A program made the translations under genes and the position numbers. This document shows, piece after piece, positions 1-64,000 of a DNA stretch of 64,000 nucleotides. The notes beneath the pieces are model-generated. The model was given only the letters and a program-made list of their open reading frames with translations. It was not told the origin of the DNA and searched no databases. Within the stretch, counting starts at the first letter, position 1. Each line of letters opens with the position of its first letter. The stretch lies in NCBI GenBank assembly GCA_017940465.1, contig JAGAYN010000017.1, positions 57,503-121,502 on the forward strand, given 5' to 3'. Source of the DNA: Bacteroidales bacterium (GTDB taxonomy: Bacteria; Bacteroidota; Bacteroidia; Bacteroidales; P3).

Positions 1-57
1 GCGGGGCGCGAAAGGAAACATAAGATGAAGAACAACAAACATTTAAACATTATAACT

Positions 58-594
58 ATGAAAAAGTTTGCATTAATGTGCCTCTTTGCCACCATGGCAT
101 TCGGCATGGCCAACGCCCAGGACGAGGCGAAAAAGGATGTACCCGCCAATGGCGCCAAGATTCGTTTTGAATCGCTGGAGCACAACTACGGCGACATACC
201 CAAGGGCATCCCCGCAGTGTGCACCTTCACGGTGTACAACGACGGCAACGAGCCCCTGATCCTGCAGAATGTGAAGCCCTCGTGCGGCTGCACCACGCCC
301 AAGTACACTCAGAAGCCCATCATGCCCGGCCAGAGCGGCACCATCGAGGCCAGCTACAACGCCAACGCCATGGGCGGCTTCAACAAGACCATCACCGTCA
401 CCAGCAACGCGGTGAACGACCCGCGCGTGGTGCTGCGCATACGCGGCACGGTGAAGGAAAACGGCCAGGCCAAGCCCGAGGCGCCGCAGGCGCGCCCCAT
501 GCCGCAGCCCGAGAAGGCCCCCATGCGTTCCGCCGCACCGGCAGATCGCAAAGCCGTCAGAGCCGCCGACGCCCCCGTACCGGCCTCCCGTTAA
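58..594 (+). CDS. Secreted DUF1573 domain protein
   Basis: Exported protein of 178 residues and unknown biochemical role. The start at 58 is preferred over an in-frame ATG at 25 because it puts a signal peptide (charged MKK, hydrophobic core, cleavage after ANA) at the very N-terminus. The mature part carries the DUF1573 signature: 'HNYGDIPKG', then 'VKPSCGCTTP' with a CGC motif, then 'PGQSGTIEASYN'. This is an immunoglobulin-like fold common in Bacteroidota envelope proteins. The last 40 residues are a Pro/Ala/Arg-rich low-complexity tail. The next gene follows after 32 nt on the same strand. Family assignment is firm; function is unknown. Confidence 0.85.
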   Translation: MKKFALMCLFATMAFGMANAQDEAKKDVPANGAKIRFESLEHNYGDIPKGIPAVCTFTVYNDGNEPLILQNVKPSCGCTTPKYTQKPIMPGQSGTIEASYNANAMGGFNKTITVTSNAVNDPRVVLRIRGTVKENGQAKPEAPQARPMPQPEKAPMRSAAPADRKAVRAADAPVPASR

Positions 595-626
595 CCCATT
601 CGCAACCAGATTAAAGCATCCACTAC

Positions 627-1826
627 ATGCCTCAGATATCCAACAAGGGCCTCGACCTTCCGCAGTCGGCCATCCGTAAGCTCGTCCCCTTCGCCGACGC
701 CGCCAAGGAGCGTGGCGTACACGTCTACCACCTCAACATCGGCCAGCCCGACATCGAGACCCCCAAGGGCGCCCTCAAGGCACTGGCCGAGACCGAGATA
801 GGTGTCCTCGAATACAGCCACTCCGCCGGCATCCCCAGCTACCGCCGCGCCCTCTGCAACTACTACCACCGCCACGGCATCGACGTCACCCCCAACCAGG
901 TCATCGTCACCACCGGTGGCAGCGAAGCCCTTCAAATGGCCTTCACCGTCTGCCTCAACCCCGGCGACGAAATCATCATCCCCGAGCCCTACTACACCAA
1001 CTACAACACCTTCGCCAAACTCTGCGACGCCAAGATCGTCACCATCCCCAGCGACATACGCTCCGGCTTCGCCCTGCCCCCCATCGAGGACTTCGAGAAG
1101 GTCATCACCCCGCGCACCCGCGCCATCATGATCTGCAACCCCAACAACCCCACGGGCTACCTCTACACCCACGAGGAACTGCTCAAGGTGGCCGGACTGG
1201 TGAAGAAATACGACCTCTACCTCTTCGCCGACGAGGTCTACCGCGAGTTCTGCTACGACGGGCAGTCCCACTTCAGCGTCATGCAGCTCGAGGGCCTCGA
1301 GCGCAACACCATCCTCTTCGACTCGGTCTCCAAGCGCTACAGCGCCTGCGGAGCCCGCGTGGGCTGCATGGTGACGCGCAACAGCGAGGTCTACGCCATC
1401 GCCATGCGCCTGGCCCAGGCCCGCCTCTCGCCCCCCAGCTTCGGCCAGATATTCGCCGAGGCCGCCGTGAACACCCCCCAGGAATACTTCGACAAGGTGC
1501 AGGCCGAATATGTGGCCCGCCGCAACGTCGTCGTCGAGGGTGTGAACAAGATTCCCGGCTGCTTCTGCCCCATGCCCAAGGGCGCGTTCTACACAGTGAT
1601 TGACCTCCCGGTGGACGACAGCGACAAATTCTGCCAGTGGCTGCTGACCGACTTCTCCTACAACGGCGCCACCGTCATGCTCGCCCCCGCCACAGGCTTC
1701 TATGCCGAACCCGAACGCGGACGCCACCAGGCACGTATCACCTACTGCATCTGCCAGGACGACCTCAAGGCCGCCATCAAATGCCTCGAGGAAGCCCTCC
1801 GCGTCTACCCCGGCCGCACCGCATGA
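627..1826 (+). CDS. PLP-dependent aminotransferase, class I/II (aspartate aminotransferase-like)
   Basis: Cytosolic fold-type I transaminase of 399 residues, the usual family length. The PLP-binding lysine is K236 in 'SVSKRYSACGARVG'; D202 and Y205 of 'ADEVYREF' contact the cofactor, and 'NPNNPTG' (about 171-177) is the substrate/cofactor loop. The N-terminal 'NIGQPDIETP' is typical of the aspartate/aromatic aminotransferase subgroup. Substrate is probably aspartate or a related amino acid, but sequence alone does not settle it. The stop overlaps the start of the next gene (ATGA, 1823-1826), so the two are translationally coupled. Confidence 0.9.
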   Translation: MPQISNKGLDLPQSAIRKLVPFADAAKERGVHVYHLNIGQPDIETPKGALKALAETEIGVLEYSHSAGIPSYRRALCNYYHRHGIDVTPNQVIVTTGGSEALQMAFTVCLNPGDEIIIPEPYYTNYNTFAKLCDAKIVTIPSDIRSGFALPPIEDFEKVITPRTRAIMICNPNNPTGYLYTHEELLKVAGLVKKYDLYLFADEVYREFCYDGQSHFSVMQLEGLERNTILFDSVSKRYSACGARVGCMVTRNSEVYAIAMRLAQARLSPPSFGQIFAEAAVNTPQEYFDKVQAEYVARRNVVVEGVNKIPGCFCPMPKGAFYTVIDLPVDDSDKFCQWLLTDFSYNGATVMLAPATGFYAEPERGRHQARITYCICQDDLKAAIKCLEEALRVYPGRTA

Positions 1827-2275
1827 CACGCGAAGAACAGCGCAAACAAGTCATCTGCTCCTGCATAGCCATGCAGGAGCAGATTGCTAATGTCGCCAGG
1901 CAGGAAATGGAATCGGCCCAGCAACAGAGCAACGACTACGGCGCCAACGTGGACCGCTACGACTCCTACCGCACCAAGATGATGCGCAGCCGCGACATGT
2001 ACGCCCGCCAGCTCAGCAACGCACAGGCCGGCATCCGCGTGCTGCAGGACCTGCTGCGCCTGCCGCCGTTCGACAGCGTCGAGCACGGCGCCTGCGTCGT
2101 CACCGACCACCAGCGCTTCCTCCTCGCCATCGGCGCCGGCAAGTTCCAGTTGGGCCCCCACGTCTGGTTCGCCATCTCCGCCCAGACACCCATCTACATC
2201 GCCCTCAAGGGCAAGCGCATAGGCGACAGCCTCGTCTTCAACGGCCAGAGCCAGACAATCAAAGAGATATTTTAG
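1823..2275 (+). CDS. GreA/GreB-like protein (3-oxoacyl-ACP-synthase-linked Gre-like family or elongation-factor homologue)
   Basis: Protein of 150 residues with a Gre-like layout: an N-terminal helical, Gln-rich coiled-coil region (about 1-75) and a C-terminal FKBP-like barrel. The end matches the Gre C-terminal pattern: 'TPIYIALKGKRIGDSL' followed by 'SQTIKEIF', comparable to 'SPlgkALlGkkvGDev...I'. Gre factors bind the RNA polymerase secondary channel and promote transcript cleavage. The acidic tip residues of a true GreA are not obvious here, so it may be a Gre-like RNAP-binding protein. Start overlaps the aminotransferase stop (ATGA). It converges on the leftward gene that ends at 2272; the stop codons overlap. 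Confidence 0.65.
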   Translation: MTREEQRKQVICSCIAMQEQIANVARQEMESAQQQSNDYGANVDRYDSYRTKMMRSRDMYARQLSNAQAGIRVLQDLLRLPPFDSVEHGACVVTDHQRFLLAIGAGKFQLGPHVWFAISAQTPIYIALKGKRIGDSLVFNGQSQTIKEIF

Positions 2276-3711
2276 TCGGCCTTGATTCTTTCAATTACGG
2301 GAGTGCCGTCGTTGAAGTAAAGTCTTGCAAAGGGCTGCTTGGGCAGATGGAACCATTGCGTACGCAAGGTGGAGTTGTTCCACAGACGCCACCAAGGGAC
2401 AGCCAGAAATGCATCAGTCACCATATAATCAGGATTGTTCAGAAGTAGAGGTTCGTCCTCGATATAGATGTTGATGGTGCGCTCCGAGCCTTGCAGTGCG
2501 CTGATGAGCATGGACTCGAAGGATGTACACCAAGAGTTTATGTCGAATACGCCTTGGATGTCGTCTTGGGAGGTTACCATCTTGTGTATTCCCTTGCGGT
2601 TGGCAACTTCCGTTATCTCCTTTATTTTGTTAATGCGCTGGCGGTAGTGTTTGGATGTGTCGACAATCTTGATAAAACCCATGAGCAATGCGACTGACAT
2701 AAGGAAGAGCCAAATGTATTTCCCGCGTAGGCTGGTGTTTGGCGTAACCTCGCAAACAAAGGGTATTGCTGCAAAAAATATCAGAGGCATCCATGCCCGT
2801 TCAATACATACGGCACTATTATCCGAGCGATATACAATGGCTGTCATAATGATGAAGCACACATTAAAAAGAACACTATAGGTCAGCCGTACCCATTCGC
2901 GGCGACGTATGTAGTATACGGCTACGACGATGTAGAGTACAATGGGATATATATATAGGTCGGCCAATCGGTTGGCAAAACCGATTACGACTTTCATTTC
3001 GTTCGGGTGCGTAATGGCGAAGAGGGCATCGGACAAGGTGGGTATGTAGTCCGAATCGTGGCCCGAGATGGACAACGATCGGATAATCACACAAGCCACT
3101 AGTACCGATGAGGCCACTATCAGTTGCATATTAGGCCGTAATCGCTTATATACGAGGAAATACCCGACAAGATAAACCACAAAGAACATGCCGATTGGAT
3201 GTATAAAAACGGCAGCAGCAGTTGCCAACGCAACACAAAGGCTGTGCAGAATATGCCTGATGAAGCCCGCTTCTTTCTTGGGACAATGCAGGAGCAGTGC
3301 AGCCAGCAGAATGGCATAAACCATCAAGGAGAAACTCTCAGAGATGGCATGAAAAAATGTATGGCGCATGCAGAGCAAGGGTAGTAGTAGAGTCAATCCA
3401 AGTCTAACATCATGCAGTATATATGTGATAAGGATATAAATACTGTATGCCAGCAAAGGCGCGGCTGCCGAGTAGGATACAATAATAACTTGCAGAGGCA
3501 GGTGCAGTTTGATACAGATTAACGGAAGTGTCTGAGTGATCACCATTGTGTAGCGATGGTCGTACACAGCGTACCAGTCACATTGTATCATTTCGAAAAT
3601 CTGGACTGCTGAGTCCATGAATATGGAGCGTTCATTAGCGAGTAAGACACTTATTGCAATGAGCATCAGAAACCCGACATGCCCAATCAGTAGTGGTATT
3701 TTTCTATTCAT
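2272..3711 (-). CDS. Multi-pass membrane protein, candidate GT-C type glycosyltransferase
   Basis: Integral membrane protein of 479 residues with roughly ten hydrophobic segments, beginning with 'HVGFLMLIAISVLLA', and a soluble C-terminal region of about 120 residues. The acidic loop after TM1 ('SIFMDSAVQIFEMI') resembles the first periplasmic loop of GT-C enzymes, where an Asp is often catalytic. No named family is recognised. Last gene of a three-gene leftward set with a GT2 glycosyltransferase and another membrane protein (17 nt gap), which points to lipid-linked sugar transfer or surface glycan modification. AT-richer than the preceding aminotransferase. Confidence 0.6.
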   Translation of the reverse strand: MNRKIPLLIGHVGFLMLIAISVLLANERSIFMDSAVQIFEMIQCDWYAVYDHRYTMVITQTLPLICIKLHLPLQVIIVSYSAAAPLLAYSIYILITYILHDVRLGLTLLLPLLCMRHTFFHAISESFSLMVYAILLAALLLHCPKKEAGFIRHILHSLCVALATAAAVFIHPIGMFFVVYLVGYFLVYKRLRPNMQLIVASSVLVACVIIRSLSISGHDSDYIPTLSDALFAITHPNEMKVVIGFANRLADLYIYPIVLYIVVAVYYIRRREWVRLTYSVLFNVCFIIMTAIVYRSDNSAVCIERAWMPLIFFAAIPFVCEVTPNTSLRGKYIWLFLMSVALLMGFIKIVDTSKHYRQRINKIKEITEVANRKGIHKMVTSQDDIQGVFDINSWCTSFESMLISALQGSERTINIYIEDEPLLLNNPDYMVTDAFLAVPWWRLWNNSTLRTQWFHLPKQPFARLYFNDGTPVIERIKAD

Positions 3712-3728
3712 GAGATACTTAGTGTTTT

Positions 3729-5090
3729 TTATCGATTACCTTGCCGTGCTGAATCATAGTCGGGGTTTTTAAGTAAAGACGAGAACCTTTTGGACGGCGT
3801 GGTACGGAAGAAGCCGTCAAAGTAGGCGGCACGTGTCATGGAGTCCCAATGTATGGATCCGTGGATGTAACGTAGGTTGTGGAATGCCGATAGCATGGTT
3901 ATCGCTGACAGGATCACAACCATTATCGATCGTAGCACAGGCTTGCATCCAGCAAGCCACTCTATCCATGCTGCCAGAGGGATAACCATCAGGGCCTGAC
4001 ATTCAATCATAGCCCTCATTCCGCGGCTCCCACCGTACCACCAGCACCACCACGAGAATACAACATATACATTGAGGACAAAGAATACGGAGATAGCCCA
4101 GAAGAGGTTGCGATGGTGGCGGTAGAGCGGAAGCAGTCCCATCAATGCAAATGACATGACAGGTGTGTATACAAGCCATCCTTTTCGGAAGCCAAATAGG
4201 CCCTCCACAATCTTCGGATTGCCAAAGAAGAAACGCTCGTTGTCGCCATAGGAATAGAAAAAGAGTTGGCCTGTATTGACGAACCAATATACCATTTGCG
4301 GTATCCATACAAGCACTGCCGCCATGGCCATTAACACAATTTTGCACCAAGAGTCTTTAAATATTCGGCACTTGTTATTTATTGTCTCTTTAGACCGCAC
4401 GCCGTACAGGGCAAAGTACACCCCTACCAGTATATTGGAAGGACGCACGAGACTGATAATCCCTATCGTCAATCCGACCGCCACTGACCGCCATACCGAG
4501 GGTTTTTCATGCCACAATTCGGTCAGTAGTGCAAATAGAGCGAAGAGACAGAAACTGAAAGCATGCGACATAGGTGGCTCGTAGAGGCTGTACCAGTACA
4601 GATTTGTGCCGAATATCAGAATGACCAGCACAATGGATGTTATCCATTCAGGGAAATGACGCAGCAATACCTTTCGTAACAAAAAAAGGCCAAGAATGGT
4701 ATAGAACAATCCCGCTAGGGTAAGCGCGAAGGCGTAGGGAACCGTAAAACCGTTGGCTTCATTTCCCAGGGCAGGTGCTGCGATATGCATGGCCAGGAAG
4801 AATGGACTGTACATGATGCTCATCCCCATGGTGGTCTTGATAACCTTGCGTCCATCAGGCAACGTTTCAGGCCAATAGGTGCCGACGTGTTCGTGGTCGG
4901 TGAACGATAGGGTGAGGTCATGCTCAATGAATGTGGCTGGAAGATAAGCGTAATAGGAAATGACGTCCCATGCGATGACCTTCTCCGGTGTGGACCAGAT
5001 GTGTTTGTTGAACATGCGGAATGTCAACGTTGATGCCACAACGAGAAGTACAAGCAGGCTGATGCTTATTGTCTTGCCAAATAGTTTCAT
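3729..5090 (-). CDS. Multi-pass membrane protein, GT-C/PMT-like glycosyltransferase candidate
   Basis: Protein of 453 residues with an N-terminal TM segment and about ten further hydrophobic helices. A first extracytoplasmic loop carries an acidic Asp ('VIAWDVISYYAYLPAT'), as in polyprenyl-phosphate-sugar dependent GT-C transferases. The mid-protein 'VRPSNILVGVYFALYG' segment also resembles that superfamily. It starts at 5090 and overlaps the stop of the GT2 gene by 4 nt, so translation is coupled. The likely division of labour is that the GT2 enzyme makes or uses a lipid-linked sugar and this protein transfers it on the far side of the membrane. That pathway is inference. Confidence 0.6.
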   Translation of the reverse strand: MKLFGKTISISLLVLLVVASTLTFRMFNKHIWSTPEKVIAWDVISYYAYLPATFIEHDLTLSFTDHEHVGTYWPETLPDGRKVIKTTMGMSIMYSPFFLAMHIAAPALGNEANGFTVPYAFALTLAGLFYTILGLFLLRKVLLRHFPEWITSIVLVILIFGTNLYWYSLYEPPMSHAFSFCLFALFALLTELWHEKPSVWRSVAVGLTIGIISLVRPSNILVGVYFALYGVRSKETINNKCRIFKDSWCKIVLMAMAAVLVWIPQMVYWFVNTGQLFFYSYGDNERFFFGNPKIVEGLFGFRKGWLVYTPVMSFALMGLLPLYRHHRNLFWAISVFFVLNVYVVFSWWCWWYGGSRGMRAMIECQALMVIPLAAWIEWLAGCKPVLRSIMVVILSAITMLSAFHNLRYIHGSIHWDSMTRAAYFDGFFRTTPSKRFSSLLKNPDYDSARQGNR

Positions 5091-6034
5091 CTCTTGTCGA
5101 ATGGGTTGGAGGCCGTGATGTCGTATTGTATTGCTGCCAGCAGCATCTGGAAGCCCAATATGAACGTCAGCACCGCAATCATAATGGTACCGGTAGGCGA
5201 TGGACTACTAGTGGAGGCATAGTGTATCCATTCGCATAGTCCGAAAATGAGTCCGAACAGGAACAGCGGCAGCCCTACCAGGTTGTAGACCGAGCAGATG
5301 TTGAAGTCGTAGACAAAATAACTCAAGTACAGCCGTCTCAGATACGCGGCGACAAGCCGAGGTGGGAAAGAGAAGAGCGTTTTGCTGATGCTGAGGTTCG
5401 ATTTTTCGTCGGCATAAATGGCCGGCATGGTCACCTCGCGGATGCGGGCACCTGTGTAGTGCATCTCGACGAGCATGGAGCTCTCAAAGAAGAACCTGTC
5501 GGCCACACGCTCCATGTCCATCCGTCGCAAGGTGGTCGTGCGGATGGCGAAGAAGCCGTTGACAGGGTCGCTGATGTTCCAGTAGCCGCTGGCCATCTTT
5601 ACCATGAATCCTATCCCCATATTTCCCATGCGCCGTATGGCAGGCATGGCGTGCAGCATCTGCCTGTCAAAGAGGCGGTTTCCCTTGGAGAAGTCGTTCT
5701 CGTCCAGAGCGTCGACCAGCGAGGCAATGTAGGAAGTGTCCATCTGTCCGTCGCCATCTACCTTGACTACTACGTCGACATTGGTGTCCAGTGTTTTCCG
5801 GAATGCAGTTTTCATTGCTCCTCCAACGCCCATGTTCTTCGTGTGGTGAAGGGCGATGATACGGTTGTCGCTGGATGCCAACTGGTCAACGAGGGCCGGG
5901 GTGCCGTCGGGCGAGCAGTCGTCCACCAGCACGATGCAGTCCACAAAAGCGGGTAGCCCCTGGACCACTTGCTCCAGGGTCTGCTCCACTTTGTAGCACG
6001 GGATGGCTGTTGCCACTTTAAGGCTGTTGTACAT
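5087..6034 (-). CDS. Family 2 glycosyltransferase, polyprenyl-phosphate sugar synthase type (GtrB/DPM1-like)
   Basis: Protein of 315 residues. The N-terminal GT-A domain opens with 'AIPCYKVEQTLEQVV', continues with 'VLVDDCSPDGT', and has the metal-binding DxD region at 'VVKVDGDGQMD'. Two C-terminal TM helices ('LVGLPLFLFGLIFGL' and 'IMIAVLTFILGFQML') match GtrB/dolichol-phosphate-mannose synthase-like enzymes that load a sugar from a nucleotide donor onto polyprenyl phosphate at the cytoplasmic face. First gene of the leftward three-gene operon; the about 275-nt leader upstream contains strong secondary structure (see 6035-6316). Confidence 0.85.
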   Translation of the reverse strand: MYNSLKVATAIPCYKVEQTLEQVVQGLPAFVDCIVLVDDCSPDGTPALVDQLASSDNRIIALHHTKNMGVGGAMKTAFRKTLDTNVDVVVKVDGDGQMDTSYIASLVDALDENDFSKGNRLFDRQMLHAMPAIRRMGNMGIGFMVKMASGYWNISDPVNGFFAIRTTTLRRMDMERVADRFFFESSMLVEMHYTGARIREVTMPAIYADEKSNLSISKTLFSFPPRLVAAYLRRLYLSYFVYDFNICSVYNLVGLPLFLFGLIFGLCEWIHYASTSSPSPTGTIMIAVLTFILGFQMLLAAIQYDITASNPFDKR

Positions 6035-6316
6035 TGCTTGGTATCATTTATAAATATAAAAAACCGCGAGTATCTCTTGTTGGCACTCGAGGTTCTGGAC
6101 TACCTATAACCCAAACAAAAAAGCCCGCGATTTCTCTGCGAGCGTTCCGCTTCAATGTTGGGTTATAGCGAATACGAAATTGTCCAGATTCCGAGTGCTA
6201 TTTTGAAAGCAAAAACGCTTTTTATTCCTTGTTATTTATCCTGTTTTCTTTTTTATTCTTTTGGTTTTCAATCCGTTGTTTTATCATCGACCTAATGGGT
6301 CGCTACTGCAAATATA
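6035..6316 (-). promoter_or_regulatory. Long structured leader of the glycosyltransferase operon, possible attenuator or small RNA
   Basis: A -7 box TATATTTG reads leftward at 6309-6316. Downstream on the minus strand two T-tract hairpins appear. One is at 6117-6143 (stem GCTCGC/GCGGGC, then six T). The other is at 6058-6092 (CC-CGAGT/ACTCG-GG with one mismatch, then six T). Two long-range inverted repeats embrace the first: 6083-6100 with 6182-6198, and 6104-6113 with 6159-6168. Arm 6083-6100 overlaps the stem of the second hairpin, so alternative folds compete. This is what an attenuator or riboswitch expression platform looks like; a stand-alone ncRNA is also possible. No known riboswitch class is recognised. 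Confidence 0.45.
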
Positions 6317-6334
6317 CAATTTTTTTCTGCGGGG

Positions 6335-6520
6335 ATGAAACATTTTTCTGTGGGGTGCGTTATATAAGGGTGGTGGGCCGCTGTCTGGGCCGCCGGATTT
6401 CCCCGCTGAAGTTAAAGAACAGTTAAGGAACAGTTAAAGAACAGCCTTAGGAATTGCCTGTGGGATGCCTGGTGGGTACCTGTTGGATTCCTGTTGGTTG
6501 TCAGCGGGTTGCGATGGTGG
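6335..6520. repeat. Dispersed intergenic repeat, copy A (three 11-nt units)
   Basis: Contains 'GCGTTATATAA' (about 6357-6367), then three tandem 11-nt units GTTAAAGAACA / GTTAAGGAACA / GTTAAAGAACA (6411-6443), then a degenerate run of short 'GGAATNCCTG/GGGTACCTG' units. The same order recurs near 43.0, 44.9, 53.3 and 56.2 kb. Here it lies between the 3' end of the AddB-like gene and the promoter of the glycosyltransferase operon. No gene is seen in 6317-6537. Confidence 0.7.
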
Positions 6521-6537
6521 GTGCCGGGGGATGGGGA

Positions 6538-9279
6538 TCAGCGGTGGGCGCTGTCGCAGAAGGCGGCGGCGGGGCAGTAGCGGCAGGCATCGCGCGAGGG
6601 GGTGGGGATGAAGTCGAGGCCGGGGTTCATCAGTTCGCCGGTTTTGTCGCACAGGGTCTGCTCGAAGAGGTCGAGGCGGTCGGGGGTGATGAGGGTGTCG
6701 CCGTCCCAGCAGGCGAGGTGCACGTCGGAGCGCAGGTGGCGCAGGGGGTAGATGCCGGCGGCGAGCCGGATGGCGCTTCGGGGGTGGGCCTTGGTGTAGA
6801 TGAGGGCGTACCACATCAGTTGCAGCCATTTGGCGGGCATGGGGTCGGAGTGGGTGATTTCCTTGTCGTCGAGGCTTCCGGTTTTGTAGTCGATGATGCG
6901 GAGGGTGCCGTCGAAGAGGTCCACGCGGTCCACTTTGCCTTTGAGTTTCACGCCGGTGCCTGGCAGGGTGTAGGGGGCGATTTCCTCTTCGGTGGCCTGG
7001 AGTTGCAGGGTGTGCCCCTGGCGGAGCAGGGCGAGTTCGTTTTCCAGCAGGTGACGCAGCTGGTTTTCGGCCACGGAGTGGAGGAAGCGGTTGCGCCCTT
7101 CGCTGCTGCGGCCGTGGGCGTAGAGGCGGTCGAATTCCTCTTGCAGGAGCTGCGACAGGTGGTCGAGGGCGGCGCGGATGGCGTCGGGGGGCAGGGGGGT
7201 GCCGAGGTGGGGCTGGTAGATGCGTTGGAGGAGTCCGTGCACCACGTCGCCGAGGTCGGCGGCGTCGAGTTCCTCTTCCAGCGTGCGGCGTTCCTTGACG
7301 TCCAGCACGCGTGCGAAGTAGTATTTCAGTGGGCACTCGATGAAGTCGCTGAAGCTGGTGGGCGAGATGCCGCTTTCCGCCATGCGGCGTAGTTTCTGCA
7401 TGACGGCTTCTGTCTTGCGTCCGGGCTGCGGTGGGGTGCCGGTGGCGAGGGAGGTGTCGGCGCTGACGGTGAGGTGTCGCACGTGGATGCCGAAGCGCGG
7501 TGCCAGTTCGCTCTCCACCTGCCGCAGGAAGCGGCTGGGTTCCCCCTTGCCCATGCCGTCGGTTTCGGAACTGTAGAGGAGGTAGACTTCCTCGGCGCGC
7601 TGCAGGAGGTGGTAGAAGTTGTAGGCGAAGACGGCGTCTTTTTCGTGGTAGGTGGGCAGGCCGTAGTCCACTTTCAGGTGCTGGGGCACGAGGGTGTTGC
7701 CTCCGCGTCCGCCTGGCACCACGCCTTCGTTGGCCGAAAGGAGGATGACGCGCCGGAAGTCGAGGTTGCGCGTCTCGAGCATACCCAGTATCTGGAGGCC
7801 CGACATGGGCTCGCCGATGAGGGCGATCTGGTGTCGGCGTGCGATGCGGGTGTATACCTTTTCAAGGGTGTCTATGTTGGAAACAAAGGGGTAGGTGGAA
7901 AGGAGTGTGTCGAGGTTGGCCAGCACTTCGGCTAGGCTCCCCAGGGCCTGTCGTTCCTTGCCGGCTGCCATCAGGTCGCTTTCTGCCAGCAGCGTGGCCA
8001 GCCGTCGCAGGAGATTCAGGCATCCGGCCGGTGACACAGCCCCGTCGGGGAACAGGAACAGGATATTCTCCGGCACAAGCGAAGCCAGGTCGGAGGCGGT
8101 GCAACGGATGATGTTGCCGGAATGCAGGTGGCGTTCCACCTTGCGGGATATCTCGGGGGTGGGTGCGATGTGGCGGTCGGAGAGCAGGGCGAGCACGTCG
8201 GTATGATAATAGCCCCGCGAGGTGTGCTGGCGGTAGAGGGAGAACACCTTGAGCACGAGGGCGTGTACCATGCTGTCGGCATAGGCATATCCCATGGATA
8301 TGTTCACCTTCCCGGTGCCCACTTCGTCAGGGAGGGCGTTGAGCACTGGCATCAGCAGGCTTTCATCGGCCAGCACTATAGCGGTGCGGTCGCCACTCTC
8401 TTCGGCAGGCAGGCGGGAAAGCAACTGGCCGGTGAACTTGCATTGTAGTATATTTTCCGGACATTCCACGATGGTGATGGCTCGGCTTCCCTGACTGAAC
8501 AGGGATTCCCCCCGAGGCTCCAGCCCGGGGAACTGCTTCCGATGCTTGCGGAGGAAGTGGCCTGCCTCCTGTTCTTCGGCTGTATAGTAGGGGTCGTAGT
8601 CGGTGAGCAGGTGGCCTATGCCCAGGGATTGGTAGTGGTTGATTATCATCCGCTCGCATTCGCTCATGGCATTGAATCCGATGAAGTACACTGCCTGCCA
8701 GGGGTACGGGGCGGCCAGTTCCGCGATGTGTTCGGCCACATGCCGGTAGGCCATGCCGCCGTAAGCCTTTCCTTGTGGCAGGAGGCGCTCACGCAGGAGG
8801 GTATAGTACTGGTGCAGGGAGCGGTAGAAGTCGAGGTAGTCCAGTTGGAAAGGGGTAAGCGGTGCGCCGTCGAGATGCCATTCTCCCAGTTGCTTCTCGT
8901 CATGGATATGCGAAAAGAGGCGACGTGCATCGACCATGTACTGGTCCACCTCCGAGAAGTCGCCCAGCATGAGGTCGCCGAAGGAGATGAAGTCCTCGAA
9001 TGTCTGGTATTTACGGTCGGCGCCCCCGAGCTGTATATGTATGTCGTAGAGCTCGAAGAGGAGGAATTCGTTGGGCACGATCTCCAGCCCCCCCAGGTCG
9101 GCCACCAGTTCGTCGATGGTCTTCACCGTGGGGAGGAATATGGGCCGCTCCAGGTGCTTGAACTGATTGAGGAAGAATCGCTTGGAACGGTTGTTGTTGA
9201 AGACGGCGAGCACGCGGTCGGTGTCGTGCGGATGTTCCTGTGCGATGCGGAGGGCTACTTGCTGGAGGAAGGGTACCAT
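6538..9279 (-). CDS. AddB-like PD-(D/E)XK nuclease, double-strand-break repair
   Basis: Protein of 913 residues from the ATG at 9279; the open frame continues upstream but there lies antisense-like inside the next gene. The C-terminal domain has the RecB/AddB nuclease core 'GKVDRVDLFDG' then 'LRIIDYKTGS' (D-x-K) and an AddB-type four-cysteine [4Fe-4S] staple: one Cys in 'DFIECPLKYYF' and three in 'ACRYCPAAAFC' at the extreme C-terminus. The N-terminus ('LAVFNNNRSKRFFLNQF') sits where a Walker A would be but lacks GxGKT, so the helicase half is probably inactive. An AddA partner is not in the window. Its start overlaps the upstream nucleotidyltransferase stop by 25 nt. Confidence 0.85.
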   Translation of the reverse strand: MVPFLQQVALRIAQEHPHDTDRVLAVFNNNRSKRFFLNQFKHLERPIFLPTVKTIDELVADLGGLEIVPNEFLLFELYDIHIQLGGADRKYQTFEDFISFGDLMLGDFSEVDQYMVDARRLFSHIHDEKQLGEWHLDGAPLTPFQLDYLDFYRSLHQYYTLLRERLLPQGKAYGGMAYRHVAEHIAELAAPYPWQAVYFIGFNAMSECERMIINHYQSLGIGHLLTDYDPYYTAEEQEAGHFLRKHRKQFPGLEPRGESLFSQGSRAITIVECPENILQCKFTGQLLSRLPAEESGDRTAIVLADESLLMPVLNALPDEVGTGKVNISMGYAYADSMVHALVLKVFSLYRQHTSRGYYHTDVLALLSDRHIAPTPEISRKVERHLHSGNIIRCTASDLASLVPENILFLFPDGAVSPAGCLNLLRRLATLLAESDLMAAGKERQALGSLAEVLANLDTLLSTYPFVSNIDTLEKVYTRIARRHQIALIGEPMSGLQILGMLETRNLDFRRVILLSANEGVVPGGRGGNTLVPQHLKVDYGLPTYHEKDAVFAYNFYHLLQRAEEVYLLYSSETDGMGKGEPSRFLRQVESELAPRFGIHVRHLTVSADTSLATGTPPQPGRKTEAVMQKLRRMAESGISPTSFSDFIECPLKYYFARVLDVKERRTLEEELDAADLGDVVHGLLQRIYQPHLGTPLPPDAIRAALDHLSQLLQEEFDRLYAHGRSSEGRNRFLHSVAENQLRHLLENELALLRQGHTLQLQATEEEIAPYTLPGTGVKLKGKVDRVDLFDGTLRIIDYKTGSLDDKEITHSDPMPAKWLQLMWYALIYTKAHPRSAIRLAAGIYPLRHLRSDVHLACWDGDTLITPDRLDLFEQTLCDKTGELMNPGLDFIPTPSRDACRYCPAAAFCDSAHR

Positions 9280-9956
9280 AGTTGTGCTTTTTGGAGTGTT
9301 TCGGGGCGGCCCACGTCGAGCCACTGGCCGGCCGGGTGGACGTGGCAGCGCACCGCGTGCCGGGGCGAGAGGCGTATGTACTGGTCGATGACGGGGTAGG
9401 GGTGGTCGGCTTCGGGCAGGAGGGGGAAGAGTTCGGGCGAGACGACCGATATGCCGCTGAAGGCCAGCGGGCGTCCTGCGGCGGACACGGAGCCTTCGCG
9501 CCCGAGGAGGCGGCCGTCGCTGTCGAAGAGCAGTTTGCGTTGTGTAGGGCGGTCGCTGCAGCAGAGGGTGGCCATGTTCCCTGCCGTGAGGTGGCACCGG
9601 ACGACTTCGCGCAGGTCGATTGTCGAAAGCACGTCCACGTTGTGCACCAGCACGGGCTCGGAGCCGGAGAAGAGTGACGCGGCATGTTTCAGGGCGCCGC
9701 CGGTGTCGAGGAGGAGCGCGCGCTCGTCGCTGATGTCCACGCGGCAGCCCCACTCGCGGGAGCGGAGGCAGGCTTCCACCTGGTCGGCGAAGTGGTGCAC
9801 ATTGACGACCACGTGGCGGACCCCGGCCTCGACGAGGCGTTCCAGTACGAGGGCCAGCAACGGTTGCCCACCCACCTCGACCAGGGCCTTGGGGCGGTCG
9901 TCGGTCAGTGGGCGCAGGCGTGTGCCGAGTCCGGCAGCGAGTACAAATCCTTCCAT
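9255..9956 (-). CDS. Sugar nucleotidyltransferase (MurU/GDP-mannose pyrophosphorylase-like)
   Basis: Protein of 233 residues, one NTP_transferase domain. The nucleotide-binding signature is at the N-terminus: 'LAAGLGTRLRPLTDDRPKAL'. Later 'VLVHNVDVLST' supplies the metal-binding Asp. Compact length without a C-terminal hexapeptide repeat is like MurU, which makes UDP-MurNAc from MurNAc-1-phosphate in cell-wall recycling; a mannose-1-phosphate enzyme is the alternative. The usual partner kinase (AmgK) is not adjacent. The 3' end overlaps the start of the AddB-like gene by 25 nt, so the two are co-transcribed. Confidence 0.75.
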   Translation of the reverse strand: MEGFVLAAGLGTRLRPLTDDRPKALVEVGGQPLLALVLERLVEAGVRHVVVNVHHFADQVEACLRSREWGCRVDISDERALLLDTGGALKHAASLFSGSEPVLVHNVDVLSTIDLREVVRCHLTAGNMATLCCSDRPTQRKLLFDSDGRLLGREGSVSAAGRPLAFSGISVVSPELFPLLPEADHPYPVIDQYIRLSPRHAVRCHVHPAGQWLDVGRPETLQKAQLWYPSSSK

Positions 9957-10064
9957 ATCCTCCTCTAACGCCGTCCGCCGCGTTTTATTGCCGCCGCGGC
10001 ACGATTTCTTTTCCCGTCGCCCCGTCCCCTTCCGGATTCCGACCTCCGCCCCCCGAACCGGCAG

Positions 10065-10145
10065 GGGTCCTATAGGTATCCGGTAGGTATTTGGTAGGTA
10101 TTTACTTCGACTGAGAACCGATATGAACGGATATGGACCATTGGC
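10065..10145 (-). repeat. Dispersed intergenic repeat of a second family (copy G)
   Basis: On the minus strand this reads GTCCATATCCGTTCATAT, then a run ending CAGTCGAAGTAAATACCT, then 'ACCAAATACCTACCGGATACC'-type short units. The same order (GTCCATATCCGT, CAGTCGAAGTAAATACCT, GGGGATACC units) appears on the plus strand at about 63856-63925. The remaining gap 9957-10192 shows nothing else. Confidence 0.55.
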
Positions 10146-10192
10146 CGGGACGGGGGGATACAATAAAACGGGCGAAGGTGCGTTATGGGGGC

Positions 10193-10840
10193 ATGGAAAA
10201 ACCTGTAGGACTGATTATTCTGGATTTTGACGGGACGTTGGCCGACACGCGGTCGATCATAGTGGACTCGATACAGCGCACGCTGCTTGAACTGGGGCTC
10301 GGGAAGCGCACCGACGAGGAGTGCGGCGCGATGATAGGGCTGCCGCTGCTGGAGTGTTTCACCACCCTCCTGGGGGTGGACGAGGCGATGGCGGAGCGCT
10401 GCGCGGAGGTGTACCGACGCGTGTTCGACGAGTTGAATACCGGCGGGGCGGTGACGCTTTTCCCCGGGGTGCTGGCGACCTTGGGGGCGCTGCACGCGAG
10501 GGGGAAGCGGCTGGCTATCTGCAGCAGCCGCGGCCGGGCGACGCTTGACGGCTTCGTGCGGCGCTTCGGGCTGGAGCCCTACGTGGGCATGGTGGTGGGT
10601 TCGGACGATGTGGAGCACGGGAAGCCGCATCCGGAGCCTACGCTGCGTATTTTACAGGCCCTCGGGGTGCCCGCCGGCGAGGCGCTGGTGGTGGGAGATG
10701 CGTCGTTCGACATAGAGATGGGGCGCGCCGCGGGCTGCCGCACCTGCGGGGTGACCTATGGCAACCAGTCGGCCGAAGCGCTGCGCGCGGCGGGTGCGGA
10801 CTGGCTGATTGACCGGTTTGCGGACCTTCTGACAATATAG
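10193..10840 (+). CDS. HAD-family hydrolase (phosphoglycolate-phosphatase-like)
   Basis: Protein of 215 residues. All four HAD motifs are visible: nucleophile 'ILDFDGTLAD' near residue 10, Ser motif II 'ICSSRGR', Lys motif III in 'HGKPHPEP', and acidic motif IV 'VVGDASFDIEMG'. A helical cap (about 20-85) puts it in the PGP/beta-phosphoglucomutase subgroup, which dephosphorylates small metabolites. The start at 10193 places motif I normally; the upstream in-frame ATG at 10133 would add 20 unlikely residues. Stands alone, converging on yidD (stop-to-stop 3 nt). Substrate unknown. Confidence 0.85.
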   Translation: MEKPVGLIILDFDGTLADTRSIIVDSIQRTLLELGLGKRTDEECGAMIGLPLLECFTTLLGVDEAMAERCAEVYRRVFDELNTGGAVTLFPGVLATLGALHARGKRLAICSSRGRATLDGFVRRFGLEPYVGMVVGSDDVEHGKPHPEPTLRILQALGVPAGEALVVGDASFDIEMGRAAGCRTCGVTYGNQSAEALRAAGADWLIDRFADLLTI

Positions 10841-10843
10841 TTT

Positions 10844-11086
10844 TCAGGGCACGGGGTCGTAGCCGCTTCCGCCCCAGGGGTGGCAGCGGAGGATGCGTCG
10901 CAGGGCGAGCCAGCCGCCGCGGAAGGGGCCGTGCTTGCGGATGGCCTCCTGGGCGTATTGCGAGCAGGTGGGGGTATAGCGGCAGGCGGCCGGGGTGAGG
11001 GGCGAGATGCAGGTGCGGTAGAAGGCGATGAGGCCGAGCATCACGCGGGCCAGGAGCCACTTCAGGGCGTCGTAGAATCTTCGCAT
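10844..11086 (-). CDS. yidD: Membrane protein insertion efficiency factor YidD
   Basis: Small 80-residue protein with the invariant YidD core '[15 protein letters not shown]' and '[24 protein letters not shown]' at the C-terminus. It assists YidC-dependent insertion of inner-membrane proteins. An N-terminal amphipathic helix ('[14 protein letters not shown]') is visible. It overlaps the 3' end of rnpA by 25 nt, the widespread bacterial rnpA-yidD coupling, and is the last gene of the DUF4271-hemD-rnpA-yidD run. Confidence 0.93.
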
Positions 11087-11472
11087 GGGGGCAGGTGCTT
11101 GCGGATGTCGGATTGCAGGGTCTCGATGAGTTTGTCCATCTTGCGCCCGAGCTGCTCGTAGGCGAGGATGTCGTGGTGGATGTAGACGAGCGAGAGGGCG
11201 ATGCGGACGTCCATGTCGGCAAGGCTTCCGTAGAGCGTCTCTTTGCGCAGGCGCCAGCATTCGCGGGTGAGGCGCTTGACGCGGTTGCGGTCGACGGCGT
11301 GGCGGAAGCGCCGCTTGGGGGCTACGATGACCACCTGGCAGGGGGCGTCGCCGTCGGCTAGGCACCATTGGACGCTGTAGGGGAAAGCCACGAAGCGGTG
11401 GCCGTCGGCATAGAGGCGGTCGATGAGGCGCTGGCTGCAGAGGCGCTCCTGTTTTCTGAACGTGTGGGCCAC
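11062..11472 (-). CDS. rnpA: Ribonuclease P protein component
   Basis: Protein subunit that binds the RNase P RNA and aids 5' tRNA maturation. Signature '[14 protein letters not shown]' (the RNR motif) and N-terminal '[15 protein letters not shown]' are diagnostic. The start chosen is GTG at 11472, 4 nt beyond the hemD stop, giving 136 residues and beginning next to the conserved 'HTFRKQERL'. An ATG at 11526 would add 18 residues and overlap hemD by 50 nt. A purine-rich AAGGAGG lies about 17 nt upstream of the GTG. Overlaps yidD. Confidence 0.88.
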
Positions 11473-11476
11473 GCCG

Positions 11477-12415
11477 TTATTTCCCTTCAGCCTCCTTTTT
11501 GGCACGCTCGGCGGCGCGGGCGGCACGGCGGGCGGCGGCCTGTGCCTTCTTCTCTTCCATGCGCTGCTTGTAGATCTCCTTGTTGGCGATGACGGGCTTG
11601 GTCTTCTTGTGGGTGGTGGGGGAGGGGGCGCGGTGCTTGACGGGCTCGCCCTTGGAGGCGATGACGTTGTCCTGCACCTTGCCCATGATGTAGTTCTCGA
11701 TGGCCATGGCCATGGATGGGGCCGACTGTGTGGGGGCGGCCACGGTGAGCTTGATGCCGTTCTCCTTGAGGGCCGCGTGGGTGGAGGTGCCGAAGGCGGC
11801 GATGAGCACGTTTCGCTCCTTGATGTCCGGGAAGCTTTTCACCAGGCTGCGCACCCCGATGGGGGAGAAGAGGGCGATGATGTCGAACTCCTCGATGTCG
11901 AACTTGGTGAGGTCCTTGGGCCTGGAGGTGTACATGGGTGCCTTGGTGTACTTGAACTTGGCCTTGTCAAGGGCCTTGGTGTACTCGGTCTGTTTCTCGT
12001 CCGAGCAGGGGAAGAGGAATTTCTCGTCGCGGTGTTTTCCCATGACTTCGAGCAGGTCTGAGAAGTACTGGTTGCCGTAGAAGACCTTGCGCTTGCGGTA
12101 CTGGATGTAGTTCTGCAGGTAGAGCGCGATGGCCTCGGTGGAGCAGAAGTACTTCATGTCGTCGCTCACCGTCTCGCGCAGCTCCTTGATCATGCGGAAG
12201 AAATGGTCGATGGAGTTCTTGCTGTTGAAGACGATGGCTGTGTATTCGCCGATATGTATCCGGGTCTTGCGGAATTCTGAGGCAGTGATTCCCACCACTT
12301 CGAAAAACTTGTAGAAAGTGATGTCGATATTGTGCTTGTTGATCAGATTCCGGTAGGGCGACTTCTCCAAATCGGCTGGCGCCGGCTGCGAAATCAGGAT
12401 TTTTTTGATTTTCAT
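11477..12415 (-). CDS. hemD: Uroporphyrinogen-III synthase (HemD) with a basic C-terminal tail
   Basis: Protein of 312 residues. The first about 250 form the HemD double-Rossmann fold: 'ILISQPAPADLEKSPY' at the start, 'VGITASEFRKTRI' and 'IVFNSKNSIDHFF' in domain 1, and 'IIALFSPIGVRSLVKSFP' plus 'VLIAAFGTSTHAALKENG' in domain 2. It would cyclise hydroxymethylbilane for tetrapyrrole synthesis. Residues 255-312 are an unusual Lys/Ala/Arg-rich extension ('AARRAARAAERAKKEAEGK') not needed for catalysis. Lies between DUF4271 and rnpA, a gene order common in Bacteroidota. A TATCTTTG -7 box at 12505-12512 may give it its own promoter. Confidence 0.82.
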   Translation of the reverse strand: MKIKKILISQPAPADLEKSPYRNLINKHNIDITFYKFFEVVGITASEFRKTRIHIGEYTAIVFNSKNSIDHFFRMIKELRETVSDDMKYFCSTEAIALYLQNYIQYRKRKVFYGNQYFSDLLEVMGKHRDEKFLFPCSDEKQTEYTKALDKAKFKYTKAPMYTSRPKDLTKFDIEEFDIIALFSPIGVRSLVKSFPDIKERNVLIAAFGTSTHAALKENGIKLTVAAPTQSAPSMAMAIENYIMGKVQDNVIASKGEPVKHRAPSPTTHKKTKPVIANKEIYKQRMEEKKAQAAARRAARAAERAKKEAEGK

Positions 12416-12448
12416 ACGCTATCTATAAATGTTCCCCAACATTCTGGC

Positions 12449-13297
12449 CTACTGCGAGATAAACAGTTTTATCCCCACCAGGACAGGTATCAGTTCGACG
12501 GTGCAAAGATAATAAAAAAGAAAGAAACAGGAGCCATCGGGTTGCGCAAAAATTGTTTTCATGCCGCGCACAAGCCGCCATAGGAACGACAGCGCGACGA
12601 AGCCCCCGGCCACCGCCGCCACGGGCATGGATCCCCCGGGGAGGTAGAGATAGAACGGCAGCAGCGTGGCCACCACCGTGGCGTCGGCCAAGTGGAAGAG
12701 GTAGGCATTCGTGATGTAGTGCGCCACAGGCTGCTTCTTGTCGAAGACATTGCCCAGCAGGCGCATCGCCGCATTGCGCAGCAGGTAGAGCAGGCCCGCC
12801 GCGGCGAACAGGGCCAGGTAGCCCACAGGGCCTGTCTGCGGAAGGAAAAGGGTGTGGGCCGGCAGCGCCGCCGCCGCCATCAGCAGCATGCCCATGGGGA
12901 AGAGGACGGTGCTGCGGTTGAGGTTGCAGTCGCGCACCAGGCGGTCGAACGCGCGGTTGTCCACCAGGGCGTGGAAGAGCATCCCCAGCTTGATTTTGCG
13001 CAGCCGGTAGTAGAGCACTGTCAGTATGCCCACCAGCAGCAGCGCCCCGAAGACCCAGGCCGGAAGGCTCACATCGGCACGCGCATGGAGGTCGCGGTGC
13101 TGCACCGGGAGGGAATGGTGGGTGAAGAGGGAGGTGCGGAAGACGGTGTCGGGCAGCTCGCGGTGCGGAAGCAGCGAATCCAGAGGGATGCCCACGTTCA
13201 CCTCCTGCCCCGTCGCCACTGGATAGGGGGTGGAATCCCACTGCCAGAACGGCAGGGAGGCGAGGGTCAGGGTATCGGTTGCAGTTGTCTCCGGCAT
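12449..13297 (-). CDS. DUF4271 membrane protein
   Basis: Protein of 282 residues with an N-terminal soluble part (about 1-85) followed by TM helices beginning 'WVFGALLLVGILTVLYY', and ending with 'FYYLCTVELIPVLVGIKLFIS', a typical DUF4271 end. The start at 13297 follows the stop of the upstream C25 peptidase (13300-13302) by 2 nt, so translation is coupled. Conserved next to hemD in Bacteroidota; function not established. Placement behind a type IX substrate gene may be fortuitous. Confidence 0.78.
   Translation of the reverse strand: MPETTATDTLTLASLPFWQWDSTPYPVATGQEVNVGIPLDSLLPHRELPDTVFRTSLFTHHSLPVQHRDLHARADVSLPAWVFGALLLVGILTVLYYRLRKIKLGMLFHALVDNRAFDRLVRDCNLNRSTVLFPMGMLLMAAAALPAHTLFLPQTGPVGYLALFAAAGLLYLLRNAAMRLLGNVFDKKQPVAHYITNAYLFHLADATVVATLLPFYLYLPGGSMPVAAVAGGFVALSFLWRLVRGMKTIFAQPDGSCFFLFYYLCTVELIPVLVGIKLFISQ
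12505..12512 (-). promoter_or_regulatory. Candidate -7 box for hemD
   Basis: TATCTTTG read leftward inside the 3' end of the DUF4271 gene, about 90 nt upstream of the hemD start. Matches the Bacteroidota TAnnTTTG consensus; no convincing -33 element was picked out. Confidence 0.35.
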
Positions 13298-13299
13298 GG

Positions 13300-16200
13300 C
13301 TACGGGTGGTTGGTGATGATGAGTCTCTGGTATGCGGTGCCGCTTTCGCCATGGCCTGCCAGCATGTAGATGCCCTCCGCCAGCTGTGGGATGTGCCACA
13401 CGAAAGGCTCCTCTGTGCCTATGCGGAAGGTGTCCACCTGGCGCCCCACGGCATCCAGCACCTGTATGGTCATGGGTTCCGATGCCCTCAGGTGTGCCTC
13501 ACGCGAGGCCGGATTGGGATAGACCAGCAGGCGCGAAAGCCCCTCGGGCGGTGCCGGTACGGACAGGGTGCCGTTTTCGCACTCGCCGCTCACCTCCACC
13601 TCCCAGTAGGCCATAGGCATCTGTATGTCGTCGATCCACACACAGTCGCTCCCTTCCGAGATGCTGTTGTCCTTCAGGTAGCGCCACCGCAGGGTGTGCC
13701 TGCCGGCAGGGAGCGGATAGGTGAAGCGTCGCCAGCCCGCATGGCCGAACAGCACCGGTGTGCGCCGGATGCCGTCCACGCTGAAGACAACCATGTCGTG
13801 CTGTGGTTCGGTGGAGAGCTTGGCCCAGAAGCTGATGGTGTCGTCGTGGGAAAGCAGCACATGGAGCGAGATGTCGGAGGTCTGGTCGTGGCCGATGTTG
13901 CCGGACCGGAGGCTGTACCTTCCCGAATGGCTCTCCGTGCTGTCGAGGGTCCACGGCACACGGCATGCCATATCCCACGGCAAGCGGACCGTCCCCGCCT
14001 CGAACCCTTCGGTGCGCAGGCCGGGAAGCAGCCAGTATTCCTTGCGTTCCTGCCAGTGGTTCAGGTAGATGTCGGCGCCGATGCGGAGCAGGCAGAGGCT
14101 GTCCGGGGCGGTGAAGGCCAGCCTGTCGGAGGCCGACACCTCGGTTATGGTTCCTGGACTGGAAGCGACCTCCAGGCGTATCGAATCGTATGAGCCCTCG
14201 ATGTCGGCCGACAGGAGGTAGGGCCTGCCGGGCATCAGGCGGCGTGCCTCGGCGCCGTCGGCCGTAAGCAGCCGCAACGTCAGCACAGGATAAGGGCTCT
14301 GCAGGTCGTGTCGCACCAGCAGGCTCCCCAGCAGGCTGTCGCCCCATGCCTGGAGGCGGGCCTGCAGCAAGGGGATTTGTCCCAGGGAAACCACGGAGAC
14401 CGGCAGCTCGATGCGACGGGAACCGCCCGGAAGCAACGAATCCACCACCGCCACCTGGCGGGCCAATACGGCACCTACCAGCGAATCCTCCCTGGTCTGT
14501 TCCAACACTATGCGAAGCCCGTCCAGGCGCTGCTGCCCCGTGTTCTCCACGGTGCAGGCCAGCAGCGTGTCGGACACCGCCACATGACGCAAGGCCACCC
14601 CCAGCGCCCTGCCAGTGTCGATGGCCAGCGTGTCCACCGCCGGAATCAGCCCTTGCCCGCTGGCTGTCAGCAGTATCGGAAGGGTGTCGAGTGGACTGTT
14701 CAAGGATATCACGGCCATTCCGGCACTGTCCAGGAGGGCTGTTCCCAGCAGCGCACCGCCCTGCACCACGCTGACCCTTGCTCCCGGCGTGCCGGCCACT
14801 TCCACCTCCGTGTCCCCGTTGCCGGGCATCGCGACCGCCCCCACCGAGGCCCGCTGCGGCACCTCGAGGTAGGGCCTCAACGATGGGTCGCCGAGGAGGC
14901 AGTATATTTCCCAATAGAAGGAGCTGTAGGCCGAGCCGAAGGCAGTGACGGCCAGGTTGCCTGCCAGGAGTACCTCTCCCTGCGTCTGCACAACGGGGTG
15001 GCGTCCGGCCCACTGGTCGAAGGCGCCCTCCTGCTGTTCGTCATACACCGGGTTGAGCACCGGCGGGGTTTTCGGGCCGACGGCCCAATAGTAGTCCTCT
15101 ATCCAGAGTGTCTCGTTGGTGGCTCCGATGATGCCGATGGCACCGCCGTCGGGCATACGCAGAAGCTGTTCTCCGAAGCATGTGCCGCCGAAGTCGTTGC
15201 TTTTGCAGCAGTTATTGACATAGAATGCCGGCTGGTGGGCCGGGAGGGTGTCGAAGCTGCCGGAGGATACCGAAGGCGACGTCCAGCCGCCCGCCGTGCA
15301 GTGGGCCGTATAGTTGAGCCACCCTATCCCTTGCCCTATCTCGTCCATGATGGTATGCGACTGCTGTCGCGACGTGGGATTGTAGAAGCAGAGAGTGTCT
15401 GCACCAGGGTGTTGCAGGAGCACTTCGCCCTTGATATAGTTCACCTGGCCGTTGGTTGTCACGGGGGCTACCGAGGCACTCTCCTGGCCGGCCACCAGCA
15501 TCACCCGCCGCAGGGCTGCCGTGTCGAGGGCTTGCGCCTGCTCATAGCGCAGTGTCTTCTCGACCACCGTCCGCAACTCGGCGGTGTCGTTCACCGGCCA
15601 CCGCCCCAGCAGGGCGTCGGGCAGCATGTCGCCTGTGTGCTCCGCGTAGGGGAGGTCGGTGATGTGGCCATCCATCTCCGCGAACTGCGTTGTGCCGACG
15701 AACGACTGTATGTCGGCCACATCGCCCACAATCAGCATATACGTGGGGGCAGGTTCCAGGAGGGAAGCCTCTGAAAACAAGGGATGTATCAGGGCTTTGA
15801 TGCTGTCGCGCCGGTGGGTTTCGGCGTACACCTCCAGCACCTCGAAGCCCTCCTGCCGCTTCCACCGCACGAAATCGGCCAGCCCCTCGCGGTATTGGGG
15901 GCGCGACACGATGAGGAAGCGCTCGGGCACGGGTGGGTTGAGGGTAACGGCCTGCGGCGCAACGGTTTCGAGCATGGCCGACAACGAGCGGTAGACCCGA
16001 AGGCCATGACATACAGGATTGTAGGCCATGGGGCGCACCGTGAGGCGATACACCTCGCGTTCGCCCATGGTCCCCAGGTGTTCCGCTTCCAGTGGCGCAC
16101 CGCTTCTATACCAAACATCGGAGTCATAGAGGGCCTTGTCGGGGGAGTATTCGGGGCAAGTGCCTGATTTCGAGTGGGGAGGCAGGATGGGAATCAGGGG

Positions 16201-16539
16201 TCTGTCCAAGGCAGGCTGTGGCCACCAGGGCAGCTCCTCGCCGCTGACCTCCAGCACTTTGAGGCGGCTGCCCTTCGGGAGCTCCACCAGCCGGCAGAGC
16301 GTTGGCAGGGCCGGCGATCCGGGGATGCCGTTGTCCGTGGTCATGCCCTCGGCATGTATCCGGGCAAAACGCGCGGCGGCGGTGTCCAGACGGAGGTCGC
16401 CCAGGCGGAAATCCACCTGCATACGTCCTGCGGAGGCGTTCCGCACCTCCAGCGAGGCTTTCCGCACCTCCTGTGCCCACCCGCGGCACACAAGCAACAT
16501 GCACAAGGTCAGCAAGATGTATCGTCTCCGGACGTCCAT
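13300..16539 (-). CDS. Secreted gingipain-like C25 cysteine peptidase with T9SS C-terminal domain
   Basis: Protein of 1079 residues. Signal peptide 'RRRYILLTLCMLLVCRGWAQ' fixes the start at 16539. A gingipain-type propeptide includes 'PGSPALPTL'. The catalytic domain shows 'MLIVGDVADIQSF', catalytic His H413 in 'LNYTAHCTAGGW' and Cys C444/C445 in 'FYVNNCC'. Ig-like and jelly-roll modules follow. The C-terminus has a type IX sorting domain: 'LLVYPNPASREAHLRA', a central 'VLDAVGRQVDTF' and final 'GTAYQRLIITNHP'. Predicted to be exported through T9SS and attached to or released from the cell surface. A PorU-type sortase is less likely because of the gingipain-like propeptide. It precedes DUF4271 with a 2-nt gap. 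Confidence 0.85.
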   Translation of the reverse strand: MDVRRRYILLTLCMLLVCRGWAQEVRKASLEVRNASAGRMQVDFRLGDLRLDTAAARFARIHAEGMTTDNGIPGSPALPTLCRLVELPKGSRLKVLEVSGEELPWWPQPALDRPLIPILPPHSKSGTCPEYSPDKALYDSDVWYRSGAPLEAEHLGTMGEREVYRLTVRPMAYNPVCHGLRVYRSLSAMLETVAPQAVTLNPPVPERFLIVSRPQYREGLADFVRWKRQEGFEVLEVYAETHRRDSIKALIHPLFSEASLLEPAPTYMLIVGDVADIQSFVGTTQFAEMDGHITDLPYAEHTGDMLPDALLGRWPVNDTAELRTVVEKTLRYEQAQALDTAALRRVMLVAGQESASVAPVTTNGQVNYIKGEVLLQHPGADTLCFYNPTSRQQSHTIMDEIGQGIGWLNYTAHCTAGGWTSPSVSSGSFDTLPAHQPAFYVNNCCKSNDFGGTCFGEQLLRMPDGGAIGIIGATNETLWIEDYYWAVGPKTPPVLNPVYDEQQEGAFDQWAGRHPVVQTQGEVLLAGNLAVTAFGSAYSSFYWEIYCLLGDPSLRPYLEVPQRASVGAVAMPGNGDTEVEVAGTPGARVSVVQGGALLGTALLDSAGMAVISLNSPLDTLPILLTASGQGLIPAVDTLAIDTGRALGVALRHVAVSDTLLACTVENTGQQRLDGLRIVLEQTREDSLVGAVLARQVAVVDSLLPGGSRRIELPVSVVSLGQIPLLQARLQAWGDSLLGSLLVRHDLQSPYPVLTLRLLTADGAEARRLMPGRPYLLSADIEGSYDSIRLEVASSPGTITEVSASDRLAFTAPDSLCLLRIGADIYLNHWQERKEYWLLPGLRTEGFEAGTVRLPWDMACRVPWTLDSTESHSGRYSLRSGNIGHDQTSDISLHVLLSHDDTISFWAKLSTEPQHDMVVFSVDGIRRTPVLFGHAGWRRFTYPLPAGRHTLRWRYLKDNSISEGSDCVWIDDIQMPMAYWEVEVSGECENGTLSVPAPPEGLSRLLVYPNPASREAHLRASEPMTIQVLDAVGRQVDTFRIGTEEPFVWHIPQLAEGIYMLAGHGESGTAYQRLIITNHP

Positions 16540-16560
16540 TGCACCGTCTGTTTTACACGG

Positions 16561-16568
16561 CAAAATTA
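16561..16568 (-). promoter_or_regulatory. Candidate -7 box for the C25 peptidase gene
   Basis: TAATTTTG (TAnnTTTG) read leftward, 22 nt before the start codon. A TTG about 22 nt further upstream could be the -33 element. Confidence 0.4.
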
Positions 16569-16773
16569 CGAAAAAAAACACACATGGAGGCAACAATAAT
16601 TTTTTTGAAAAAAACCGGGAAAAAGGCCATTTTCGTCAGTTTTCCTATGGGCTGATTTCCAGCGTCTTGCAGGCATCATCTTCTTCCCCTCTCCTTACCC
16701 CCTTCGTACTCTCCTGGAGGGTACCTCCGGAGCGGGTAGGGTAGGGGTGGCTCCGGAAGGGGAAAAAGAAAAA

Positions 16774-16805
16774 TTTGGCCATGTCGGGCAGAAGACGTAT
16801 CTTTG
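16774..16805 (+). promoter_or_regulatory. hisS promoter (-33/-7)
   Basis: TTTG at 16774-16777, a 20-nt spacer, and TATCTTTG at 16798-16805: a near-perfect Bacteroidota primary-sigma promoter. The start codon is 20 nt downstream, so the leader is short. The rest of 16540-16773 holds only the divergent promoter of the C25 gene and A-rich sequence. Confidence 0.65.
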
Positions 16806-16825
16806 CAGCCTAATCATTCAACGTT

Positions 16826-18178
16826 ATGGCCACCGTAAAATGCTCAATACCAAAAGGGACACGCGACTTTCTGCCCACCGAGATGGCGCGGCGCAACTAT
16901 ATTTTCGACACCATCCGCGCTGTTTTCCACGCCTTTGCCTTCGAACCAATCGAGACTCCGGCCCTGGAGAACCTCTCGACCCTGATGGGCAAGTACGGCG
17001 AGGAGGGCGACAAGCTGCTCTTCAAGGTGCTCAATAGCGGCGACTTCATGGAGGGTGTTGATTTCCAGCAGGATTACCACAAGGTGGCCCCCCAGATCTG
17101 CGACCGCGGACTGCGCTATGACCTGACGGTGCCCTTCGCCCGCTTCGTGGTGCAACACCGCGACCAAATCACCTTCCCCTTCCGTCGCTACCAGTTGCAG
17201 CCCGTATGGCGCGCCGACCGTCCGCAAAAGGGCAGATACAGAGAGTTTTACCAGTGCGACGCCGACATGATCGGCTCCACATCCCTCCTGAACGAGCTGG
17301 AATTGGTGCAGATGATCGACGCTGTATTCAACCGGTTGGGAATCAACGTGATGGTGAAGATTAACAACCGCAAGGTGCTGGCCGGCATCGCCGAGCTGAT
17401 TGGCGCACCGGAGCGGCTGGTGGATATCACGGTGGCCATCGACAAACTGGACAAAATCGGCCTCGACAATGTGCGCAACGAACTGAAGGAGCGCGGATTG
17501 ACCGACAGCCAGGTGGCTGCCCTCGACCCGGTGTTCGCCCTCGCCGGCACGGCCGAGGAGAAGCTGAAGAGCCTCAAGACGCTGTTTTCCAGCGTGGAAA
17601 GCGGACAGAAGGGCGTGGAGGAACTCGAGACGCTTTTCTCCTACATCCAGTCGGCCGGCATCGGCTGCGCCGTGGAACTGGACCTTACCCTGGCCCGCGG
17701 CCTGAACTACTACACCGGCGCCATCTTTGAAGTCAAGGCGCAGGATGTACAAATCGGAAGCATCTGTGGCGGAGGTCGTTATGACAACCTGACCGGCATC
17801 TTCGGCATGCCCGATGTGAGCGGCGTGGGCATCTCGTTCGGTGCCGACCGCATCTACGACGTGCTCACCGAGCTGGACCGCTTCCCGAAGGACCTTGCAC
17901 AGACGGCGCGTGTGATGTTCATCAACTTCGGCCCGGCCGAGCAGGCGGCCTGTGTGCAGGTGGCCTCGCGGTTGCGTCGCGAAGGCGTCGCCGCACTCGT
18001 CTACCCCGATGCCGCCAAGATGAAGAAACAGATGGACTACGCCAACCGCAAGGCGGTGCCCTACGTGGCCTTTATCGGCGAGAACGAGCTGAAAGACAAT
18101 ACGGTAACCCTCAAGAACATGGCTGACGGCTCGCAGGAGACGCTCACCGTCGACGCCCTGTTGGCCAGGCTGAAATGA
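16826..18178 (+). CDS. hisS: Histidyl-tRNA synthetase
   Basis: Class II aminoacyl-tRNA synthetase of 450 residues charging tRNA-His. N-terminal '[16 protein letters not shown]', motif 2 region '[22 protein letters not shown]', HisRS-specific '[15 protein letters not shown]' and 'CGGGRYDNL', motif 3 '[11 protein letters not shown]', and a C-terminal anticodon-binding domain from about 365. The length matches Bacteroidota HisRS. It has its own promoter and overlaps the following gene by ATGA (18175-18178). Confidence 0.97.
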
Positions 18179-19173
18179 AGCACCTGCTGACCATACTGCT
18201 GCTCGCCCTCACCCCGCTGGCTCTGCAGGCACAGGACACGCTGAGGGTGTTCCCGGCAGCCACCGAGCCGCTCGAGGAGGTGGGCCCGGGGACGTGGATG
18301 CTGACGGACACGGTGGTGGTCTACCGCACCGATACGGTCACCCTCTACCGCACGGACTCGGTCTACATTCTGCGCACCGACACCGTGGTGCAGCGTGTGG
18401 CCGACACCGCCGCCCTGAGCGCCATGAAGGAGAAAGAGAAGTTCTACCGCGAGATACTCTCGGCCAACGGTGTGGACAAGGAGAAACTGGAGGCCGAACG
18501 CAACTACTACATCCACATGGTGGACTCGCTACGCGCCCTGGTGCGCATCGCCGAACTGGAGAACGTGCGCAAGGAGGAGGCCAACAAGTACCTCGAGGAA
18601 CGCGTCCGCATCGCCGAGGAACGCACCGCCCAGGCCACCAACCGCAAGAAGAAGGTGCGCCCCATACAGGGCGTGGCCATGCGCTTCTACCGCACCCCCG
18701 TCTGGGAGGCCGGCCTCCGCGAAAGCAACGATCCCGGCTCATTTGAACGCTACATCACCAACAGCAACACCGGAAGCGTGGAATTCGACTACGTGACCGG
18801 CGCTTCGGTCATGCTGTGGGACCTCACCAGATACTTCAACAAGGACCGCGCCGCCCGCATCGACAGCACCCGCCGCACCATTCGCCGCTTCGACCAGGAC
18901 TTCTCCTACGACCTCGGCTTCTACGTGGGCTTCGGCGGAAGCAACCTCTTCAAGAACTTCTATGTCGGCGCCAGTTTCCGCTTCGTCGACTTCTTCTATC
19001 TCACCGCCGGTGTCAATATCGCCGAATACACCGTGCTGAAAGAGGGCTACTCCGAGAACGCCACCCTGCGTGGAAGCATGAGTATCAAGGACGTAACCGC
19101 CAATGCCTGGCTCATCAAACCCTTCATATCCCTCAGCATCGACCTCGACTTCCTGTCCTATATCAAGAAATAG
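18175..19173 (+). CDS. Secreted/outer-membrane protein with coiled coil, unknown function
   Basis: Protein of 332 residues. Signal peptide '[17 protein letters not shown]'. Residues about 45-75 are a Thr/Asp/Tyr repeat ('[20 protein letters not shown]'), then a charged coiled coil (about 80-160, '[12 protein letters not shown]' and '[20 protein letters not shown]'), and a C-terminal part rich in alternating hydrophobics with aromatic residues ('[20 protein letters not shown]') that may be a small beta domain or barrel. No family recognised. Translationally coupled to hisS by ATGA overlap, and 6 nt upstream of the next gene. Confidence 0.7.
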
Positions 19174-19179
19174 CCCCCT

Positions 19180-20055
19180 ATGTCAAGTCCTATCACCCTT
19201 GCGCTCAGCACTTTCCTCCGCGACACCCTCTTCACCCTCCTGCTTACTGCTATCGTGGCCACTGGGGTTGCCTCGGTGCCCTACGACAAGGCGCGGCTGA
19301 ACAACTACGCCTACAAGCACCACTATATGGAGACCCACGCCGAAGAAATCAAGGTGCTGCTCTTGGGCAACAGCTACTTCGAGTACAGCGTCAACCCCCA
19401 CCTGCTTGGCGACAGCGTGTTCGACCTCGCCACCGCGGCCCGCTACCCCCACTACGACGTGGAACTGCTCCGCCGGTATGCTCCCAGCATGTCCAACCTG
19501 CGCGTCTGCCTCTTTCCCCTGGCGGCCCTGCAGGGCTACCCCGAGCGCTTCCGCCTGCCCTGCGCCCGCGACCACTACCTCTACATGGGCATCGACCCGC
19601 CCGAAGAATGGGGCGACATGGGCAACCTCAACGCCTACAGCCGTCAATTCAGTTTCAGGAATCTCCGCTCGAGAATGGAATGCGACAGTATCGGCTACCA
19701 GTCGGAAGGTACCGCCACCACCGGCAAGCGCGTGACCATTGATACCGACTCGAACTACTTCGCCATCTGCACAGCCTACCTCACCGAACTGGCCCGCATC
19801 TGCCATGAACGGCACGTGCGCTTCGTCCTCGTCACACCACCACACTGCAACCACCTCGTGGACCGCTCCAACGGCGGCAAACTGACCGACGGACTGGAGG
19901 CTGTGGTGGCCGCAGTGCAGAGCCGCTACCCGGCGGAATACCTCAACTACATCGACCAGATGCAGGCCGATTCGCTCTACTACGACGCCATGCACCTCAA
20001 CCACACCGGCGCGTCGGAATTCGCCCGGCGCCTAAAGGATGACCTGGGACTTTAG
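19180..20055 (+). CDS. SGNH/DltD-like membrane-anchored protein
   Basis: Protein of 291 residues with an N-terminal TM segment ('TLFTLLLTAIVATGVASV') and an extracytoplasmic domain that resembles SGNH hydrolases. Block I is 'VLLLGNSYFEYSV', with the usual GDS replaced by GNS. The C-terminal block V is 'DAMHLNHTGASEFARRL', with Asp and His in DxxH spacing. This arrangement is like DltD/AlgX-type acyl-transfer proteins acting on surface polymers. Substrate unknown. Shares the hisS transcription unit; its stop overlaps lpxK on the other strand. Confidence 0.6.
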   Translation: MSSPITLALSTFLRDTLFTLLLTAIVATGVASVPYDKARLNNYAYKHHYMETHAEEIKVLLLGNSYFEYSVNPHLLGDSVFDLATAARYPHYDVELLRRYAPSMSNLRVCLFPLAALQGYPERFRLPCARDHYLYMGIDPPEEWGDMGNLNAYSRQFSFRNLRSRMECDSIGYQSEGTATTGKRVTIDTDSNYFAICTAYLTELARICHERHVRFVLVTPPHCNHLVDRSNGGKLTDGLEAVVAAVQSRYPAEYLNYIDQMQADSLYYDAMHLNHTGASEFARRLKDDLGL

Positions 20056-21170
20056 TTCCAGATGCTGAGTTTGTTCAAGAAGGAGATGTTTTCTTTGACG
20101 GCGGATTCGATAATGTGGTCGAAATCCATGTCGGGACTGTGATGGAATGCCACCTCGATGGGTTGCACATAGACCGGAACGCCCGGTGCATCCTTGCCGG
20201 ACAGGCGGGCGGCGTCCTTCTCGGTGGTGACCACGATGTTGTTGCCCCCTGACAGTGAGTCGAAGGCATGGCGGATTTGAGCCATGTCGCGGCTGGTGAA
20301 GTCGTGGTGGTCGGCGTAGGCCAGGTGGCGCACCTTGGTATGCTGCCGCAACTCCGCCACCAGCGGCTCGGGATGGGCGATGCCGGTCACCACCAGCACA
20401 TTGTCCACCCGTCGCAGGTCGATGCCCGCCTCGCGCCCGTCCAGTGTGCGCAGGGGACCGTACTTGAAATAGGAAAAGAACACTTTCTGGTAGTTCTGCA
20501 GCTTGAGGTCCTGCACTATGTTGTGACGCTCCACCGGGTTGAGCACCGATGGACACTTGGTGACGATGACGATGCCGGCACGGAAGCGGGCGCTCTTGAA
20601 CTCGCGCAAATCGCCGAACGGCAGGATGCGGTCGCGATAGAAGGGGTGGCCGTACTCGGTGAGTAGGATGTTGATGCTGGGTTTGATCTGCCGATGCTGG
20701 AAGACATCATCGAGGACGATAAGTTGCGGTGCCGTGGAGATATGCACCTCCTCGTCGCCTTGCTGCTCGACGCGCTCCTGTGCCATCAACTGGCTCACCC
20801 CCTCCACCCGCTTCTCGCAGACAGCCACCTGCACCTGCGGGAACTTCCCGGCCAGCATGGAGGGCTCGTCGCCGAGCAGCTGGGAATTGTGGGACCCGTC
20901 GTCAAGGTAGAAGCCCTTGCTCTGTCGCCTGTAGCCACGGCTGAGCATGGCGGTGGCATACTTGTCCGACAGCAGCCGCAGGAGGTATTCCACATGCGGT
21001 GTCTTGCCGGTGCCGCCGGTGGAGAGATTGCCCACGCCGATGGTAGTGACGTGGGGCGCCACCTGCTTTTTGATGCCCAGCGCAAAGAGCAGGTCCCTGC
21101 ACCACACCCCCACCGCATACCATACGGAAAGCGGGAAGAGTAGCCAGGATATGTTCTTGCGAAATGACAT
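20052..21170 (-). CDS. lpxK: Tetraacyldisaccharide 4'-kinase
   Basis: Inner-membrane kinase of 372 residues that phosphorylates the 4' position of the lipid A disaccharide. N-terminal hydrophobic anchor 'ISWLLFPLSVWYAVGVW', then Walker A 'GVGNLSTGGTGKTPHVEYLL', 'SRGYRRQSKGFYL', 'LGDEPSMLA' and 'LIVLDDVFQHRQIK' are all LpxK hallmarks. The C-terminal domain ('VVTGIAHPEPL', 'YADHHDFTSRD') is complete. Single gene convergent with the SGNH-like gene (4-nt overlap). Confidence 0.95.
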   Translation of the reverse strand: MSFRKNISWLLFPLSVWYAVGVWCRDLLFALGIKKQVAPHVTTIGVGNLSTGGTGKTPHVEYLLRLLSDKYATAMLSRGYRRQSKGFYLDDGSHNSQLLGDEPSMLAGKFPQVQVAVCEKRVEGVSQLMAQERVEQQGDEEVHISTAPQLIVLDDVFQHRQIKPSINILLTEYGHPFYRDRILPFGDLREFKSARFRAGIVIVTKCPSVLNPVERHNIVQDLKLQNYQKVFFSYFKYGPLRTLDGREAGIDLRRVDNVLVVTGIAHPEPLVAELRQHTKVRHLAYADHHDFTSRDMAQIRHAFDSLSGGNNIVVTTEKDAARLSGKDAPGVPVYVQPIEVAFHHSPDMDFDHIIESAVKENISFLNKLSIWN

Positions 21171-21234
21171 TTCTCGTTCCTTTGTAGCTGTATATCAACT
21201 ATCTACAAACAGTAGACAGATGACTACGCATTAG

Positions 21235-21242
21235 CAAAGATA
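21235..21242 (-). promoter_or_regulatory. Candidate -7 box for lpxK
   Basis: TATCTTTG read leftward, 65 nt upstream of the lpxK start. The -33 position is AT-rich without a clear TTG. Confidence 0.4.
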
Positions 21243-21355
21243 CATAAAATTTTGATATACGGAAAGAAAAACATGCACCTTGCCCGAAATCATGTGCCGC
21301 GAGATGCATCCGTTCCTTTTCCATTCATCGGTATCTGAAGCGGGGGATATGGAGA

Positions 21356-21775
21356 TTAATAGTTGAAAATGTTGAAAGCGTTCTCGATGTGGTTGATGCG
21401 GGTTTCGTGGGCGTTTTTGATGATAGCGATGATGTCGAAGCGTATGGGTTCGGTGCGCTTGTGGTAGCGGACGTACTGGTTGGCCACGCGCATGATGTTC
21501 TTCCGCTTCTGGTGATTGACAGCCTCTTCGGGCTGCATGAAATAGTCGGACGTGCGCGTCTTTACCTCAATGAACACAATCTTGTCGCGGTCGAGGGCGA
21601 TGATGTCGGCCTCCTTGTGGCGGTTGTAGTAGTTGTGTTCCAGAATGACATACCCTTTGTCGACCAAGTATCGCATGGCCATTTGCTCGCCCGTGGCGCC
21701 GAGTTCCTTGGCCTCCTGCCGGCTCTCCACCGACCGCTCCTTCTGTGGTGCAAACCGGAATTTCAAGTATGCCAT
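21356..21775 (-). CDS. YraN/UPF0102 family endonuclease-like protein
   Basis: Protein of 139 residues with the UPF0102 nuclease core: 'LGATGEQMAMRYLVDKGYVI', then 'EADIIALDRDKIVFIEVKTR', which contains the PD-(D/E)XK-type acidic triad (E, D, ExK). YraN proteins resemble Holliday-junction resolvases and are often near recombination or competence genes; the role is unproven. The N-terminal 25 residues are a variable basic extension. Single gene with a TATCTTTG box about 150 nt upstream. Confidence 0.85.
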   Translation of the reverse strand: MAYLKFRFAPQKERSVESRQEAKELGATGEQMAMRYLVDKGYVILEHNYYNRHKEADIIALDRDKIVFIEVKTRTSDYFMQPEEAVNHQKRKNIMRVANQYVRYHKRTEPIRFDIIAIIKNAHETRINHIENAFNIFNY

Positions 21776-21922
21776 ATCCTGTTATGTTTTTGTTGCCAGC
21801 ATAACGCGAGACGGAATCTAATATTGTGGACGCATGTATTATCATTGAGCCCGTAGATTTAACCTCATGGTATGCCATCAATCGATGCCTGTGTCTGCAA
21901 TGGTTCTATTGTAGATCGGTTG

Positions 21923-21930
21923 CAAAGATA
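21923..21930 (-). promoter_or_regulatory. Candidate -7 box upstream of the YraN gene
   Basis: TATCTTTG read leftward at the boundary between the housekeeping block and the accessory block. Leader to 21775 would be about 145 nt. Confidence 0.3.
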
Positions 21931-21956
21931 CGAAGAATTCTTCAAACAGCGGCTGT

Positions 21957-23201
21957 TTATTGCAAACCGAGCTTCTTGAGGCGTGAAGTTATGCCATGTC
22001 GACTGCGGCCGAAAATGGTCATTAACTCAGGAATTGTGGTACTGTTTTTGTAAAGGTCGGCAAGACGCTGGTCGTCTTCTTTGTGCCAAGGGGCACCGTG
22101 ATTGGGATATGTGTCCCTTAATGATTTGGACTTGGGGTATAGTTTGGTAATGGTCTCCAATAGGTTGTTGGAGCGAACAATACCTTTATTTAGTGTCTCG
22201 ATTGTAAGTTCTTTTGTTAACGGTGCCAGCAGAAGGACGTCTGGGTCGTTGGGGAGCCCACCGATGCCGAGGAGAAGGTATACTGTGGTTCCGTTCTTGG
22301 TGGAATATTGTATGAAAGAGGCTAAACGGTCAGCAGACAGGAGCTCCTTCTCCATGTCTTTGGGCATATGGCTGCGCCACTTGCACTCGATGGCAAAGGT
22401 GTGATCTTTGTATTCAAACACAAGATCCGGGGCGCTGTTGTTTTCGGGATATACACCTGGCAAATTCTTGTCGCCGCGCCACTCTTTGAGGGTCAAGTCG
22501 TTATTGTTTGGAATGTCAAGCAGGCTTACAATGTAGTCTTCAAACTCTCGGCCTTTGAGCAGCTCGTCGCTCATGGTGAGCGATTTGATGCGGTCATAAA
22601 TGGTGCTGTAGGGGCGGTCGATGGCCTTGTGGATGGCGTGGATGCCCATGTCCTCGTAGAACATGCGCAGCAGACGCTTGTCCTCGGCCACCGTCCAGCG
22701 GTAGGGCTTCTCCGGTTGCTCGGCGGCCATACGGAGGTCTTCCTTTTGCAGCAGCCACGTCACATTGTTCAATCCAGCCAGCAGGCCGAAAATGCTGCCG
22801 TTGGGGTTGATATATCCGCAGACGATGTGCTGCACCTGGCTGATGACATATTGGTTGCGAAGACGTGCGGGGAAGCCCTTGCCGTCGCTCTCCTCGGGTT
22901 GCATCACAAGGATGAGTAGGCGGTTCTCCTTTAGCGCCCGCTCAATCTGCACGTTGTAGGTATCGTTGAATTTGCCGAGCACCACCAGCGTGGTCGGCAC
23001 GTTGCACACCAGCAACGCCTTCAGCACCTCCTCCTCGAACTCCGACGTGTTGAAGCACACCGCGCATCCCCACTTGTCAAACTCCTCCACCCACCGGAAC
23101 ACCTTCTCATAGCACCCAATCGGCGCCCTCTTCGACGTGAGAAACAGCGTCTTCTCCCGCCTCCACAATTCCCTGTTCCCGATAGCCTGTTTGATGCGCA
23201 T
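21957..23201 (-). CDS. SLOG (DprA-like) - SANT/HTH - PD-(D/E)XK - HTH fusion, candidate defence nuclease
   Basis: Protein of 414 residues with four parts. Residues about 15-152 look like a DprA-type SLOG Rossmann domain: 'KTLFLTSKRAPIGCYEK', 'VPTTLVVLGKFND', then 'GKGFPARLRNQYVISQ' (the FPxRN motif of DprA). Residues 166-208 are a Myb/SANT-like helix-turn-helix ('RWTVAEDKRLLRMFYED'). Residues 215-330 are a restriction-nuclease fold with P258-D259 and E272-x-K274 in 'APDLVFEYKDHTFAIECKWR'. Residues 370-414 are a second SANT-like helix-turn-helix. The combination suggests ligand sensing coupled to DNA cleavage. Starts a leftward trio-like block with the DUF262 gene upstream (51 nt). Function is inference. 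Confidence 0.65.
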   Translation of the reverse strand: MRIKQAIGNRELWRREKTLFLTSKRAPIGCYEKVFRWVEEFDKWGCAVCFNTSEFEEEVLKALLVCNVPTTLVVLGKFNDTYNVQIERALKENRLLILVMQPEESDGKGFPARLRNQYVISQVQHIVCGYINPNGSIFGLLAGLNNVTWLLQKEDLRMAAEQPEKPYRWTVAEDKRLLRMFYEDMGIHAIHKAIDRPYSTIYDRIKSLTMSDELLKGREFEDYIVSLLDIPNNNDLTLKEWRGDKNLPGVYPENNSAPDLVFEYKDHTFAIECKWRSHMPKDMEKELLSADRLASFIQYSTKNGTTVYLLLGIGGLPNDPDVLLLAPLTKELTIETLNKGIVRSNNLLETITKLYPKSKSLRDTYPNHGAPWHKEDDQRLADLYKNSTTIPELMTIFGRSRHGITSRLKKLGLQ

Positions 23202-23230
23202 AGTTTGTTTATTTGTCTTTTTTTCGACTG

Positions 23231-23238
23231 CAAAGATA
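23231..23238 (-). promoter_or_regulatory. Candidate -7 box for the SLOG-nuclease gene
   Basis: TATCTTTG read leftward, 29 nt before the 23201 start and just after the DUF262 stop, so this gene may have its own promoter in addition to read-through. Confidence 0.4.
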
Positions 23239-23252
23239 TTGGTAGTGATAAT

Positions 23253-24929
23253 TTAGAAGTCTATTTTCCAAATGGTTTTTGCACAATCTGCCATTTGTTT
23301 CTGCCTCTGGTTAATGGTGTCACCGTTCCATTCGTGATATAGTGATGGAATTATCCGTGTGGTTTCAAACGCTGATTGTGCATACACATAACATTTTTCG
23401 GAATAAGGCTTGTTCTCTAAATCCCTATTGTAATTCTTTTCAAGCAGGCACAAGTTACCAATTCTGTATATTAACGAGTCAAAGTCATAGTTGTCATCAC
23501 CCCATTCTAATCCCGGGTTCTGTGGTAGAATGTGTTCCAATGTATCTGTTTCACTCGTCAGCGAAATATCTCTTGTACCACCTTTGAAACGCTCGTATTT
23601 TCCCAAAATGTATTTGACAACCTTATTGTTTCGAGTATTAGGAGAAAATGCCTTATGACTGAAGACTGTCACAAATTCATTGTCATCAACATAAATATCT
23701 TGCATTTGTTTTCTATTGTATATGGAAGTGTTGTAAATCTGAGTTGCTATGGTATTGTACACCTTTTCTATGTCATTAGGATTCTTTCCGCAAATGACAT
23801 TGTAACGAAAACCAACAGTTATTACATCAGACAGGAGACGCATAAAGTCGTCTCTCTCAAGATGCTTATATGCAGCCATTAATAATGAATAGGGTTGCTT
23901 CATGTTGAACAGATTCAGCAACTCTATATTGTCCGTTATTTCTCTACGACCTTGCCAAAGTTCGTCATTGGCATTTCTTAAAGCCATATAGATGTCGCTG
24001 TACTCCATCATCTCATTTACAAGGGCAAAGACCTCTTCGGCTGTCTTGATTTTACCACGAATGGCTTTGAACAATTCATTGGCACGAACAGTCTTATTCT
24101 TGGAATTCCAATAATAGCGAATGAAGTCTGGCAATTTCTCTGCTTGAATGTTCTGTGTCAAATTCGACCATTTCTCTTCAAGGGTGGCAATTCTATCAGG
24201 AAATTGGACGGAATTATCTACAAGTGAAAACAAATAATTCTTTAATAAGTCTGCAGACGATAGTTGCACACCGCGGGCATTTAAAGTCTCAAATACCCGA
24301 AATGCATTCATTTCGTCATCCACTCGGATAATTGTGAAATAGAGATGGTCTACAATATATGTTATTAGTTCAGCGTATTCTGAACCTGATTTATATAAAC
24401 CAGTCATTTGTCGGTCATACCATTCGAAGCATTTCCTCATTAGTTTTTCTGTGTACGACGTGTTTCTAACTCTCATCTCGCCGAGTTTGACAATATACTC
24501 CCTATAGTATGCATCATTATTGCGGTTTAATACCAATATATTGTCATATTCCAGTGATATAGGATCCAAGTTGCCAATATATGTATTTTGTAAGGTTTTT
24601 ACTCGCTGTTCATTATCGTCAACGTCAACACCATTAACAATTAATTTCTGGATGGCTTTTATGGCCGCAAGTATGATGAATGTGATTGTAGTGAAGCGTT
24701 GCTGGCCGTCTATAATAAATCGATCCTTACCTTTGGTTGTTTGCAGGACAAGATAGCCCATATAATGATCAGATTGTTCAGCAATCATATTTCGAATATC
24801 TTGCCAAAGGTCATCCCACTGCTCTAGATCCCAAGAGTAGTCTCTTTGGAATTTAGGAATTATATACTTGCCCCCATTGCGGATAAGGGAACTGAAATGG
24901 TTTGTTGTCGAGTCCTGAATACCTATCAT
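23253..24929 (-). CDS. DUF262 + DUF1524 protein (GmrSD/type IV restriction-like)
   Basis: Protein of 558 residues. The N-terminal DUF262 (ParB/Srx-like NTPase fold) shows 'IPKFQRDYSWDLEQWDDLW' (24-42) and 'IIDGQQRFTTITF' (D74-R78). The C-terminal DUF1524 is an HNH-type nuclease: 'LEHILPQNPGLEW' (H466) then 'IGNLCLLEKNYNRDLENKPY' with the conserved Asn. Single-chain GmrS-GmrD fusions restrict DNA with modified (for example glucosylated) bases; others act in further phage-defence settings. AT-rich, between a small unknown gene (21 nt) and the SLOG nuclease gene (51 nt), all leftward. Confidence 0.85.
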   Translation of the reverse strand: MIGIQDSTTNHFSSLIRNGGKYIIPKFQRDYSWDLEQWDDLWQDIRNMIAEQSDHYMGYLVLQTTKGKDRFIIDGQQRFTTITFIILAAIKAIQKLIVNGVDVDDNEQRVKTLQNTYIGNLDPISLEYDNILVLNRNNDAYYREYIVKLGEMRVRNTSYTEKLMRKCFEWYDRQMTGLYKSGSEYAELITYIVDHLYFTIIRVDDEMNAFRVFETLNARGVQLSSADLLKNYLFSLVDNSVQFPDRIATLEEKWSNLTQNIQAEKLPDFIRYYWNSKNKTVRANELFKAIRGKIKTAEEVFALVNEMMEYSDIYMALRNANDELWQGRREITDNIELLNLFNMKQPYSLLMAAYKHLERDDFMRLLSDVITVGFRYNVICGKNPNDIEKVYNTIATQIYNTSIYNRKQMQDIYVDDNEFVTVFSHKAFSPNTRNNKVVKYILGKYERFKGGTRDISLTSETDTLEHILPQNPGLEWGDDNYDFDSLIYRIGNLCLLEKNYNRDLENKPYSEKCYVYAQSAFETTRIIPSLYHEWNGDTINQRQKQMADCAKTIWKIDF

Positions 24930-24950
24930 ATTATTATATATTCTTGTTTT

Positions 24951-25277
24951 TTATACTACAATAACGTGGTTATTCCGATTTTCGTATGTGTGCTTGTAAT
25001 TTAGGAATTGTTGGAGGCATTGGGCGTATTTGAGGTCGATGGCGACCTCCATTGCTTTCTTTGCATCTTCTGAAAAACCCATAAACAATATCTTTGCTTT
25101 GTTCTTGGCTTGAGCCTTCTCGCATTCCACTCCGCGGTGAATGTCCTCGTCGGAAATCGGATAGTACTGACCGCAACGCATAGCACTCGCAAAGTTGCAC
25201 AAACGAGAATAGCTGTCGGATGTACTCCCTGCGATGAAGTCGTTCTGAAATAGTTCGAATATGTCTTTGTCGTTCAT
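24951..25277 (-). CDS. Small protein of unknown function, first gene of the DUF262 operon
   Basis: Protein of 108 residues with no recognised domain; charged, with Cys and Tyr scattered ('FASAMRCGQYYPISDEDIHR') and a helical second half ('MEVAIDLKYAQCLQQFLNYK'). Lies 21 nt upstream of the DUF262 gene on the same strand, so probably co-transcribed. Could be an accessory or immunity component of that system, but this rests on position only. Confidence 0.55.
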   Translation of the reverse strand: MNDKDIFELFQNDFIAGSTSDSYSRLCNFASAMRCGQYYPISDEDIHRGVECEKAQAKNKAKILFMGFSEDAKKAMEVAIDLKYAQCLQQFLNYKHTYENRNNHVIVV

Positions 25278-25598
25278 TTCTGCCTAATTTTTTGTACTTT
25301 ATCCTCGAGAAATCACTTTGGCTTTAATAACGATGGTTGAGGGAATTTATTGCCGCGGGGCGGAAGAAAAAATGTTGGGGGCGAGGCAATAAAAGCGGGA
25401 GGGATGCGTTATTATGGCGTAAATGTTTTTCGGATGAAAGATAGATTTGTTTGTAACTTGCTGATTTTCACCCCCCCCCACGAATTACAGATGTAATTGC
25501 CGGAGGGTTTCCCGATTTGTTTTTAATTCATTTGCATCTCTCTGCCGCAATGTTGCGGCGGGGCGGGATGGTTTTCTAATTCATTAACACCATATATT
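25278..25598. other. Divergent intergenic region with a C9 tract and a degenerate repeat core
   Basis: About 320 nt between two divergently transcribed blocks. It holds a nine-C homopolymer at 25471-25479 and, at about 25350-25420, a degenerate match to the dispersed repeat core (CCGCGG..G..AA, then GCGTTATTAT). No gene, no clear -33/-7 pair. Confidence 0.5.
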
Positions 25599-26342
25599 AT
25601 GAGCAACATTATTTTACCTAAAGGCGTTCTTGATGAGGCTATACTGCATGACCTCTGCTACAGAGATTCATATGCAATCTCATTCGGTTCTGTCGCAGAG
25701 TGGGATATTTCCATCCGATATATACTCGGCGAAAACTCTTTCGGCTACAAACCTTACGGTCAATTTTTAGTCGGCGAATTCACTCCCGAAGAATACGATT
25801 TCTATGTTTTTGACACAAACGAGATGTGGGAAGAAGACCACAATGAAAGTATCTGTGATGACTATTTCCATGGCCAGCCGCACCATATAGGATATGCTCA
25901 CCGAGTGCTGTTCGCTGGTATGAGAACGGCTTTCAAAGATGACTTTGGCGATGACATTTACACGGGTGACATTGTATGGGCTGACAACAATCCGGAATTG
26001 ATATTCCCAATAGGTAAAGGCTATTCGGACGAACCTGCATTGATAAAGAGTTACAATGAAGCAATACCCATAAAGGAATTCAAGAGGCTTGTACGCGTAG
26101 GAACGGTCTTTTACAACCTTGATTGGGGTGAAACCATGTCGCTTATGGAGCGAAACATTAAGTTCTTGGAAGAGGCTTATGGAGAGCAATACAATTTTCC
26201 TCGGCTAAAAAGAGTATTATCCAAGTCCCAAATTACACCTTCATTTATGCAGACCAATGAGGCATACGAACTGATGAACCAATTCGGAGAAAAATACGGG
26301 TGGCGTAACAAATGGTGGCAGCACCGCAATTCGGAGGAATAG
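25599..26342 (+). CDS. YopX-like domain protein
   Basis: Protein of 247 residues. The segment 'AFKDDFGDDIYTGDIVWADN' matches the hallmark of phage YopX proteins ('D.nG..Iy.GDIV'). An N-terminal region precedes it ('CYRDSYAISFGSVAEWDIS'), and the C-terminus is helical ('MLNQ'-like, 'ELMNQFGEKYGWRNKWW'). YopX-type genes belong to prophages and integrative elements; the molecular role is unknown. Followed after 2 nt by a PD-(D/E)XK gene on the same strand. AT-rich, consistent with horizontal acquisition. Confidence 0.55.
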   Translation: MSNIILPKGVLDEAILHDLCYRDSYAISFGSVAEWDISIRYILGENSFGYKPYGQFLVGEFTPEEYDFYVFDTNEMWEEDHNESICDDYFHGQPHHIGYAHRVLFAGMRTAFKDDFGDDIYTGDIVWADNNPELIFPIGKGYSDEPALIKSYNEAIPIKEFKRLVRVGTVFYNLDWGETMSLMERNIKFLEEAYGEQYNFPRLKRVLSKSQITPSFMQTNEAYELMNQFGEKYGWRNKWWQHRNSEE

Positions 26343-26344
26343 TC

Positions 26345-26923
26345 ATGACCAATGCACACATTGGACTAATCGGGGAAACAGCGGTGAAGCTGAAACTGCT
26401 GGAAATGGGTTGGAACGCCATCAATCTTAATGATGCCATTCCCAACTTCAAAGGTGCCGACCTCATTTGCATCAAAGACGGTGAGACTCGCATGATACAA
26501 GTTAAGACCAGCCCAAGCCCAAACGATAACCCCAACATAATGACAGGATTTGTGTCCGACCATGAGGGCAACATCAAGAACCTTGAAGAAAAGGTGGTCT
26601 GTTCGTGGGTGTTTGTTCATGTCAGGGGAGTGGGTACAAAAGCGGAATACAATTTCTACATTCTCACACGCCAAGAGGTAATCGACTTGATAACCACAAG
26701 CAACGATTGGTATGTAAAACGAAAAAAAGACACAGGTAAAGACATACAGATTGGTTTGTATCTTTCGTGGATACGTGGTATCGGTTACAACCCCAGCGCG
26801 AAAGACTACCACTCCTACAAAAGCGTCATCAAAGAAGATTCGAAAGACAGGTGGGAAAAGATATTCTGCACCGACAACAAAAAATTAACCTCAAGTATCA
26901 TCAATAAAACTTCAAGATTATGA
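26345..26923 (+). CDS. PD-(D/E)XK nuclease-like protein
   Basis: Protein of 192 residues resembling small restriction-type or DUF4365-like nucleases. It opens with 'IGLIGETAVKLKLLEMGW' (helix with conserved Gly-Glu) followed by 'FKGADLICIKDGETRMIQVKTS', giving D...Q-V-K: the acidic (D/E)XK position is Gln, so catalysis may be altered or non-metal. It sits 2 nt downstream of the YopX-like gene and overlaps the next start by ATGA, so the three form one operon. Confidence 0.6.
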   Translation: MTNAHIGLIGETAVKLKLLEMGWNAINLNDAIPNFKGADLICIKDGETRMIQVKTSPSPNDNPNIMTGFVSDHEGNIKNLEEKVVCSWVFVHVRGVGTKAEYNFYILTRQEVIDLITTSNDWYVKRKKDTGKDIQIGLYLSWIRGIGYNPSAKDYHSYKSVIKEDSKDRWEKIFCTDNKKLTSSIINKTSRL

Positions 26924-27687
26924 ACATCCCCATTCAAATAGACACCGTCAGCATCGCGCGGGCGACCAATGCGGCGCACTATGAGTATCTGCAAACCGTG
27001 ATGCGGCGCACGGACGAGATACGGCTCGAGAACGAGCTGTGGCGACGCGCCGTCGAGGAGTTCCGCGAGGCCTTCGAGAAGGAGGACAAGGCCTTCAAGC
27101 AGTACCGCGCCAGCGACCATACCTCCGCCCTCCAGAAGGCCGACGAGGAGCGCGACAAGCTCTACGCCTCGCTGCGCGACACCATCAAGGCCTACGCCAA
27201 GTTCCCCATCGCCGAGACCGCACAGCACGCCGAGCCGCTGCTGAAGGTCATCAAGAACTACAAAATCACCACCCGCGAGAACTACATGAAGGAGAGCGGC
27301 CTCATCGACAACATGCTGCAAGACCTCCTGCAGTACGAGCGCCAGTTGAACCGCCTCGGGCTGCTCATCGTGGCCAACCAGCTGAAGGCGAAGAACGACG
27401 AGGTGCGCCAGCTCATCGCCCAGCGCAACGAGGAGCGTATGGAGCAGGTGCTTGGCGAGCTGAAAGCCGCCCGCGCCGCGAGCGATGTGGCCTACGCCGC
27501 CGTGGTGATGTTCACCAACGCCTACGCGCTGCTCAACCCCGACCGCGAGGAGGCCGTCGTCCTCGTGAAGCGGATGCAGGAAGACCTCGAATACTTCCGC
27601 CGCTACGCGATGCCCGACCCGAATCGTTCGCGCAACACGAAACCCGACGGCGACGATGAGCCGCAGCCCGCCACGCCTGCCGAATAA
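26920..27687 (+). CDS. DUF6261-like helical protein
   Basis: Protein of 255 residues, almost entirely helical and coiled-coil ('ENELWRRAVEEFREAFEKED', 'LLQYERQLNRLGLLIVANQL'), with a polar Pro-rich tail. It looks like the Bacteroidales DUF6261 family, of unknown role. It is GC-rich, in contrast with the two AT-rich genes with which it overlaps (ATGA at 26920-26923), so the operon is compositionally mosaic. Immediately downstream lies a 42-nt tandem repeat. Confidence 0.6.
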   Translation: MNIPIQIDTVSIARATNAAHYEYLQTVMRRTDEIRLENELWRRAVEEFREAFEKEDKAFKQYRASDHTSALQKADEERDKLYASLRDTIKAYAKFPIAETAQHAEPLLKVIKNYKITTRENYMKESGLIDNMLQDLLQYERQLNRLGLLIVANQLKAKNDEVRQLIAQRNEERMEQVLGELKAARAASDVAYAAVVMFTNAYALLNPDREEAVVLVKRMQEDLEYFRRYAMPDPNRSRNTKPDGDDEPQPATPAE

Positions 27688-27732
27688 CCATGCAATCTTG
27701 CCCCGCATCATTGCGCGGATATGAAACAGAGT

Positions 27733-27905
27733 TGCAAAACGGCCTTGCGATGATGCGAGGCCGTTTTGCATTGGTGTAAATGCCTTTTGCAACGATGCGA
27801 GGCCATTTTGCAGCCGTGCAACGCCCCGTGCAATGATGCGAGACCATTTTACACGACTGCAAGAGGGTTTTGCGATGATGCGAGGCGAAATTGCACGGAA
27901 ACGGC
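27733..27905. repeat. Tandem 42-nt repeat, four degenerate copies, with a strong hairpin at the left end
   Basis: The anchor GATGCGAG recurs at 27752, 27794, 27835 and 27877 (spacing 42, 41, 42), each within 'TTGCNATGATGCGAGGCCNTTTTGCA'-like units, shown here only as short anchors. The first unit forms a 12-bp inverted repeat, TGCAAAACGGCC (27733-27744) with GGCCGTTTTGCA (27759-27770). Not a CRISPR: there are no unique spacers of constant length. The rest of the gap 27688-27978 has nothing recognisable. Confidence 0.7.
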
Positions 27906-27978
27906 AAATTTCCGCCGCACCGTGGGCAATAAAATCAACGGGGCGGCGTTTGTTTCAGTGATTAAATTTTAATGGTTT

Positions 27979-28980
27979 ATGAAAGCACCACTTTCAAATT
28001 CTTTTTTGAAGACGTTACTCGTCATAGTCTTGATTTCCTTTTTCGGATTGGACTCAATGGCGCAGTCGGAGTCCGACACGGATTCCGTTGTGATTGTGCG
28101 TTTGTTATACCTTCATCATCTTAAGGATAATATCGGTAATGTTTGGCAGGGATTCAATGGGAAACAGGCAGACCTGCCGCTGATATACTATGGGAATGAG
28201 TATTGCTATGTGATGAACCCTCAAATGAAATTTCTGACCAGCTTTGAAAGTTCACTTGTTTTCAAGAATGAGGGAGTAGCTATTTATAAAACCAAAAAGA
28301 TTGATGATACTCCATTTCACATGCACATGACCTACGAATTCGAAGAGGAAAAGCAGTTTGATTTCCGTTCGCCGTATATGCGATGCAGCAGCCTGGAGAC
28401 AACAGCCAAGACAATTCCTGACGTTACCACCGTAGATGTATGGGCAACGATGGTCCTTCATGAGTATTTTCATGCTTTTCAATTCTCTCATCCGGAGTAT
28501 GCTGATTATTATGAGAAGCATTGTGCTTTTTTCGATGCTCATACACTGCAATCACTTTATCTTAATCATAAATGGTATAGGAATAGTGTAAACAAGGAGA
28601 ATGAACTCCTACTAAAAGCCCTGAATACTTCGGATGTTAATCTTGCCCGAAAGTATCTTCGTTCGTTCTTAAAGACACGCAACAATCGCCGCAAAAAAGC
28701 ATACAGAAAGTTGCATTTAGACATCACGAAGGCAGAACAGACCTATGAAATGACCGAAGGGTCTGCACGCTATATCGAGGCAAAACTATACGAGAGTATT
28801 CCCGTGTATCAAGCAGATAGCAGTTGGCTCTATACGGTAGGCAAAAACTACTATTATGCCACAGGATATAATATGATTAGGGTGTTGGATAAGTTTGGCT
28901 GTCATTATCAGAAAGAGCTATTCACTCATATTCCTTTGGCAGAAGAAGAACTCAATGATATTGTCTATAATTTACGTTAG
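27979..28980 (+). CDS. Secreted HExxH metallopeptidase-like protein
   Basis: Protein of 333 residues. Signal peptide 'TLLVIVLISFFGLDSMAQ'. A zinc-binding HExxH motif is at 161-165 ('MVLHEYFHAFQF') and a downstream Glu in 'MTEGSARYIEAKLYES' (E260 or E267) is placed like the third ligand of gluzincins. The region between is helical and basic ('KTRNNRRKKAYRKL'). Family not named with confidence. AT-rich gene standing alone between the DUF6261 operon and the nifJ remnant, with a terminator after it. Confidence 0.6.
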   Translation: MKAPLSNSFLKTLLVIVLISFFGLDSMAQSESDTDSVVIVRLLYLHHLKDNIGNVWQGFNGKQADLPLIYYGNEYCYVMNPQMKFLTSFESSLVFKNEGVAIYKTKKIDDTPFHMHMTYEFEEEKQFDFRSPYMRCSSLETTAKTIPDVTTVDVWATMVLHEYFHAFQFSHPEYADYYEKHCAFFDAHTLQSLYLNHKWYRNSVNKENELLLKALNTSDVNLARKYLRSFLKTRNNRRKKAYRKLHLDITKAEQTYEMTEGSARYIEAKLYESIPVYQADSSWLYTVGKNYYYATGYNMIRVLDKFGCHYQKELFTHIPLAEEELNDIVYNLR

Positions 28981-29000
28981 TCTTTCAGGATAAACACCGC

Positions 29001-29042
29001 AAAAAAGAAAAGCGAGACCCGAGGGCCTCGCTTTTCTGCTTT
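29001..29042. terminator. Bidirectional terminator
   Basis: Perfect 11-bp inverted repeat AGAAAAGCGAG (29006-29016) / CTCGCTTTTCT (29027-29037). A run of six A on the left gives six T for leftward transcripts; T-rich sequence follows on the right. It ends both the HExxH gene and the leftward nifJ 3' remnant, and is probably the original nifJ terminator. Confidence 0.75.
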
Positions 29043-29061
29043 TTGGTGTGTCGCTTTCGGA

Positions 29062-30492
29062 TTACATTTCCGAAAGCTTTTTGTAGCCCTCGTAGCGCAG
29101 CTTGGCGTTGCGCTCGGTGGCGACGAAGAGTTCCTCGGCCTCTTGGGGGAAGGTCTTCATCAGCGAGTTGTAGCGGACCTCGCCCATAATGAAGTCGCGG
29201 AACTTGCTCCAGTCGGGTTCCTTCGAGTCGAGGTGGAAGCCATTCTGACCGGCGTCCTCTTCGGCGGGGTTGAAGTGCCAGAGGTGCCAGTAGCCGCACT
29301 CGACGGCCAGCTTCTCCTCGTTCTGCGTGCGGCCCATGCCGATTTTGATGCCGTGGTTGATGCAGGGCGCGTAGCAGATGATGAGCGACGGGCCGTGGTA
29401 GGCCTCGGCCTCCTTGATGACCTTGAAGTACTGCGCCTGGCTGGCTCCCATGGCGACCTGCGCCACATAGACGTAGCCGTAGCTCTTGGCAATCATACCG
29501 AGGTCTTTCTTGCGTATCTTCTTGCCGCTGGTGGCGAATTTGGCGACAGCACCTGCGGGGGTAGCCTTGGAACTCTGTCCGCCGGTGTTGGAGTACACCT
29601 CGGTATCGACAACGACGACGTTCACATCCTCGCCGCTGGCCAGCACGTGGTCCAGACCGCCGAATCCGATGTCGTAGCCCCAGCCGTCGCCGCCGAAGAT
29701 CCACTGGCTGCGCTTGGCCAGGTGGTCCTTGTTGGCGAGCAGCTCGCTTTCGAGCTCACAGCCGTGGCACGGGCAGATGGGGCTGCCGGCGGCCTTGGCT
29801 GCCTTGGCCTCCTCAAGTTTCTGGGCTGCCACCTCGGCGCCGTAGAGTTCTTTGCCCTTGCCCTGCCAGAACTCAATGGCTCCATCGATGGGCAGGATGG
29901 CTTTCTCCAGGGCGGCAATGAACTCGTCGGTAGCCTTGCGGTTGGCGAGGGTGTCGTCGAAGGTGTCGAGCCACTTCTGGGTAGCCTCGCGCATCCAGTC
30001 ATAGACGGTGGTGTTCACCAGTTCCTCGGCCTTGCGCTTCAGGCTCTCGCGCATCTGGCGTGTGGCGGTGGCCATGCCGAGGCCGAATTCGGCGTTGTCC
30101 TCGAAGAGCGAGTTGGCCCAGGCGGGGCCGCGGCCGCTGCGGTAGTTGCGGCAGTAGGGCGTGGCGGGGGCCGAGCCGCCGTAGATGCTGGAGCATCCCG
30201 TTGCGTTGGCCACCATCATCTGCTCGCCGAAGAGCTGGGTGATGCACTTGAGGTAGGGCGTCTCGCCGCAGCCGGCGCAGGCGCCGCTGAACTCGAACAG
30301 CGGCTGTGCGAACTGGCTGTTCTTCACGCTGGCGGTCTTGTCGATGAGGTTGTCCTTGTAGGTGACGCGCTTCTGGGCGTAGTCCCAGTTGGCGGCCTCG
30401 CCGAGCTGGCTCTCGAAGGGTTTCATCACGAGGGCCTTCTCCTTGGCGGGGAACAAAAGGCGGTCTTTAGGTTTTGCTCCCCTTTTACTCAT
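29062..30492 (-). pseudogene. 3' remnant of pyruvate:ferredoxin oxidoreductase (nifJ)
   Basis: Open frame whose last 463 codons align without gaps to the end of the intact nifJ (29062-30451 versus 35353-36742, both 1390 nt). It keeps the thiamine-diphosphate domain ('GACAGCGETPYLK', 'GDGWGYDIGFGGLDHV', 'DTEVYSNTGGQSSK') but lacks the pyruvate-binding, CoA and 2[4Fe-4S] domains. Homology stops abruptly at 30451 inside 'CPAKEKAL'; upstream the frame runs into the unrelated 'MSKRGAKPKDRLLF'. A stretch of about 38 residues (around 29775-29890) differs strongly from the intact copy, so this is a different allele, not a fresh duplicate. It could still be translated as a beta-subunit-like fragment. 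The spacer 30493-30565 shows nothing. Confidence 0.85.
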
Positions 30493-30565
30493 CTTTTGAT
30501 GAAATACTGCGGTGTTCCTATGTACTAACGTCGATGTGATCATGTTCTTTCGGTGATGTCGGCTA

Positions 30566-32218
30566 TTACATTGCCATTATCTTATCCAATTTTGTATCTG
30601 TAAAAGTTTCCCATATCGCCAGGCGGATGGGTTTGTAGTCTGGGAATAGTTGCTTGACAAATTCAATCTCGAACACCAGTCGCAGGTCGTTTGGGTCAGC
30701 CTCTGGGTGTACTTCGTGTTTTGAACCCACACGTGCAACTTTGATGTAGTAGAGGTCACGGATGCCCTTGCTCTTGCGGTAGGGCATAAAATAATAGAGG
30801 TGGTTGAGTTCGACGGTCGATGGAAATTTCTTGCCTGTGTAATAGATATTTATTGAACCGTCAAGTAATAATTCTATTGTATCGTTCTTTACCAACGAAA
30901 CAAGCAGGTTTTTCGACGCATCGAGGCCATCGGCATTTATCGTATCCTTGTTCTCGATAATCTCTTCAGGGAACTCTTTGGCTATCTCCAAGAAATTGAC
31001 TGGCTCGATGCTGCTCTGTACGGAGTATTTTTTCAGTGTCGCCTTGTCACCAAACATATACTTGGCAAATATCTTCACCGTTTCTACATTCACCGAATTG
31101 CCGAACTGCTTGTATGCCTGTGCTTCTATCACATCAGGCTGGAACGTGTCAGGGAAACTTTGCAATCGCGCACACTCACGGAGCGTAAGGAAACGCTTGC
31201 GGCTTCCAACAATACTTGTCTGTGTGATGGCCACCAATGCAGGAAAATAGGTACCGGGTTTCACACGGATGCCCGACGGACGGAACTGCAATATATTATC
31301 CCACAAACTAGGCTTCTTGCATTGTCCCGCTTGCCATTCCAATTTTGCCTTTGCACCAAAGAACAACGGATGCTTCTTCGCACGGGGCAACCATTCATCG
31401 AGGAATGCTTTGTTCTCAAGATAAAGTTGATTGTTTTTGAGGATAAAATTGATTTTCCATTTTGGATAGTCTGTCATATCCTCTGTTGGGTCAAGAGGTT
31501 TCAGATATTCGCTCCAGACAGGAAAACCAGGCAATTTGTTGCCTTTAATATTCTGCACAAACTCATCCCACAGATTAAGCAACTCTATCTTGTCTTTAGT
31601 AAGATGGTAGCGGTCAATATCAGCAATATCGTTATCATCTTGCATAATGTCGTCAATGCGGCATTTGGGCAGTTTTTCTGTATCAAAAAGGAATTCGGGC
31701 AGTTCTCCAATGTCCTTGCGGATACACATAATGTAGACTCGCTCACGGTGCTGAGGGATACCAATGTAATGCGGACTGAAAATGACAGGCTCACACAGCA
31801 CATTGTAGCCAATAGTAACAAGATGTTGGTGTATCACGTGCCAAGTGTTACCCTCGTCATGAGATGCGAGATTACGCACATTCTCCAACAAGGCGTATTT
31901 GGGGCGTGTCTGCTGCATGATACGCTCCACATCAAAAAAGAGCGTCCCTTTGGTTTCATCTTGAAAGCCTAATCGTTTGCCCGCCTTTGAAAATGCTTGA
32001 CACGGGAAACCAGCACACAAAACATCATACTCTGGGATTTTGTTTGCATCAACTTTGGTAATATCTCGGTCAGGACGTAATCCGTAGTTTGCTTCATATG
32101 TCTTTCGGCAGTCTTCGTCAATATCACAAGCATATACGCATTGTCCTCCAAGTTGCGACATGGCCTGATGGAAACCACCAATGCCACAGAAAAGGTCTAT
32201 GAACTTGAACTTCTTCAT
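30566..32218 (-). CDS. DNA cytosine-5 methyltransferase of a type II-like RM system
   Basis: Protein of 550 residues. C5-MTase motifs are in order: I 'FIDLFCGIGGFHQAM' (6-20), IV 'AGFPCQAFSKAGKRLGF' with catalytic Cys73, VI 'ENVRNL' (112-117), VIII 'IPQHRERVY' (about 154-162), IX 'RECARLQSFPDTF' and X 'YKQFGNSVNV'. After motif X a further about 170 residues form an extra domain ('YYFMPYRKSKGIRDLYYIKV') not needed for methylation, perhaps for DNA binding or coupling. Starts directly after the stop of the candidate endonuclease gene (32219), so the operon reads ATPase, endonuclease, methyltransferase leftward. Much AT-richer than the flanking nifJ copies. Confidence 0.93.
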   Translation of the reverse strand: MKKFKFIDLFCGIGGFHQAMSQLGGQCVYACDIDEDCRKTYEANYGLRPDRDITKVDANKIPEYDVLCAGFPCQAFSKAGKRLGFQDETKGTLFFDVERIMQQTRPKYALLENVRNLASHDEGNTWHVIHQHLVTIGYNVLCEPVIFSPHYIGIPQHRERVYIMCIRKDIGELPEFLFDTEKLPKCRIDDIMQDDNDIADIDRYHLTKDKIELLNLWDEFVQNIKGNKLPGFPVWSEYLKPLDPTEDMTDYPKWKINFILKNNQLYLENKAFLDEWLPRAKKHPLFFGAKAKLEWQAGQCKKPSLWDNILQFRPSGIRVKPGTYFPALVAITQTSIVGSRKRFLTLRECARLQSFPDTFQPDVIEAQAYKQFGNSVNVETVKIFAKYMFGDKATLKKYSVQSSIEPVNFLEIAKEFPEEIIENKDTINADGLDASKNLLVSLVKNDTIELLLDGSINIYYTGKKFPSTVELNHLYYFMPYRKSKGIRDLYYIKVARVGSKHEVHPEADPNDLRLVFEIEFVKQLFPDYKPIRLAIWETFTDTKLDKIMAM

Positions 32219-33424
32219 TTAGCGTTGGTAGTTATAGCGGAACACAACAAAGCGGTCAATATCTTTCTTCTTTATCATGAATTTGGGATTACGGGCCGAA
32301 CCATCTGGCTGGTGTCCTTGGTTAAATTCAGATAGAGCCTCACGGAAATTGATGCGGTTTAGTTCCAGAATAGTCATCTTCATAAACTTGACACCTGTTT
32401 TAAGACGTTTGGCATAAGACAACTCGTCTTTCTTCATGTATCTGTTGTAAGCACGAACCTCTTTATAGTCGGTTGCTTCAGAGTCTTTCTTGGTTTCATG
32501 CTCATATATGACATACCAAAACTTTCCAAACATATTGATGCACTCAATAAATGCCGTTTGGTCGTTGCCGGGTGCCTCTGTTGCAGTGATGTCGCTTGCC
32601 TTCAAGTCACCATAGAACTGCGCTTTCTTAAACCAAATATCAAAATCAAAAGCACCAGCCTGTTTCCCCTTGTTTGATTGGCCTGTGTAAATGATGTGGG
32701 GCGATGTGCTGTTGTCTATGGTGAACCGATTAAACTTATATTCAAGATACCAGCCTGGCCATTCGGTTTGCCTCCATTCAGGCCAATTAGCCTTTTCCAT
32801 TTCTTTGATTGTAGGTAAAACTTTAAGCCATTGGCCAAACGTGAAGCCCTGATTAAACTGCTCAAACAAAGAAAACAATATGCTTTGGCCTATTTCCTTA
32901 CCACAAAGGTAACTTGCAAACTTATTGCCCCGAATGGCGTAGATATGATTGCCATACATATCCTCCTTATGGAAAACGCCATTGGTTAGGGCTTGGAACA
33001 AATCATTGATGTATATGTGAGCCGAAGAGTTATGGACTATCTTTTTGAGATAGGTGTCTTTGAGGAAGTCCACAAATACGATTACTCCTTTGTAATGGTA
33101 TACTCCAATAAAACGCACATCGTATGGCAGTTTGTTTTTCTTTATGTCTTTACAAAACTCCTTGTACCAATGTGGCAACTGGACTCGCTTTTTGAACGTT
33201 GGATGGGGATTGCCCAAATAAGATACAGCACGATGTAAAAGGATATATTTATTTTGATTATTAGTGTATATGAATACTCGATGTCCTAAAATATCTTGTA
33301 CCGCGCAATGCTCCTCTCCCAAGAAACGCATCAGGGCTTCTTGTTGCTGTTTTGGAGTTAATACTTGGTCTTGGGCTATTTCAAGACTAAGGTCTGGCCT
33401 TATTTGTTCACTATTCTGATTCAT
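32219..33424 (-). CDS. Candidate type II restriction endonuclease
   Basis: Protein of 401 residues, not assigned to a named family. A possible PD-(D/E)XK core lies in 'AFDFDIWFKKAQFYGDLKAS' (Asp, then D-L-K after about ten residues), preceded by 'WYLEYKFNRF', and followed by aromatic strands ('FWYVIYEHETKK'). Position is the main argument: its stop abuts the methyltransferase start, and the GHKL gene lies 1 nt upstream of its start. The expected role is cleavage at the site the methyltransferase protects. Confidence 0.6.
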   Translation of the reverse strand: MNQNSEQIRPDLSLEIAQDQVLTPKQQQEALMRFLGEEHCAVQDILGHRVFIYTNNQNKYILLHRAVSYLGNPHPTFKKRVQLPHWYKEFCKDIKKNKLPYDVRFIGVYHYKGVIVFVDFLKDTYLKKIVHNSSAHIYINDLFQALTNGVFHKEDMYGNHIYAIRGNKFASYLCGKEIGQSILFSLFEQFNQGFTFGQWLKVLPTIKEMEKANWPEWRQTEWPGWYLEYKFNRFTIDNSTSPHIIYTGQSNKGKQAGAFDFDIWFKKAQFYGDLKASDITATEAPGNDQTAFIECINMFGKFWYVIYEHETKKDSEATDYKEVRAYNRYMKKDELSYAKRLKTGVKFMKMTILELNRINFREALSEFNQGHQPDGSARNPKFMIKKKDIDRFVVFRYNYQR

Positions 33425-33425
33425 G

Positions 33426-35288
33426 CTACGACTGTTGTTGCTGTTTGAAATGACTTTGAAGAACTTTCAAAAACGCCTCGTTTCTAGAATTAGCATCTTC
33501 AACGAGAGCCTTGAAATCCATTATATACGCATTCTGTATTACACTTTTCGTTTGGGTTTTATCAAGGAATATTGGTTCGGATCTAAAATATACGTTCCCA
33601 CTAGAGAACAAGGGTCTGAAATGACTATCTACCAAGTGAGTTTCATAATCATCATTAAACTCTACAATGCCATAAAACCACATTCTTTGTATTTTGTCAT
33701 CATAATATTCGGCAAGTCTCCTTGTACGTGTGTTTAACTGAAACTCAACAATGGAGTTTTCCTCCGCACTTATTCCAAGGCGTTTTAGTTCAACGACTAC
33801 AACATCAATTTTCTCTGTGCTTGTTTCGGGATTAGAGGAGAAAAAAAGTGTTATATCAGGTCTATCTCTATCAATCGTAGAATTATCTTCTCCGGTAATG
33901 CAATTAATCACTTTGGTCATTTCTGCCTCACTCAATAACTCCTGATAACTCATAAATTTGTCATCAATTACCCAAACATTATTTTGGTAAATGTCTTGAA
34001 TAAATGTGTTCTTTTTTAAATCAGAGTAGCGAGGTACCAATAAATTGTGAAGTTCAGACTCTTTATTTTTTCCATCAAGGCTACGCATTCGATTAATGAT
34101 GTATTGTCTAAACAGCACATATTCTGTCAATGAACGAGCGGACAAATCTAGCGTTTTATTGAATTGTTCATCTGTAAGAGTATCTGCACACAATATTTCT
34201 TTTTGAGCTTTAAAGAATTGTTCTTGTGCTTTTTTTAGAATATCATTCTGTGAGATATATCCAATGCTACCTGTTTCAAATAAACCCTGTAAATGAGGGT
34301 ATCTTTTATTCAATTGGGATATTCTTTCCTGATTTATTTCTACAATTTTTGGAACTTTCTCGTTTACAACATCCGCTATGGCCGTTCTGAATGTATTTTT
34401 TAAAGAGTTAATATCTATACTTTCTTCCAAAATATTTTGTCTTGAACCGTCCATCATATCTCCAACTATTGACTCCGACACCAGCAAGAAAACCATATCA
34501 TAACCTGTAGGCATTTCTTCTGTTATCACATCTAGTTTGACGGTTCTATCATCAACAGAGATTCCTGTAACTACTCGACTATCACGATTATCAACCTCAT
34601 TGATATAGTAGTACATTTTCAATTTAGAAAATGCGTTAACAGGATAATCAATGGATTTTTCTAGGAAATTTGGTATTTCTGTTGTGGTTATTGTTTCAGT
34701 ATGAGTAACACCAGATACTATAGTTGAGATATTAACAGTAATATCCTTGTTGTTTATCTTTGATTCTTTATAAAAGCGAGGATAAAAATATTCAAGAATG
34801 GCTTTTTTCAAATATGATGGATTAATATAGTCTGTCTTATGAATTTTTTCCCCGGAAAACCCACTCATTTTAAGTATAGTTCCATCATTGATGTTTTGAA
34901 CAGGTACTACTTTGCCATCATCTTTTCCATTGAATGATTCAGAAAAAGTAAAAGTCCTTTTTTTTGATTGGTCAAAGATACTTTCGACTTGTATTGTATC
35001 AAAATAACATAGGTATACTAATCTCCCTAACCCCTTGTGAGTGCTTTCTTCAACATTAAATAATTTACAAAATTTATCATATCGTATATCATCAAAGCCA
35101 ACGCCATTGTCTTTTATCTGGAGAGATAAATTTTCAATTGATTTCCCCTTTTTTGCTTCATACGAAATAATGATATTTATTTCTGTTGCATTCGCATCTA
35201 ATGCGTTTGCGATAGCCTCAAAGTAAACCATCTCAAAAGAAGATTTTGAGAAGAACATTTTGACGGCTTTTTTAACATCTACTTCCAT
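33426..35288 (-). CDS. GHKL (MORC/Hsp90-like) ATPase with C-terminal PD-(D/E)XK-like motif, RM-associated
   Basis: Protein of 620 residues from the ATG at 35288. An in-frame ATG at 35330 lies inside a perfect 14-bp hairpin and is disfavoured. The N-terminal Bergerat fold has N box 'YFEAIANALDANATEI', G1 'IKDNGVGFDDI' and G2 'STHKGLGRLVYLCYF'. In the last quarter 'RPDITLFFSSNPE' is followed by 'IDVVVVELKRLGI', a PD...ExK arrangement typical of restriction nucleases. GHKL ATPases linked to RM genes are known relatives of eukaryotic MORC proteins. It may supply ATP-gated DNA loading for the restriction step. Confidence 0.75.
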   Translation of the reverse strand: MEVDVKKAVKMFFSKSSFEMVYFEAIANALDANATEINIIISYEAKKGKSIENLSLQIKDNGVGFDDIRYDKFCKLFNVEESTHKGLGRLVYLCYFDTIQVESIFDQSKKRTFTFSESFNGKDDGKVVPVQNINDGTILKMSGFSGEKIHKTDYINPSYLKKAILEYFYPRFYKESKINNKDITVNISTIVSGVTHTETITTTEIPNFLEKSIDYPVNAFSKLKMYYYINEVDNRDSRVVTGISVDDRTVKLDVITEEMPTGYDMVFLLVSESIVGDMMDGSRQNILEESIDINSLKNTFRTAIADVVNEKVPKIVEINQERISQLNKRYPHLQGLFETGSIGYISQNDILKKAQEQFFKAQKEILCADTLTDEQFNKTLDLSARSLTEYVLFRQYIINRMRSLDGKNKESELHNLLVPRYSDLKKNTFIQDIYQNNVWVIDDKFMSYQELLSEAEMTKVINCITGEDNSTIDRDRPDITLFFSSNPETSTEKIDVVVVELKRLGISAEENSIVEFQLNTRTRRLAEYYDDKIQRMWFYGIVEFNDDYETHLVDSHFRPLFSSGNVYFRSEPIFLDKTQTKSVIQNAYIMDFKALVEDANSRNEAFLKVLQSHFKQQQQS

Positions 35289-35303
35289 ATCAATAACATT
35301 TTG

Positions 35304-35335
35304 AAGTTGTGGAGGCCTCTCGGCCTCCACAACTT
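35304..35335 (-). terminator. Perfect hairpin between nifJ and the RM operon
   Basis: Inverted repeat of 14 bp, AAGTTGTGGAGGCC (35304-35317) with GGCCTCCACAACTT (35322-35335), loop TCTC. It lies 17 nt past the nifJ stop and just upstream of the ATPase start. Followed leftward by only a weak T/A stretch, so read-through into the RM operon is possible. Confidence 0.55.
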
Positions 35336-35352
35336 GGGTTAGAGCGGATGGT

Positions 35353-39033
<3,681 letters not shown>

Positions 39034-39043
39034 AATTGCTTAA

Positions 39044-39063
39044 ACGTTTAAGGATTAATTATT
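39044..39063. repeat. Shared nifJ leader, 20 bp identical to 41923-41942
   Basis: ACGTTTAAGGATTAATTATT (plus strand) precedes both the intact nifJ and the nifJ 5' remnant at the same distance from the start codon. Outside it the upstream sequences diverge completely, so it marks one boundary of the duplicated segment. Confidence 0.8.
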
Positions 39064-39077
39064 TGGGTAAATTGTTT

Positions 39078-40142
39078 CTATAAATCGTCAATTGCTCGTT
39101 TGTCATTAGAAATAGATGTTGCACCATCGATATAATGTAACGACACGTAAAATCTATGCTGATAGTCCACATTGATGTGGCTAATGATAACTGTTATTAT
39201 TCCGCCTGTAACATAGAAATGTGTTTCATACTTATATTTGTCCTGCTTTAGCAATGACATGATTTTGAACTCTGATTTAGGCTGTTTTGATGCATCGAAC
39301 CCCTCTTCACACACAATGGGCTCTCCGTATTTCTCCTTCAGCATATCTTTTATTTTGGTGTAATTGTTGAACAAATACTCCCATTTAGTTTGGTCAGGGA
39401 AAGAAATGTATACTGCCCTCACAGCATCTTCATATTCCGCAGAGCCAACATATATTGTGCAATTTGTATAACCAGCAAAAGACCCAGTGAAAACGTGATA
39501 GCCTTGCATTTCGGTTATGAACTTGTACCCCTGCTTTTCGAGATTCCACGCAAACTCTTTGACGGGACCACCAAGCGAGATGCCTTTAAATTTGATATGA
39601 GGCATATTGGTTGTAACGTAACCAATCGTCAGATACGACACTATTACAGCATTCTCTCCGCTTTTCAAATGAGTAATACTCATTGCCACTCCACCAACAT
39701 CTGGTGTAAACCAATAACATTGATACTGACATTTGCCGTCATTGACAGCCTCATACTTCTGGGCAGCAGTCTGTGGTTCTGTACGTATGTCGAACGATTC
39801 CTCATCTTTTGTAGGTTCTCCAAATTCATTTCGGAGTTTATTCTTCATGCTGATATATTTTGCATACAAGAATGCCCAACTGTCATCGGGGAATAGGATA
39901 ACGTTTACACCTTTCAGCGCACCATTTTCCTCAATGTGCTGCAGAATACAAGGCTCACCATAGAACATACCACCCAATGCCGAGTCCGCGTCATCCGGCA
40001 CATAATTAAACCCTTTCTGCAAAAGTTCTCTTGAGAAACCAACCTTGCTCCCTTTTATCGGAACCCCAAGGAACGTCAATTCTTGGCAGTAGGAATTGGC
40101 CGTAAGCAATAATACAAATGCAAATAGTACTGTTCTCTTCAT
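39078..40142 (-). CDS. Secreted protein with two internal repeats, unknown function
   Basis: Protein of 354 residues. Signal peptide 'VLFAFVLLLTANSYCQ'. The mature chain seems to be two related halves: 'LTFLGVPIKGSKVGFSRELL' with 'GFNYVPDD' in the first, and 'IKFKGISLGGPVKEFAWNLE' with 'GYKFITEM' in the second, each followed by a 'YGEP/EFGEPT' segment and a Phe/Tyr-rich strand region. No family recognised. AT-rich, leftward, 2 nt downstream of a DUF3820-like gene and 44 nt upstream of nifJ, so nifJ may be read from the same transcript. Confidence 0.65.
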   Translation of the reverse strand: MKRTVLFAFVLLLTANSYCQELTFLGVPIKGSKVGFSRELLQKGFNYVPDDADSALGGMFYGEPCILQHIEENGALKGVNVILFPDDSWAFLYAKYISMKNKLRNEFGEPTKDEESFDIRTEPQTAAQKYEAVNDGKCQYQCYWFTPDVGGVAMSITHLKSGENAVIVSYLTIGYVTTNMPHIKFKGISLGGPVKEFAWNLEKQGYKFITEMQGYHVFTGSFAGYTNCTIYVGSAEYEDAVRAVYISFPDQTKWEYLFNNYTKIKDMLKEKYGEPIVCEEGFDASKQPKSEFKIMSLLKQDKYKYETHFYVTGGIITVIISHINVDYQHRFYVSLHYIDGATSISNDKRAIDDL

Positions 40143-40144
40143 AT

Positions 40145-40669
40145 CTATAATTGTAGTTTGTAATCTTTTACATTGTTGACTACCCAGTCAATATACGACT
40201 TATCTGTTTCTATTACTTCTCGCAGGACCCTTCCTTTGTATTTGCCGAAAGGCATTGCATCGTCTAGTTGTATGATTTTCATTGTCGGATGGGAGTCTCC
40301 AGTCTGACGATATGTGCTGTGGCATAAGTCCTTTGCATCTTGATATTTCTCCACCTCTTCTTTAGGCATTCCCGGGATATCTATTAAACACCATTCGCCG
40401 CAACCAGCACAAGGTATTGTTTCCCTTCCATTAAAATATTCTTTCTGCATTTCCTCATTTCTTTCCCCATTATAGAGCAAATATCCCCAGGCATATCCAT
40501 ATTTCCCTTTGGAGAAGACTCGCGTAACCATATAGGTTACACCTTCTTGACTATATCTATATTCAACATTATTAGAACCTTTGAGACCCCATGGAGAACG
40601 CTTTACCTGGAACGGTACTCGTTTACCAATTTCATAGTAGATGTTGAATATGTTATCTCTTGGATACAT
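40145..40669 (-). CDS. DUF3820-like protein (ExoX C-terminal-type motif)
   Basis: Protein of 174 residues. The C-terminus 'MPFGKYKGRVLREVIETDKS' then 'YIDWVVNN' matches the 'fGKykG..l.eI...dp.Yl.Wl' motif of DUF3820 and of exodeoxyribonuclease X C-termini. A central 'CAGCGEWCLID' gives three closely spaced cysteines that could bind zinc. The N-terminal part is unassigned. Co-directional with its neighbours (2-nt gap to the downstream gene, 20 nt from the upstream BRO gene). Confidence 0.5.
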   Translation of the reverse strand: MYPRDNIFNIYYEIGKRVPFQVKRSPWGLKGSNNVEYRYSQEGVTYMVTRVFSKGKYGYAWGYLLYNGERNEEMQKEYFNGRETIPCAGCGEWCLIDIPGMPKEEVEKYQDAKDLCHSTYRQTGDSHPTMKIIQLDDAMPFGKYKGRVLREVIETDKSYIDWVVNNVKDYKLQL

Positions 40670-40689
40670 TGTGTTTTTTCAGCATTTTA

Positions 40690-41682
40690 CTATTCCCTAC
40701 TTCTTTCTTCGCGGCTATTTAGCTCTATTTGTCTCGCTTCTTCCATGGTGGTATCAAGGGCTAACTTGTCTTGGGCGTTGAGGGGGCTGACGACGGGTTG
40801 GCCGGTGCGTTGCTCTATCTCGCGGCGGGCGGAGCCTGCTACATTGCCGCCCTCAATGGCAATGTTTCTGCTTTCAGAGAAGGTCTCGGGCTGACGGCTG
40901 CGGGAGATGGCGGTGGTTTTTGTTCTCCGCTTCGCTATCGAAAGCTCCACTGGAACTTTCTTCACTTCGGCTAACATATTTAGCACTAACTCAAGATTGG
41001 TCATATTGTCACGCAGGTTCTCTTTTTTCAATCCTTTCACCTCTTTGTAATCACGCACCGAAAGGCCGCTCCACGCACGGGTCATCTCATTGGTCAGTAT
41101 GGCATAGTCGCGTTCCTGGTCGATGCCGCGTGCTTTGACTTCGTCTTCCTCCTTCCAGTTCGGCAAAACTCGAACCAGTTCGGTTTTGCACTCACCTTGC
41201 AGTCGGTCCAACTCGTCAGTCAACTCCTTGCGCATCTCGATGGATTGCAGCCGCTGGTTAATCCACCCTTCACTGTAGCCTTTGGCACGGTAGAAGTCGG
41301 CACCACGCACGATAGCACGTTCCGGGTCGGCGATTTCGTCCAGACGCTCCGCACCCACCTGTGTCAACCATTGCTTGAAAGGCTCAGCCTCGGGCGAGGG
41401 AATGGACTGTATGATACGCAGAAGTTGTTTTGTATCAGCCACATCAGTCAGTCGCATCTTGCCATCAGGGGTCCGCATTTTCAACTGGTTACAATTTGTA
41501 ACCGTTTCATTTCCCTCCTTTGACATCCTGTGTTTTAGCACCTTCCAGTAGTTACGCGCCAACTGGTAGCCGTTATCTGTCAGCACCGCCACCACGTCTA
41601 CCACCGAGAAGTACCACTCCTCTTGCTCCGCGTCCCAGTGTGTACGCACCCTCTTGTCTTGGAATATCTGAACCTTCTCCAT
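40690..41682 (-). CDS. BRO-N domain protein (phage antirepressor-like)
   Basis: Protein of 330 residues from the ATG at 41682; upstream in-frame sequence belongs to the nifJ remnant. The N-terminal BRO-N domain shows 'VRTHWDAEQEEWYFSVVDVV' and 'LTDNGYQLARNYWKVLKHRM', then 'LTDVADTKQLLRIIQSIPSP' with 'FKQWLTQVG'. BRO-N DNA-binding domains occur in phage antirepressors and chromosomal homologues widespread in Bacteroidales. The C-terminal half is helical and charged ('MEEARQIELNSREERSRE'). It is the first gene inside the proposed nifJ-splitting island. Confidence 0.75.
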   Translation of the reverse strand: MEKVQIFQDKRVRTHWDAEQEEWYFSVVDVVAVLTDNGYQLARNYWKVLKHRMSKEGNETVTNCNQLKMRTPDGKMRLTDVADTKQLLRIIQSIPSPEAEPFKQWLTQVGAERLDEIADPERAIVRGADFYRAKGYSEGWINQRLQSIEMRKELTDELDRLQGECKTELVRVLPNWKEEDEVKARGIDQERDYAILTNEMTRAWSGLSVRDYKEVKGLKKENLRDNMTNLELVLNMLAEVKKVPVELSIAKRRTKTTAISRSRQPETFSESRNIAIEGGNVAGSARREIEQRTGQPVVSPLNAQDKLALDTTMEEARQIELNSREERSRE

Positions 41683-41713
41683 ATTATTTGTCGTTATAAA
41701 GCAAAAAGGCAAA

Positions 41714-41913
41714 TCAAGACATGTACTCCGCCATCGGGCTGCTCGGGGTGATGGGGTGGATGGCCGCAACCTCGCTGTGGTATGCCGTTGGCTCAGCCGA
41801 CAACATATAGGTTACGTGGGCCGCTGAACAGTTGTTCCCTGCAATGATATTAATCCTATGGTGTTTGCCAGCACACCAACCGTTGCATGTCATGATTTTT
41901 TTTCTTTTGCCAT
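41714..41913 (-). pseudogene. 5' remnant of nifJ
   Basis: On the minus strand ATGGCAAAAGAAAAAAAATC aligns with the nifJ start, then loses one base and continues in frame from 41893: 'NNCSAAHVTYML', then 'SEVAAIHPITPSSPMAEYM', matching nifJ 'GNCAAAHVAYMF' and 'SEVAAIYPITPSSPMAEYI'. Two extra segments (after 'MTCNG' and after 'MLSAE') break the alignment, and a TGA follows at 41714. The homology ends at about 41720, 40 codons into the gene. It is preceded by the same 20-bp leader as the intact gene. Not functional. Confidence 0.85.
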
Positions 41914-41933
41914 TTTCTTTGAACGTTTAAGGA

Positions 41934-42725
41934 TTAATTATTGTGATTTATCATCTCTTTCATTTCGTCAATTGTGTAGGGGGGAGTCTTTCTGTGCAGC
42001 ATCGCGTGGCAATTCGGGCATACGGGGACCAGGTCTTTCTGGAAATCAATCTGATAGGCCTTTCCGATAGCCGAGAGCGGTATCATGTGGTGGATGTGTA
42101 TGAAACCATGACCTGCTGCACCGTATTTTTTCCCAAAATCCATGCCGCAGACGAAACATGTGCATCCCTTCAGTGCAATGCATTTCTTTCTCGCCTCGGC
42201 GCTCCTCTCATAACGGTTGACATATACCCGGCTTGCATGTCCTTCCCACAGGTCCTTTTCGTCAACCTCGTTTGGGAAGATGCCGTCCATGTTGCCTCTG
42301 TAGGGATTAAGGCCGAGAATGTTCAGGACCCAGTCCCATTTCGTATAACCGGTAGCCTCCCTGTTCTTTCTTTCCACAAACGCCTGCTTCTCGCTGCTGT
42401 CCATCCCGGCGTATTCGGGGCATGCGAACTGGAAGCCTTCAGACGGCAGTGCGGACGACATTGGGGTGCACAGTCCATTGAGTGTCGGTATCGGTTCGTG
42501 GGTGGCTTTCTCCACTTCGGTCAGGACTCGCACCACGTATTCCAGCTGCTTCCCTATGCCCGAGTATTGCCGGTGGCCGAACAATTCATATGTCAGATCG
42601 CCGTATGTATGGGTGGTCTCGCCATGCTGGGCCCAGTAGACAAGTATTGGTATTATTTTCCGGATATGTTGTCTCGACTTTTCGCCGTTACATACGTTGT
42701 CAATGATTTTGCTGTAGTTCTCCAT
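41934..42725 (-). CDS. HNH endonuclease
   Basis: Protein of 263 residues. The C-terminal HNH domain has a zinc pair 'CTCFVCGMDFG', the core 'HIHHMIPLS' and 'DLVPVCPNCHAMLHR', i.e. His-His...Asn...His with the second CxxC, as in McrA-type nucleases. The N-terminal 150 residues ('ILVYWAQHGETTHTYGDLTY') are unassigned and may bind DNA. Its last codons and stop (41934) lie inside the 20-bp leader of the nifJ remnant, so it was the upstream neighbour of the resident nifJ. A good promoter lies at 42867-42897. Restriction or mobile-element role possible. Confidence 0.85.
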   Translation of the reverse strand: MENYSKIIDNVCNGEKSRQHIRKIIPILVYWAQHGETTHTYGDLTYELFGHRQYSGIGKQLEYVVRVLTEVEKATHEPIPTLNGLCTPMSSALPSEGFQFACPEYAGMDSSEKQAFVERKNREATGYTKWDWVLNILGLNPYRGNMDGIFPNEVDEKDLWEGHASRVYVNRYERSAEARKKCIALKGCTCFVCGMDFGKKYGAAGHGFIHIHHMIPLSAIGKAYQIDFQKDLVPVCPNCHAMLHRKTPPYTIDEMKEMINHNN

Positions 42726-42859
42726 GCTCTGTCGTATTATCGTGTTCCTTGTCGCAGGCGGAAGCCATTTCCAGGTCGCAATACCTGTCCTTTGTTTTCT
42801 GTTGTTGTCTTATAAATGTTTGTAGGTTAGAGTTTTGTTGTTTATTTTTGTCTTATTAT

Positions 42860-43190
42860 GAGGGTACAAATATAATAATATTTGCCGAGATGGCAAAAAA
42901 TATTTTGCCGATTTCTTGCCGCGGTGAAACAAAATCGGGATTTTTGCGTTATGTAATGTGGGGTATGCGGGGCGGTCGTTCGCTCCGTTTTGCAATCCAT
43001 TGAGTTTCAGTCTGGTGCCGGATGGCGGGTTAAAGAACAGTTAAGGAACAGTTAAAGAACAGTTAAAGAACAGCCGTGGATGATACCTAGGGAATACCTG
43101 GGGATGCCTGCCGGGTGGTTGGCGGGTGCCTGCGGGATGCGAGGGGGATGGCTAGTGGATGCGGCGCAGGAGCGGCGAGTGGGCGGGTCC
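42860..43190. repeat. Dispersed intergenic repeat, copy B (four 11-nt units)
   Basis: From about 42860 to 43080 nearly identical to copy C (44745-44925) and, from 42910, similar to copy D (53178 onward). Order: promoter (leftward), 'GTGAAACAAAATCGG', 'TTTTTGCGTTATGTAATG', 'GATGGCGG', then four 11-nt units GTTAA(A/G)GAACA at 43029-43072, then short 'GGAATACCTG' units, then at 43152-43187 the last 11 codons of a YiiX-like gene ('AHSPLLRRIH' stop, leftward), as in copy D. The rest of the 43191-43437 gap shows a leftward start-less frame ending at 43331 ('LYEVPESREAIERLIGE'), perhaps a gene scrap. Confidence 0.75.
42867..42897 (-). promoter_or_regulatory. Promoter of the HNH gene (-33/-7)
   Basis: Read leftward: TTTG (42894-42897), 19-nt spacer, TATATTTG (42867-42874). 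Perfect Bacteroidota consensus. The leader to the HNH start (42725) is about 135 nt. Confidence 0.6.
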
Positions 43191-43437
43191 AGACGTGTCT
43201 TTGTCCGCCAGGCTGCTCCGGCCGCTACAGATGATGTCGGTCATATCCATCGCGGAGAACGGCTATTGCCTGGTATCCGTATCCCGTGTTGCGCGCATTC
43301 GGGCGCTATACTGCCTGTTTTTGTGTCTCATTATTCTCCAATAAGGCGTTCTATTGCTTCCCTGCTCTCAGGTACTTCGTATAACACTTGTTTCAGAATT
43401 CCTTTATCGCATAAAAGTTTAAGGATTAATATGAAAT

Positions 43438-43629
43438 CTATGGATTAACGCTATAGTTGTATATTATGCTCGTTACAGTAATTTTCGATTGCCTCGTCAT
43501 TGGTGAGTATCTCGTCGCACACTTCTCTTGCATCCATTTTGATAAATGCCTATTCCGATCAAACGTAATTTGTCTAAGGTTGGCCAGCGAATAATTAATT
43601 TGGGCAGGCGTTAAATATTGCTTATTCAT
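43438..43629 (-). CDS. Small ORF after the aspartic-protease-like gene, doubtful
   Basis: A 63-codon frame whose ATG overlaps the stop of the preceding gene (ATGA at 43626-43629). It has no recognisable domain. In a second frame of the same stretch, 43451-43537 reads a protein-like end 'MDAREVCDEILTNDEAIENY', which looks more natural than the 63-codon product. A one-base indel may therefore have broken a single small gene here. Confidence 0.25.
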   Translation of the reverse strand: MNKQYLTPAQINYSLANLRQITFDRNRHLSKWMQEKCATRYSPMTRQSKITVTSIIYNYSVNP

Positions 43630-44591
43630 GATTCGTTCCGTTTCAAATACAGCATATTGTTTTTATAATCGAAGATGACATTGAAGTGGCGGAGAAAGTC
43701 GGTGCCGAGGATGATGTCGGTGTAGAGTCCCGACATATCCATAACATTATTTGGCTCTCTCGCAACAACGCGCCTGTTCTCCCTGCGGATAGCAGGAAAG
43801 TTCACACTGTCGATGGCCATTCCTATTTCATTCAGGATCAGCCATGATAGAGAAGAGGTGTCTATTTGGCTAAAGTGCTGGTCAATTCGCTTCAGGAATG
43901 ATGCCGTGTCGAAAATAGTACAAGGAGCCCCCAAATCCAAGAATACAAATGCTTCTATTGGGCTGCCATCTTTCTGTTTAAATCCATCAACCTTGATGTT
44001 TCTTTGTCGGGGGCATCCAGGTTTATCGATAGTGTAAATTGTCGGTATTGCCACATATTGATCAATTGCTGGCGGAAGTCGATCTCCCCATGTCATTAAT
44101 TCGTGTTGGATATCTACTTCCACAACGTATTTCTCAAAGAAATCACGTCCAATAACCGCCTTTGTGGATTTCTTGGCTGCAATTTGATGCCATGGGGTTA
44201 TAAAAAATGTGTCTAAATGTAATACTGTGTTTCCTATCTTCATATATAAATTGTTTGTCTTGCCTGTTACCCAAGTGTATTCTTGTATATTGTTTCGGGT
44301 AATGCTGTCTAAAACAATGTACGATAAATTCAGGATTGGAAGTATTTCTGGAGAGAGGGTAGAATAATAGAAACCATTATCAATTAGCACCGTATCGAGA
44401 AATATACCGTTTATTTCAGCATTGCAATAGATTGAACTGTCCCCCCGAAAGAAAGGATTCATATCACGATCCGAATCATATACTATTTTGACTGTATCGG
44501 AGAATGGGACGTCAGATCCACGCGTATTTGGAGAAGAGTGGCAAGAAAGAACCAACAGCAGAAAAGGAATCAAAAGAAGTTGCTTTTTCAT
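43626..44591 (-). CDS. Lipoprotein with degenerate clan AA aspartic-protease fold
   Basis: Protein of 321 residues from the ATG at 44591, chosen because it starts a lipoprotein signal peptide ('KKQLLLIPFLLLVLSCHSS', lipobox Cys). Two retropepsin-like halves are visible: 'DTVLIDNGFYYSTLSPEI' and 'EAFVFLDLGAPCTIFDTASF'. Family-typical ends are 'KAVIGRDFFEKYVVEVD' and 'DIILGTDFLRHFNVIFDYKN'. In active enzymes the first motif is DTG/DSG; here it is DNG and DLG, so proteolysis is doubtful. It has its own promoter (44748-44778), embedded in repeat copy C. Confidence 0.7.
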   Translation of the reverse strand: MKKQLLLIPFLLLVLSCHSSPNTRGSDVPFSDTVKIVYDSDRDMNPFFRGDSSIYCNAEINGIFLDTVLIDNGFYYSTLSPEILPILNLSYIVLDSITRNNIQEYTWVTGKTNNLYMKIGNTVLHLDTFFITPWHQIAAKKSTKAVIGRDFFEKYVVEVDIQHELMTWGDRLPPAIDQYVAIPTIYTIDKPGCPRQRNIKVDGFKQKDGSPIEAFVFLDLGAPCTIFDTASFLKRIDQHFSQIDTSSLSWLILNEIGMAIDSVNFPAIRRENRRVVAREPNNVMDMSGLYTDIILGTDFLRHFNVIFDYKNNMLYLKRNES

Positions 44592-44744
44592 GTTCCCATT
44601 CCTTGATAATGACCTTCGCCTCCGGTGATTTGGTTCTTCTTCGGAGTACGGAACGGTTGTTTTTATGTCTAGACTTGCGGGTTTCATGCTTGATTAAATG
44701 GCTGTGGATTAATGTCTTGGCGTTTGTTTTTGTCTTGTTGTGTG

Positions 44745-45010
44745 GTACAAATATAATAATATTTGCCGAGGTGACAAAAAATATTTTGCCGATTTCTTGC
44801 CGCGGTGAAACAAAATCGGGGTTTTTGCGTTATATAATGTGGGGTGTTCGGGGCGATTTTTGCCCCGTTTTTCAATTCCTTGATTTTCAGTCTTGTGCCA
44901 GATGGAGGGTTAAAGAACAGCATAGGAGGATATATAGGGAATACCTAGGAAATACCTGTGGGAAGCCTGCTGGGTGGTTGCTGGGTGGTTGCTGGGTACT
45001 TGCAGGATGG
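44745..45010. repeat. Dispersed intergenic repeat, copy C (one 11-nt unit)
   Basis: Near-identical to copy B over about 170 nt, including the promoter, 'GTGAAACAAAATCGG', 'TTTTTGCGTTATATAATG' and 'GATGGAGG'. Only one GTTAAAGAACA unit remains (44909-44919), followed by 'GGAATACCTAGGAAATACCT' units and 'GCTGGGTGGTT' repeats. The gap continues to 45112 with nothing else seen. Confidence 0.75.
44748..44778 (-). promoter_or_regulatory. Promoter of the aspartic-protease-like lipoprotein gene
   Basis: Read leftward: TTTG (44775-44778), 19-nt spacer, TATATTTG (44748-44755). Identical to the HNH promoter apart from two spacer bases; the whole promoter is part of the repeated sequence. Confidence 0.6.
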
Positions 45011-45112
45011 TTGGATGTAAGACGTAAAGGCAGGCAAGTAATAGCCACAAAGCCGATTAAAACAAAAAATAAGCATATACAATTAAATAGTGCTACAACT
45101 CGTTTTCATAAC

Positions 45113-45445
45113 ATGAAAAAGTTTTTTTATGTTATAATAATATGTTGTATTGTTGTTGCATGCAATACAAAACCTACTGTCGGAAACAATGATAGTATTG
45201 AATTTCTAACAGACTTTATAGAAGGTCCTTTTGATTTTCATACTTATGTAGATGGCAATGGCGATACCCATCGTCATTATTTTCGGCGGTTGTTTAATGA
45301 GGAGGGCACTTTATCTCTTTGGTATTGGGAAGATGATAAAGGAAATCGATGGGCTTCTGTATATTGGGCAGTTGATGAAAATGTTACTTTTCATGAACTT
45401 GATTTTGCTGCTATGGATACTATTCATAATGTAAAATTTAGGTAA
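45113..45445 (+). CDS. Small lipoprotein, unknown function
   Basis: Protein of 110 residues. Starts at the ATG of 'MKKFFYVIIICCIVVACN', a lipoprotein signal with lipobox Cys17; the frame is open far upstream but only this start makes an export signal. The mature part is acidic and aromatic ('GNGDTHRHYFRRLFNEEGT', 'LSLWYWEDDKGNRWASVYW'). No family recognised. AT-rich and alone, with a terminator directly downstream. Confidence 0.6.
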   Translation: MKKFFYVIIICCIVVACNTKPTVGNNDSIEFLTDFIEGPFDFHTYVDGNGDTHRHYFRRLFNEEGTLSLWYWEDDKGNRWASVYWAVDENVTFHELDFAAMDTIHNVKFR

Positions 45446-45461
45446 TCTTCAGTCCACCTAT

Positions 45462-45498
45462 AAAATAAAACAGCCGCAGCGGGGAACCGATGCGGCTG
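45462..45498. terminator. Bidirectional terminator
   Basis: Inverted repeat CAGCCGCA (45471-45478) / TGCGGCTG (45491-45498) with an A-rich left flank that gives a T-rich end to leftward transcripts. Separates the small lipoprotein gene from the leftward TIGR02452 remnant. Confidence 0.6.
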
Positions 45499-45517
45499 TA
45501 GGTTGATAAATGGTCGC

Positions 45518-46170
45518 TTATTTGCAGAACTCGTTGTAGAAGGGTAGGTAGTTGCCTTCGGAGTTGTGTTCTTTCCTGGAGTTGTGGTCTTCGAGTATGG
45601 CGAAGAGCAGAAGCTTGTACTGATTAAGGAACTCCGGTTCTTCTATCACCTTGTGGAACAGGGTGGCAATATGCTTGGGTGGGTTCCTGAAGGCGCCACA
45701 GCCCAGGGCCCCCAGCACGAGGGCATCGTGGCCGTTCGCCAACCCGATGCGGAAGATGGTGCGGATCTTGTTCTTGATAGGCTCTCCTCAATCATCCCTT
45801 CCGGTGTCAGCGCTGGCCGGTTTATGCCGGCGACAGCGATAAAGTCCATCTGGAACGGCTGCTGCAACAGTGCATATCCTTCGCGTTCACTTGCGCGGAA
45901 GACTGTGGCCTCTTTCGTGTAGACACCACCGAAGTTCCTGTCCAGCGGGTACTGGTGGATTGATTTCCTTACTCCATACTGGCGAGCAAACGGCGCAAAC
46001 TGGTACATGGATTGGAACAGGTTGCTGCGGCGGAACAGGTTCTGCTCCTGCGCACCGGCACCGTCAATGACGCCGCCGCCAGGAGTTCTCCGGCTCGCCA
46101 TATTCAGCACGGCCACATTGAAACCTTCTTGCTGGAGCAGCGGTCGCGGTTCAGGGCGATGATACAGTTT
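45518..46170 (-). pseudogene. Frameshifted, 5'-truncated TIGR02452 (macrodomain/PARG-like) gene
   Basis: Three adjacent frames together spell a TIGR02452 protein. N-part 'NCIIALNRDRCSS' (about 46130-46170); middle 'GFNVAVLNMASRRTPGGGV' with 'AQEQNLFRRSNLF' and 'FGGVYTKEATVFRASE'; C-part 'IRTIFRIGLANGHDALVL' then 'GALGCGAFRNPPKHIATLF'. Frame changes fall near 46130 and 45780 (a missing base just before CTATCAAGAACAAG). The 'ASRRTPGGGV' loop and 'GALGCGAF' are the ADP-ribose-binding signatures. The gene's beginning is missing: at about 46165 the sequence passes into a rightward gene fragment. Confidence 0.75.
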
Positions 46171-46642
46171 GCCTCGCCGGCGACGCCGGTGCTGCGTGTG
46201 GGGCTGCGGCAACGGGCGCAGCAGCTGGGGATGACAGAGGGGAATGTCTTTCTGAAGATGAATCATGGATTGTTTGGTGATAAAAGTGTTAGAAATGTTC
46301 AGGATGCTCAGGATAATCGGAATGTCCGGATATTCTATTCGGGGTTGCGCTTCTCACGTGGGGGCTATGCGGCACCGCAGGCGCCGCAATATGCTGTCGA
46401 TGAGGGCGGTGTGCTGCGCGTCCGGTGGGGCGCCGAGGGTGGCCGCCTGGCGGACACCGTCCACCTCTACATCTACTGCCCTGCCGCGGGCACGGGCATC
46501 GCGGCGGCCGCGCCGCGCGGCCGCAGGGGCTTGCAGCTGCTCCTCCCAGACGCCTTTGCAGGCCAGGCGCTGCACCTCTGGGCTTTCGCCGAGGGGGTTG
46601 GCGGTAATGTTTCCAACACACAATATATCAATACAATAACCG
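46159..46642 (+). pseudogene. 5'-truncated DUF6266-like gene fragment
   Basis: Rightward frame encoding 'TPVLRVGLRQRAQQLGMTEG', 'VFLKMNHGLF', 'NVRIFYSGLRFSRGGYAAP' and the C-terminal 'LHLWAFAEGVGGNVSNTQYI'. The end is typical of the DUF6266 proteins of Bacteroidota. The N-terminal part of the family is absent and the frame instead runs antisense through the TIGR02452 remnant. No stop follows the conserved end; the frame runs on over the next gene start, so the 3' end is also damaged. Confidence 0.45.
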
Positions 46643-47023
46643 ATGAAAGCGAAGAAGACGCTCTACATAGCGCTGGGGCTGCTGGCCGTGGCGCTGGGGA
46701 CGCTGGGCGTGGTGGTGCCGGGTCTGCCGACGACCCCGTTCATGCTGCTGGCCTCGTGGCTGTTCGTGCGCAGCTCGCCACGCCTCCAGGCCTGGCTGCT
46801 GCGGTCGTGGATGGGTAAGTATGTGCGTGGCTATCAGCGCCGCGGCGGCATGACGCGGGCGCAGAAAGCCGGCGCCATCGGCATGATGGCCGCCATGGTG
46901 GCGCTGTCCACCCTGGTGTTCATCCCGCCGGGCTCCGTGGCGCGCATCATCGTCCCCGTGGCCGGCCTCGCCGGTGCCTTGACCGTGGCCTTCGCCGTGC
47001 CCACGGGCAAGGACGAGGACTAG
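46643..47023 (+). CDS. DUF454 (YbaN-like) inner-membrane protein
   Basis: Protein of 126 residues with three to four TM helices. The DUF454 signature is clear: 'LGTLGVVVPGLPTTPFMLLA' (here 'GVVVPGLPTTPF'), then 'SWLFVRSSPRLQAWLLRS' and 'GYQRRGGMTRAQK'. Function unknown; E. coli YbaN is the reference member. GC-rich. Its stop shares CTAG (47020-47023) with the stop of the leftward adhesin-like gene. Confidence 0.85.
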   Translation: MKAKKTLYIALGLLAVALGTLGVVVPGLPTTPFMLLASWLFVRSSPRLQAWLLRSWMGKYVRGYQRRGGMTRAQKAGAIGMMAAMVALSTLVFIPPGSVARIIVPVAGLAGALTVAFAVPTGKDED

Positions 47024-49323
47024 TCGCCGACGACCACGCGGGTGTTGCCCTCCACCCGGCCCATGTTGCCGCCGCCGTAGACGTTGCCTTCGACGTGGGT
47101 GGTGCCGAGGATGTGCACCTCGGGGTTGGCCGTGGTCAGGGCCGACAGGCCGAAGCCGCCGCCGAAGACCGACTTCTCGAGTCGCCCGTTGTGGGTGGTG
47201 ATTTTGAGCGTCTTGTCGGGGGCATTGACGATTCCGTTGAAGCCGCCGCCATAGACGTTGCCGTGGACAAGGGGAATGTCCGCATGGGGCTGGCTGGCTG
47301 CCTGGCTGCCGATGATGACGTGCACGTCGCCCGTCATCGAGGTGCCTTCGCCGTAGCCGCCGCCGAACACCTTGCCGGCTACCGTGCCACCCAGGATTTG
47401 CACATTGGCGCCTTCGTTGCAGAAGCCGCGGTTGCCGCCGCCATATACATTGCGCGAGATATAGGCCGAGTCGGCCACCACGATGTAGGAGTTGTTCACC
47501 TTGCCTATCGTGGCATGTTCTTTTTGGTATCCGCTGCCGGCCCCGTATAGATTGCCGCCTCGGGAATACCAGTATTCGGGGTCGTCCGCAGTGTGTTGGA
47601 GCACAGTGTGTCCGCCGAAGTAGATTCCTATGTCGCCTTGCACGATTCCGCCGTAGTTTGGGTCTGTCCCGTTGCACCCACCGGCAATCCAGCCGTCAAT
47701 CCGGCCACCGGTGAATACCATCCTGCGTGCTCCCACACCGTCGGCCCGGTTTCCCGCACCCCAGATGGATTTTCTGACATGGCCTCCTTTCATGTACAGG
47801 CGCCCCTGCACCATGGTAGTGTCAGTCACGGTAGGGTCGTTTCTGTCCTTGTCGTGGCCTATGGCAAGGTCGGTGAATACACCACCCTCCACGACCACCG
47901 TTGTTATGCCGGAAAATTTCGGATCGTTTCCATGCCCCATATTAAACACCACATTGAACTGATTGTTATTGTGTTCACCGGTTATCGTCCCGCTCTTGAT
48001 TACATAGTTCATCTGGCGCGTGCCGAGGTTTACGCTGTCTAAAAACACACACCGTGTTCCGCGTGGTATGGCTATCTTCAATTTGTCGTTGTCGCCGAGG
48101 CTGCGGTCATAGTCGTTTCCAAGCACCACATCGCAACTCAACCCCCCTTTGCATGTTGGGGACAGTAAACTCTCTGCATATCCAAACCAGAGGTGCATCG
48201 GTAGGTTTCCACTTTCCAACCGCCAGCGGCATTTCTTGTGCCGGGTGTCGGTCAACTGACTTTTAGCCAAGCATCTTACCATTCTTATGCCAGCGGTGAA
48301 CAAGAAGGCTGTTTTCCCGTCCTCCGGCAGACACATGCGCCCGCAAATCAATCGTCCTCCATTGAGGTGGGTCCATTGCTGCCATGTTTCCCCTGCTGAA
48401 AGTTTTATGTACTCGAACTTTATCGTCTCCCAGGGCAGAAAGAACTTGCTGTTGTCCGAGACTGCCGAAGATGACGTGAACATGTTTGTGGTGGAGGGTA
48501 CGGTGGTGAGCAGCGTGCTGGACGTGCCGTTGGTGCCGTTGGGATAGACGGCGGTGATAGTGAAGTCCTTCACCGGTTGGGTGGTGACGCGGTCCCAGGA
48601 GCCGGTGCTGTGGACCACGAAGTTGCGCTCGTAGGCGTTCTCGCCCGTGGCATAGGTTCCCTCCGCAGCCTGGTCGAGCTCCAATATGGTGGAGAAGATG
48701 AACGCCCGCGCTCAGATGGCCTCGAAGTCCACCTGCATGCCGTACTCGGCGGCCGGCATGAAGTAGACGGTGTCCTCGGCCTCGAGCATCGTGCCCACGG
48801 GGACGGCGACGGTCATCGCCGTGTCGCGGTAGACGGCGCCGCCGCTCAGCGCCTTGAGGCGCCAGCGGTAGAAGCCGCGCCAGCGCGTGTCGCCCGTGCC
48901 GTGGGTGGGGCGCAGGGAGTAGGGATTGGGGATGAGGCGATAGAAGCAGGGACCGTCGGCAGCGGCCTTGCTCACGGCCTGCTCGCCGTTGACGCGCTCC
49001 AGGGTTTTATGGTACACATAGGTGTTCTTGCCCGGCGCGTCGATGCCGATGCCCACCGCCGAGGCGCTGACGCTCACATCGGGAGTGCCCGTGGGCTCGG
49101 CGGCGGTGCTGCTGTACATGGTCTTGGTGCCATAGCCGAAGTAGCGTATGCGCACATCGGCGGGGTTGAGGCTGCGCACGTGGCAGGTGGGGTCGCTGTA
49201 GTAGCTCCACGAGTGGTTCTCGCGGTCGTCGAGGTAGACCTCGTTGGCCGCCCCCTGGGCCAGGGAGGCCGCCGGAAGCATGAGGGTAAACAGGGCGAGC
49301 AAGGTTCGGTTCAGTCTGCTCAT
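47020..49323 (-). pseudogene. Large secreted adhesin-like protein interrupted by an in-frame TGA and cut short at the 3' end
   Basis: Signal peptide 'RTLLALFTLMLPAASLAQ' starts at 49323. The frame reads to 'MQVDFEAI', meets TGA (48712-48714), and continues in the same frame 'ARAFIFSTILELDQAAEGT' to 47020, so a single nonsense change (TGG to TGA fits) splits a 767-codon gene. The second half is a glycine-rich repeat array typical of large Bacteroidales surface proteins: 'NLYGAGSGYQKE', 'NVYGGGNRGFCNEG', 'KVFGGGYGEG', 'NVYGGGFNGI', 'SVFGGGFGLS', 'NVYGGGNMGRVEG'. It ends at once after a repeat, with no sorting domain, and its stop overlaps that of DUF454, so the 3' part is missing. Confidence 0.75.
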
Positions 49324-49440
49324 AGTGCCATGTGTGTTCGTTTTACAATCCGCACACGCAGTTTTTGCAGTGGTTGGGAGAATGTTCAATTTGCTGACAA
49401 TCATCGCGTTGTAGTATTATAGTTAGAACGTAACGAGGTT

Positions 49441-49448
49441 CAAAGATA
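49441..49448 (-). promoter_or_regulatory. Candidate -7 box of the adhesin-like gene
   Basis: TATCTTTG read leftward, 117 nt before the start at 49323, preceded by a T-rich stretch. Confidence 0.4.
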
Positions 49449-49523
49449 CGAAAAAAAAATATAATGGGGCTTTTTTTTTGCAAAATGCCCCCATTATATG
49501 GTGCGGAAAGAATCGTCGCGGGA

Positions 49524-50087
49524 CTAGAAGAACAGCATGTAGCGTGGCACCTGGCTTTTGTAGCGGCGGTAGTCGTCGCCGTAGGTGCGCTCGCAGTAGG
49601 CCTCCTCGCCGAGGATGGTGCCGTGCATGGCCCAGCAGTAGGGCACCAGCATCAGCAGCAGCCAGAGCGAGGCCGTGGCGATGACCACGCCGAGCATGGC
49701 CAGGGTGAAGACGGCGTACATGGGGTTGCGCGAGTAACGGTAGATGCCCTTGGTGATCAGGCGGTCGCGGTCGGCGGTGCCGTAGGAGTGGAACGACCAC
49801 AGGAAGAGCGCGAAGGCGACGAGGTAGATGACGGCGCCGACGGTGAACCAGGCGGTGCCGCACCTGAAGGGCACGAAGACGGCCAGCACGATGAGCGCCA
49901 CCTGGAAGACGGTGTTCCGCTGGGCGTAGCGCCTGGTGCGGGCGTCGTACCACGAGGTGTCGACGGCGCGCTTTCCTCCCTCTTTGAAGAGGGCCATGCA
50001 GATGAACTGGACGAGGACCATCCATACGGCCGGCATCCAGGCGCCGACGAGGGTGGGTCGGAGGGTGGTGAAGAAACTTATGTCCAT
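49524..50087 (-). CDS. Isoprenylcysteine-carboxyl-methyltransferase-family membrane protein
   Basis: Protein of 187 residues with four to five TM helices. The C-terminal signature of ICMT/phospholipid-methyltransferase enzymes is present: 'GIYRYSRNPMYAVFTLAMLG' followed by 'GEEAYCERTYGDDYRRYKSQ' and 'VPRYM'. These enzymes methylate carboxyl or amino groups of membrane-bound small molecules using SAM. Start at 50087, 11 nt after the stop of the small membrane protein gene; last gene of a five-gene leftward cassette dominated by methyltransferases. Confidence 0.8.
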   Translation of the reverse strand: MDISFFTTLRPTLVGAWMPAVWMVLVQFICMALFKEGGKRAVDTSWYDARTRRYAQRNTVFQVALIVLAVFVPFRCGTAWFTVGAVIYLVAFALFLWSFHSYGTADRDRLITKGIYRYSRNPMYAVFTLAMLGVVIATASLWLLLMLVPYCWAMHGTILGEEAYCERTYGDDYRRYKSQVPRYMLFF

Positions 50088-50098
50088 GGTGTTGTGTG

Positions 50099-50494
50099 TT
50101 ATTTCTGTTTGACCATGCGGAGCGAGAAGACGAGGAGGTAGACGCTGATGACGACCATGGCTGGGTGGATGAGCAGCTGCACGGGGTTGAACTCCATGAA
50201 GAGTTCCGAGGCGTGGAAGATGTTGAACAGGAGCATGACGGAGGCGAGGACGAGGTTGGCGACGCGCATGGCGCGGACGGCGCGGTAGTGGGTGCAGAGC
50301 AGCCCGAGGAGGGGGATGGTGAAGCTGAAGGCGCACATGAGGAGCAGCATGCCTGTGGGCGCTTCGCCCGGCGCGTCGGGCATGGCGATGGGGGCGCCCC
50401 AGAATGCGGGGAGGAGGTCGGCGAGGATGTGCATGGCGAAACCGGCCATGACGACTACCCAAAGGAGGGATGTCCGGGTGATGTTTGTTTCCAT
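50099..50494 (-). CDS. Small four-helix membrane protein, unknown
   Basis: Protein of 131 residues with about four TM helices ('LLWVVVMAGFAMHILADLL', 'MLLLMCAFSFTIPLLGLL', 'ANLVLASVMLLFNIFHAS', 'AMVVISVYLLVFSLRMVK'). No family recognised; no obvious catalytic residues. Lies between the ICMT-like gene (11 nt) and an LCM-type methyltransferase gene (14 nt), so it should be co-expressed with them. Confidence 0.65.
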   Translation of the reverse strand: METNITRTSLLWVVVMAGFAMHILADLLPAFWGAPIAMPDAPGEAPTGMLLLMCAFSFTIPLLGLLCTHYRAVRAMRVANLVLASVMLLFNIFHASELFMEFNPVQLLIHPAMVVISVYLLVFSLRMVKQK

Positions 50495-50508
50495 TGGTAT
50501 GTTGTTTT

Positions 50509-51324
50509 TTAAGGGTTAAGTTTGAGGTGATAGAGCGCGCTGCGGAAGCTGCCGTGGCGGGCGACGCGCATGGCGATGCGGGTGTAGGGGCGCAGGCGCT
50601 GGCCGAGGATGCGGAGGGGATCGCGGAAGAAGTCGCGCTCCTCGACGAGGGCGGTGGCGGAGAGGGCGGTGAGGCGACGGATGTCGTCGACGGCGAAGTG
50701 CATCTCGGCCGAGGTGTTGCCGGTGCGGCGGACGAAGCGGTTGGCGTAGGCGATGCCCTGGCTGCCGGTGGCGTCGAAGATGATCTCGCCCTCGGGGAAG
50801 CGTTCGCGCGCCTGTCGGAGGAAGTCGAGCACCTGTTCCTCGCGGAAGTACTGGAAGACGCCGCTGACGGTCAGCAGCGTGGGTAGCGAGGCGTCGATGG
50901 CGTCGGCCCAGGCGAGGTCGAAGAGGTCGCCGGCGACGAGGCGGTCGCCGACCGAGGAGCCGAGCAGGCGGCGGCGAGTCTCGATGACCTCGGGGAGGTC
51001 CATTTCGTAGAACGTGACGCCCTCGGGGGGCTGGAGTCGCCACCAGGCGGTCTCGAGGCCGCAGCCGAGGTTGACCACGTTGCAGATTGGGAAGCGCCCG
51101 ATGAAGCGGCGGAGCATGGCGTCGAGGTTGTAGTAGCGGCAGACGGAGGCGAGGTGGGCGTACTCGTTGGTGCGGCGCCCGATGCTGTCGTCGGGCAGGG
51201 CGCTCTCGAGTTCGAGCGACTTGCTGTCGTGGAAGAAGTCGGGGAAGCGCTTGGAGACGTAGATGCGCGCCGTCAGCGGGATGTAGAGCGTGTCGGCCAC
51301 GCCTTGCAGTTTGCTGTCTTTCAT
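50509..51324 (-). CDS. LCM-type class I SAM methyltransferase, paralogue 1
   Basis: Protein of 271 residues. SAM-binding motif I 'CNVVNLGCGLETAWWR' is the form seen in leucine-carboxyl-methyltransferase/Tcmp-related enzymes; then acidic strand end 'TFYEMDLPEVIETRRRLL', 'LFDLAW' and 'TVSGVFQYFREEQVLDFLRQ'. Shares its order and length with two upstream paralogues. Overlaps the stop of neither but begins 4 nt inside the end of paralogue 2 (51321-51324). Substrate unknown, probably a carboxylate or hydroxyl on a small molecule. Confidence 0.8.
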   Translation of the reverse strand: MKDSKLQGVADTLYIPLTARIYVSKRFPDFFHDSKSLELESALPDDSIGRRTNEYAHLASVCRYYNLDAMLRRFIGRFPICNVVNLGCGLETAWWRLQPPEGVTFYEMDLPEVIETRRRLLGSSVGDRLVAGDLFDLAWADAIDASLPTLLTVSGVFQYFREEQVLDFLRQARERFPEGEIIFDATGSQGIAYANRFVRRTGNTSAEMHFAVDDIRRLTALSATALVEERDFFRDPLRILGQRLRPYTRIAMRVARHGSFRSALYHLKLNP

Positions 51325-52178
51325 GGCTGCTGCTTTTTTCTGAAGTCGACCACGTCCAGTTGGTCCATGCGCGAGCGGTCGGCGTAGGCCGCCAGGAGGC
51401 GGTAGGCGATGCCGAAGTGGCGGTCGGGCCTGATATAGTCGGTGTTCATGCGTTTGCACTGTACCCGGCTGAAGTCGGCGCACCAGCCTTGCAGCTCGGG
51501 CACGGGGTCGGCGAGGTAGAAGTTGACGTCCACGTCCTTGATGCCCGACTTGCGCACGAAGCCCAGCTGCATCCTCATGCCGCGCTTGTTGGAGGCGTCG
51601 AAGGCGAAGCGTGCGCCGGGGAAGCGCTCGGCCATGGCGCAGAGCAGCCGTCGCACCTCCTCTTTCTTGATGTAGACCAGCACGCCGGAGGCGAAGAAGA
51701 CGGCGCCGCGGGCGGGGTCGAAGCCTATGCGGTCGAACCAGGAGAGGTCGGTGATGTTGGAGGCGATGTTGGTCTCCCTGTCGGAGGTGGGGATGAGTTG
51801 TTCGCGGAGCTCGATGACGTTGGGGAAGTCGATGTTGACGAAGCGGCAGCGTCCGTTGTCGGCCTGGTGGCCGGCGGTGTCGAGGCCGCAGCCGAGGTTG
51901 ACGACCACGGCGTCGGGGTGTTCCTGCAGGTAGTCCTTCACTTCCTGCACCAGGGCGTGCTGCCTGACGGCCGCGGAAATGGCGCCGAGGCGCATCTTGA
52001 AGTTCTCGCCGTAGGCCTCCATGGCCGAGAAGTCGTAGTCCACCTTGTCCATGATGCGCTGGCAGTCGTGGTCGTGAAAGAGGTCGGGGAACTGGCGGGT
52101 GGCCCAGGCTTTGCCGAAGAGCGGCAGCATGAGGGTCTCCTGCACGGTGTTTTTCTCGATTCTGATTTTATTGTCCAT
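51321..52178 (-). CDS. LCM-type class I SAM methyltransferase, paralogue 2
   Basis: Protein of 285 residues. Motif I 'AVVVNLGCGLDTAGHQ', then 'CRFVNIDFPNVIELREQLIP', 'ITDLSWFDRIGFD', and 'FFASGVLVYIKKEEVRRLL'. N-terminus 'IRIEKNTVQETLMLPLFGKA' is nearly the same as in paralogue 3 ('IKIEKNSVSETLVLPLNARV'), showing tandem duplication. Overlaps the start of paralogue 1 by 4 nt; 18 nt after paralogue 3. Confidence 0.8.
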   Translation of the reverse strand: MDNKIRIEKNTVQETLMLPLFGKAWATRQFPDLFHDHDCQRIMDKVDYDFSAMEAYGENFKMRLGAISAAVRQHALVQEVKDYLQEHPDAVVVNLGCGLDTAGHQADNGRCRFVNIDFPNVIELREQLIPTSDRETNIASNITDLSWFDRIGFDPARGAVFFASGVLVYIKKEEVRRLLCAMAERFPGARFAFDASNKRGMRMQLGFVRKSGIKDVDVNFYLADPVPELQGWCADFSRVQCKRMNTDYIRPDRHFGIAYRLLAAYADRSRMDQLDVVDFRKKQQP

Positions 52179-52196
52179 ACTGTTGAGGGGAGGGAT

Positions 52197-53012
52197 TTAC
52201 TTTTTGAAACTGATTTCTACAAATTTAATCATTCCCATGCGGAAGCCCATCTTGAGGATGGTCTTGGGCATGAAAGGGATGGAGCGGGCGCGGGCGATGT
52301 CGCGCGGCAGGCGGTCGGTCACGCGGATGGGGCCGAAGTGGGCGGACCACCCGCGGAAGGTGGTGTCCACGTCGTCGACGGCGAACTTGACCATCGCGCC
52401 CTGGTTGCCGCTTTTGGCGACAATCTTGTTCGACTTCTTCACCGCCGAGGCGCTCTCGCCGTCGAAGCAGATGCCGCCGCCCGGCAGGCGCTGCGCCAGG
52501 CCGTCGAGCAGGGGTCGGAGCCGCTCGGCCTCGAAGAACATCAGCACGCCGCCGCTGATGATGAAGATGCCGTCTTCCGGCGGGGTCTCAACCTCGTTCA
52601 GCCAGCCGAGGTCGAAGAGGTCGGCGGCGACGTTCTTCTCGCGCTCGCGCAGGGGGATGAGTTGCCGGCGGGCCTCGATTACCTGGGGGAGGTCCAGGTT
52701 GAGGAAATGGCACTGCCCGTTGTCGATGGCGGCGAAGCTGGTGTCGGCCCCGCAGCCCAGGTTCACCACCGTGGCGCGAGGATGTGACATCAGGTACGCG
52801 CGGGCGTGGTCGCACAGGATGCGGTTGCGCGCGGCCCAGGTGAGCATGACAAACTCCTTGTACTGCAGCGAGGTGAAGTCGTAGTCGATGCGCTCGGCCT
52901 CGGGGTCGGCGAAGACGTCGGGATAGCGCTTCGAGCAGTGCACACGTGCATTCAGCGGCAGCACCAGGGTTTCCGACACCGAGTTCTTTTCAATCTTGAT
53001 TTTGTATGACAT
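52197..53012 (-). CDS. LCM-type class I SAM methyltransferase, paralogue 3
   Basis: Protein of 271 residues, first gene of the cassette. Motif I 'ATVVNLGCGADTSFAA', then 'CHFLNLDLPQVIEARRQLIP', 'LFDLGWLNEV' and 'IISGGVLMFFEAERLRPLL'. A consensus promoter lies 65 nt upstream. The three paralogues differ mainly in the last third, where LCM enzymes bind substrate, so they may methylate different groups or act one after another. Confidence 0.8.
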   Translation of the reverse strand: MSYKIKIEKNSVSETLVLPLNARVHCSKRYPDVFADPEAERIDYDFTSLQYKEFVMLTWAARNRILCDHARAYLMSHPRATVVNLGCGADTSFAAIDNGQCHFLNLDLPQVIEARRQLIPLREREKNVAADLFDLGWLNEVETPPEDGIFIISGGVLMFFEAERLRPLLDGLAQRLPGGGICFDGESASAVKKSNKIVAKSGNQGAMVKFAVDDVDTTFRGWSAHFGPIRVTDRLPRDIARARSIPFMPKTILKMGFRMGMIKFVEISFKK

Positions 53013-53076
53013 TGGTTGTGTATTGTTTGATTTTCAACGATGTGCAAAACGGGCTATGCGTCCGGTTTTACAGATG

Positions 53077-53107
53077 CAAAGGTACGGGGAATATCCTCCC
53101 CGGGCAA
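53077..53107 (-). promoter_or_regulatory. Promoter of the methyltransferase cassette with a spacer palindrome
   Basis: Read leftward: TTG (53105-53107), 20-nt spacer, TACCTTTG (53077-53084). The spacer holds an inverted repeat CGGGG (53085-53089) / CCCCG (53098-53102), a possible repressor site. Confidence 0.6.
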
Positions 53108-53164
53108 TCGCTATAAGTGGTGATTTATTCCCCGTGGGGTGTTTTTTGACGGGTTATAGGTTTA

Positions 53165-53427
53165 TTTCCGGTTTTTGGTGAAACAAAATCGGTTTTTTTG
53201 CGTTATATAATGTAGTATATGCGGAGCGGTTTTTGCCCCGTTTCGCAATTCCCTGTGTTTCAGTCCAGTGCCCGATGGCGGGTTAAAGAACAGTTAAAGA
53301 ACAGTTAAGGAACAGTTAAAGAACAGCCTTAGAGGATACCTATGGAGTACCTGCGGGAGGCCTGCGGGGTGGTTGGCGGATGCGAGGGGGATGGTCAGTG
53401 GATGCGTTGCAGGAGCGGCGAGCGTGC
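53165..53427. repeat. Dispersed intergenic repeat, copy D (four 11-nt units)
   Basis: Same order as copy B: 'GTGAAACAAAATCGG', 'TTTTTGCGTTATATAATG', 'GATGGCGG', four GTTAA(A/G)GAACA units (53282-53325), 'GGATACCTATGGAGTACCTG' units, then the 3' end of the YiiX-like gene (from 53395). The gap 53013-53394 holds only this repeat and the methyltransferase promoter. Confidence 0.75.
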
Positions 53428-53994
53428 GAGGTCGGTGGGGTTGGTGCCGGGCACGCCTTCGGGGATGGGGACTCCGAGCTGCTGGAAGTGTTCGGTCCAG
53501 TAGCGGGGCATGGTGCCGTCCGGCGCGCGCCAGTTCATGGGTCGTGCCTCGAAAAGGGGATTGCCGTCGCCGTCGCGGTAGCATTCATACACCAGCTCGG
53601 AGCAGTACATCATGCCGTTGTCCGGCAGGAAGGCGTTGTCGTAGGGCTGTCCGATGAGACGCCTGGCGCGTAGGATCACGTCGGCGGTGTCGAAGGGGAT
53701 GGCGAGGCGGTAGACGTCGGGGTAGGGGCGGACGCTGCTTTCCGGCCTGCGCGTCAGCGGCCGCCGGCTTACGCCGTAGCGCTGCGTGGCGTCGATGATC
53801 CACACGGTGTCTCCCACCTCCGCCACCAGGGCCACGTGGGTGTAGCTTCCGGTGCTCTCGCGCACGGCTGCGCCCATGCCTTCGGTGTCGACGTAGAACA
53901 GCAGGTCGCCCGCCTGCAGCCGCTCCGGGCCCTGCGCCCGCAGGCTGCCGCTTGCCAGCAGGATCAGGGTTGTGAGGTAAAGGATTCTGTTCAT
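53395..53994 (-). CDS. YiiX/YebB-like NlpC/P60 cysteine hydrolase, secreted
   Basis: Protein of 199 residues. Signal peptide 'ILYLTTLILLASGSLRAQ'. Permuted-papain (YiiX) features: 'LQAGDLLFYVD' at the start of the domain, catalytic His in 'SYTHVALVAEVGD', and catalytic Cys in 'MMYCSELVYECYRD'. These enzymes act on amide or ester bonds in lipids or cell-wall peptides. The C-terminal 11 residues ('ARSPLLQRIH') are echoed by a fragment in repeat copy B. It lies 10 nt downstream of the Fic gene on the same strand. Confidence 0.82.
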   Translation of the reverse strand: MNRILYLTTLILLASGSLRAQGPERLQAGDLLFYVDTEGMGAAVRESTGSYTHVALVAEVGDTVWIIDATQRYGVSRRPLTRRPESSVRPYPDVYRLAIPFDTADVILRARRLIGQPYDNAFLPDNGMMYCSELVYECYRDGDGNPLFEARPMNWRAPDGTMPRYWTEHFQQLGVPIPEGVPGTNPTDLARSPLLQRIH

Positions 53995-54004
53995 GGGGGT
54001 GGGT

Positions 54005-55090
54005 CTATCGGTTGTCTTTCTCTCTGCTTTGGATGGCGAATACGTACCAGGTGCCCTCGGAGGTGCGCCGTTCCAGGTAGCCTTTGGCTTTCATGCGCTC
54101 CACCATGCCCTGCACGGCCGAGCGGTTTATGCCCAAAGTGTCGGCCATTTCGGTGTAGGTTATCGACGGGTTGTCCTTCATCATGTGCAGGATGCGGCTG
54201 CCGGATTCGCTGCGGAACTTGAGCATCAGGCCGTCGTACCACCACGTGTCGTTGTCGCGGTTCTGTACAATGGAGACGTCGCACATGATTTCGTCGCGGA
54301 CGGTGTCTTGGATGTATTTTATAAAATGCTTCGCCTGCCCCATCGTGGCGCGGGTGCCTTTCGAGGGTGACGTGCCGACGGCCATGTCGGCTTTGTGCAG
54401 CGCCTCCAGGTAGGCGGCCTTGTTGCGGTTGCGGATGACTATCATGGGCCACCCGTGGCGCGCCAGGATGTAGTTCATCATCAGGCGAGCGATGCGGCCG
54501 TTGCCGTCCTCGAAGGGGTGGATGCGTATGTAGCGGTAGTGGAAGAGGGCCGCCAGCTCCACGGGCGAGAGCTTGCCTTCCCGCTCGGCCTCGTTGTACC
54601 AGTCCACCAGGTCGGTCATCAGCAGCGGAGTCTCCTCCGGCGAGGCATACTCGAAGCGGTCGCCGTAGCGCGTGATGACGCTGTTGGGGCGCGTCTTGTA
54701 CTGCCCGGCATGCACCGTGTAGCTGGTCTGCATGCCGCCCGGCAGGTTGCGGTAGACGGTGTAGTCCTCGCGCAGGATTATCTTGTGCAGCTGGCGTATG
54801 AAGTTCTGTGTCAGCGGCATGGAGTGGTCCTGCACTGCCTCCTGCACCATCTCCATGCCCACTTGGCTGGCCTTCATGTCGGCGAAATCCTTCACATGGC
54901 CCTCCTGGCTGGTGATGCCGAACAGCAGTAGCAGTTCGGTCTGTCCGTAGGTCAGCGTGTTGCCCTCGATGTGGTTGCTGTTGAAGTTGTATTCGATGGT
55001 GAACTTCCTGCGCAGCAGTTCCTGCTGCCACTCTTCCAGCGGCTGCATCGATTGCCAGAGTTTGAACGCCCCGTTGAGTGATAGTTCCAT
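54005..55090 (-). CDS. Fic/DOC family AMP-transferase with N-terminal inhibitory motif and winged-helix domain
   Basis: Protein of 361 residues from the ATG at 55090; the in-frame ATG at 55123 lies inside a palindromic operator and is rejected. The active-site motif 'HPFEDGNGRIAR' is complete (191-202). The inhibitory helix motif S-x-x-x-E-G-N is present as 'SNHIEGN' (38-44), so this is a class II, self-inhibited Fic. The C-terminus is a winged helix ('ITYTEMADTLGINRSAVQGM'). Such enzymes AMPylate (or dephosphorylate) Ser/Thr/Tyr of partner proteins; the target is unknown. Autoregulation through its DNA-binding domain is likely. Confidence 0.88.
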   Translation of the reverse strand: MELSLNGAFKLWQSMQPLEEWQQELLRRKFTIEYNFNSNHIEGNTLTYGQTELLLLFGITSQEGHVKDFADMKASQVGMEMVQEAVQDHSMPLTQNFIRQLHKIILREDYTVYRNLPGGMQTSYTVHAGQYKTRPNSVITRYGDRFEYASPEETPLLMTDLVDWYNEAEREGKLSPVELAALFHYRYIRIHPFEDGNGRIARLMMNYILARHGWPMIVIRNRNKAAYLEALHKADMAVGTSPSKGTRATMGQAKHFIKYIQDTVRDEIMCDVSIVQNRDNDTWWYDGLMLKFRSESGSRILHMMKDNPSITYTEMADTLGINRSAVQGMVERMKAKGYLERRTSEGTWYVFAIQSREKDNR

Positions 55091-55115
55091 GATGGTATTG
55101 TTAAAAAATACTAAA

Positions 55116-55144
55116 TACCACATTTGTAGGTGGTACTATACCAC
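55116..55144 (-). promoter_or_regulatory. Overlapping palindromic operator upstream of the Fic gene
   Basis: Three half-sites: TACCAC (55116-55121), GTGGTA (55130-55135) and TACCAC (55139-55144). They make two overlapping perfect palindromes, 6-8-6 and 6-3-6. They lie 26-54 nt upstream of the Fic start, where a repressor such as the Fic winged-helix domain could bind. Confidence 0.55.
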
Positions 55145-55256
55145 TTAATTTGTGTGTATATTTGTTGTCTTTTTTGTTTTATTTCCCTGTACATTAATAT
55201 TGTAGAATGCAGAAGTATAGGTAGTTGCACCATTCCTGTCCGACATTCTTTCTATG

Positions 55257-55264
55257 CAAATATA
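55257..55264 (-). promoter_or_regulatory. Candidate -7 box upstream of the Fic gene
   Basis: TATATTTG read leftward, about 167 nt upstream of the Fic start, with a TTG 22 nt further upstream. The rest of 55145-55299 shows no gene. Confidence 0.35.
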
Positions 55265-55299
55265 CACATTTTCCCGATAACAACGGCAACGTTGAAGCA

Positions 55300-55965
55300 T
55301 CATTCCATCGTCACCAGCCGACGGCCCATGTCGTGGGCTGACTGCTGGTCGCGGGGCCACTGGTTGTCGCGGTACCACTGCTTCTCCTCGAGGTCGACGG
55401 CGGCGGCATCGTAGTTCGAGTAGTCGGGGTAGAACTGCCACGTGCCCTGGGCATTGAGCACCTCGCAGTGGCCGAAGAAGGCCTCCAGCTGGCGGCGGAC
55501 GGGTTCGAGGATAACGCCGTAGTTGAACTGCTCGTAGTACTTGGGCGTAACGTTCATCGTATAGATGAGGCCGGTGGCCAGCTTCTTGTCGAGGTTCTTG
55601 ATGGCGCCGCGCTCGTCGGCGTTGTAGCTCAGGATGGGGAAGAGCAGGCGCTCGATCAGGTTGCGGAACATGCCGGTGGTGTTGTGCCAGTAGATAGGCG
55701 AGCCGAGGATGAGGGCGTCGGCCGCGACGATGCTCTCCAGCACGGGGCGCAGATCGTCGCGCACGGCGCAGAGGCCGCCGCACTGGTTGCCTGTGCGCTT
55801 GCAGGCCATGCAGCTGCGGCAGCCGGTGAACGTGAGGTCGATGAGGTCGGCGTACTGCACCTCGGCCCCTGCCTCTTCGGCGCCGCGGGCGGCCTCCCGC
55901 AGCAGGGTGGCCGTGTTTTTGTCCTTGCGGGGACTTGCGTTGAGGATTACGATTTTTTTCTTCAT
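55300..55965 (-). CDS. Flavodoxin-fold NAD(P)H-dependent FMN reductase family protein
   Basis: Protein of 221 residues. 'IVILNASPRKDKNTATLLRE' is the FMN-phosphate loop of the NADPH-dependent FMN reductase family; 'GCRSCMACKRTGNQCG' gives a compact cysteine motif (CxxCxxC...C) as in iron-sulfur flavoproteins; 'ALILGSPIYWHNTTGMFRNL' is the second FMN-contact loop. The likely role is electron transfer or quinone/disulfide reduction in the cytosol. Single gene, leftward. Confidence 0.82.
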   Translation of the reverse strand: MKKKIVILNASPRKDKNTATLLREAARGAEEAGAEVQYADLIDLTFTGCRSCMACKRTGNQCGGLCAVRDDLRPVLESIVAADALILGSPIYWHNTTGMFRNLIERLLFPILSYNADERGAIKNLDKKLATGLIYTMNVTPKYYEQFNYGVILEPVRRQLEAFFGHCEVLNAQGTWQFYPDYSNYDAAAVDLEEKQWYRDNQWPRDQQSAHDMGRRLVTME

Positions 55966-56110
55966 GTTTGTATTCTCCGTATTTGGTTGTGCTTGGAAAC
56001 GGCGCTTTTCTCTTTTTATTGTCCACGGGCCTTTCCTGCGCGCGGCCGAGGTTCGGAGATAGGGGAGGGGAGAGGCGGGGAGGAGGACGGAAAAATATTT
56101 TCGCCGGGAC

Positions 56111-56141
56111 TTGCAAATGTCCGGCGGATTTTGTATCTTTG
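56111..56141 (+). promoter_or_regulatory. Promoter of the ABC transporter / Y-polymerase operon
   Basis: TTG (56111-56113), 20-nt spacer, TATCTTTG (56134-56141), rightward. The leader to 56348 is about 200 nt and contains repeat copy E. Confidence 0.6.
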
Positions 56142-56240
56142 CAATTCGGACGGGTGAGGGGTGAGTTGGGGTAAGGTGTTGTGGAATAGATTGTTTGACG
56201 GTTTATTTCGCAGATTTCCAGCGCAGAAAAATTTCTTCAG

Positions 56241-56315
56241 GTTAAAGAACAGTTATAGAACAGTTATAGAACAGCCCTACTTGACCCCTACCAATCCCCT
56301 GCCAATCCCCTTGAG
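56241..56315. repeat. Dispersed intergenic repeat, copy E (three 11-nt units)
   Basis: GTTAAAGAACA then two GTTATAGAACA units (56241-56273), followed by short 'CCCCTACCAATCCCCTGCC' units. Unlike the other copies it lies inside a transcribed leader, downstream of the promoter, and lacks the 'GCGTTATATAAT' core. Rest of 55966-56347: promoter only. Confidence 0.65.
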
Positions 56316-56347
56316 GGTGGATGCGGAACCCAAACACATTATCCATC

Positions 56348-57097
56348 ATGGCACGCATAGACAATAACCCATTGGAACTCAAAGCCCGGCTGGCTGCGGC
56401 CGGCATCACGCTGTATATCAAGAACGGTCGCACCATCCTGCGTCCGTCGCGCAGCGACCAGCCCGAGCGGCGCACGCGCAAGCAGCTGGCCGTGCGGCAG
56501 CGTCTGGCTCACGGCGGCCACCTGTGGCAGACGCTACGGAGGGCGGCGGAGCCGTTGTTTGCAGGCGGAAGCAGTCCCTATCACCGTTTCAAGGCCCTCA
56601 ATTCGTTGCTGGAGACTGTCTATCTGACCCGCGACCAGCACGACGGCGGTGCGACGGTGCTCCTGCCGTCAATGGCGGTGAGCGACGGCGGGCAGGAGGA
56701 GATACGTTATAGCCTCGGCGAGGTGTTCGGGCGTCCGGCTCTGGTCACCGACCTGAAATCCAGCGCGCTGCTGAGGGAGCGCTACCGCTTCTACCTGCTC
56801 CGGCAGGAGGAGGTGCAGAAGACGCCCTACGTGCGCATCACGGCCTGCGAGTTCGGTGCCTCCGACGCGGCTGCGGTGCTGGGCCGGATGGGCGTCGAGG
56901 TGCTCGACGAGGGCGGGTGCGTGGCGCTGGCGGGCGAGGTGTTTGCCGATGCGATGTGCGGGTTCGCCCTGGTGCGCATGTGCGACGGGCAGGCATCGCC
57001 GCAGCGGGTGGTGACGCGAAGTACCTACTATCAGCGCTTCACCACCGAGGCGGCCCTGCTCGCGGCCGCGAAAAGCTACGGAGGGTTGACACAATGA
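56348..57097 (+). CDS. Unknown Bacteroidales protein, first gene of the ABC/Y-polymerase operon
   Basis: Protein of 249 residues from the ATG at 56348 ('MARIDNNPLELKARLAAAGI'). The N-terminus carries 'YIKNGRTILRPSRSDQPER' and 'TRKQLAVRQRLAHGGHLWQ', a pattern shared by many Bacteroidales proteins of unknown role (DUF6266-like at the N-terminus). The rest is mixed alpha/beta with no recognised motif. GC-rich. It overlaps the ABC transporter start by ATGA (57094-57097), so they are translated together. Confidence 0.6.
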   Translation: MARIDNNPLELKARLAAAGITLYIKNGRTILRPSRSDQPERRTRKQLAVRQRLAHGGHLWQTLRRAAEPLFAGGSSPYHRFKALNSLLETVYLTRDQHDGGATVLLPSMAVSDGGQEEIRYSLGEVFGRPALVTDLKSSALLRERYRFYLLRQEEVQKTPYVRITACEFGASDAAAVLGRMGVEVLDEGGCVALAGEVFADAMCGFALVRMCDGQASPQRVVTRSTYYQRFTTEAALLAAAKSYGGLTQ

Positions 57098-58920
57098 GCA
57101 CTGCCACCGAAACCAAGATGGGCATCGGCGGCCTGCTGCGCAGGCTGCTGCCGCAGGTGACGCCCTACCGCTGGCTGCTGGTCATCACGCTGGTGCTCAC
57201 CTTCGCGGGCTCTCTGATGGCGCAGGTGAACGCCGTGGTGCTCGACCGTGCGGTCGATGCCATCAACGCGCTGTTGCACCTCGAAGGCGGCTTCCAGTGG
57301 AGCGAAGCGGCGCGGATACTGGTGCTCATCAGCGCGATACTGCTCGGCAAGGAGGTGCTGGCGGCCTTCATCACCTTCGGCCAGCGCTTCTTCGGGGAGA
57401 AGATACGCATACATGTGAGCCGCGACCTCTCGCTGCGGGTGGTGGACCGCATCCTGGAGTTCCGCATGGCGTTCTTCTCGGCCGCCGGCAACGAGCCCGG
57501 CAAGCTGCAGACACGCATCGACCGCGGCATCATGAGCCTGAGCAACACCGTCAAGAACTTCTTCATCGACATCCTGCCGCTCTTCACCAGCGCCATCCTG
57601 GCCCTGGTGCTGATGTATGCCGCCAACGTGTACGTGGGGCTGGTGGCTACGGCCATCATCCCGGTCTATTTCTGGATCACCGCCGTACAGGGCCGTCGCA
57701 TGAAGGGCTGGCGCCACCGCGTGTTCGGCACCCATCAGCAGTTGAGCAGCGGCATATTGAACATCATCGAGAGCATGGGTGTCATCAAGTCGTTCAACCG
57801 CGAGCAGGTGGAGGCCTCCAAGCAGGCCGCCCTGCAGGAGCAGAGCACCGACCAGCAGATGCAGACGCGCCGCATCTCGTTCCTCTACGAGGGGCTGAAA
57901 TCCTTCGTGGAACAGATAGGCACTGTGCTGATTATCATCCTCACGGCCTATCTGGTCCTCATCGATTACCCTGGCATGACTATCGGAAAAATCATGTACC
58001 ATGTGATGCTCTTCGCCAACGTCAGCGCCCCCATCCGCCAGCTGCATCGCATATACGACGACCTGAACGACGCGCTGGTCTATGCCGAGGGCTTCTTTGG
58101 CATACTGGATGCCGACGCCGAGGTGGAAGAGAGTGGGAAGCATGCGCCCGAAAGGGTGGAGGGGAGGTTCGAGATGCGACATGTGGAGTTCACCTATCCC
58201 GGCGGCACCCACGCCCTGCGTGACCTCACGATGACCATCGAACCCGGCCAGACAACTGCCCTGGTGGGACTCAGTGGCGCGGGCAAGAGCACGATTGTCA
58301 ATCTGCTGGACAAGTTCTACCAGCCCGACAGCGGCACCATTACCCTCGACGGCGTGCCCCTCGACCAGTGGGACACCCGTGCGTTGCGCGACAATATCGG
58401 CCTTGTGCTGCAGAAGAACCACATCTTCAGCGGCACCATCGAGGAGAATATCCGCTACGGCCGCCCCGACGCTTCGCAGGAGGAGGTCTTCGAGGCCGCC
58501 CGCAAAGCCTTCATCTACGACCAGATTGTCGCCCTGCCCGACGGCTTCAACTCCAACGCCCTCCAGTTCAGCGGCGGACAGCAGCAGCGCATTGCCATTG
58601 CACGTATGTTCCTCAAGGACCCGCCTATCATCTTCCTCGACGAGCCTACGGCCAGCCTCGACGCCATCGCTACCGAGCAGATCAAGAACTCCATCGACGC
58701 CATCAAGCAGGGGCGTACCGTCATCGTCATCAGCCATAACATAGGGCAAATCATCGATAGCGACCGCCTCTACGTCCTCGACACGGGCCACTGCGTGCAG
58801 CAGGGCACCCCCGCCGAGGTCTACCGTCAGGGCGGCCTCTACAAGGATATCTTCGACGCCTCGGCGCGTAGCATGAATGCCGACAAGATAGCCAGCACCA
58901 TGGAGGCCCCCTCACGATGA
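57094..58920 (+). CDS. ABC transporter, fused permease and ATP-binding protein (exporter type)
   Basis: Half-transporter of 608 residues acting as a dimer. Six TM helices are expected in residues about 20-320 ('WLLVITLVLTFAGSLMAQ', 'LFTSAILALVLMYAANVYVG', 'IGTVLIIILTAYLVLIDYPG'). The ATPase domain follows: Walker A 'LVGLSGAGKSTIVNLL', signature 'LQFSGGQQQRIAIAR', Walker B 'PIIFLDEPTASLD', H-loop 'VIVISHNIG'. Exports lipid, peptide or drug substrates; not predictable here. ATGA overlaps on both sides couple it to an unknown protein and to a Y-family polymerase, an unusual combination. Confidence 0.92.
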   Translation: MSTATETKMGIGGLLRRLLPQVTPYRWLLVITLVLTFAGSLMAQVNAVVLDRAVDAINALLHLEGGFQWSEAARILVLISAILLGKEVLAAFITFGQRFFGEKIRIHVSRDLSLRVVDRILEFRMAFFSAAGNEPGKLQTRIDRGIMSLSNTVKNFFIDILPLFTSAILALVLMYAANVYVGLVATAIIPVYFWITAVQGRRMKGWRHRVFGTHQQLSSGILNIIESMGVIKSFNREQVEASKQAALQEQSTDQQMQTRRISFLYEGLKSFVEQIGTVLIIILTAYLVLIDYPGMTIGKIMYHVMLFANVSAPIRQLHRIYDDLNDALVYAEGFFGILDADAEVEESGKHAPERVEGRFEMRHVEFTYPGGTHALRDLTMTIEPGQTTALVGLSGAGKSTIVNLLDKFYQPDSGTITLDGVPLDQWDTRALRDNIGLVLQKNHIFSGTIEENIRYGRPDASQEEVFEAARKAFIYDQIVALPDGFNSNALQFSGGQQQRIAIARMFLKDPPIIFLDEPTASLDAIATEQIKNSIDAIKQGRTVIVISHNIGQIIDSDRLYVLDTGHCVQQGTPAEVYRQGGLYKDIFDASARSMNADKIASTMEAPSR

Positions 58921-60416
58921 CGCCCCGTACCTATATTGCCATCGACCTCAAGTCGTTCTACGCCTCGGTGGAGTGTGTGGAGCGGGGATTGGACCCGTTG
59001 AATACCAACCTTGTGGTGGCCGATGTCAGCCGTACCGAGAAGACTATCTGCCTGGCGGTGACACCGACGCTGAAGCAATACGGCATCGGTGGCAGGGCCA
59101 GGCTGTTCGAGGTGGTGCAGGCGCTGCGCAATGTCAACTACACGCGCCTCAGCCAGTCGCCCGAGGGCATATTCAAAGGCCGCTCGGTGCTGGACTCGGA
59201 ACTCAGCAGGCACCCCGATTGGGAGGTGGACTACATTGCCGCGCCGCCCCGGATGGCACACTATATCAAGATGAGTGCCAAGATATATGACATCTATCTC
59301 AAGTACATAGCGCCGGAGGATATCCACATATACTCTATCGACGAGGTGTTCATGGATGTGACCGCCTACCTGGGCACCTACCGCCAGACGGCCCATGAGC
59401 TGGCCATGACCATCATCCGCGACGTGCTGCGCCAGACCGGTATCACCGCCACCGCCGGTATCGGCACCAACATGTACCTCTGCAAGGTGGCCATGGACAT
59501 CGTGGCCAAGAAGATGCCTGCCGACCAGGACGGGGTGCGTATCGCCGAGCTGGACGAGGCATCCTACCGTCGGCAGCTTTGGAACCATCGCCCGCTGACC
59601 TCTTTTTGGCGTGTGGGTCGCGGCATCTCGCGCAGGCTGCAGTCTCTCGGCATCGAGACGATGGGGCAGTTGGCGCGCTATTCGCTCGAGCATGAAGACC
59701 AGCTTTACAAGACCTTTGGCGTCAATGCCGAGTTGCTTATCGACCACGCATGGGGCTGGGAGCCCTGCACTATCGGGATGATTAAGGCATACCGGCCGGA
59801 GAACAACTCATTCAGCAACGGACAGGTGCTCACCGAACCCTATGAGAGTGCCAAGGCGCGCGTGGTGGCGCTGGAGATGGCAGACAACATGGCGCTGAAG
59901 CTGGCGGCCAAGCATCTGGTGGCGGACCAGGTGGTGCTCAGCGTGGGCTATGATGTGGAGAACCTGACCAGCCAGCAGTTTCGCGAATGCTATGGTGGCA
60001 CAGTGGTACGCGATCACTACGGACGCGAGGTGCCGAAGGAGGCCCATGGGTCTGCCAACCTGCCGCGTCCCACTTCCTCGTCGCGTCTTATTTCCGCTGC
60101 GGTGGCTGAGATTTTCGACCGAGAGGTGAACACCTCCCTGCTTGTGCGACGGATTACTGTCGCGGTAAACCACGTGGTGCCTGAGAGCGTCTTGCATGTC
60201 AAGGCACGGCAGTTGGAGCTATTTGCCGACACCGAGGCCGAGGCACGGCAGGAGGAGGCTGTCGCCACCGCCCTGGACAGGGAGCACCGCCTGCAGCAGG
60301 CGCAGGTGGCGCTGAAAGAACGTTTCGGCAGGAACACTATCCTCAAAGGGCTTAGCTTCGAGGATGGCGCCACAGCCAAAGAGCGCAACAGGCAGATCGG
60401 GGGGCACAAGGCATAG
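58917..60416 (+). CDS. Y-family DNA polymerase (UmuC/DinB-like)
   Basis: Protein of 499 residues for translesion synthesis. Catalytic acidic residues: D10 in 'AIDLKSFYASVE' and D142-E143 in 'IYSIDEVFMDVT'. Also 'TAGIGTNMYLCKVAMDIVAK' (palm), HhH-type thumb 'SRRLQSLGIETMGQLARYS' and a little-finger domain to about 420. The last 70 residues are a charged helical tail ('QQAQVALKERFGRN'). It resembles the UvrX-like branch usually paired with YolD. A YolD-like gene follows after 50 nt. Start overlaps the ABC gene by ATGA. Confidence 0.92.
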   Translation: MTPRTYIAIDLKSFYASVECVERGLDPLNTNLVVADVSRTEKTICLAVTPTLKQYGIGGRARLFEVVQALRNVNYTRLSQSPEGIFKGRSVLDSELSRHPDWEVDYIAAPPRMAHYIKMSAKIYDIYLKYIAPEDIHIYSIDEVFMDVTAYLGTYRQTAHELAMTIIRDVLRQTGITATAGIGTNMYLCKVAMDIVAKKMPADQDGVRIAELDEASYRRQLWNHRPLTSFWRVGRGISRRLQSLGIETMGQLARYSLEHEDQLYKTFGVNAELLIDHAWGWEPCTIGMIKAYRPENNSFSNGQVLTEPYESAKARVVALEMADNMALKLAAKHLVADQVVLSVGYDVENLTSQQFRECYGGTVVRDHYGREVPKEAHGSANLPRPTSSSRLISAAVAEIFDREVNTSLLVRRITVAVNHVVPESVLHVKARQLELFADTEAEARQEEAVATALDREHRLQQAQVALKERFGRNTILKGLSFEDGATAKERNRQIGGHKA

Positions 60417-60466
60417 GGGGATGGGAGTGTGAATTAGGAATGGAAGTTTGAAATCCGGGAATCAAA

Positions 60467-60664
60467 ATGGAAGAATACGAGGACATTATCCACTTGCCAC
60501 ATTGGGAGCCACGACGCCATCCGCGTATGCCGATGGATGCCCGTGCAGCGCAGTTCGCCCCGTTTTCAGCAGTCACAGGCGTGGACGAGGCCGCCAGCGA
60601 GACGGTCCTCCAGCATATTGCCGCCCTCGACGTACAGGAGGAGGACGAGGACTGGATGTTGTAG
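60467..60664 (+). CDS. YolD-like protein
   Basis: Protein of 65 residues. 'YEDIIHLPHWEPRRHPRMPM' followed by 'DARAAQFAPFSAVTGVDEA' is the YolD family signature. YolD-like proteins commonly neighbour UvrX/UmuC-type Y polymerases and are thought to assist them as small UmuD-like partners; this is not proven. Same strand as the polymerase, 50 nt downstream. Terminator follows. Confidence 0.85.
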   Translation: MEEYEDIIHLPHWEPRRHPRMPMDARAAQFAPFSAVTGVDEAASETVLQHIAALDVQEEDEDWML

Positions 60665-60675
60665 GGGTAAAAAGA

Positions 60676-60705
60676 GAAAGGAAGACACCCCGAAGGGGGA
60701 TGTCT
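60676..60705. terminator. Bidirectional terminator between YolD and ferredoxin genes
   Basis: Imperfect inverted repeat AGACACCCC (60683-60691) / GGGGGATGTCT (60695-60705) with a GAA loop; leftward it is followed by a T/C-rich tract ending TTTTT. Confidence 0.6.
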
Positions 60706-60735
60706 CCCGTTTCCGTTAATTGCTCTGTGTATGCT

Positions 60736-60903
60736 TTAGCCAGCGATGATGGCGCCGGTGGGGCAGGCGTCAGCGCAGGTGCCGCAGTCGACGCAAGCGT
60801 TCTCGTCGATCTTGTAGATGTCGCCTTCGCTGATAGCTTCGACGGGGCACTCATTGATGCAGGTGCCGCAAGCAACACAGGTGTCAGTGATTTTGTAAGC
60901 CAT
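60736..60903 (-). CDS. 2[4Fe-4S] ferredoxin
   Basis: Gene of only 56 codons, starting ATG at 60903 and ending TAA... at 60736. The product of 55 residues has two classical cluster motifs: 'CVACGTCINECP' and 'CVDCGTCADACP', each CxxCxxCxxxCP. A clostridial-type low-potential electron carrier, the expected partner of PFOR (nifJ, 35353-39033) and hydrogenases. Promoter with consensus -33/-7 lies 58 nt upstream. The leader 'ATTAATCCTTTAAA' resembles that of nifJ. Confidence 0.93.
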   Translation of the reverse strand: MAYKITDTCVACGTCINECPVEAISEGDIYKIDENACVDCGTCADACPTGAIIAG

Positions 60904-60960
60904 TTTGTTTTTGTTTTAAAGGATTAATATTGCAATATTGTTTTTTCTCTAAATCGGGTG

Positions 60961-60991
60961 CAAAAGTACACACTTTTTCACACATGGCAAA
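60961..60991 (-). promoter_or_regulatory. Ferredoxin gene promoter (-33/-7)
   Basis: Read leftward: TTTG (60988-60991), 19-nt spacer, TACTTTTG (60961-60968). Matches the Bacteroidota consensus well. Confidence 0.65.
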
Positions 60992-61119
60992 ATAATTTCA
61001 CCATTTTTGGTGAGCGGTGGTTTGTAGTTGCTGTAAATCAGCGTGTTCTGGTGGTGTGTTTTTGGGTAGGACAGGTTTTGTGTGGGTGGTGATTCTGTTC
61101 GGAGAGAGACAGGTGGCGC

Positions 61120-61410
61120 CTATTTTTGTGTCTTGTGTCCAGGCCCTTGGGGGAACCATCCGCGTTCAACGCGGTTGTGCTGGCGCAGCAGTTCGTGGAT
61201 ACCCCACAGGCTGCTGAAGCCTACCACGCCGAGCAATATGCTCCACACCCCGCCGGCGAGCAGCGAGCCCGCAATGCAGCCCAGCCCCAGCACGAGGAAG
61301 CTCCACCAGCAGCGCTTGCCCCAATAGTACTCCGCTTTGATTACCAGTGGATGGAATGCTCCGATGGTGAGGAACGTGGCACCGCCTATGATGATTCCGG
61401 TAAGGTCCAT
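61120..61410 (-). CDS. DUF4491 membrane protein
   Basis: Protein of 96 residues with three TM helices ('GIIIGGATFLTIGAFHPLVI', 'WSFLVLGLGCIAGSLLAGG', 'WSILLGVVGFSSLWGIHELL'). 'FHPLVIKAEYYWGKRCWW' and 'RVERGWFPQ' at the end are the DUF4491 hallmarks. Function unknown. Follows the Gate-domain gene after 4 nt, same operon. Confidence 0.85.
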   Translation of the reverse strand: MDLTGIIIGGATFLTIGAFHPLVIKAEYYWGKRCWWSFLVLGLGCIAGSLLAGGVWSILLGVVGFSSLWGIHELLRQHNRVERGWFPQGPGHKTQK

Positions 61411-61414
61411 GTTG

Positions 61415-62665
61415 TCAGAATATCAGCGCGAGCAGTACCCACAGCCAGTGGGCAGCAATGCCGGCGCAGAGGCCGCCTATGGTGTGGGCTCCGATGGCTT
61501 TGCCGATAAGTTTGCGGTAGCCGAGGGAGTCGAGCATGGCTGTGTGGGTGGAGAGGTAGCCGCTCCAGCACATGCCCATGGCGGTGAAGACGGCGATGGC
61601 GTTGCCGTTGATGATGCCTTCGCTCACGAAGCGCGGCACCAGGCCGATGGCGGCTCCCACGGCGCCCAGGGCCGTGATGGGGAAACTGACCAGCGCGCCG
61701 CTTTCAAAGCCGAAGAGCCAGTAGAAGATGAAGTTCACCTTGTCGGCCAGCCAGGTGATGACCGGCACACCCTCGTAGGCCACGCCCGTGTACTCGCCGT
61801 TCGCGCCGGCGGGGCCGAAGGTGAGCATCATGACTATGGTGCTGATGCAGAGCACGCCCGGGATGATGGCCACGCCGATGCCGACGCCACTCTTGCCGCC
61901 GTCGAGCATGGCGTTGAGGAAGCGTTGGAAGGCGTTGCCCTCGCTCTTGAACGAGATGTTCTGTTCCGAGCCGCTCTCTTCGGTCACCGGGGCGTCCATT
62001 TCGGGATAGCTTTTCAGGGTGGAGCGCTGCATGATGCGGGTGCTGACGATGCTGCCCACCACTGCGCCCAGCAGGCCCACGATGGCTCCCTTGCCGAAGC
62101 CCAGGCCCGTCATGAAGGCGATGACCACCAAGCCCATGCCGAAGGCGGTGCCGAAGTTGGTGAGGCTCACCAGCTGGTATTTCTTGAAGTATCGGGCGAA
62201 GTTGTTGTCCTTGGCCAGCGAGATGATGGCGGGGTTGTCGCTCAGGAAAGTCATCACAGCCCCCAGCGCGGCCACGCCCGGCAGGTTGTAGAGCGGCTTC
62301 ATCAGCGGACGCAGGATGTTCTCCATCAGGCGCACCACGCCGAATTCGGTCAGCAGTTTCGAGATGGCGCCCATCAGCACGCAGATGGCCATGATGTAGA
62401 ACACCGTCTCCAGCAGCAGGTGGTAGGCCGTCTGCATGAAGGTGTTCAGCATCAGCGGCAGGGTCATGCGGTAGGCCAGGAAGCCGAAGAAGGCGAAGAA
62501 GCACACCAGGAATATCAGTGCCTCGAAGCTGCGCTTGGTGGTGAACTGGAACCGGCTGGGCTTGGTGGGTTTGCGGCTGCTTTCGCCGGTCTCGTGGTGG
62601 CGGAACACCTCGAATGGGTTGAATACACTCAGCAGGCTGTGCCTCTTGTTGTTATGTTCCTCCAT
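61415..62665 (-). CDS. YjiH/Gate (nucleoside-recognition) domain membrane protein
   Basis: Protein of 416 residues with about nine TM helices. Gate-domain features: 'AICVLMGAISKLLTEFGV' and 'RPLMKPLYNLPGVAALGAVM' with 'FLSDNPAIISLAKDN', then a second half with 'LDGGKSGVGIGVAIIPGVLC' and 'MGMCWSGYLSTHTAMLDSLG'. Similar to SpoIIIAC/YjiH-type permeases whose cargo is unknown. The soluble N-terminal 45 residues are charged. Middle gene of a leftward set: outer-membrane barrel, this gene (6 nt), DUF4491. Confidence 0.8.
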   Translation of the reverse strand: MEEHNNKRHSLLSVFNPFEVFRHHETGESSRKPTKPSRFQFTTKRSFEALIFLVCFFAFFGFLAYRMTLPLMLNTFMQTAYHLLLETVFYIMAICVLMGAISKLLTEFGVVRLMENILRPLMKPLYNLPGVAALGAVMTFLSDNPAIISLAKDNNFARYFKKYQLVSLTNFGTAFGMGLVVIAFMTGLGFGKGAIVGLLGAVVGSIVSTRIMQRSTLKSYPEMDAPVTEESGSEQNISFKSEGNAFQRFLNAMLDGGKSGVGIGVAIIPGVLCISTIVMMLTFGPAGANGEYTGVAYEGVPVITWLADKVNFIFYWLFGFESGALVSFPITALGAVGAAIGLVPRFVSEGIINGNAIAVFTAMGMCWSGYLSTHTAMLDSLGYRKLIGKAIGAHTIGGLCAGIAAHWLWVLLALIF

Positions 62666-62671
62666 GGGTAT

Positions 62672-63751
62672 TTATTTTTTGAAGATTTTGTGGAAATCCA
62701 TCGTCCAAGTGGCACCTACGTTCACACACAGGCTGTGCTGCGTGGTCTCGGTGGCGATGGTCTCGTCGCTCATCTCGGCCAGGTAGGCGTGCAGGCGCAC
62801 ACTCTCCACGGGGCGGTATTCGCAGCCTGCGCCGTATTTCCCGTAGCGATGTCCGGCCGGTACCAGGTTGTCCAGAGCCGTAGGGGTCTGAAGGTCTACC
62901 TCCGAGCGGTTCTGCTCATAGCTCCCTTTGATGAAGAGCGTCAGTTCCGGTCGCAAGCGGTAGTCCCAGCGGAACACCACGCCGAGGTTCTTCCCCCAGT
63001 CGTCGGTGGCCAGCGCGTGGTGCATCAGGTCGAGGTACATGCTCGTCTCGCCACTTGTCCAGCGGGTGCCCAGCATCGTCAGGTTCATGTATCGGCCACG
63101 TTCCATCTCCACCATGCTTGTGCTCCACAGGGTGTTGAGATGGTTGCCTATCGAGCCCGACCACATCACGTTGTAGGCCAGCAGCCCCTCGTCCCAGCGC
63201 AGGCCGCGCGAGTTCACGTAGGGCGACTGGCTCACCTGCAGCGTGAAGCGCTGGCGGCTGTCGTCGGTCGTGTAGGAGGCACCGGCGGCCAGCTGGAAGC
63301 AGTAGATGTTGTCCCAGTAGACCGACGTGAAATACTCGTCGATGGGCGGTGCATCATATTCGTAACCGCCCAGCGCCATGGCGTCCTTGCCGAAGCGCAG
63401 GCTCCAGTTGCCGTGTTCGTAGTTCATCCACAGAAAGTCCGTGTTGTCGAAGAAGTCGATGCTCCCAGCCTCGGCCTTCAGCCGCTGGCGGAACAGGTAG
63501 GTGAAACCACTCCCCAGGTTGCCACCGACGTGCAGGTTGAAGTAGCGGCCGTGGATGCCGTAGGGGTAGCCGGCCTCGCCCTGCTGTTCGCCCCCCACGT
63601 TTGTGGTGGCTCGGCTCCATTCCACATCGGCACGGGCCTCCAGCTTGAACTTGTTGAACGCCTCGCCAAGCCGCGTCTGGGCACGGCCCTCCGTGGCGGA
63701 AATGCACAGCAGTGCGATGGCTGCGAGCGTGTGTAGTGTCCTTGTTTTCAT
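62672..63751 (-). CDS. Outer-membrane beta-barrel protein (porin-like)
   Basis: Protein of 359 residues from the ATG at 63751, which begins the signal peptide 'RTLHTLAAIALLCISATEGRAQ'. The mature part alternates polar and aromatic residues in about 16 strand-like stretches ('YFNLHVGGNLGSGFTYLFRQ', 'GNWSLRFGKDAMALGGYEYD', 'MYLDLMHHALATDDWGKNLG') and ends near the C-terminus with 'NVGATWTMDFHKIFKK'. It resembles phosphate-selective porin or DUF6029-like barrels, but the family is not certain. Precedes the Gate-domain gene by 6 nt. Confidence 0.65.
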   Translation of the reverse strand: MKTRTLHTLAAIALLCISATEGRAQTRLGEAFNKFKLEARADVEWSRATTNVGGEQQGEAGYPYGIHGRYFNLHVGGNLGSGFTYLFRQRLKAEAGSIDFFDNTDFLWMNYEHGNWSLRFGKDAMALGGYEYDAPPIDEYFTSVYWDNIYCFQLAAGASYTTDDSRQRFTLQVSQSPYVNSRGLRWDEGLLAYNVMWSGSIGNHLNTLWSTSMVEMERGRYMNLTMLGTRWTSGETSMYLDLMHHALATDDWGKNLGVVFRWDYRLRPELTLFIKGSYEQNRSEVDLQTPTALDNLVPAGHRYGKYGAGCEYRPVESVRLHAYLAEMSDETIATETTQHSLCVNVGATWTMDFHKIFKK

Positions 63752-63787
63752 CGAGTTGTATGTTTTGCAGTATTCATGTTGCGCCTG

Positions 63788-63795
63788 CAAAGATA
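63788..63795 (-). promoter_or_regulatory. Candidate -7 box of the outer-membrane protein operon
   Basis: TATCTTTG read leftward, 36 nt before the 63751 start. Upstream is AT-rich without a clear -33 TTG. Confidence 0.4.
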
Positions 63796-63849
63796 CAAAT
63801 TAAAATTGATTACTATTATAATATGTGAGGCTGTGAAAGGGAATTTTGA

Positions 63850-63960
63850 TAATATGGTCCATATCCGTCCATAAGGGTTCACAGTCGAAGTAAATACCTA
63901 GGGGATACCTTGGGGATACCTAGAAGGTCCCCGTGGAGTGCGGGGTGCGGGGTTGTGGAG
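63850..63960 (+). repeat. Dispersed intergenic repeat of the second family (copy F)
   Basis: GTCCATATCCGTCCATAA, CAGTCGAAGTAAATACCT, then 'GGGGATACCTTGGGGATACC' units: same elements and order as the minus strand at 10065-10145. The window ends 40 nt later; no gene is seen after 63795. Confidence 0.55.
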
Positions 63961-64000
63961 AGGGGGCGGGTGTGTTTGTGTGTAATGTACTGTTTTATAG

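Follow-up and report, generated by a model that had tools for sequence, protein, structure and literature searches.

Why does a single stretch of chromosome hold three pieces of one metabolic gene? In the window, by which we mean the whole 64,000-nucleotide stretch of the Bacteroidales contig analysed here, the gene for pyruvate:ferredoxin oxidoreductase (nifJ) is present once intact (35353..39033, minus strand, 1226 codons) and scores 1838.6 bits against NCBIfam TIGR02176 (cut-off 911.35), bearing out the first-pass annotation. Two remnants lie on the same strand, and all three pieces are real. The 3' remnant (29062..30451) had been claimed to be colinear with the last 463 codons, and it does correspond to codons 764-1226; nucleotide identity with intact nifJ is 90.7% over 29078-30451, and homology stops at 30451. 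The likeness is uneven, unlike that of a simple and recent copy: the first ~300 nt of the remnant, beside the restriction-modification (RM) junction, are 97-99% alike and nt 2801-3000 of nifJ only 75% alike. The 5' remnant (~41714..41915) matches the start of nifJ as claimed, but it reaches about codon 46 rather than 40 codons, and the match is split into two blocks; the additional stretches measure 24 and about 45 nt, and the reading frame shifts near codon 7. Similar extra stretches are carried by the remnants of another genome of the genus, G016. Two hairpin-like motifs among such small inserts have 32 and 14 loose matches in 853,503 bases, several of them outside nifJ pieces, and the inserts therefore look like dispersed repeats and not like part of the mechanism.

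The starts of nifJ come with a leader. The working copy with the nifJ start (39017..39063, minus strand; TTAATCCTTAAACGTTTAAG) holds a 14-bp palindrome, CTTAAACGTTTAAG. A second copy (41896..41942, minus strand) opens what we call the second rung of a ladder of nifJ ends, and a decayed third copy (43388..43434, minus strand), overlooked in the first-pass annotation, opens the third rung, giving totals of three leader copies and two 3' ends of nifJ in the window. The leader had been described as 20 bp long; it is indeed shared, but it is longer, with repeat family D10 spanning 47 nt. In the window the leader pattern matches 3 times, versus 0 in each of 100 shuffles, and it is present in 41/79 genomes of the genus versus 3/148 others.

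Between and beyond the nifJ pieces lies varied cargo. Upstream of the intact gene, all on the minus strand, are genes for a secreted-looking protein with no Pfam match (39078..40142), a protein with an ExoX-like C-terminal domain, previously labelled DUF3820 (40145..40669), and a Bro-N protein (40690..41685; PADLOC candidate PDC-S13), whose ORF cluster has members at the nifJ loci of 7 genomes, the window's included. Farther out follow an HNH endonuclease gene (PF01844; 41934..42725, minus strand), probably the cargo of an older upstream rung, and a relic resembling the start of a Bro-N cassette gene (approximately 43240..43330, minus strand), recognised by eye against cassette junctions. Downstream, again on the minus strand, the working nifJ ends in an inner-type terminator hairpin (35304..35335), the type that accompanies downstream cassettes. 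The RM module then comprises a GHKL ATPase (33426..35330), the listed GTG start of which falls inside the terminator, with an ATG 14 codons in, a restriction enzyme (MTaX1; PADLOC REase_II PDLC03409; 32219..33424) and a C5-cytosine DNA methyltransferase (30566..32218). Beyond the 3' remnant are an outer-type terminator (29001..29042) and a plus-strand flanking gene (27979..28980). No tRNA was found in the window and no Rfam match at 26-46 kb, which speaks against tRNA-linked integration or a known RNA element.

Both nifJ remnants bracket 30452-41713, and the first-pass annotation took this interval for one 11.3-kb island that had brought a whole nifJ with it. The two halves are, however, found apart. 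In G047 the RM module meets the remnant at the same junction as in the window, and tblastx matched none of the window's upstream genes in the ~16.6 kb upstream of its nifJ; G002 has the secreted gene and the DUF3820-like gene as a pair upstream of nifJ, with an efflux module instead of RM downstream. One more leader copy also lies outside the proposed island, and we regard a single island as extremely improbable. The presence of foreign DNA at nifJ is nonetheless supported. The HNH gene, proposed as an old neighbour, is unlikely to be ancestral, because the third leader copy and the apparent Bro-N relic lie farther out. The proposal that the terminator marks the old flank fares better: together with the 3' remnant it looks like an older, displaced 3' end, and the same terminator type follows nifJ remnants in G047 and G112. 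The intact nifJ itself would be better viewed as a resident anchor, overwritten time and again, than as a piece of cargo.

Other species of the genus likewise have nifJ inside ladders of its own ends, with leader/start copies upstream and 3'-end copies downstream. Each copy precedes different cargo, Bro-N, ORF6N, RhuM, Fic, HNH and restriction-modification among them, and common cargo recurs in varying order. As to anti-phage defence, the cargo includes RM, SoFic and PDC candidates, while the remaining cargo has no such assignment. Locus DNA was fetched for 54 of the 79 genomes searched. Separate extra nifJ ends occur in 23/54 (20 of those on one contig), at least two leader copies in 17/54 (15 on one contig) and at least two 3' ends in 10/54 (7 on one contig). 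These counts merge nearby ends (unmerged, they are 24, 17 and 12, respectively), and G053 was left out of the one-contig list because what would count there as a second end is a local repeat 413 nt away. The maximum is five leader copies per genome (G016 and G023); one of those in G023 is inverted, and in 14/15 loci that hold several leader copies, all of them share a strand. Identical junctions with different neighbours are found across species, for example for Fic in G016 and G039 and for Bro-N in G007, G018, G023 and G108. As a control, PPDK searched at E 0.001 showed no partial duplicates in 37 genus genomes, the set in which short PPDK fragments were sought; the other 42 were searched at E 1e-60. 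Outside the genus, tblastn finds pieces of nifJ lying over 700 nt away from the main gene at 5/80 loci (L050, L051, L056, L066 and L095), all downstream, so that the 3' side is not wholly private to the genus. At L050, a profile scan adds a weak 3'-end match upstream. A second leader match occurs in one of the 80 scanned loci, L035, which is genus member G113.

All these genomes are drafts, and in 38/54 a contig ends in or beside nifJ sequence, which is why full arrays are seldom visible. Strain mixtures fused through conserved nifJ during assembly could leave such ends, and also the internal gaps in the nifJ of G055 and the cargo-nifJ fusion in G002, either of which could be a collapsed assembly. 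Against such an artefact, the remnants are diverged and decayed, with recurrent insertions, and the same rungs lie mid-contig in several separate assemblies, making this explanation very unlikely. An assembly error private to the window's genome is also unlikely, since other assemblies have the same kind of ladder and G047 has the same RM/remnant junction. Nor do we treat contig breaks in nifJ as separate proof that the locus is hypervariable, because low divergence among co-resident species can itself break assemblies.

RM insertion with long target duplication was reportedly described by Nobusato in 2000. A plain event of this kind, as in H. pylori, combined with an unrelated upstream insertion, would fit part of the locus: the RM genes sit between direct copies of the target (29062-30451 and the 3' part of 35353-39033), an arrangement that passages of PMC3874152 describe for RM systems, and one relative, G048 (L115), offers an unoccupied target, with a single intact nifJ, an outer-type terminator and no second nifJ 3' end within the fetched 20 kb. 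On the upstream side of G048, a weak extra leader scores 15.2 bits. However, the duplication is ~1.39 kb here and of the order of 100 bp where those passages of PMC3874152 quote a length, most of the cargo examined is non-RM, and the same end-duplicating pattern recurs with RM-free cargo at one gene across the genus, upstream and downstream and in other species. The whole locus is thus not accounted for. As a general explanation RM insertion already fails, and for the window we consider it improbable.

To compare nifJ with the core genome, we used PPDK in place of rpoB, which was not found in the window's genome, and EF-G as a second control; DnaE, also located and fetched, did not enter the comparison. 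Median fourfold-site divergence between species is 13.0% for nifJ, 43.3% for PPDK and 52.5% for EF-G, and nifJ is the least diverged in 133/133 pairs (of 136 pairs, 3 offered too few sites and were left out). Among 28 pairs, nifJ divergence is negatively correlated with that of PPDK and EF-G, and these two are positively correlated with each other. The simplest reading is interspecies recombination at nifJ, and the low divergence also supports the earlier suggestion of homologous recombination within nifJ as the likely route. EF-G is taken to be highly expressed, and its being more diverged than PPDK speaks against codon bias as the source of the low nifJ divergence. For some cargo, identity in the best segments far exceeds that of PPDK: 98.1 versus 77.8% for the window's genome (G000) and G047, over 27905-29246, which includes the 3' end of the remnant; 93.7 versus 78.0% for G007 and G100; and 92.3 versus 79.9% for G015 and G048. 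Of 577 cargo segments, 84 are comparable, with PPDK available for both genomes; identity exceeds that of PPDK in 43/84, with a median difference of 0.9 points. Recent cargo transfer is thus shown for some rungs and not generally, and the counts do not bear out a general excess of cargo identity over that of the core genome.

Taken together, we consider it likely, with a probability of roughly 0.65, that in this Bacteroidales genus of the ruminant gut foreign cassettes form a growing array on both sides of nifJ, which provides the homology that anchors them. Donor DNA from a related cell would bring part of nifJ with adjoining cargo and recombine inside the highly similar resident gene, its other end joining within the start or end of that gene. 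The outcome would be one full hybrid nifJ with cargo alongside and the former 5' or 3' end of the resident gene displaced outward as a remnant, and repeated rounds would build ladders with leader/start copies upstream and 3'-end copies downstream. Rungs already equipped with nifJ ends could then spread via ordinary double homologous recombination. What we infer, beyond the ladders and the low nifJ divergence themselves, is how the ends join and how the DNA is transferred, that cargo is expressed from the copied leader and that it is retained for defence. Counting against this explanation, cargo identity exceeds that of PPDK in no more than 43/84 comparable segments, the breakpoints are unevenly distributed, the draft state of the genomes seldom lets full arrays be seen, and homologous recombination over the 30-60 bp of the leader alone would be inefficient.

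Might the leader instead be a dedicated site? Integrons collect small cassettes serially with a repeated short unit, as the nifJ arrays do. In an integron-like system, the leader/start unit (~-31 to +36, with its palindrome) would be a recombination site. Circular cassettes would be inserted there by an enzyme whose gene lies in another part of the genome, and a further site would lie close to the 3' end of nifJ. Truncated leader copies favour a preferred position, 28/38 stopping at +30 to +46 of nifJ and the other 10 at +8 to +18. Junction types A to D stop at +36 to +40, as does type E by eye; a chance figure of 0/200,000 for five junction types within 4 nt presumes independent uniform breakpoints, and we do not rely on it. 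The 27 spacings between successive leader copies (191 to 6770 nt, mostly 1-4 kb) also count in favour of such a system, and seven 3' remnants, from seven genomes, begin at model position 159, six with the same preceding sequence. However, other remnants extend to about +134, +138 or further, the 3' breakpoints mostly differ by genome, although the window and G047 have one in common at codon 764-766, and cassette insertion alone would not predict the homogenisation of nifJ itself across species. Breakpoints so unevenly distributed suit either a favoured site or descent from a small number of founding cassettes. The repeated unit is, unlike that of integrons, the start of a working gene, and a search of 14 genomes turned up no tyrosine integrase close to the arrays, which are partly interrupted by contig ends. 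The Phage_integrase matches of these genomes lie on contigs other than that of nifJ, save one 51 kb off in G030; those of the window's genome are on C32 and C40, with nifJ on C11, in agreement with the first-pass annotation. An integrative element that attaches at a gene end would similarly have its own tyrosine integrase, which was not found beside the arrays of the same 14 genomes, and a fixed core at both junctions, where the positions are preferred and not constant. One tentative proposal, which we find doubtful though better placed than the other alternatives, is that the leader/start and 3'-end units act as genuine recombination sites in a novel cassette system with two sides. If true, a core metabolic gene would serve as a platform, as an integron uses attI, and cassettes would bring their own site copy, stay expressible from the nifJ leader and circulate genus-wide in the ruminant gut.

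Literature searches found no description of such nifJ-anchored arrays. A close likeness is to the orphan immunity-gene arrays of Vibrio T6SS clusters and to displaced Rhs tips, for which parts of PMC5361080 propose a mechanism akin to homology-facilitated illegitimate recombination: the anchor recombines, a new module enters, the old end is displaced outward and repeats yield arrays. Serial displaced ends of one anchor gene are what we find at nifJ. In the systems of those parts of PMC5361080, however, the anchor is a toxin locus and the cargo its own effector/immunity pairs, whereas the nifJ anchor is a housekeeping enzyme, growth occurs at both ends and the cargo is unrelated to the anchor. 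The minimal mobile elements of Neisseria, as outlined in sections of PMC3898611, also place different whole-gene cassettes at one chromosomal place by homologous recombination; the low nifJ divergence fits such exchange, as does cargo identity in 43 of the 84 comparable segments. Minimal mobile elements lie, in these sections of PMC3898611, between two conserved genes, whereas nifJ cassettes accumulate serially, with remnants of gene ends left behind. Core defence hotspots of Pseudomonas aeruginosa, in passages of PMC10250203, similarly hold defence-type cargo by core genes without an obvious mobile element, and transfer by homologous recombination is suggested; gene-end ladders are not mentioned in those passages, which name the question of how integrase-free defence islands arise and move as future work.

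At nifJ, the insertion order can be read like rings because the old gene ends are still in place. Counted by eye, nifJ is complete on one contig in 12/79 genus genomes (one of them, G024, only 82% identical and perhaps a misbinned contig) versus 60/79 with full-length PPDK (two with one stop codon), so that an absence of nifJ from drafts in this group should not be taken to mean that the pathway is lost. If our reading is right, a fermentation housekeeping gene would be traded between species along with its neighbours.

Contig C11, one of 56 in a 2.24-Mb genome, contains the window. Its working nifJ (pyruvate:ferredoxin oxidoreductase gene; 35353-39033, minus strand) is intact, as the first-pass annotation held, and encodes the full enzyme (TIGR02176, 1838.6 bits). 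The 3' remnant proposed alongside it is likewise borne out: 29062-30451 matches codons 764-1226, with 90.7% identity to the intact gene over 29078-30451, and homology ends at 30451. The proposed 5' remnant (approximately 41714-41915) does match the nifJ start, but over its approximately 46 codons the match is split into two blocks, and the remnant has two extra stretches and is frameshifted. The leader, i.e., the stretch just upstream of nifJ including its start, with the palindrome CTTAAACGTTTAAG, is shared by the working gene (39017-39063) and the 5' remnant (41896-41942) as claimed, although not by these two only, since a further, decayed copy lies at 43388-43434; the leader pattern has 3 matches in the window versus 0 in 100 shuffles. 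From its sequence, the working gene looks like a mosaic: in 200-nt windows, nucleotides 1-2600 are 92-98.5% like the gene of G012, a relative, while over nucleotides 2601-3000 its identity is only 50-72% with ten other genus genes and 71-87% with L033, L036, and L037 (locus records without genus assignment here). Codons 870-1000 or so form an alternative block with approximately 45 residues more than in most genus members, and the remnant holds another version of this block, nearest to L033.

The first-pass annotation read 30452-41713 as a single 11.3-kb island that split a resident nifJ and brought a complete copy. Two relatives speak against this. In G047, the window's restriction-modification (RM) module (GHKL ATPase, restriction enzyme, and C5-cytosine methyltransferase; 30566-35330, minus strand) recurs with a nucleotide identity of 89% in 30391-35492 and meets the nifJ remnant at the same junction; the adjoining 27905-29246 is 98.1% identical, versus 77.8% for the core control gene PPDK in this pair. 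On the G047 contig with the remainder of nifJ, tblastx over the 20 kb fetched found nothing matching the window's upstream genes, and the two G047 contigs, which end within nifJ 36 nt apart, are likely, though not proven, to adjoin. In G002, by contrast, both the secreted gene and the DUF3820-like gene of the window lie upstream of nifJ, with an efflux module but no RM downstream; its secreted gene continues directly into nifJ at approximately nucleotide 80, possibly because of a deletion or an assembly join. Together these two genomes therefore point to separate downstream and upstream additions, and the window is best read as independent additions on the two sides, with the upstream side at least two rungs (an end copy plus its cargo) deep. 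The GHKL gene (33426-35330) is listed with a GTG start that falls inside the nifJ terminator; its true start may be an ATG 14 codons downstream.

Such serial copies of nifJ ends, which we call ladders, extend beyond the window. A protein search of 99 genomes (the window's own and 98 relatives) revealed nifJ pieces in many genomes of the same genus of ruminant-gut Bacteroidales, and nifJ-locus DNA from 54 genus genomes (the window included) out of 79 searched was scanned with nifJ start and end profiles. Upstream of nifJ, leader copies number five in G016 and G023 (one inverted in the latter), four each in G018 and G108, and three each in G007, G027, G039, and G100. Series of 3' ends lie downstream, with three on one G057 contig, the middle one weak (15.4 bits). 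When separate copies alone are counted, 17 of the 54 genomes have two or more leaders, 10 have two or more 3' ends, and 23 have either; the corresponding one-contig counts are 15, 7, and 20, with G053 dropped because its second end is a local repeat. Array lengths are minima, as 38 of the 54 genomes have a contig ending in or beside nifJ sequence. The leader pattern is almost confined to the genus, being present in 41/79 genus genomes versus 3/148 elsewhere in the order; a reversed control pattern matched 2/79 genus genomes and 12/149 others (read from the table). By a count made by eye, 60 of the 79 genus genomes have a full-length PPDK (interrupted by a single stop codon in two of them), and 12 have all of nifJ on one contig. 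All genomes compared are drafts, and part of this gap may reflect assembly failure from low interspecies divergence. No partial PPDK duplicates were seen in 37 genus genomes, the other 42 having been screened for long matches only.

In L050 and L051, from other lineages, the intact gene has nifJ 3' pieces approximately 2.6-6.2 kb downstream, of which one is inverted. Short hairpin-like repeats, TTCGATAGCGAAGCGGAGAAC and GGCCGCGAACACCGCTGAAAT, occupy recurring places in the nifJ remnants of L113, L122, L128, L130, L143, and others; they also occur outside remnants and look like dispersed palindromic elements.

Two terminator kinds, among further types, mark the downstream history of the locus. 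Outer-type terminators (TAATCCTGCATCGACACACTAAA... and variants) follow the outermost remnants and, in G048, intact nifJ, while inner-type hairpins (CCCAAG...CTTC) follow intact nifJ with downstream cargo and some inner remnants. In the window, the inner type stands after the working nifJ and the outer type after the 3' remnant, which is therefore most simply explained as the older 3' end, displaced outward.

Junctions between nifJ starts and cargo, assigned by eye to types A-E, are shared by different species. Type A joins Bro-N in G007, G018, G023, and G108 (twice), and in both G016 and G039 a Fic gene comes after type D. Type B was seen in four genomes, as was type C, and type E in three. 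Rung order varies: next after the Fic rung comes a second Bro-N family in G016 but an AAA protein in G039. In G049, the copied nifJ start coincides with the opening codons of a gene with a Schlafen domain. Thirty proteins from relatives, a small fraction of the 891 ORFs listed, were compared with Pfam and 10 of these with PADLOC. Pfam matches include Bro-N, ORF6N, KilA-N, RhuM, Fic, HNH, AAA, WG repeats, Schlafen, RmuC, an MreB-like protein, a radical SAM protein, and, downstream in G055, a two-component plus AcrB efflux module; PADLOC calls several proteins RM, SoFic, or single-gene defence candidates, and several of those sampled had no match. Cargo expression and function are what we infer here.

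An efflux module (response regulator, histidine kinase, outer membrane protein, and AcrB) lies downstream of nifJ in L120, L116, L133, L137, and L178, at 94.0-99.7% identity in pairs with PPDK identities of 85.7-94.5%. On the downstream side of the window's array, the protein at 23253-24929 matches PADLOC HEC-06 (683.6 bits) and also Orf5 models, and the ORF cluster of its 414-residue neighbour (21957-23201) occurs in the nifJ loci of five other genomes. A repeated intergenic family with GTTAAAGAACA tandem units is found at approximately 6.4, 43, 45, 53, and 56 kb of the window (including 42863-42998, 44744-44879, 53177-53230, 43018-43089, and 53271-53342).

Recombination between species is the simplest account of how little nifJ diverges. 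At fourfold degenerate sites in 17 genomes (133 usable of 136 pairs, with fewer sites where nifJ is partial), the median difference is 13.0% for nifJ versus 43.3% for PPDK and 52.5% for EF-G, and nifJ is lowest in 133/133 pairs against either control; G047 and G048 differ by 4.9% in nifJ and 51.8% in PPDK. Across 28 pairs from eight genomes with near-complete nifJ, PPDK and EF-G correlate (Spearman 0.62), while nifJ gives -0.39 with PPDK and -0.47 with EF-G. Some shared cargo greatly exceeds the PPDK identity of its pair, as in G007/G100 (93.7 versus 78.0%), G015/G048 (92.3 versus 79.9%), and the window's genome with G047 (98.1 versus 77.8%). Among 577 common non-nifJ segments, which also take in flanking DNA outside the arrays, 84 are comparable with PPDK and only 43 of these lie above it (median difference 0.9 points), so that recent transfer is shown for some rungs but not for cargo as a whole; divergence is to be expected of older rungs.

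Breakpoints cluster, with 28 of 38 truncated leader copies stopping at +30 to +46 and seven 3' remnants starting at one place, six of them preceded by the same sequence. This would suit site-specific recombination at nifJ ends instead of homology-anchored joining, an alternative that we keep alive, although the spread of a few founding cassettes could explain the breakpoints as well. The absence of an integrase reported in the first-pass annotation holds for Phage_integrase in 14 genomes: no match lies on a nifJ contig except one in G030, 51 kb from the gene. Searches of openly accessible literature, with subscription papers mostly not covered, brought up no description of nifJ as an insertion anchor or of two-sided gene-end ladders. 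T6SS immunity-gene arrays in Vibrio are the closest case found; the mechanism proposed for them, akin to homology-facilitated illegitimate recombination, has incoming DNA pair at one end with a homologous anchor and join illegitimately at the other, displacing the old end (PMC5361080). The nifJ ladders are compatible with Vibrio-type displacement, if nifJ is the anchor; incoming DNA would pair with nifJ at one end and join illegitimately at the locus with the other, and the old nifJ end would be displaced outward to become a remnant.
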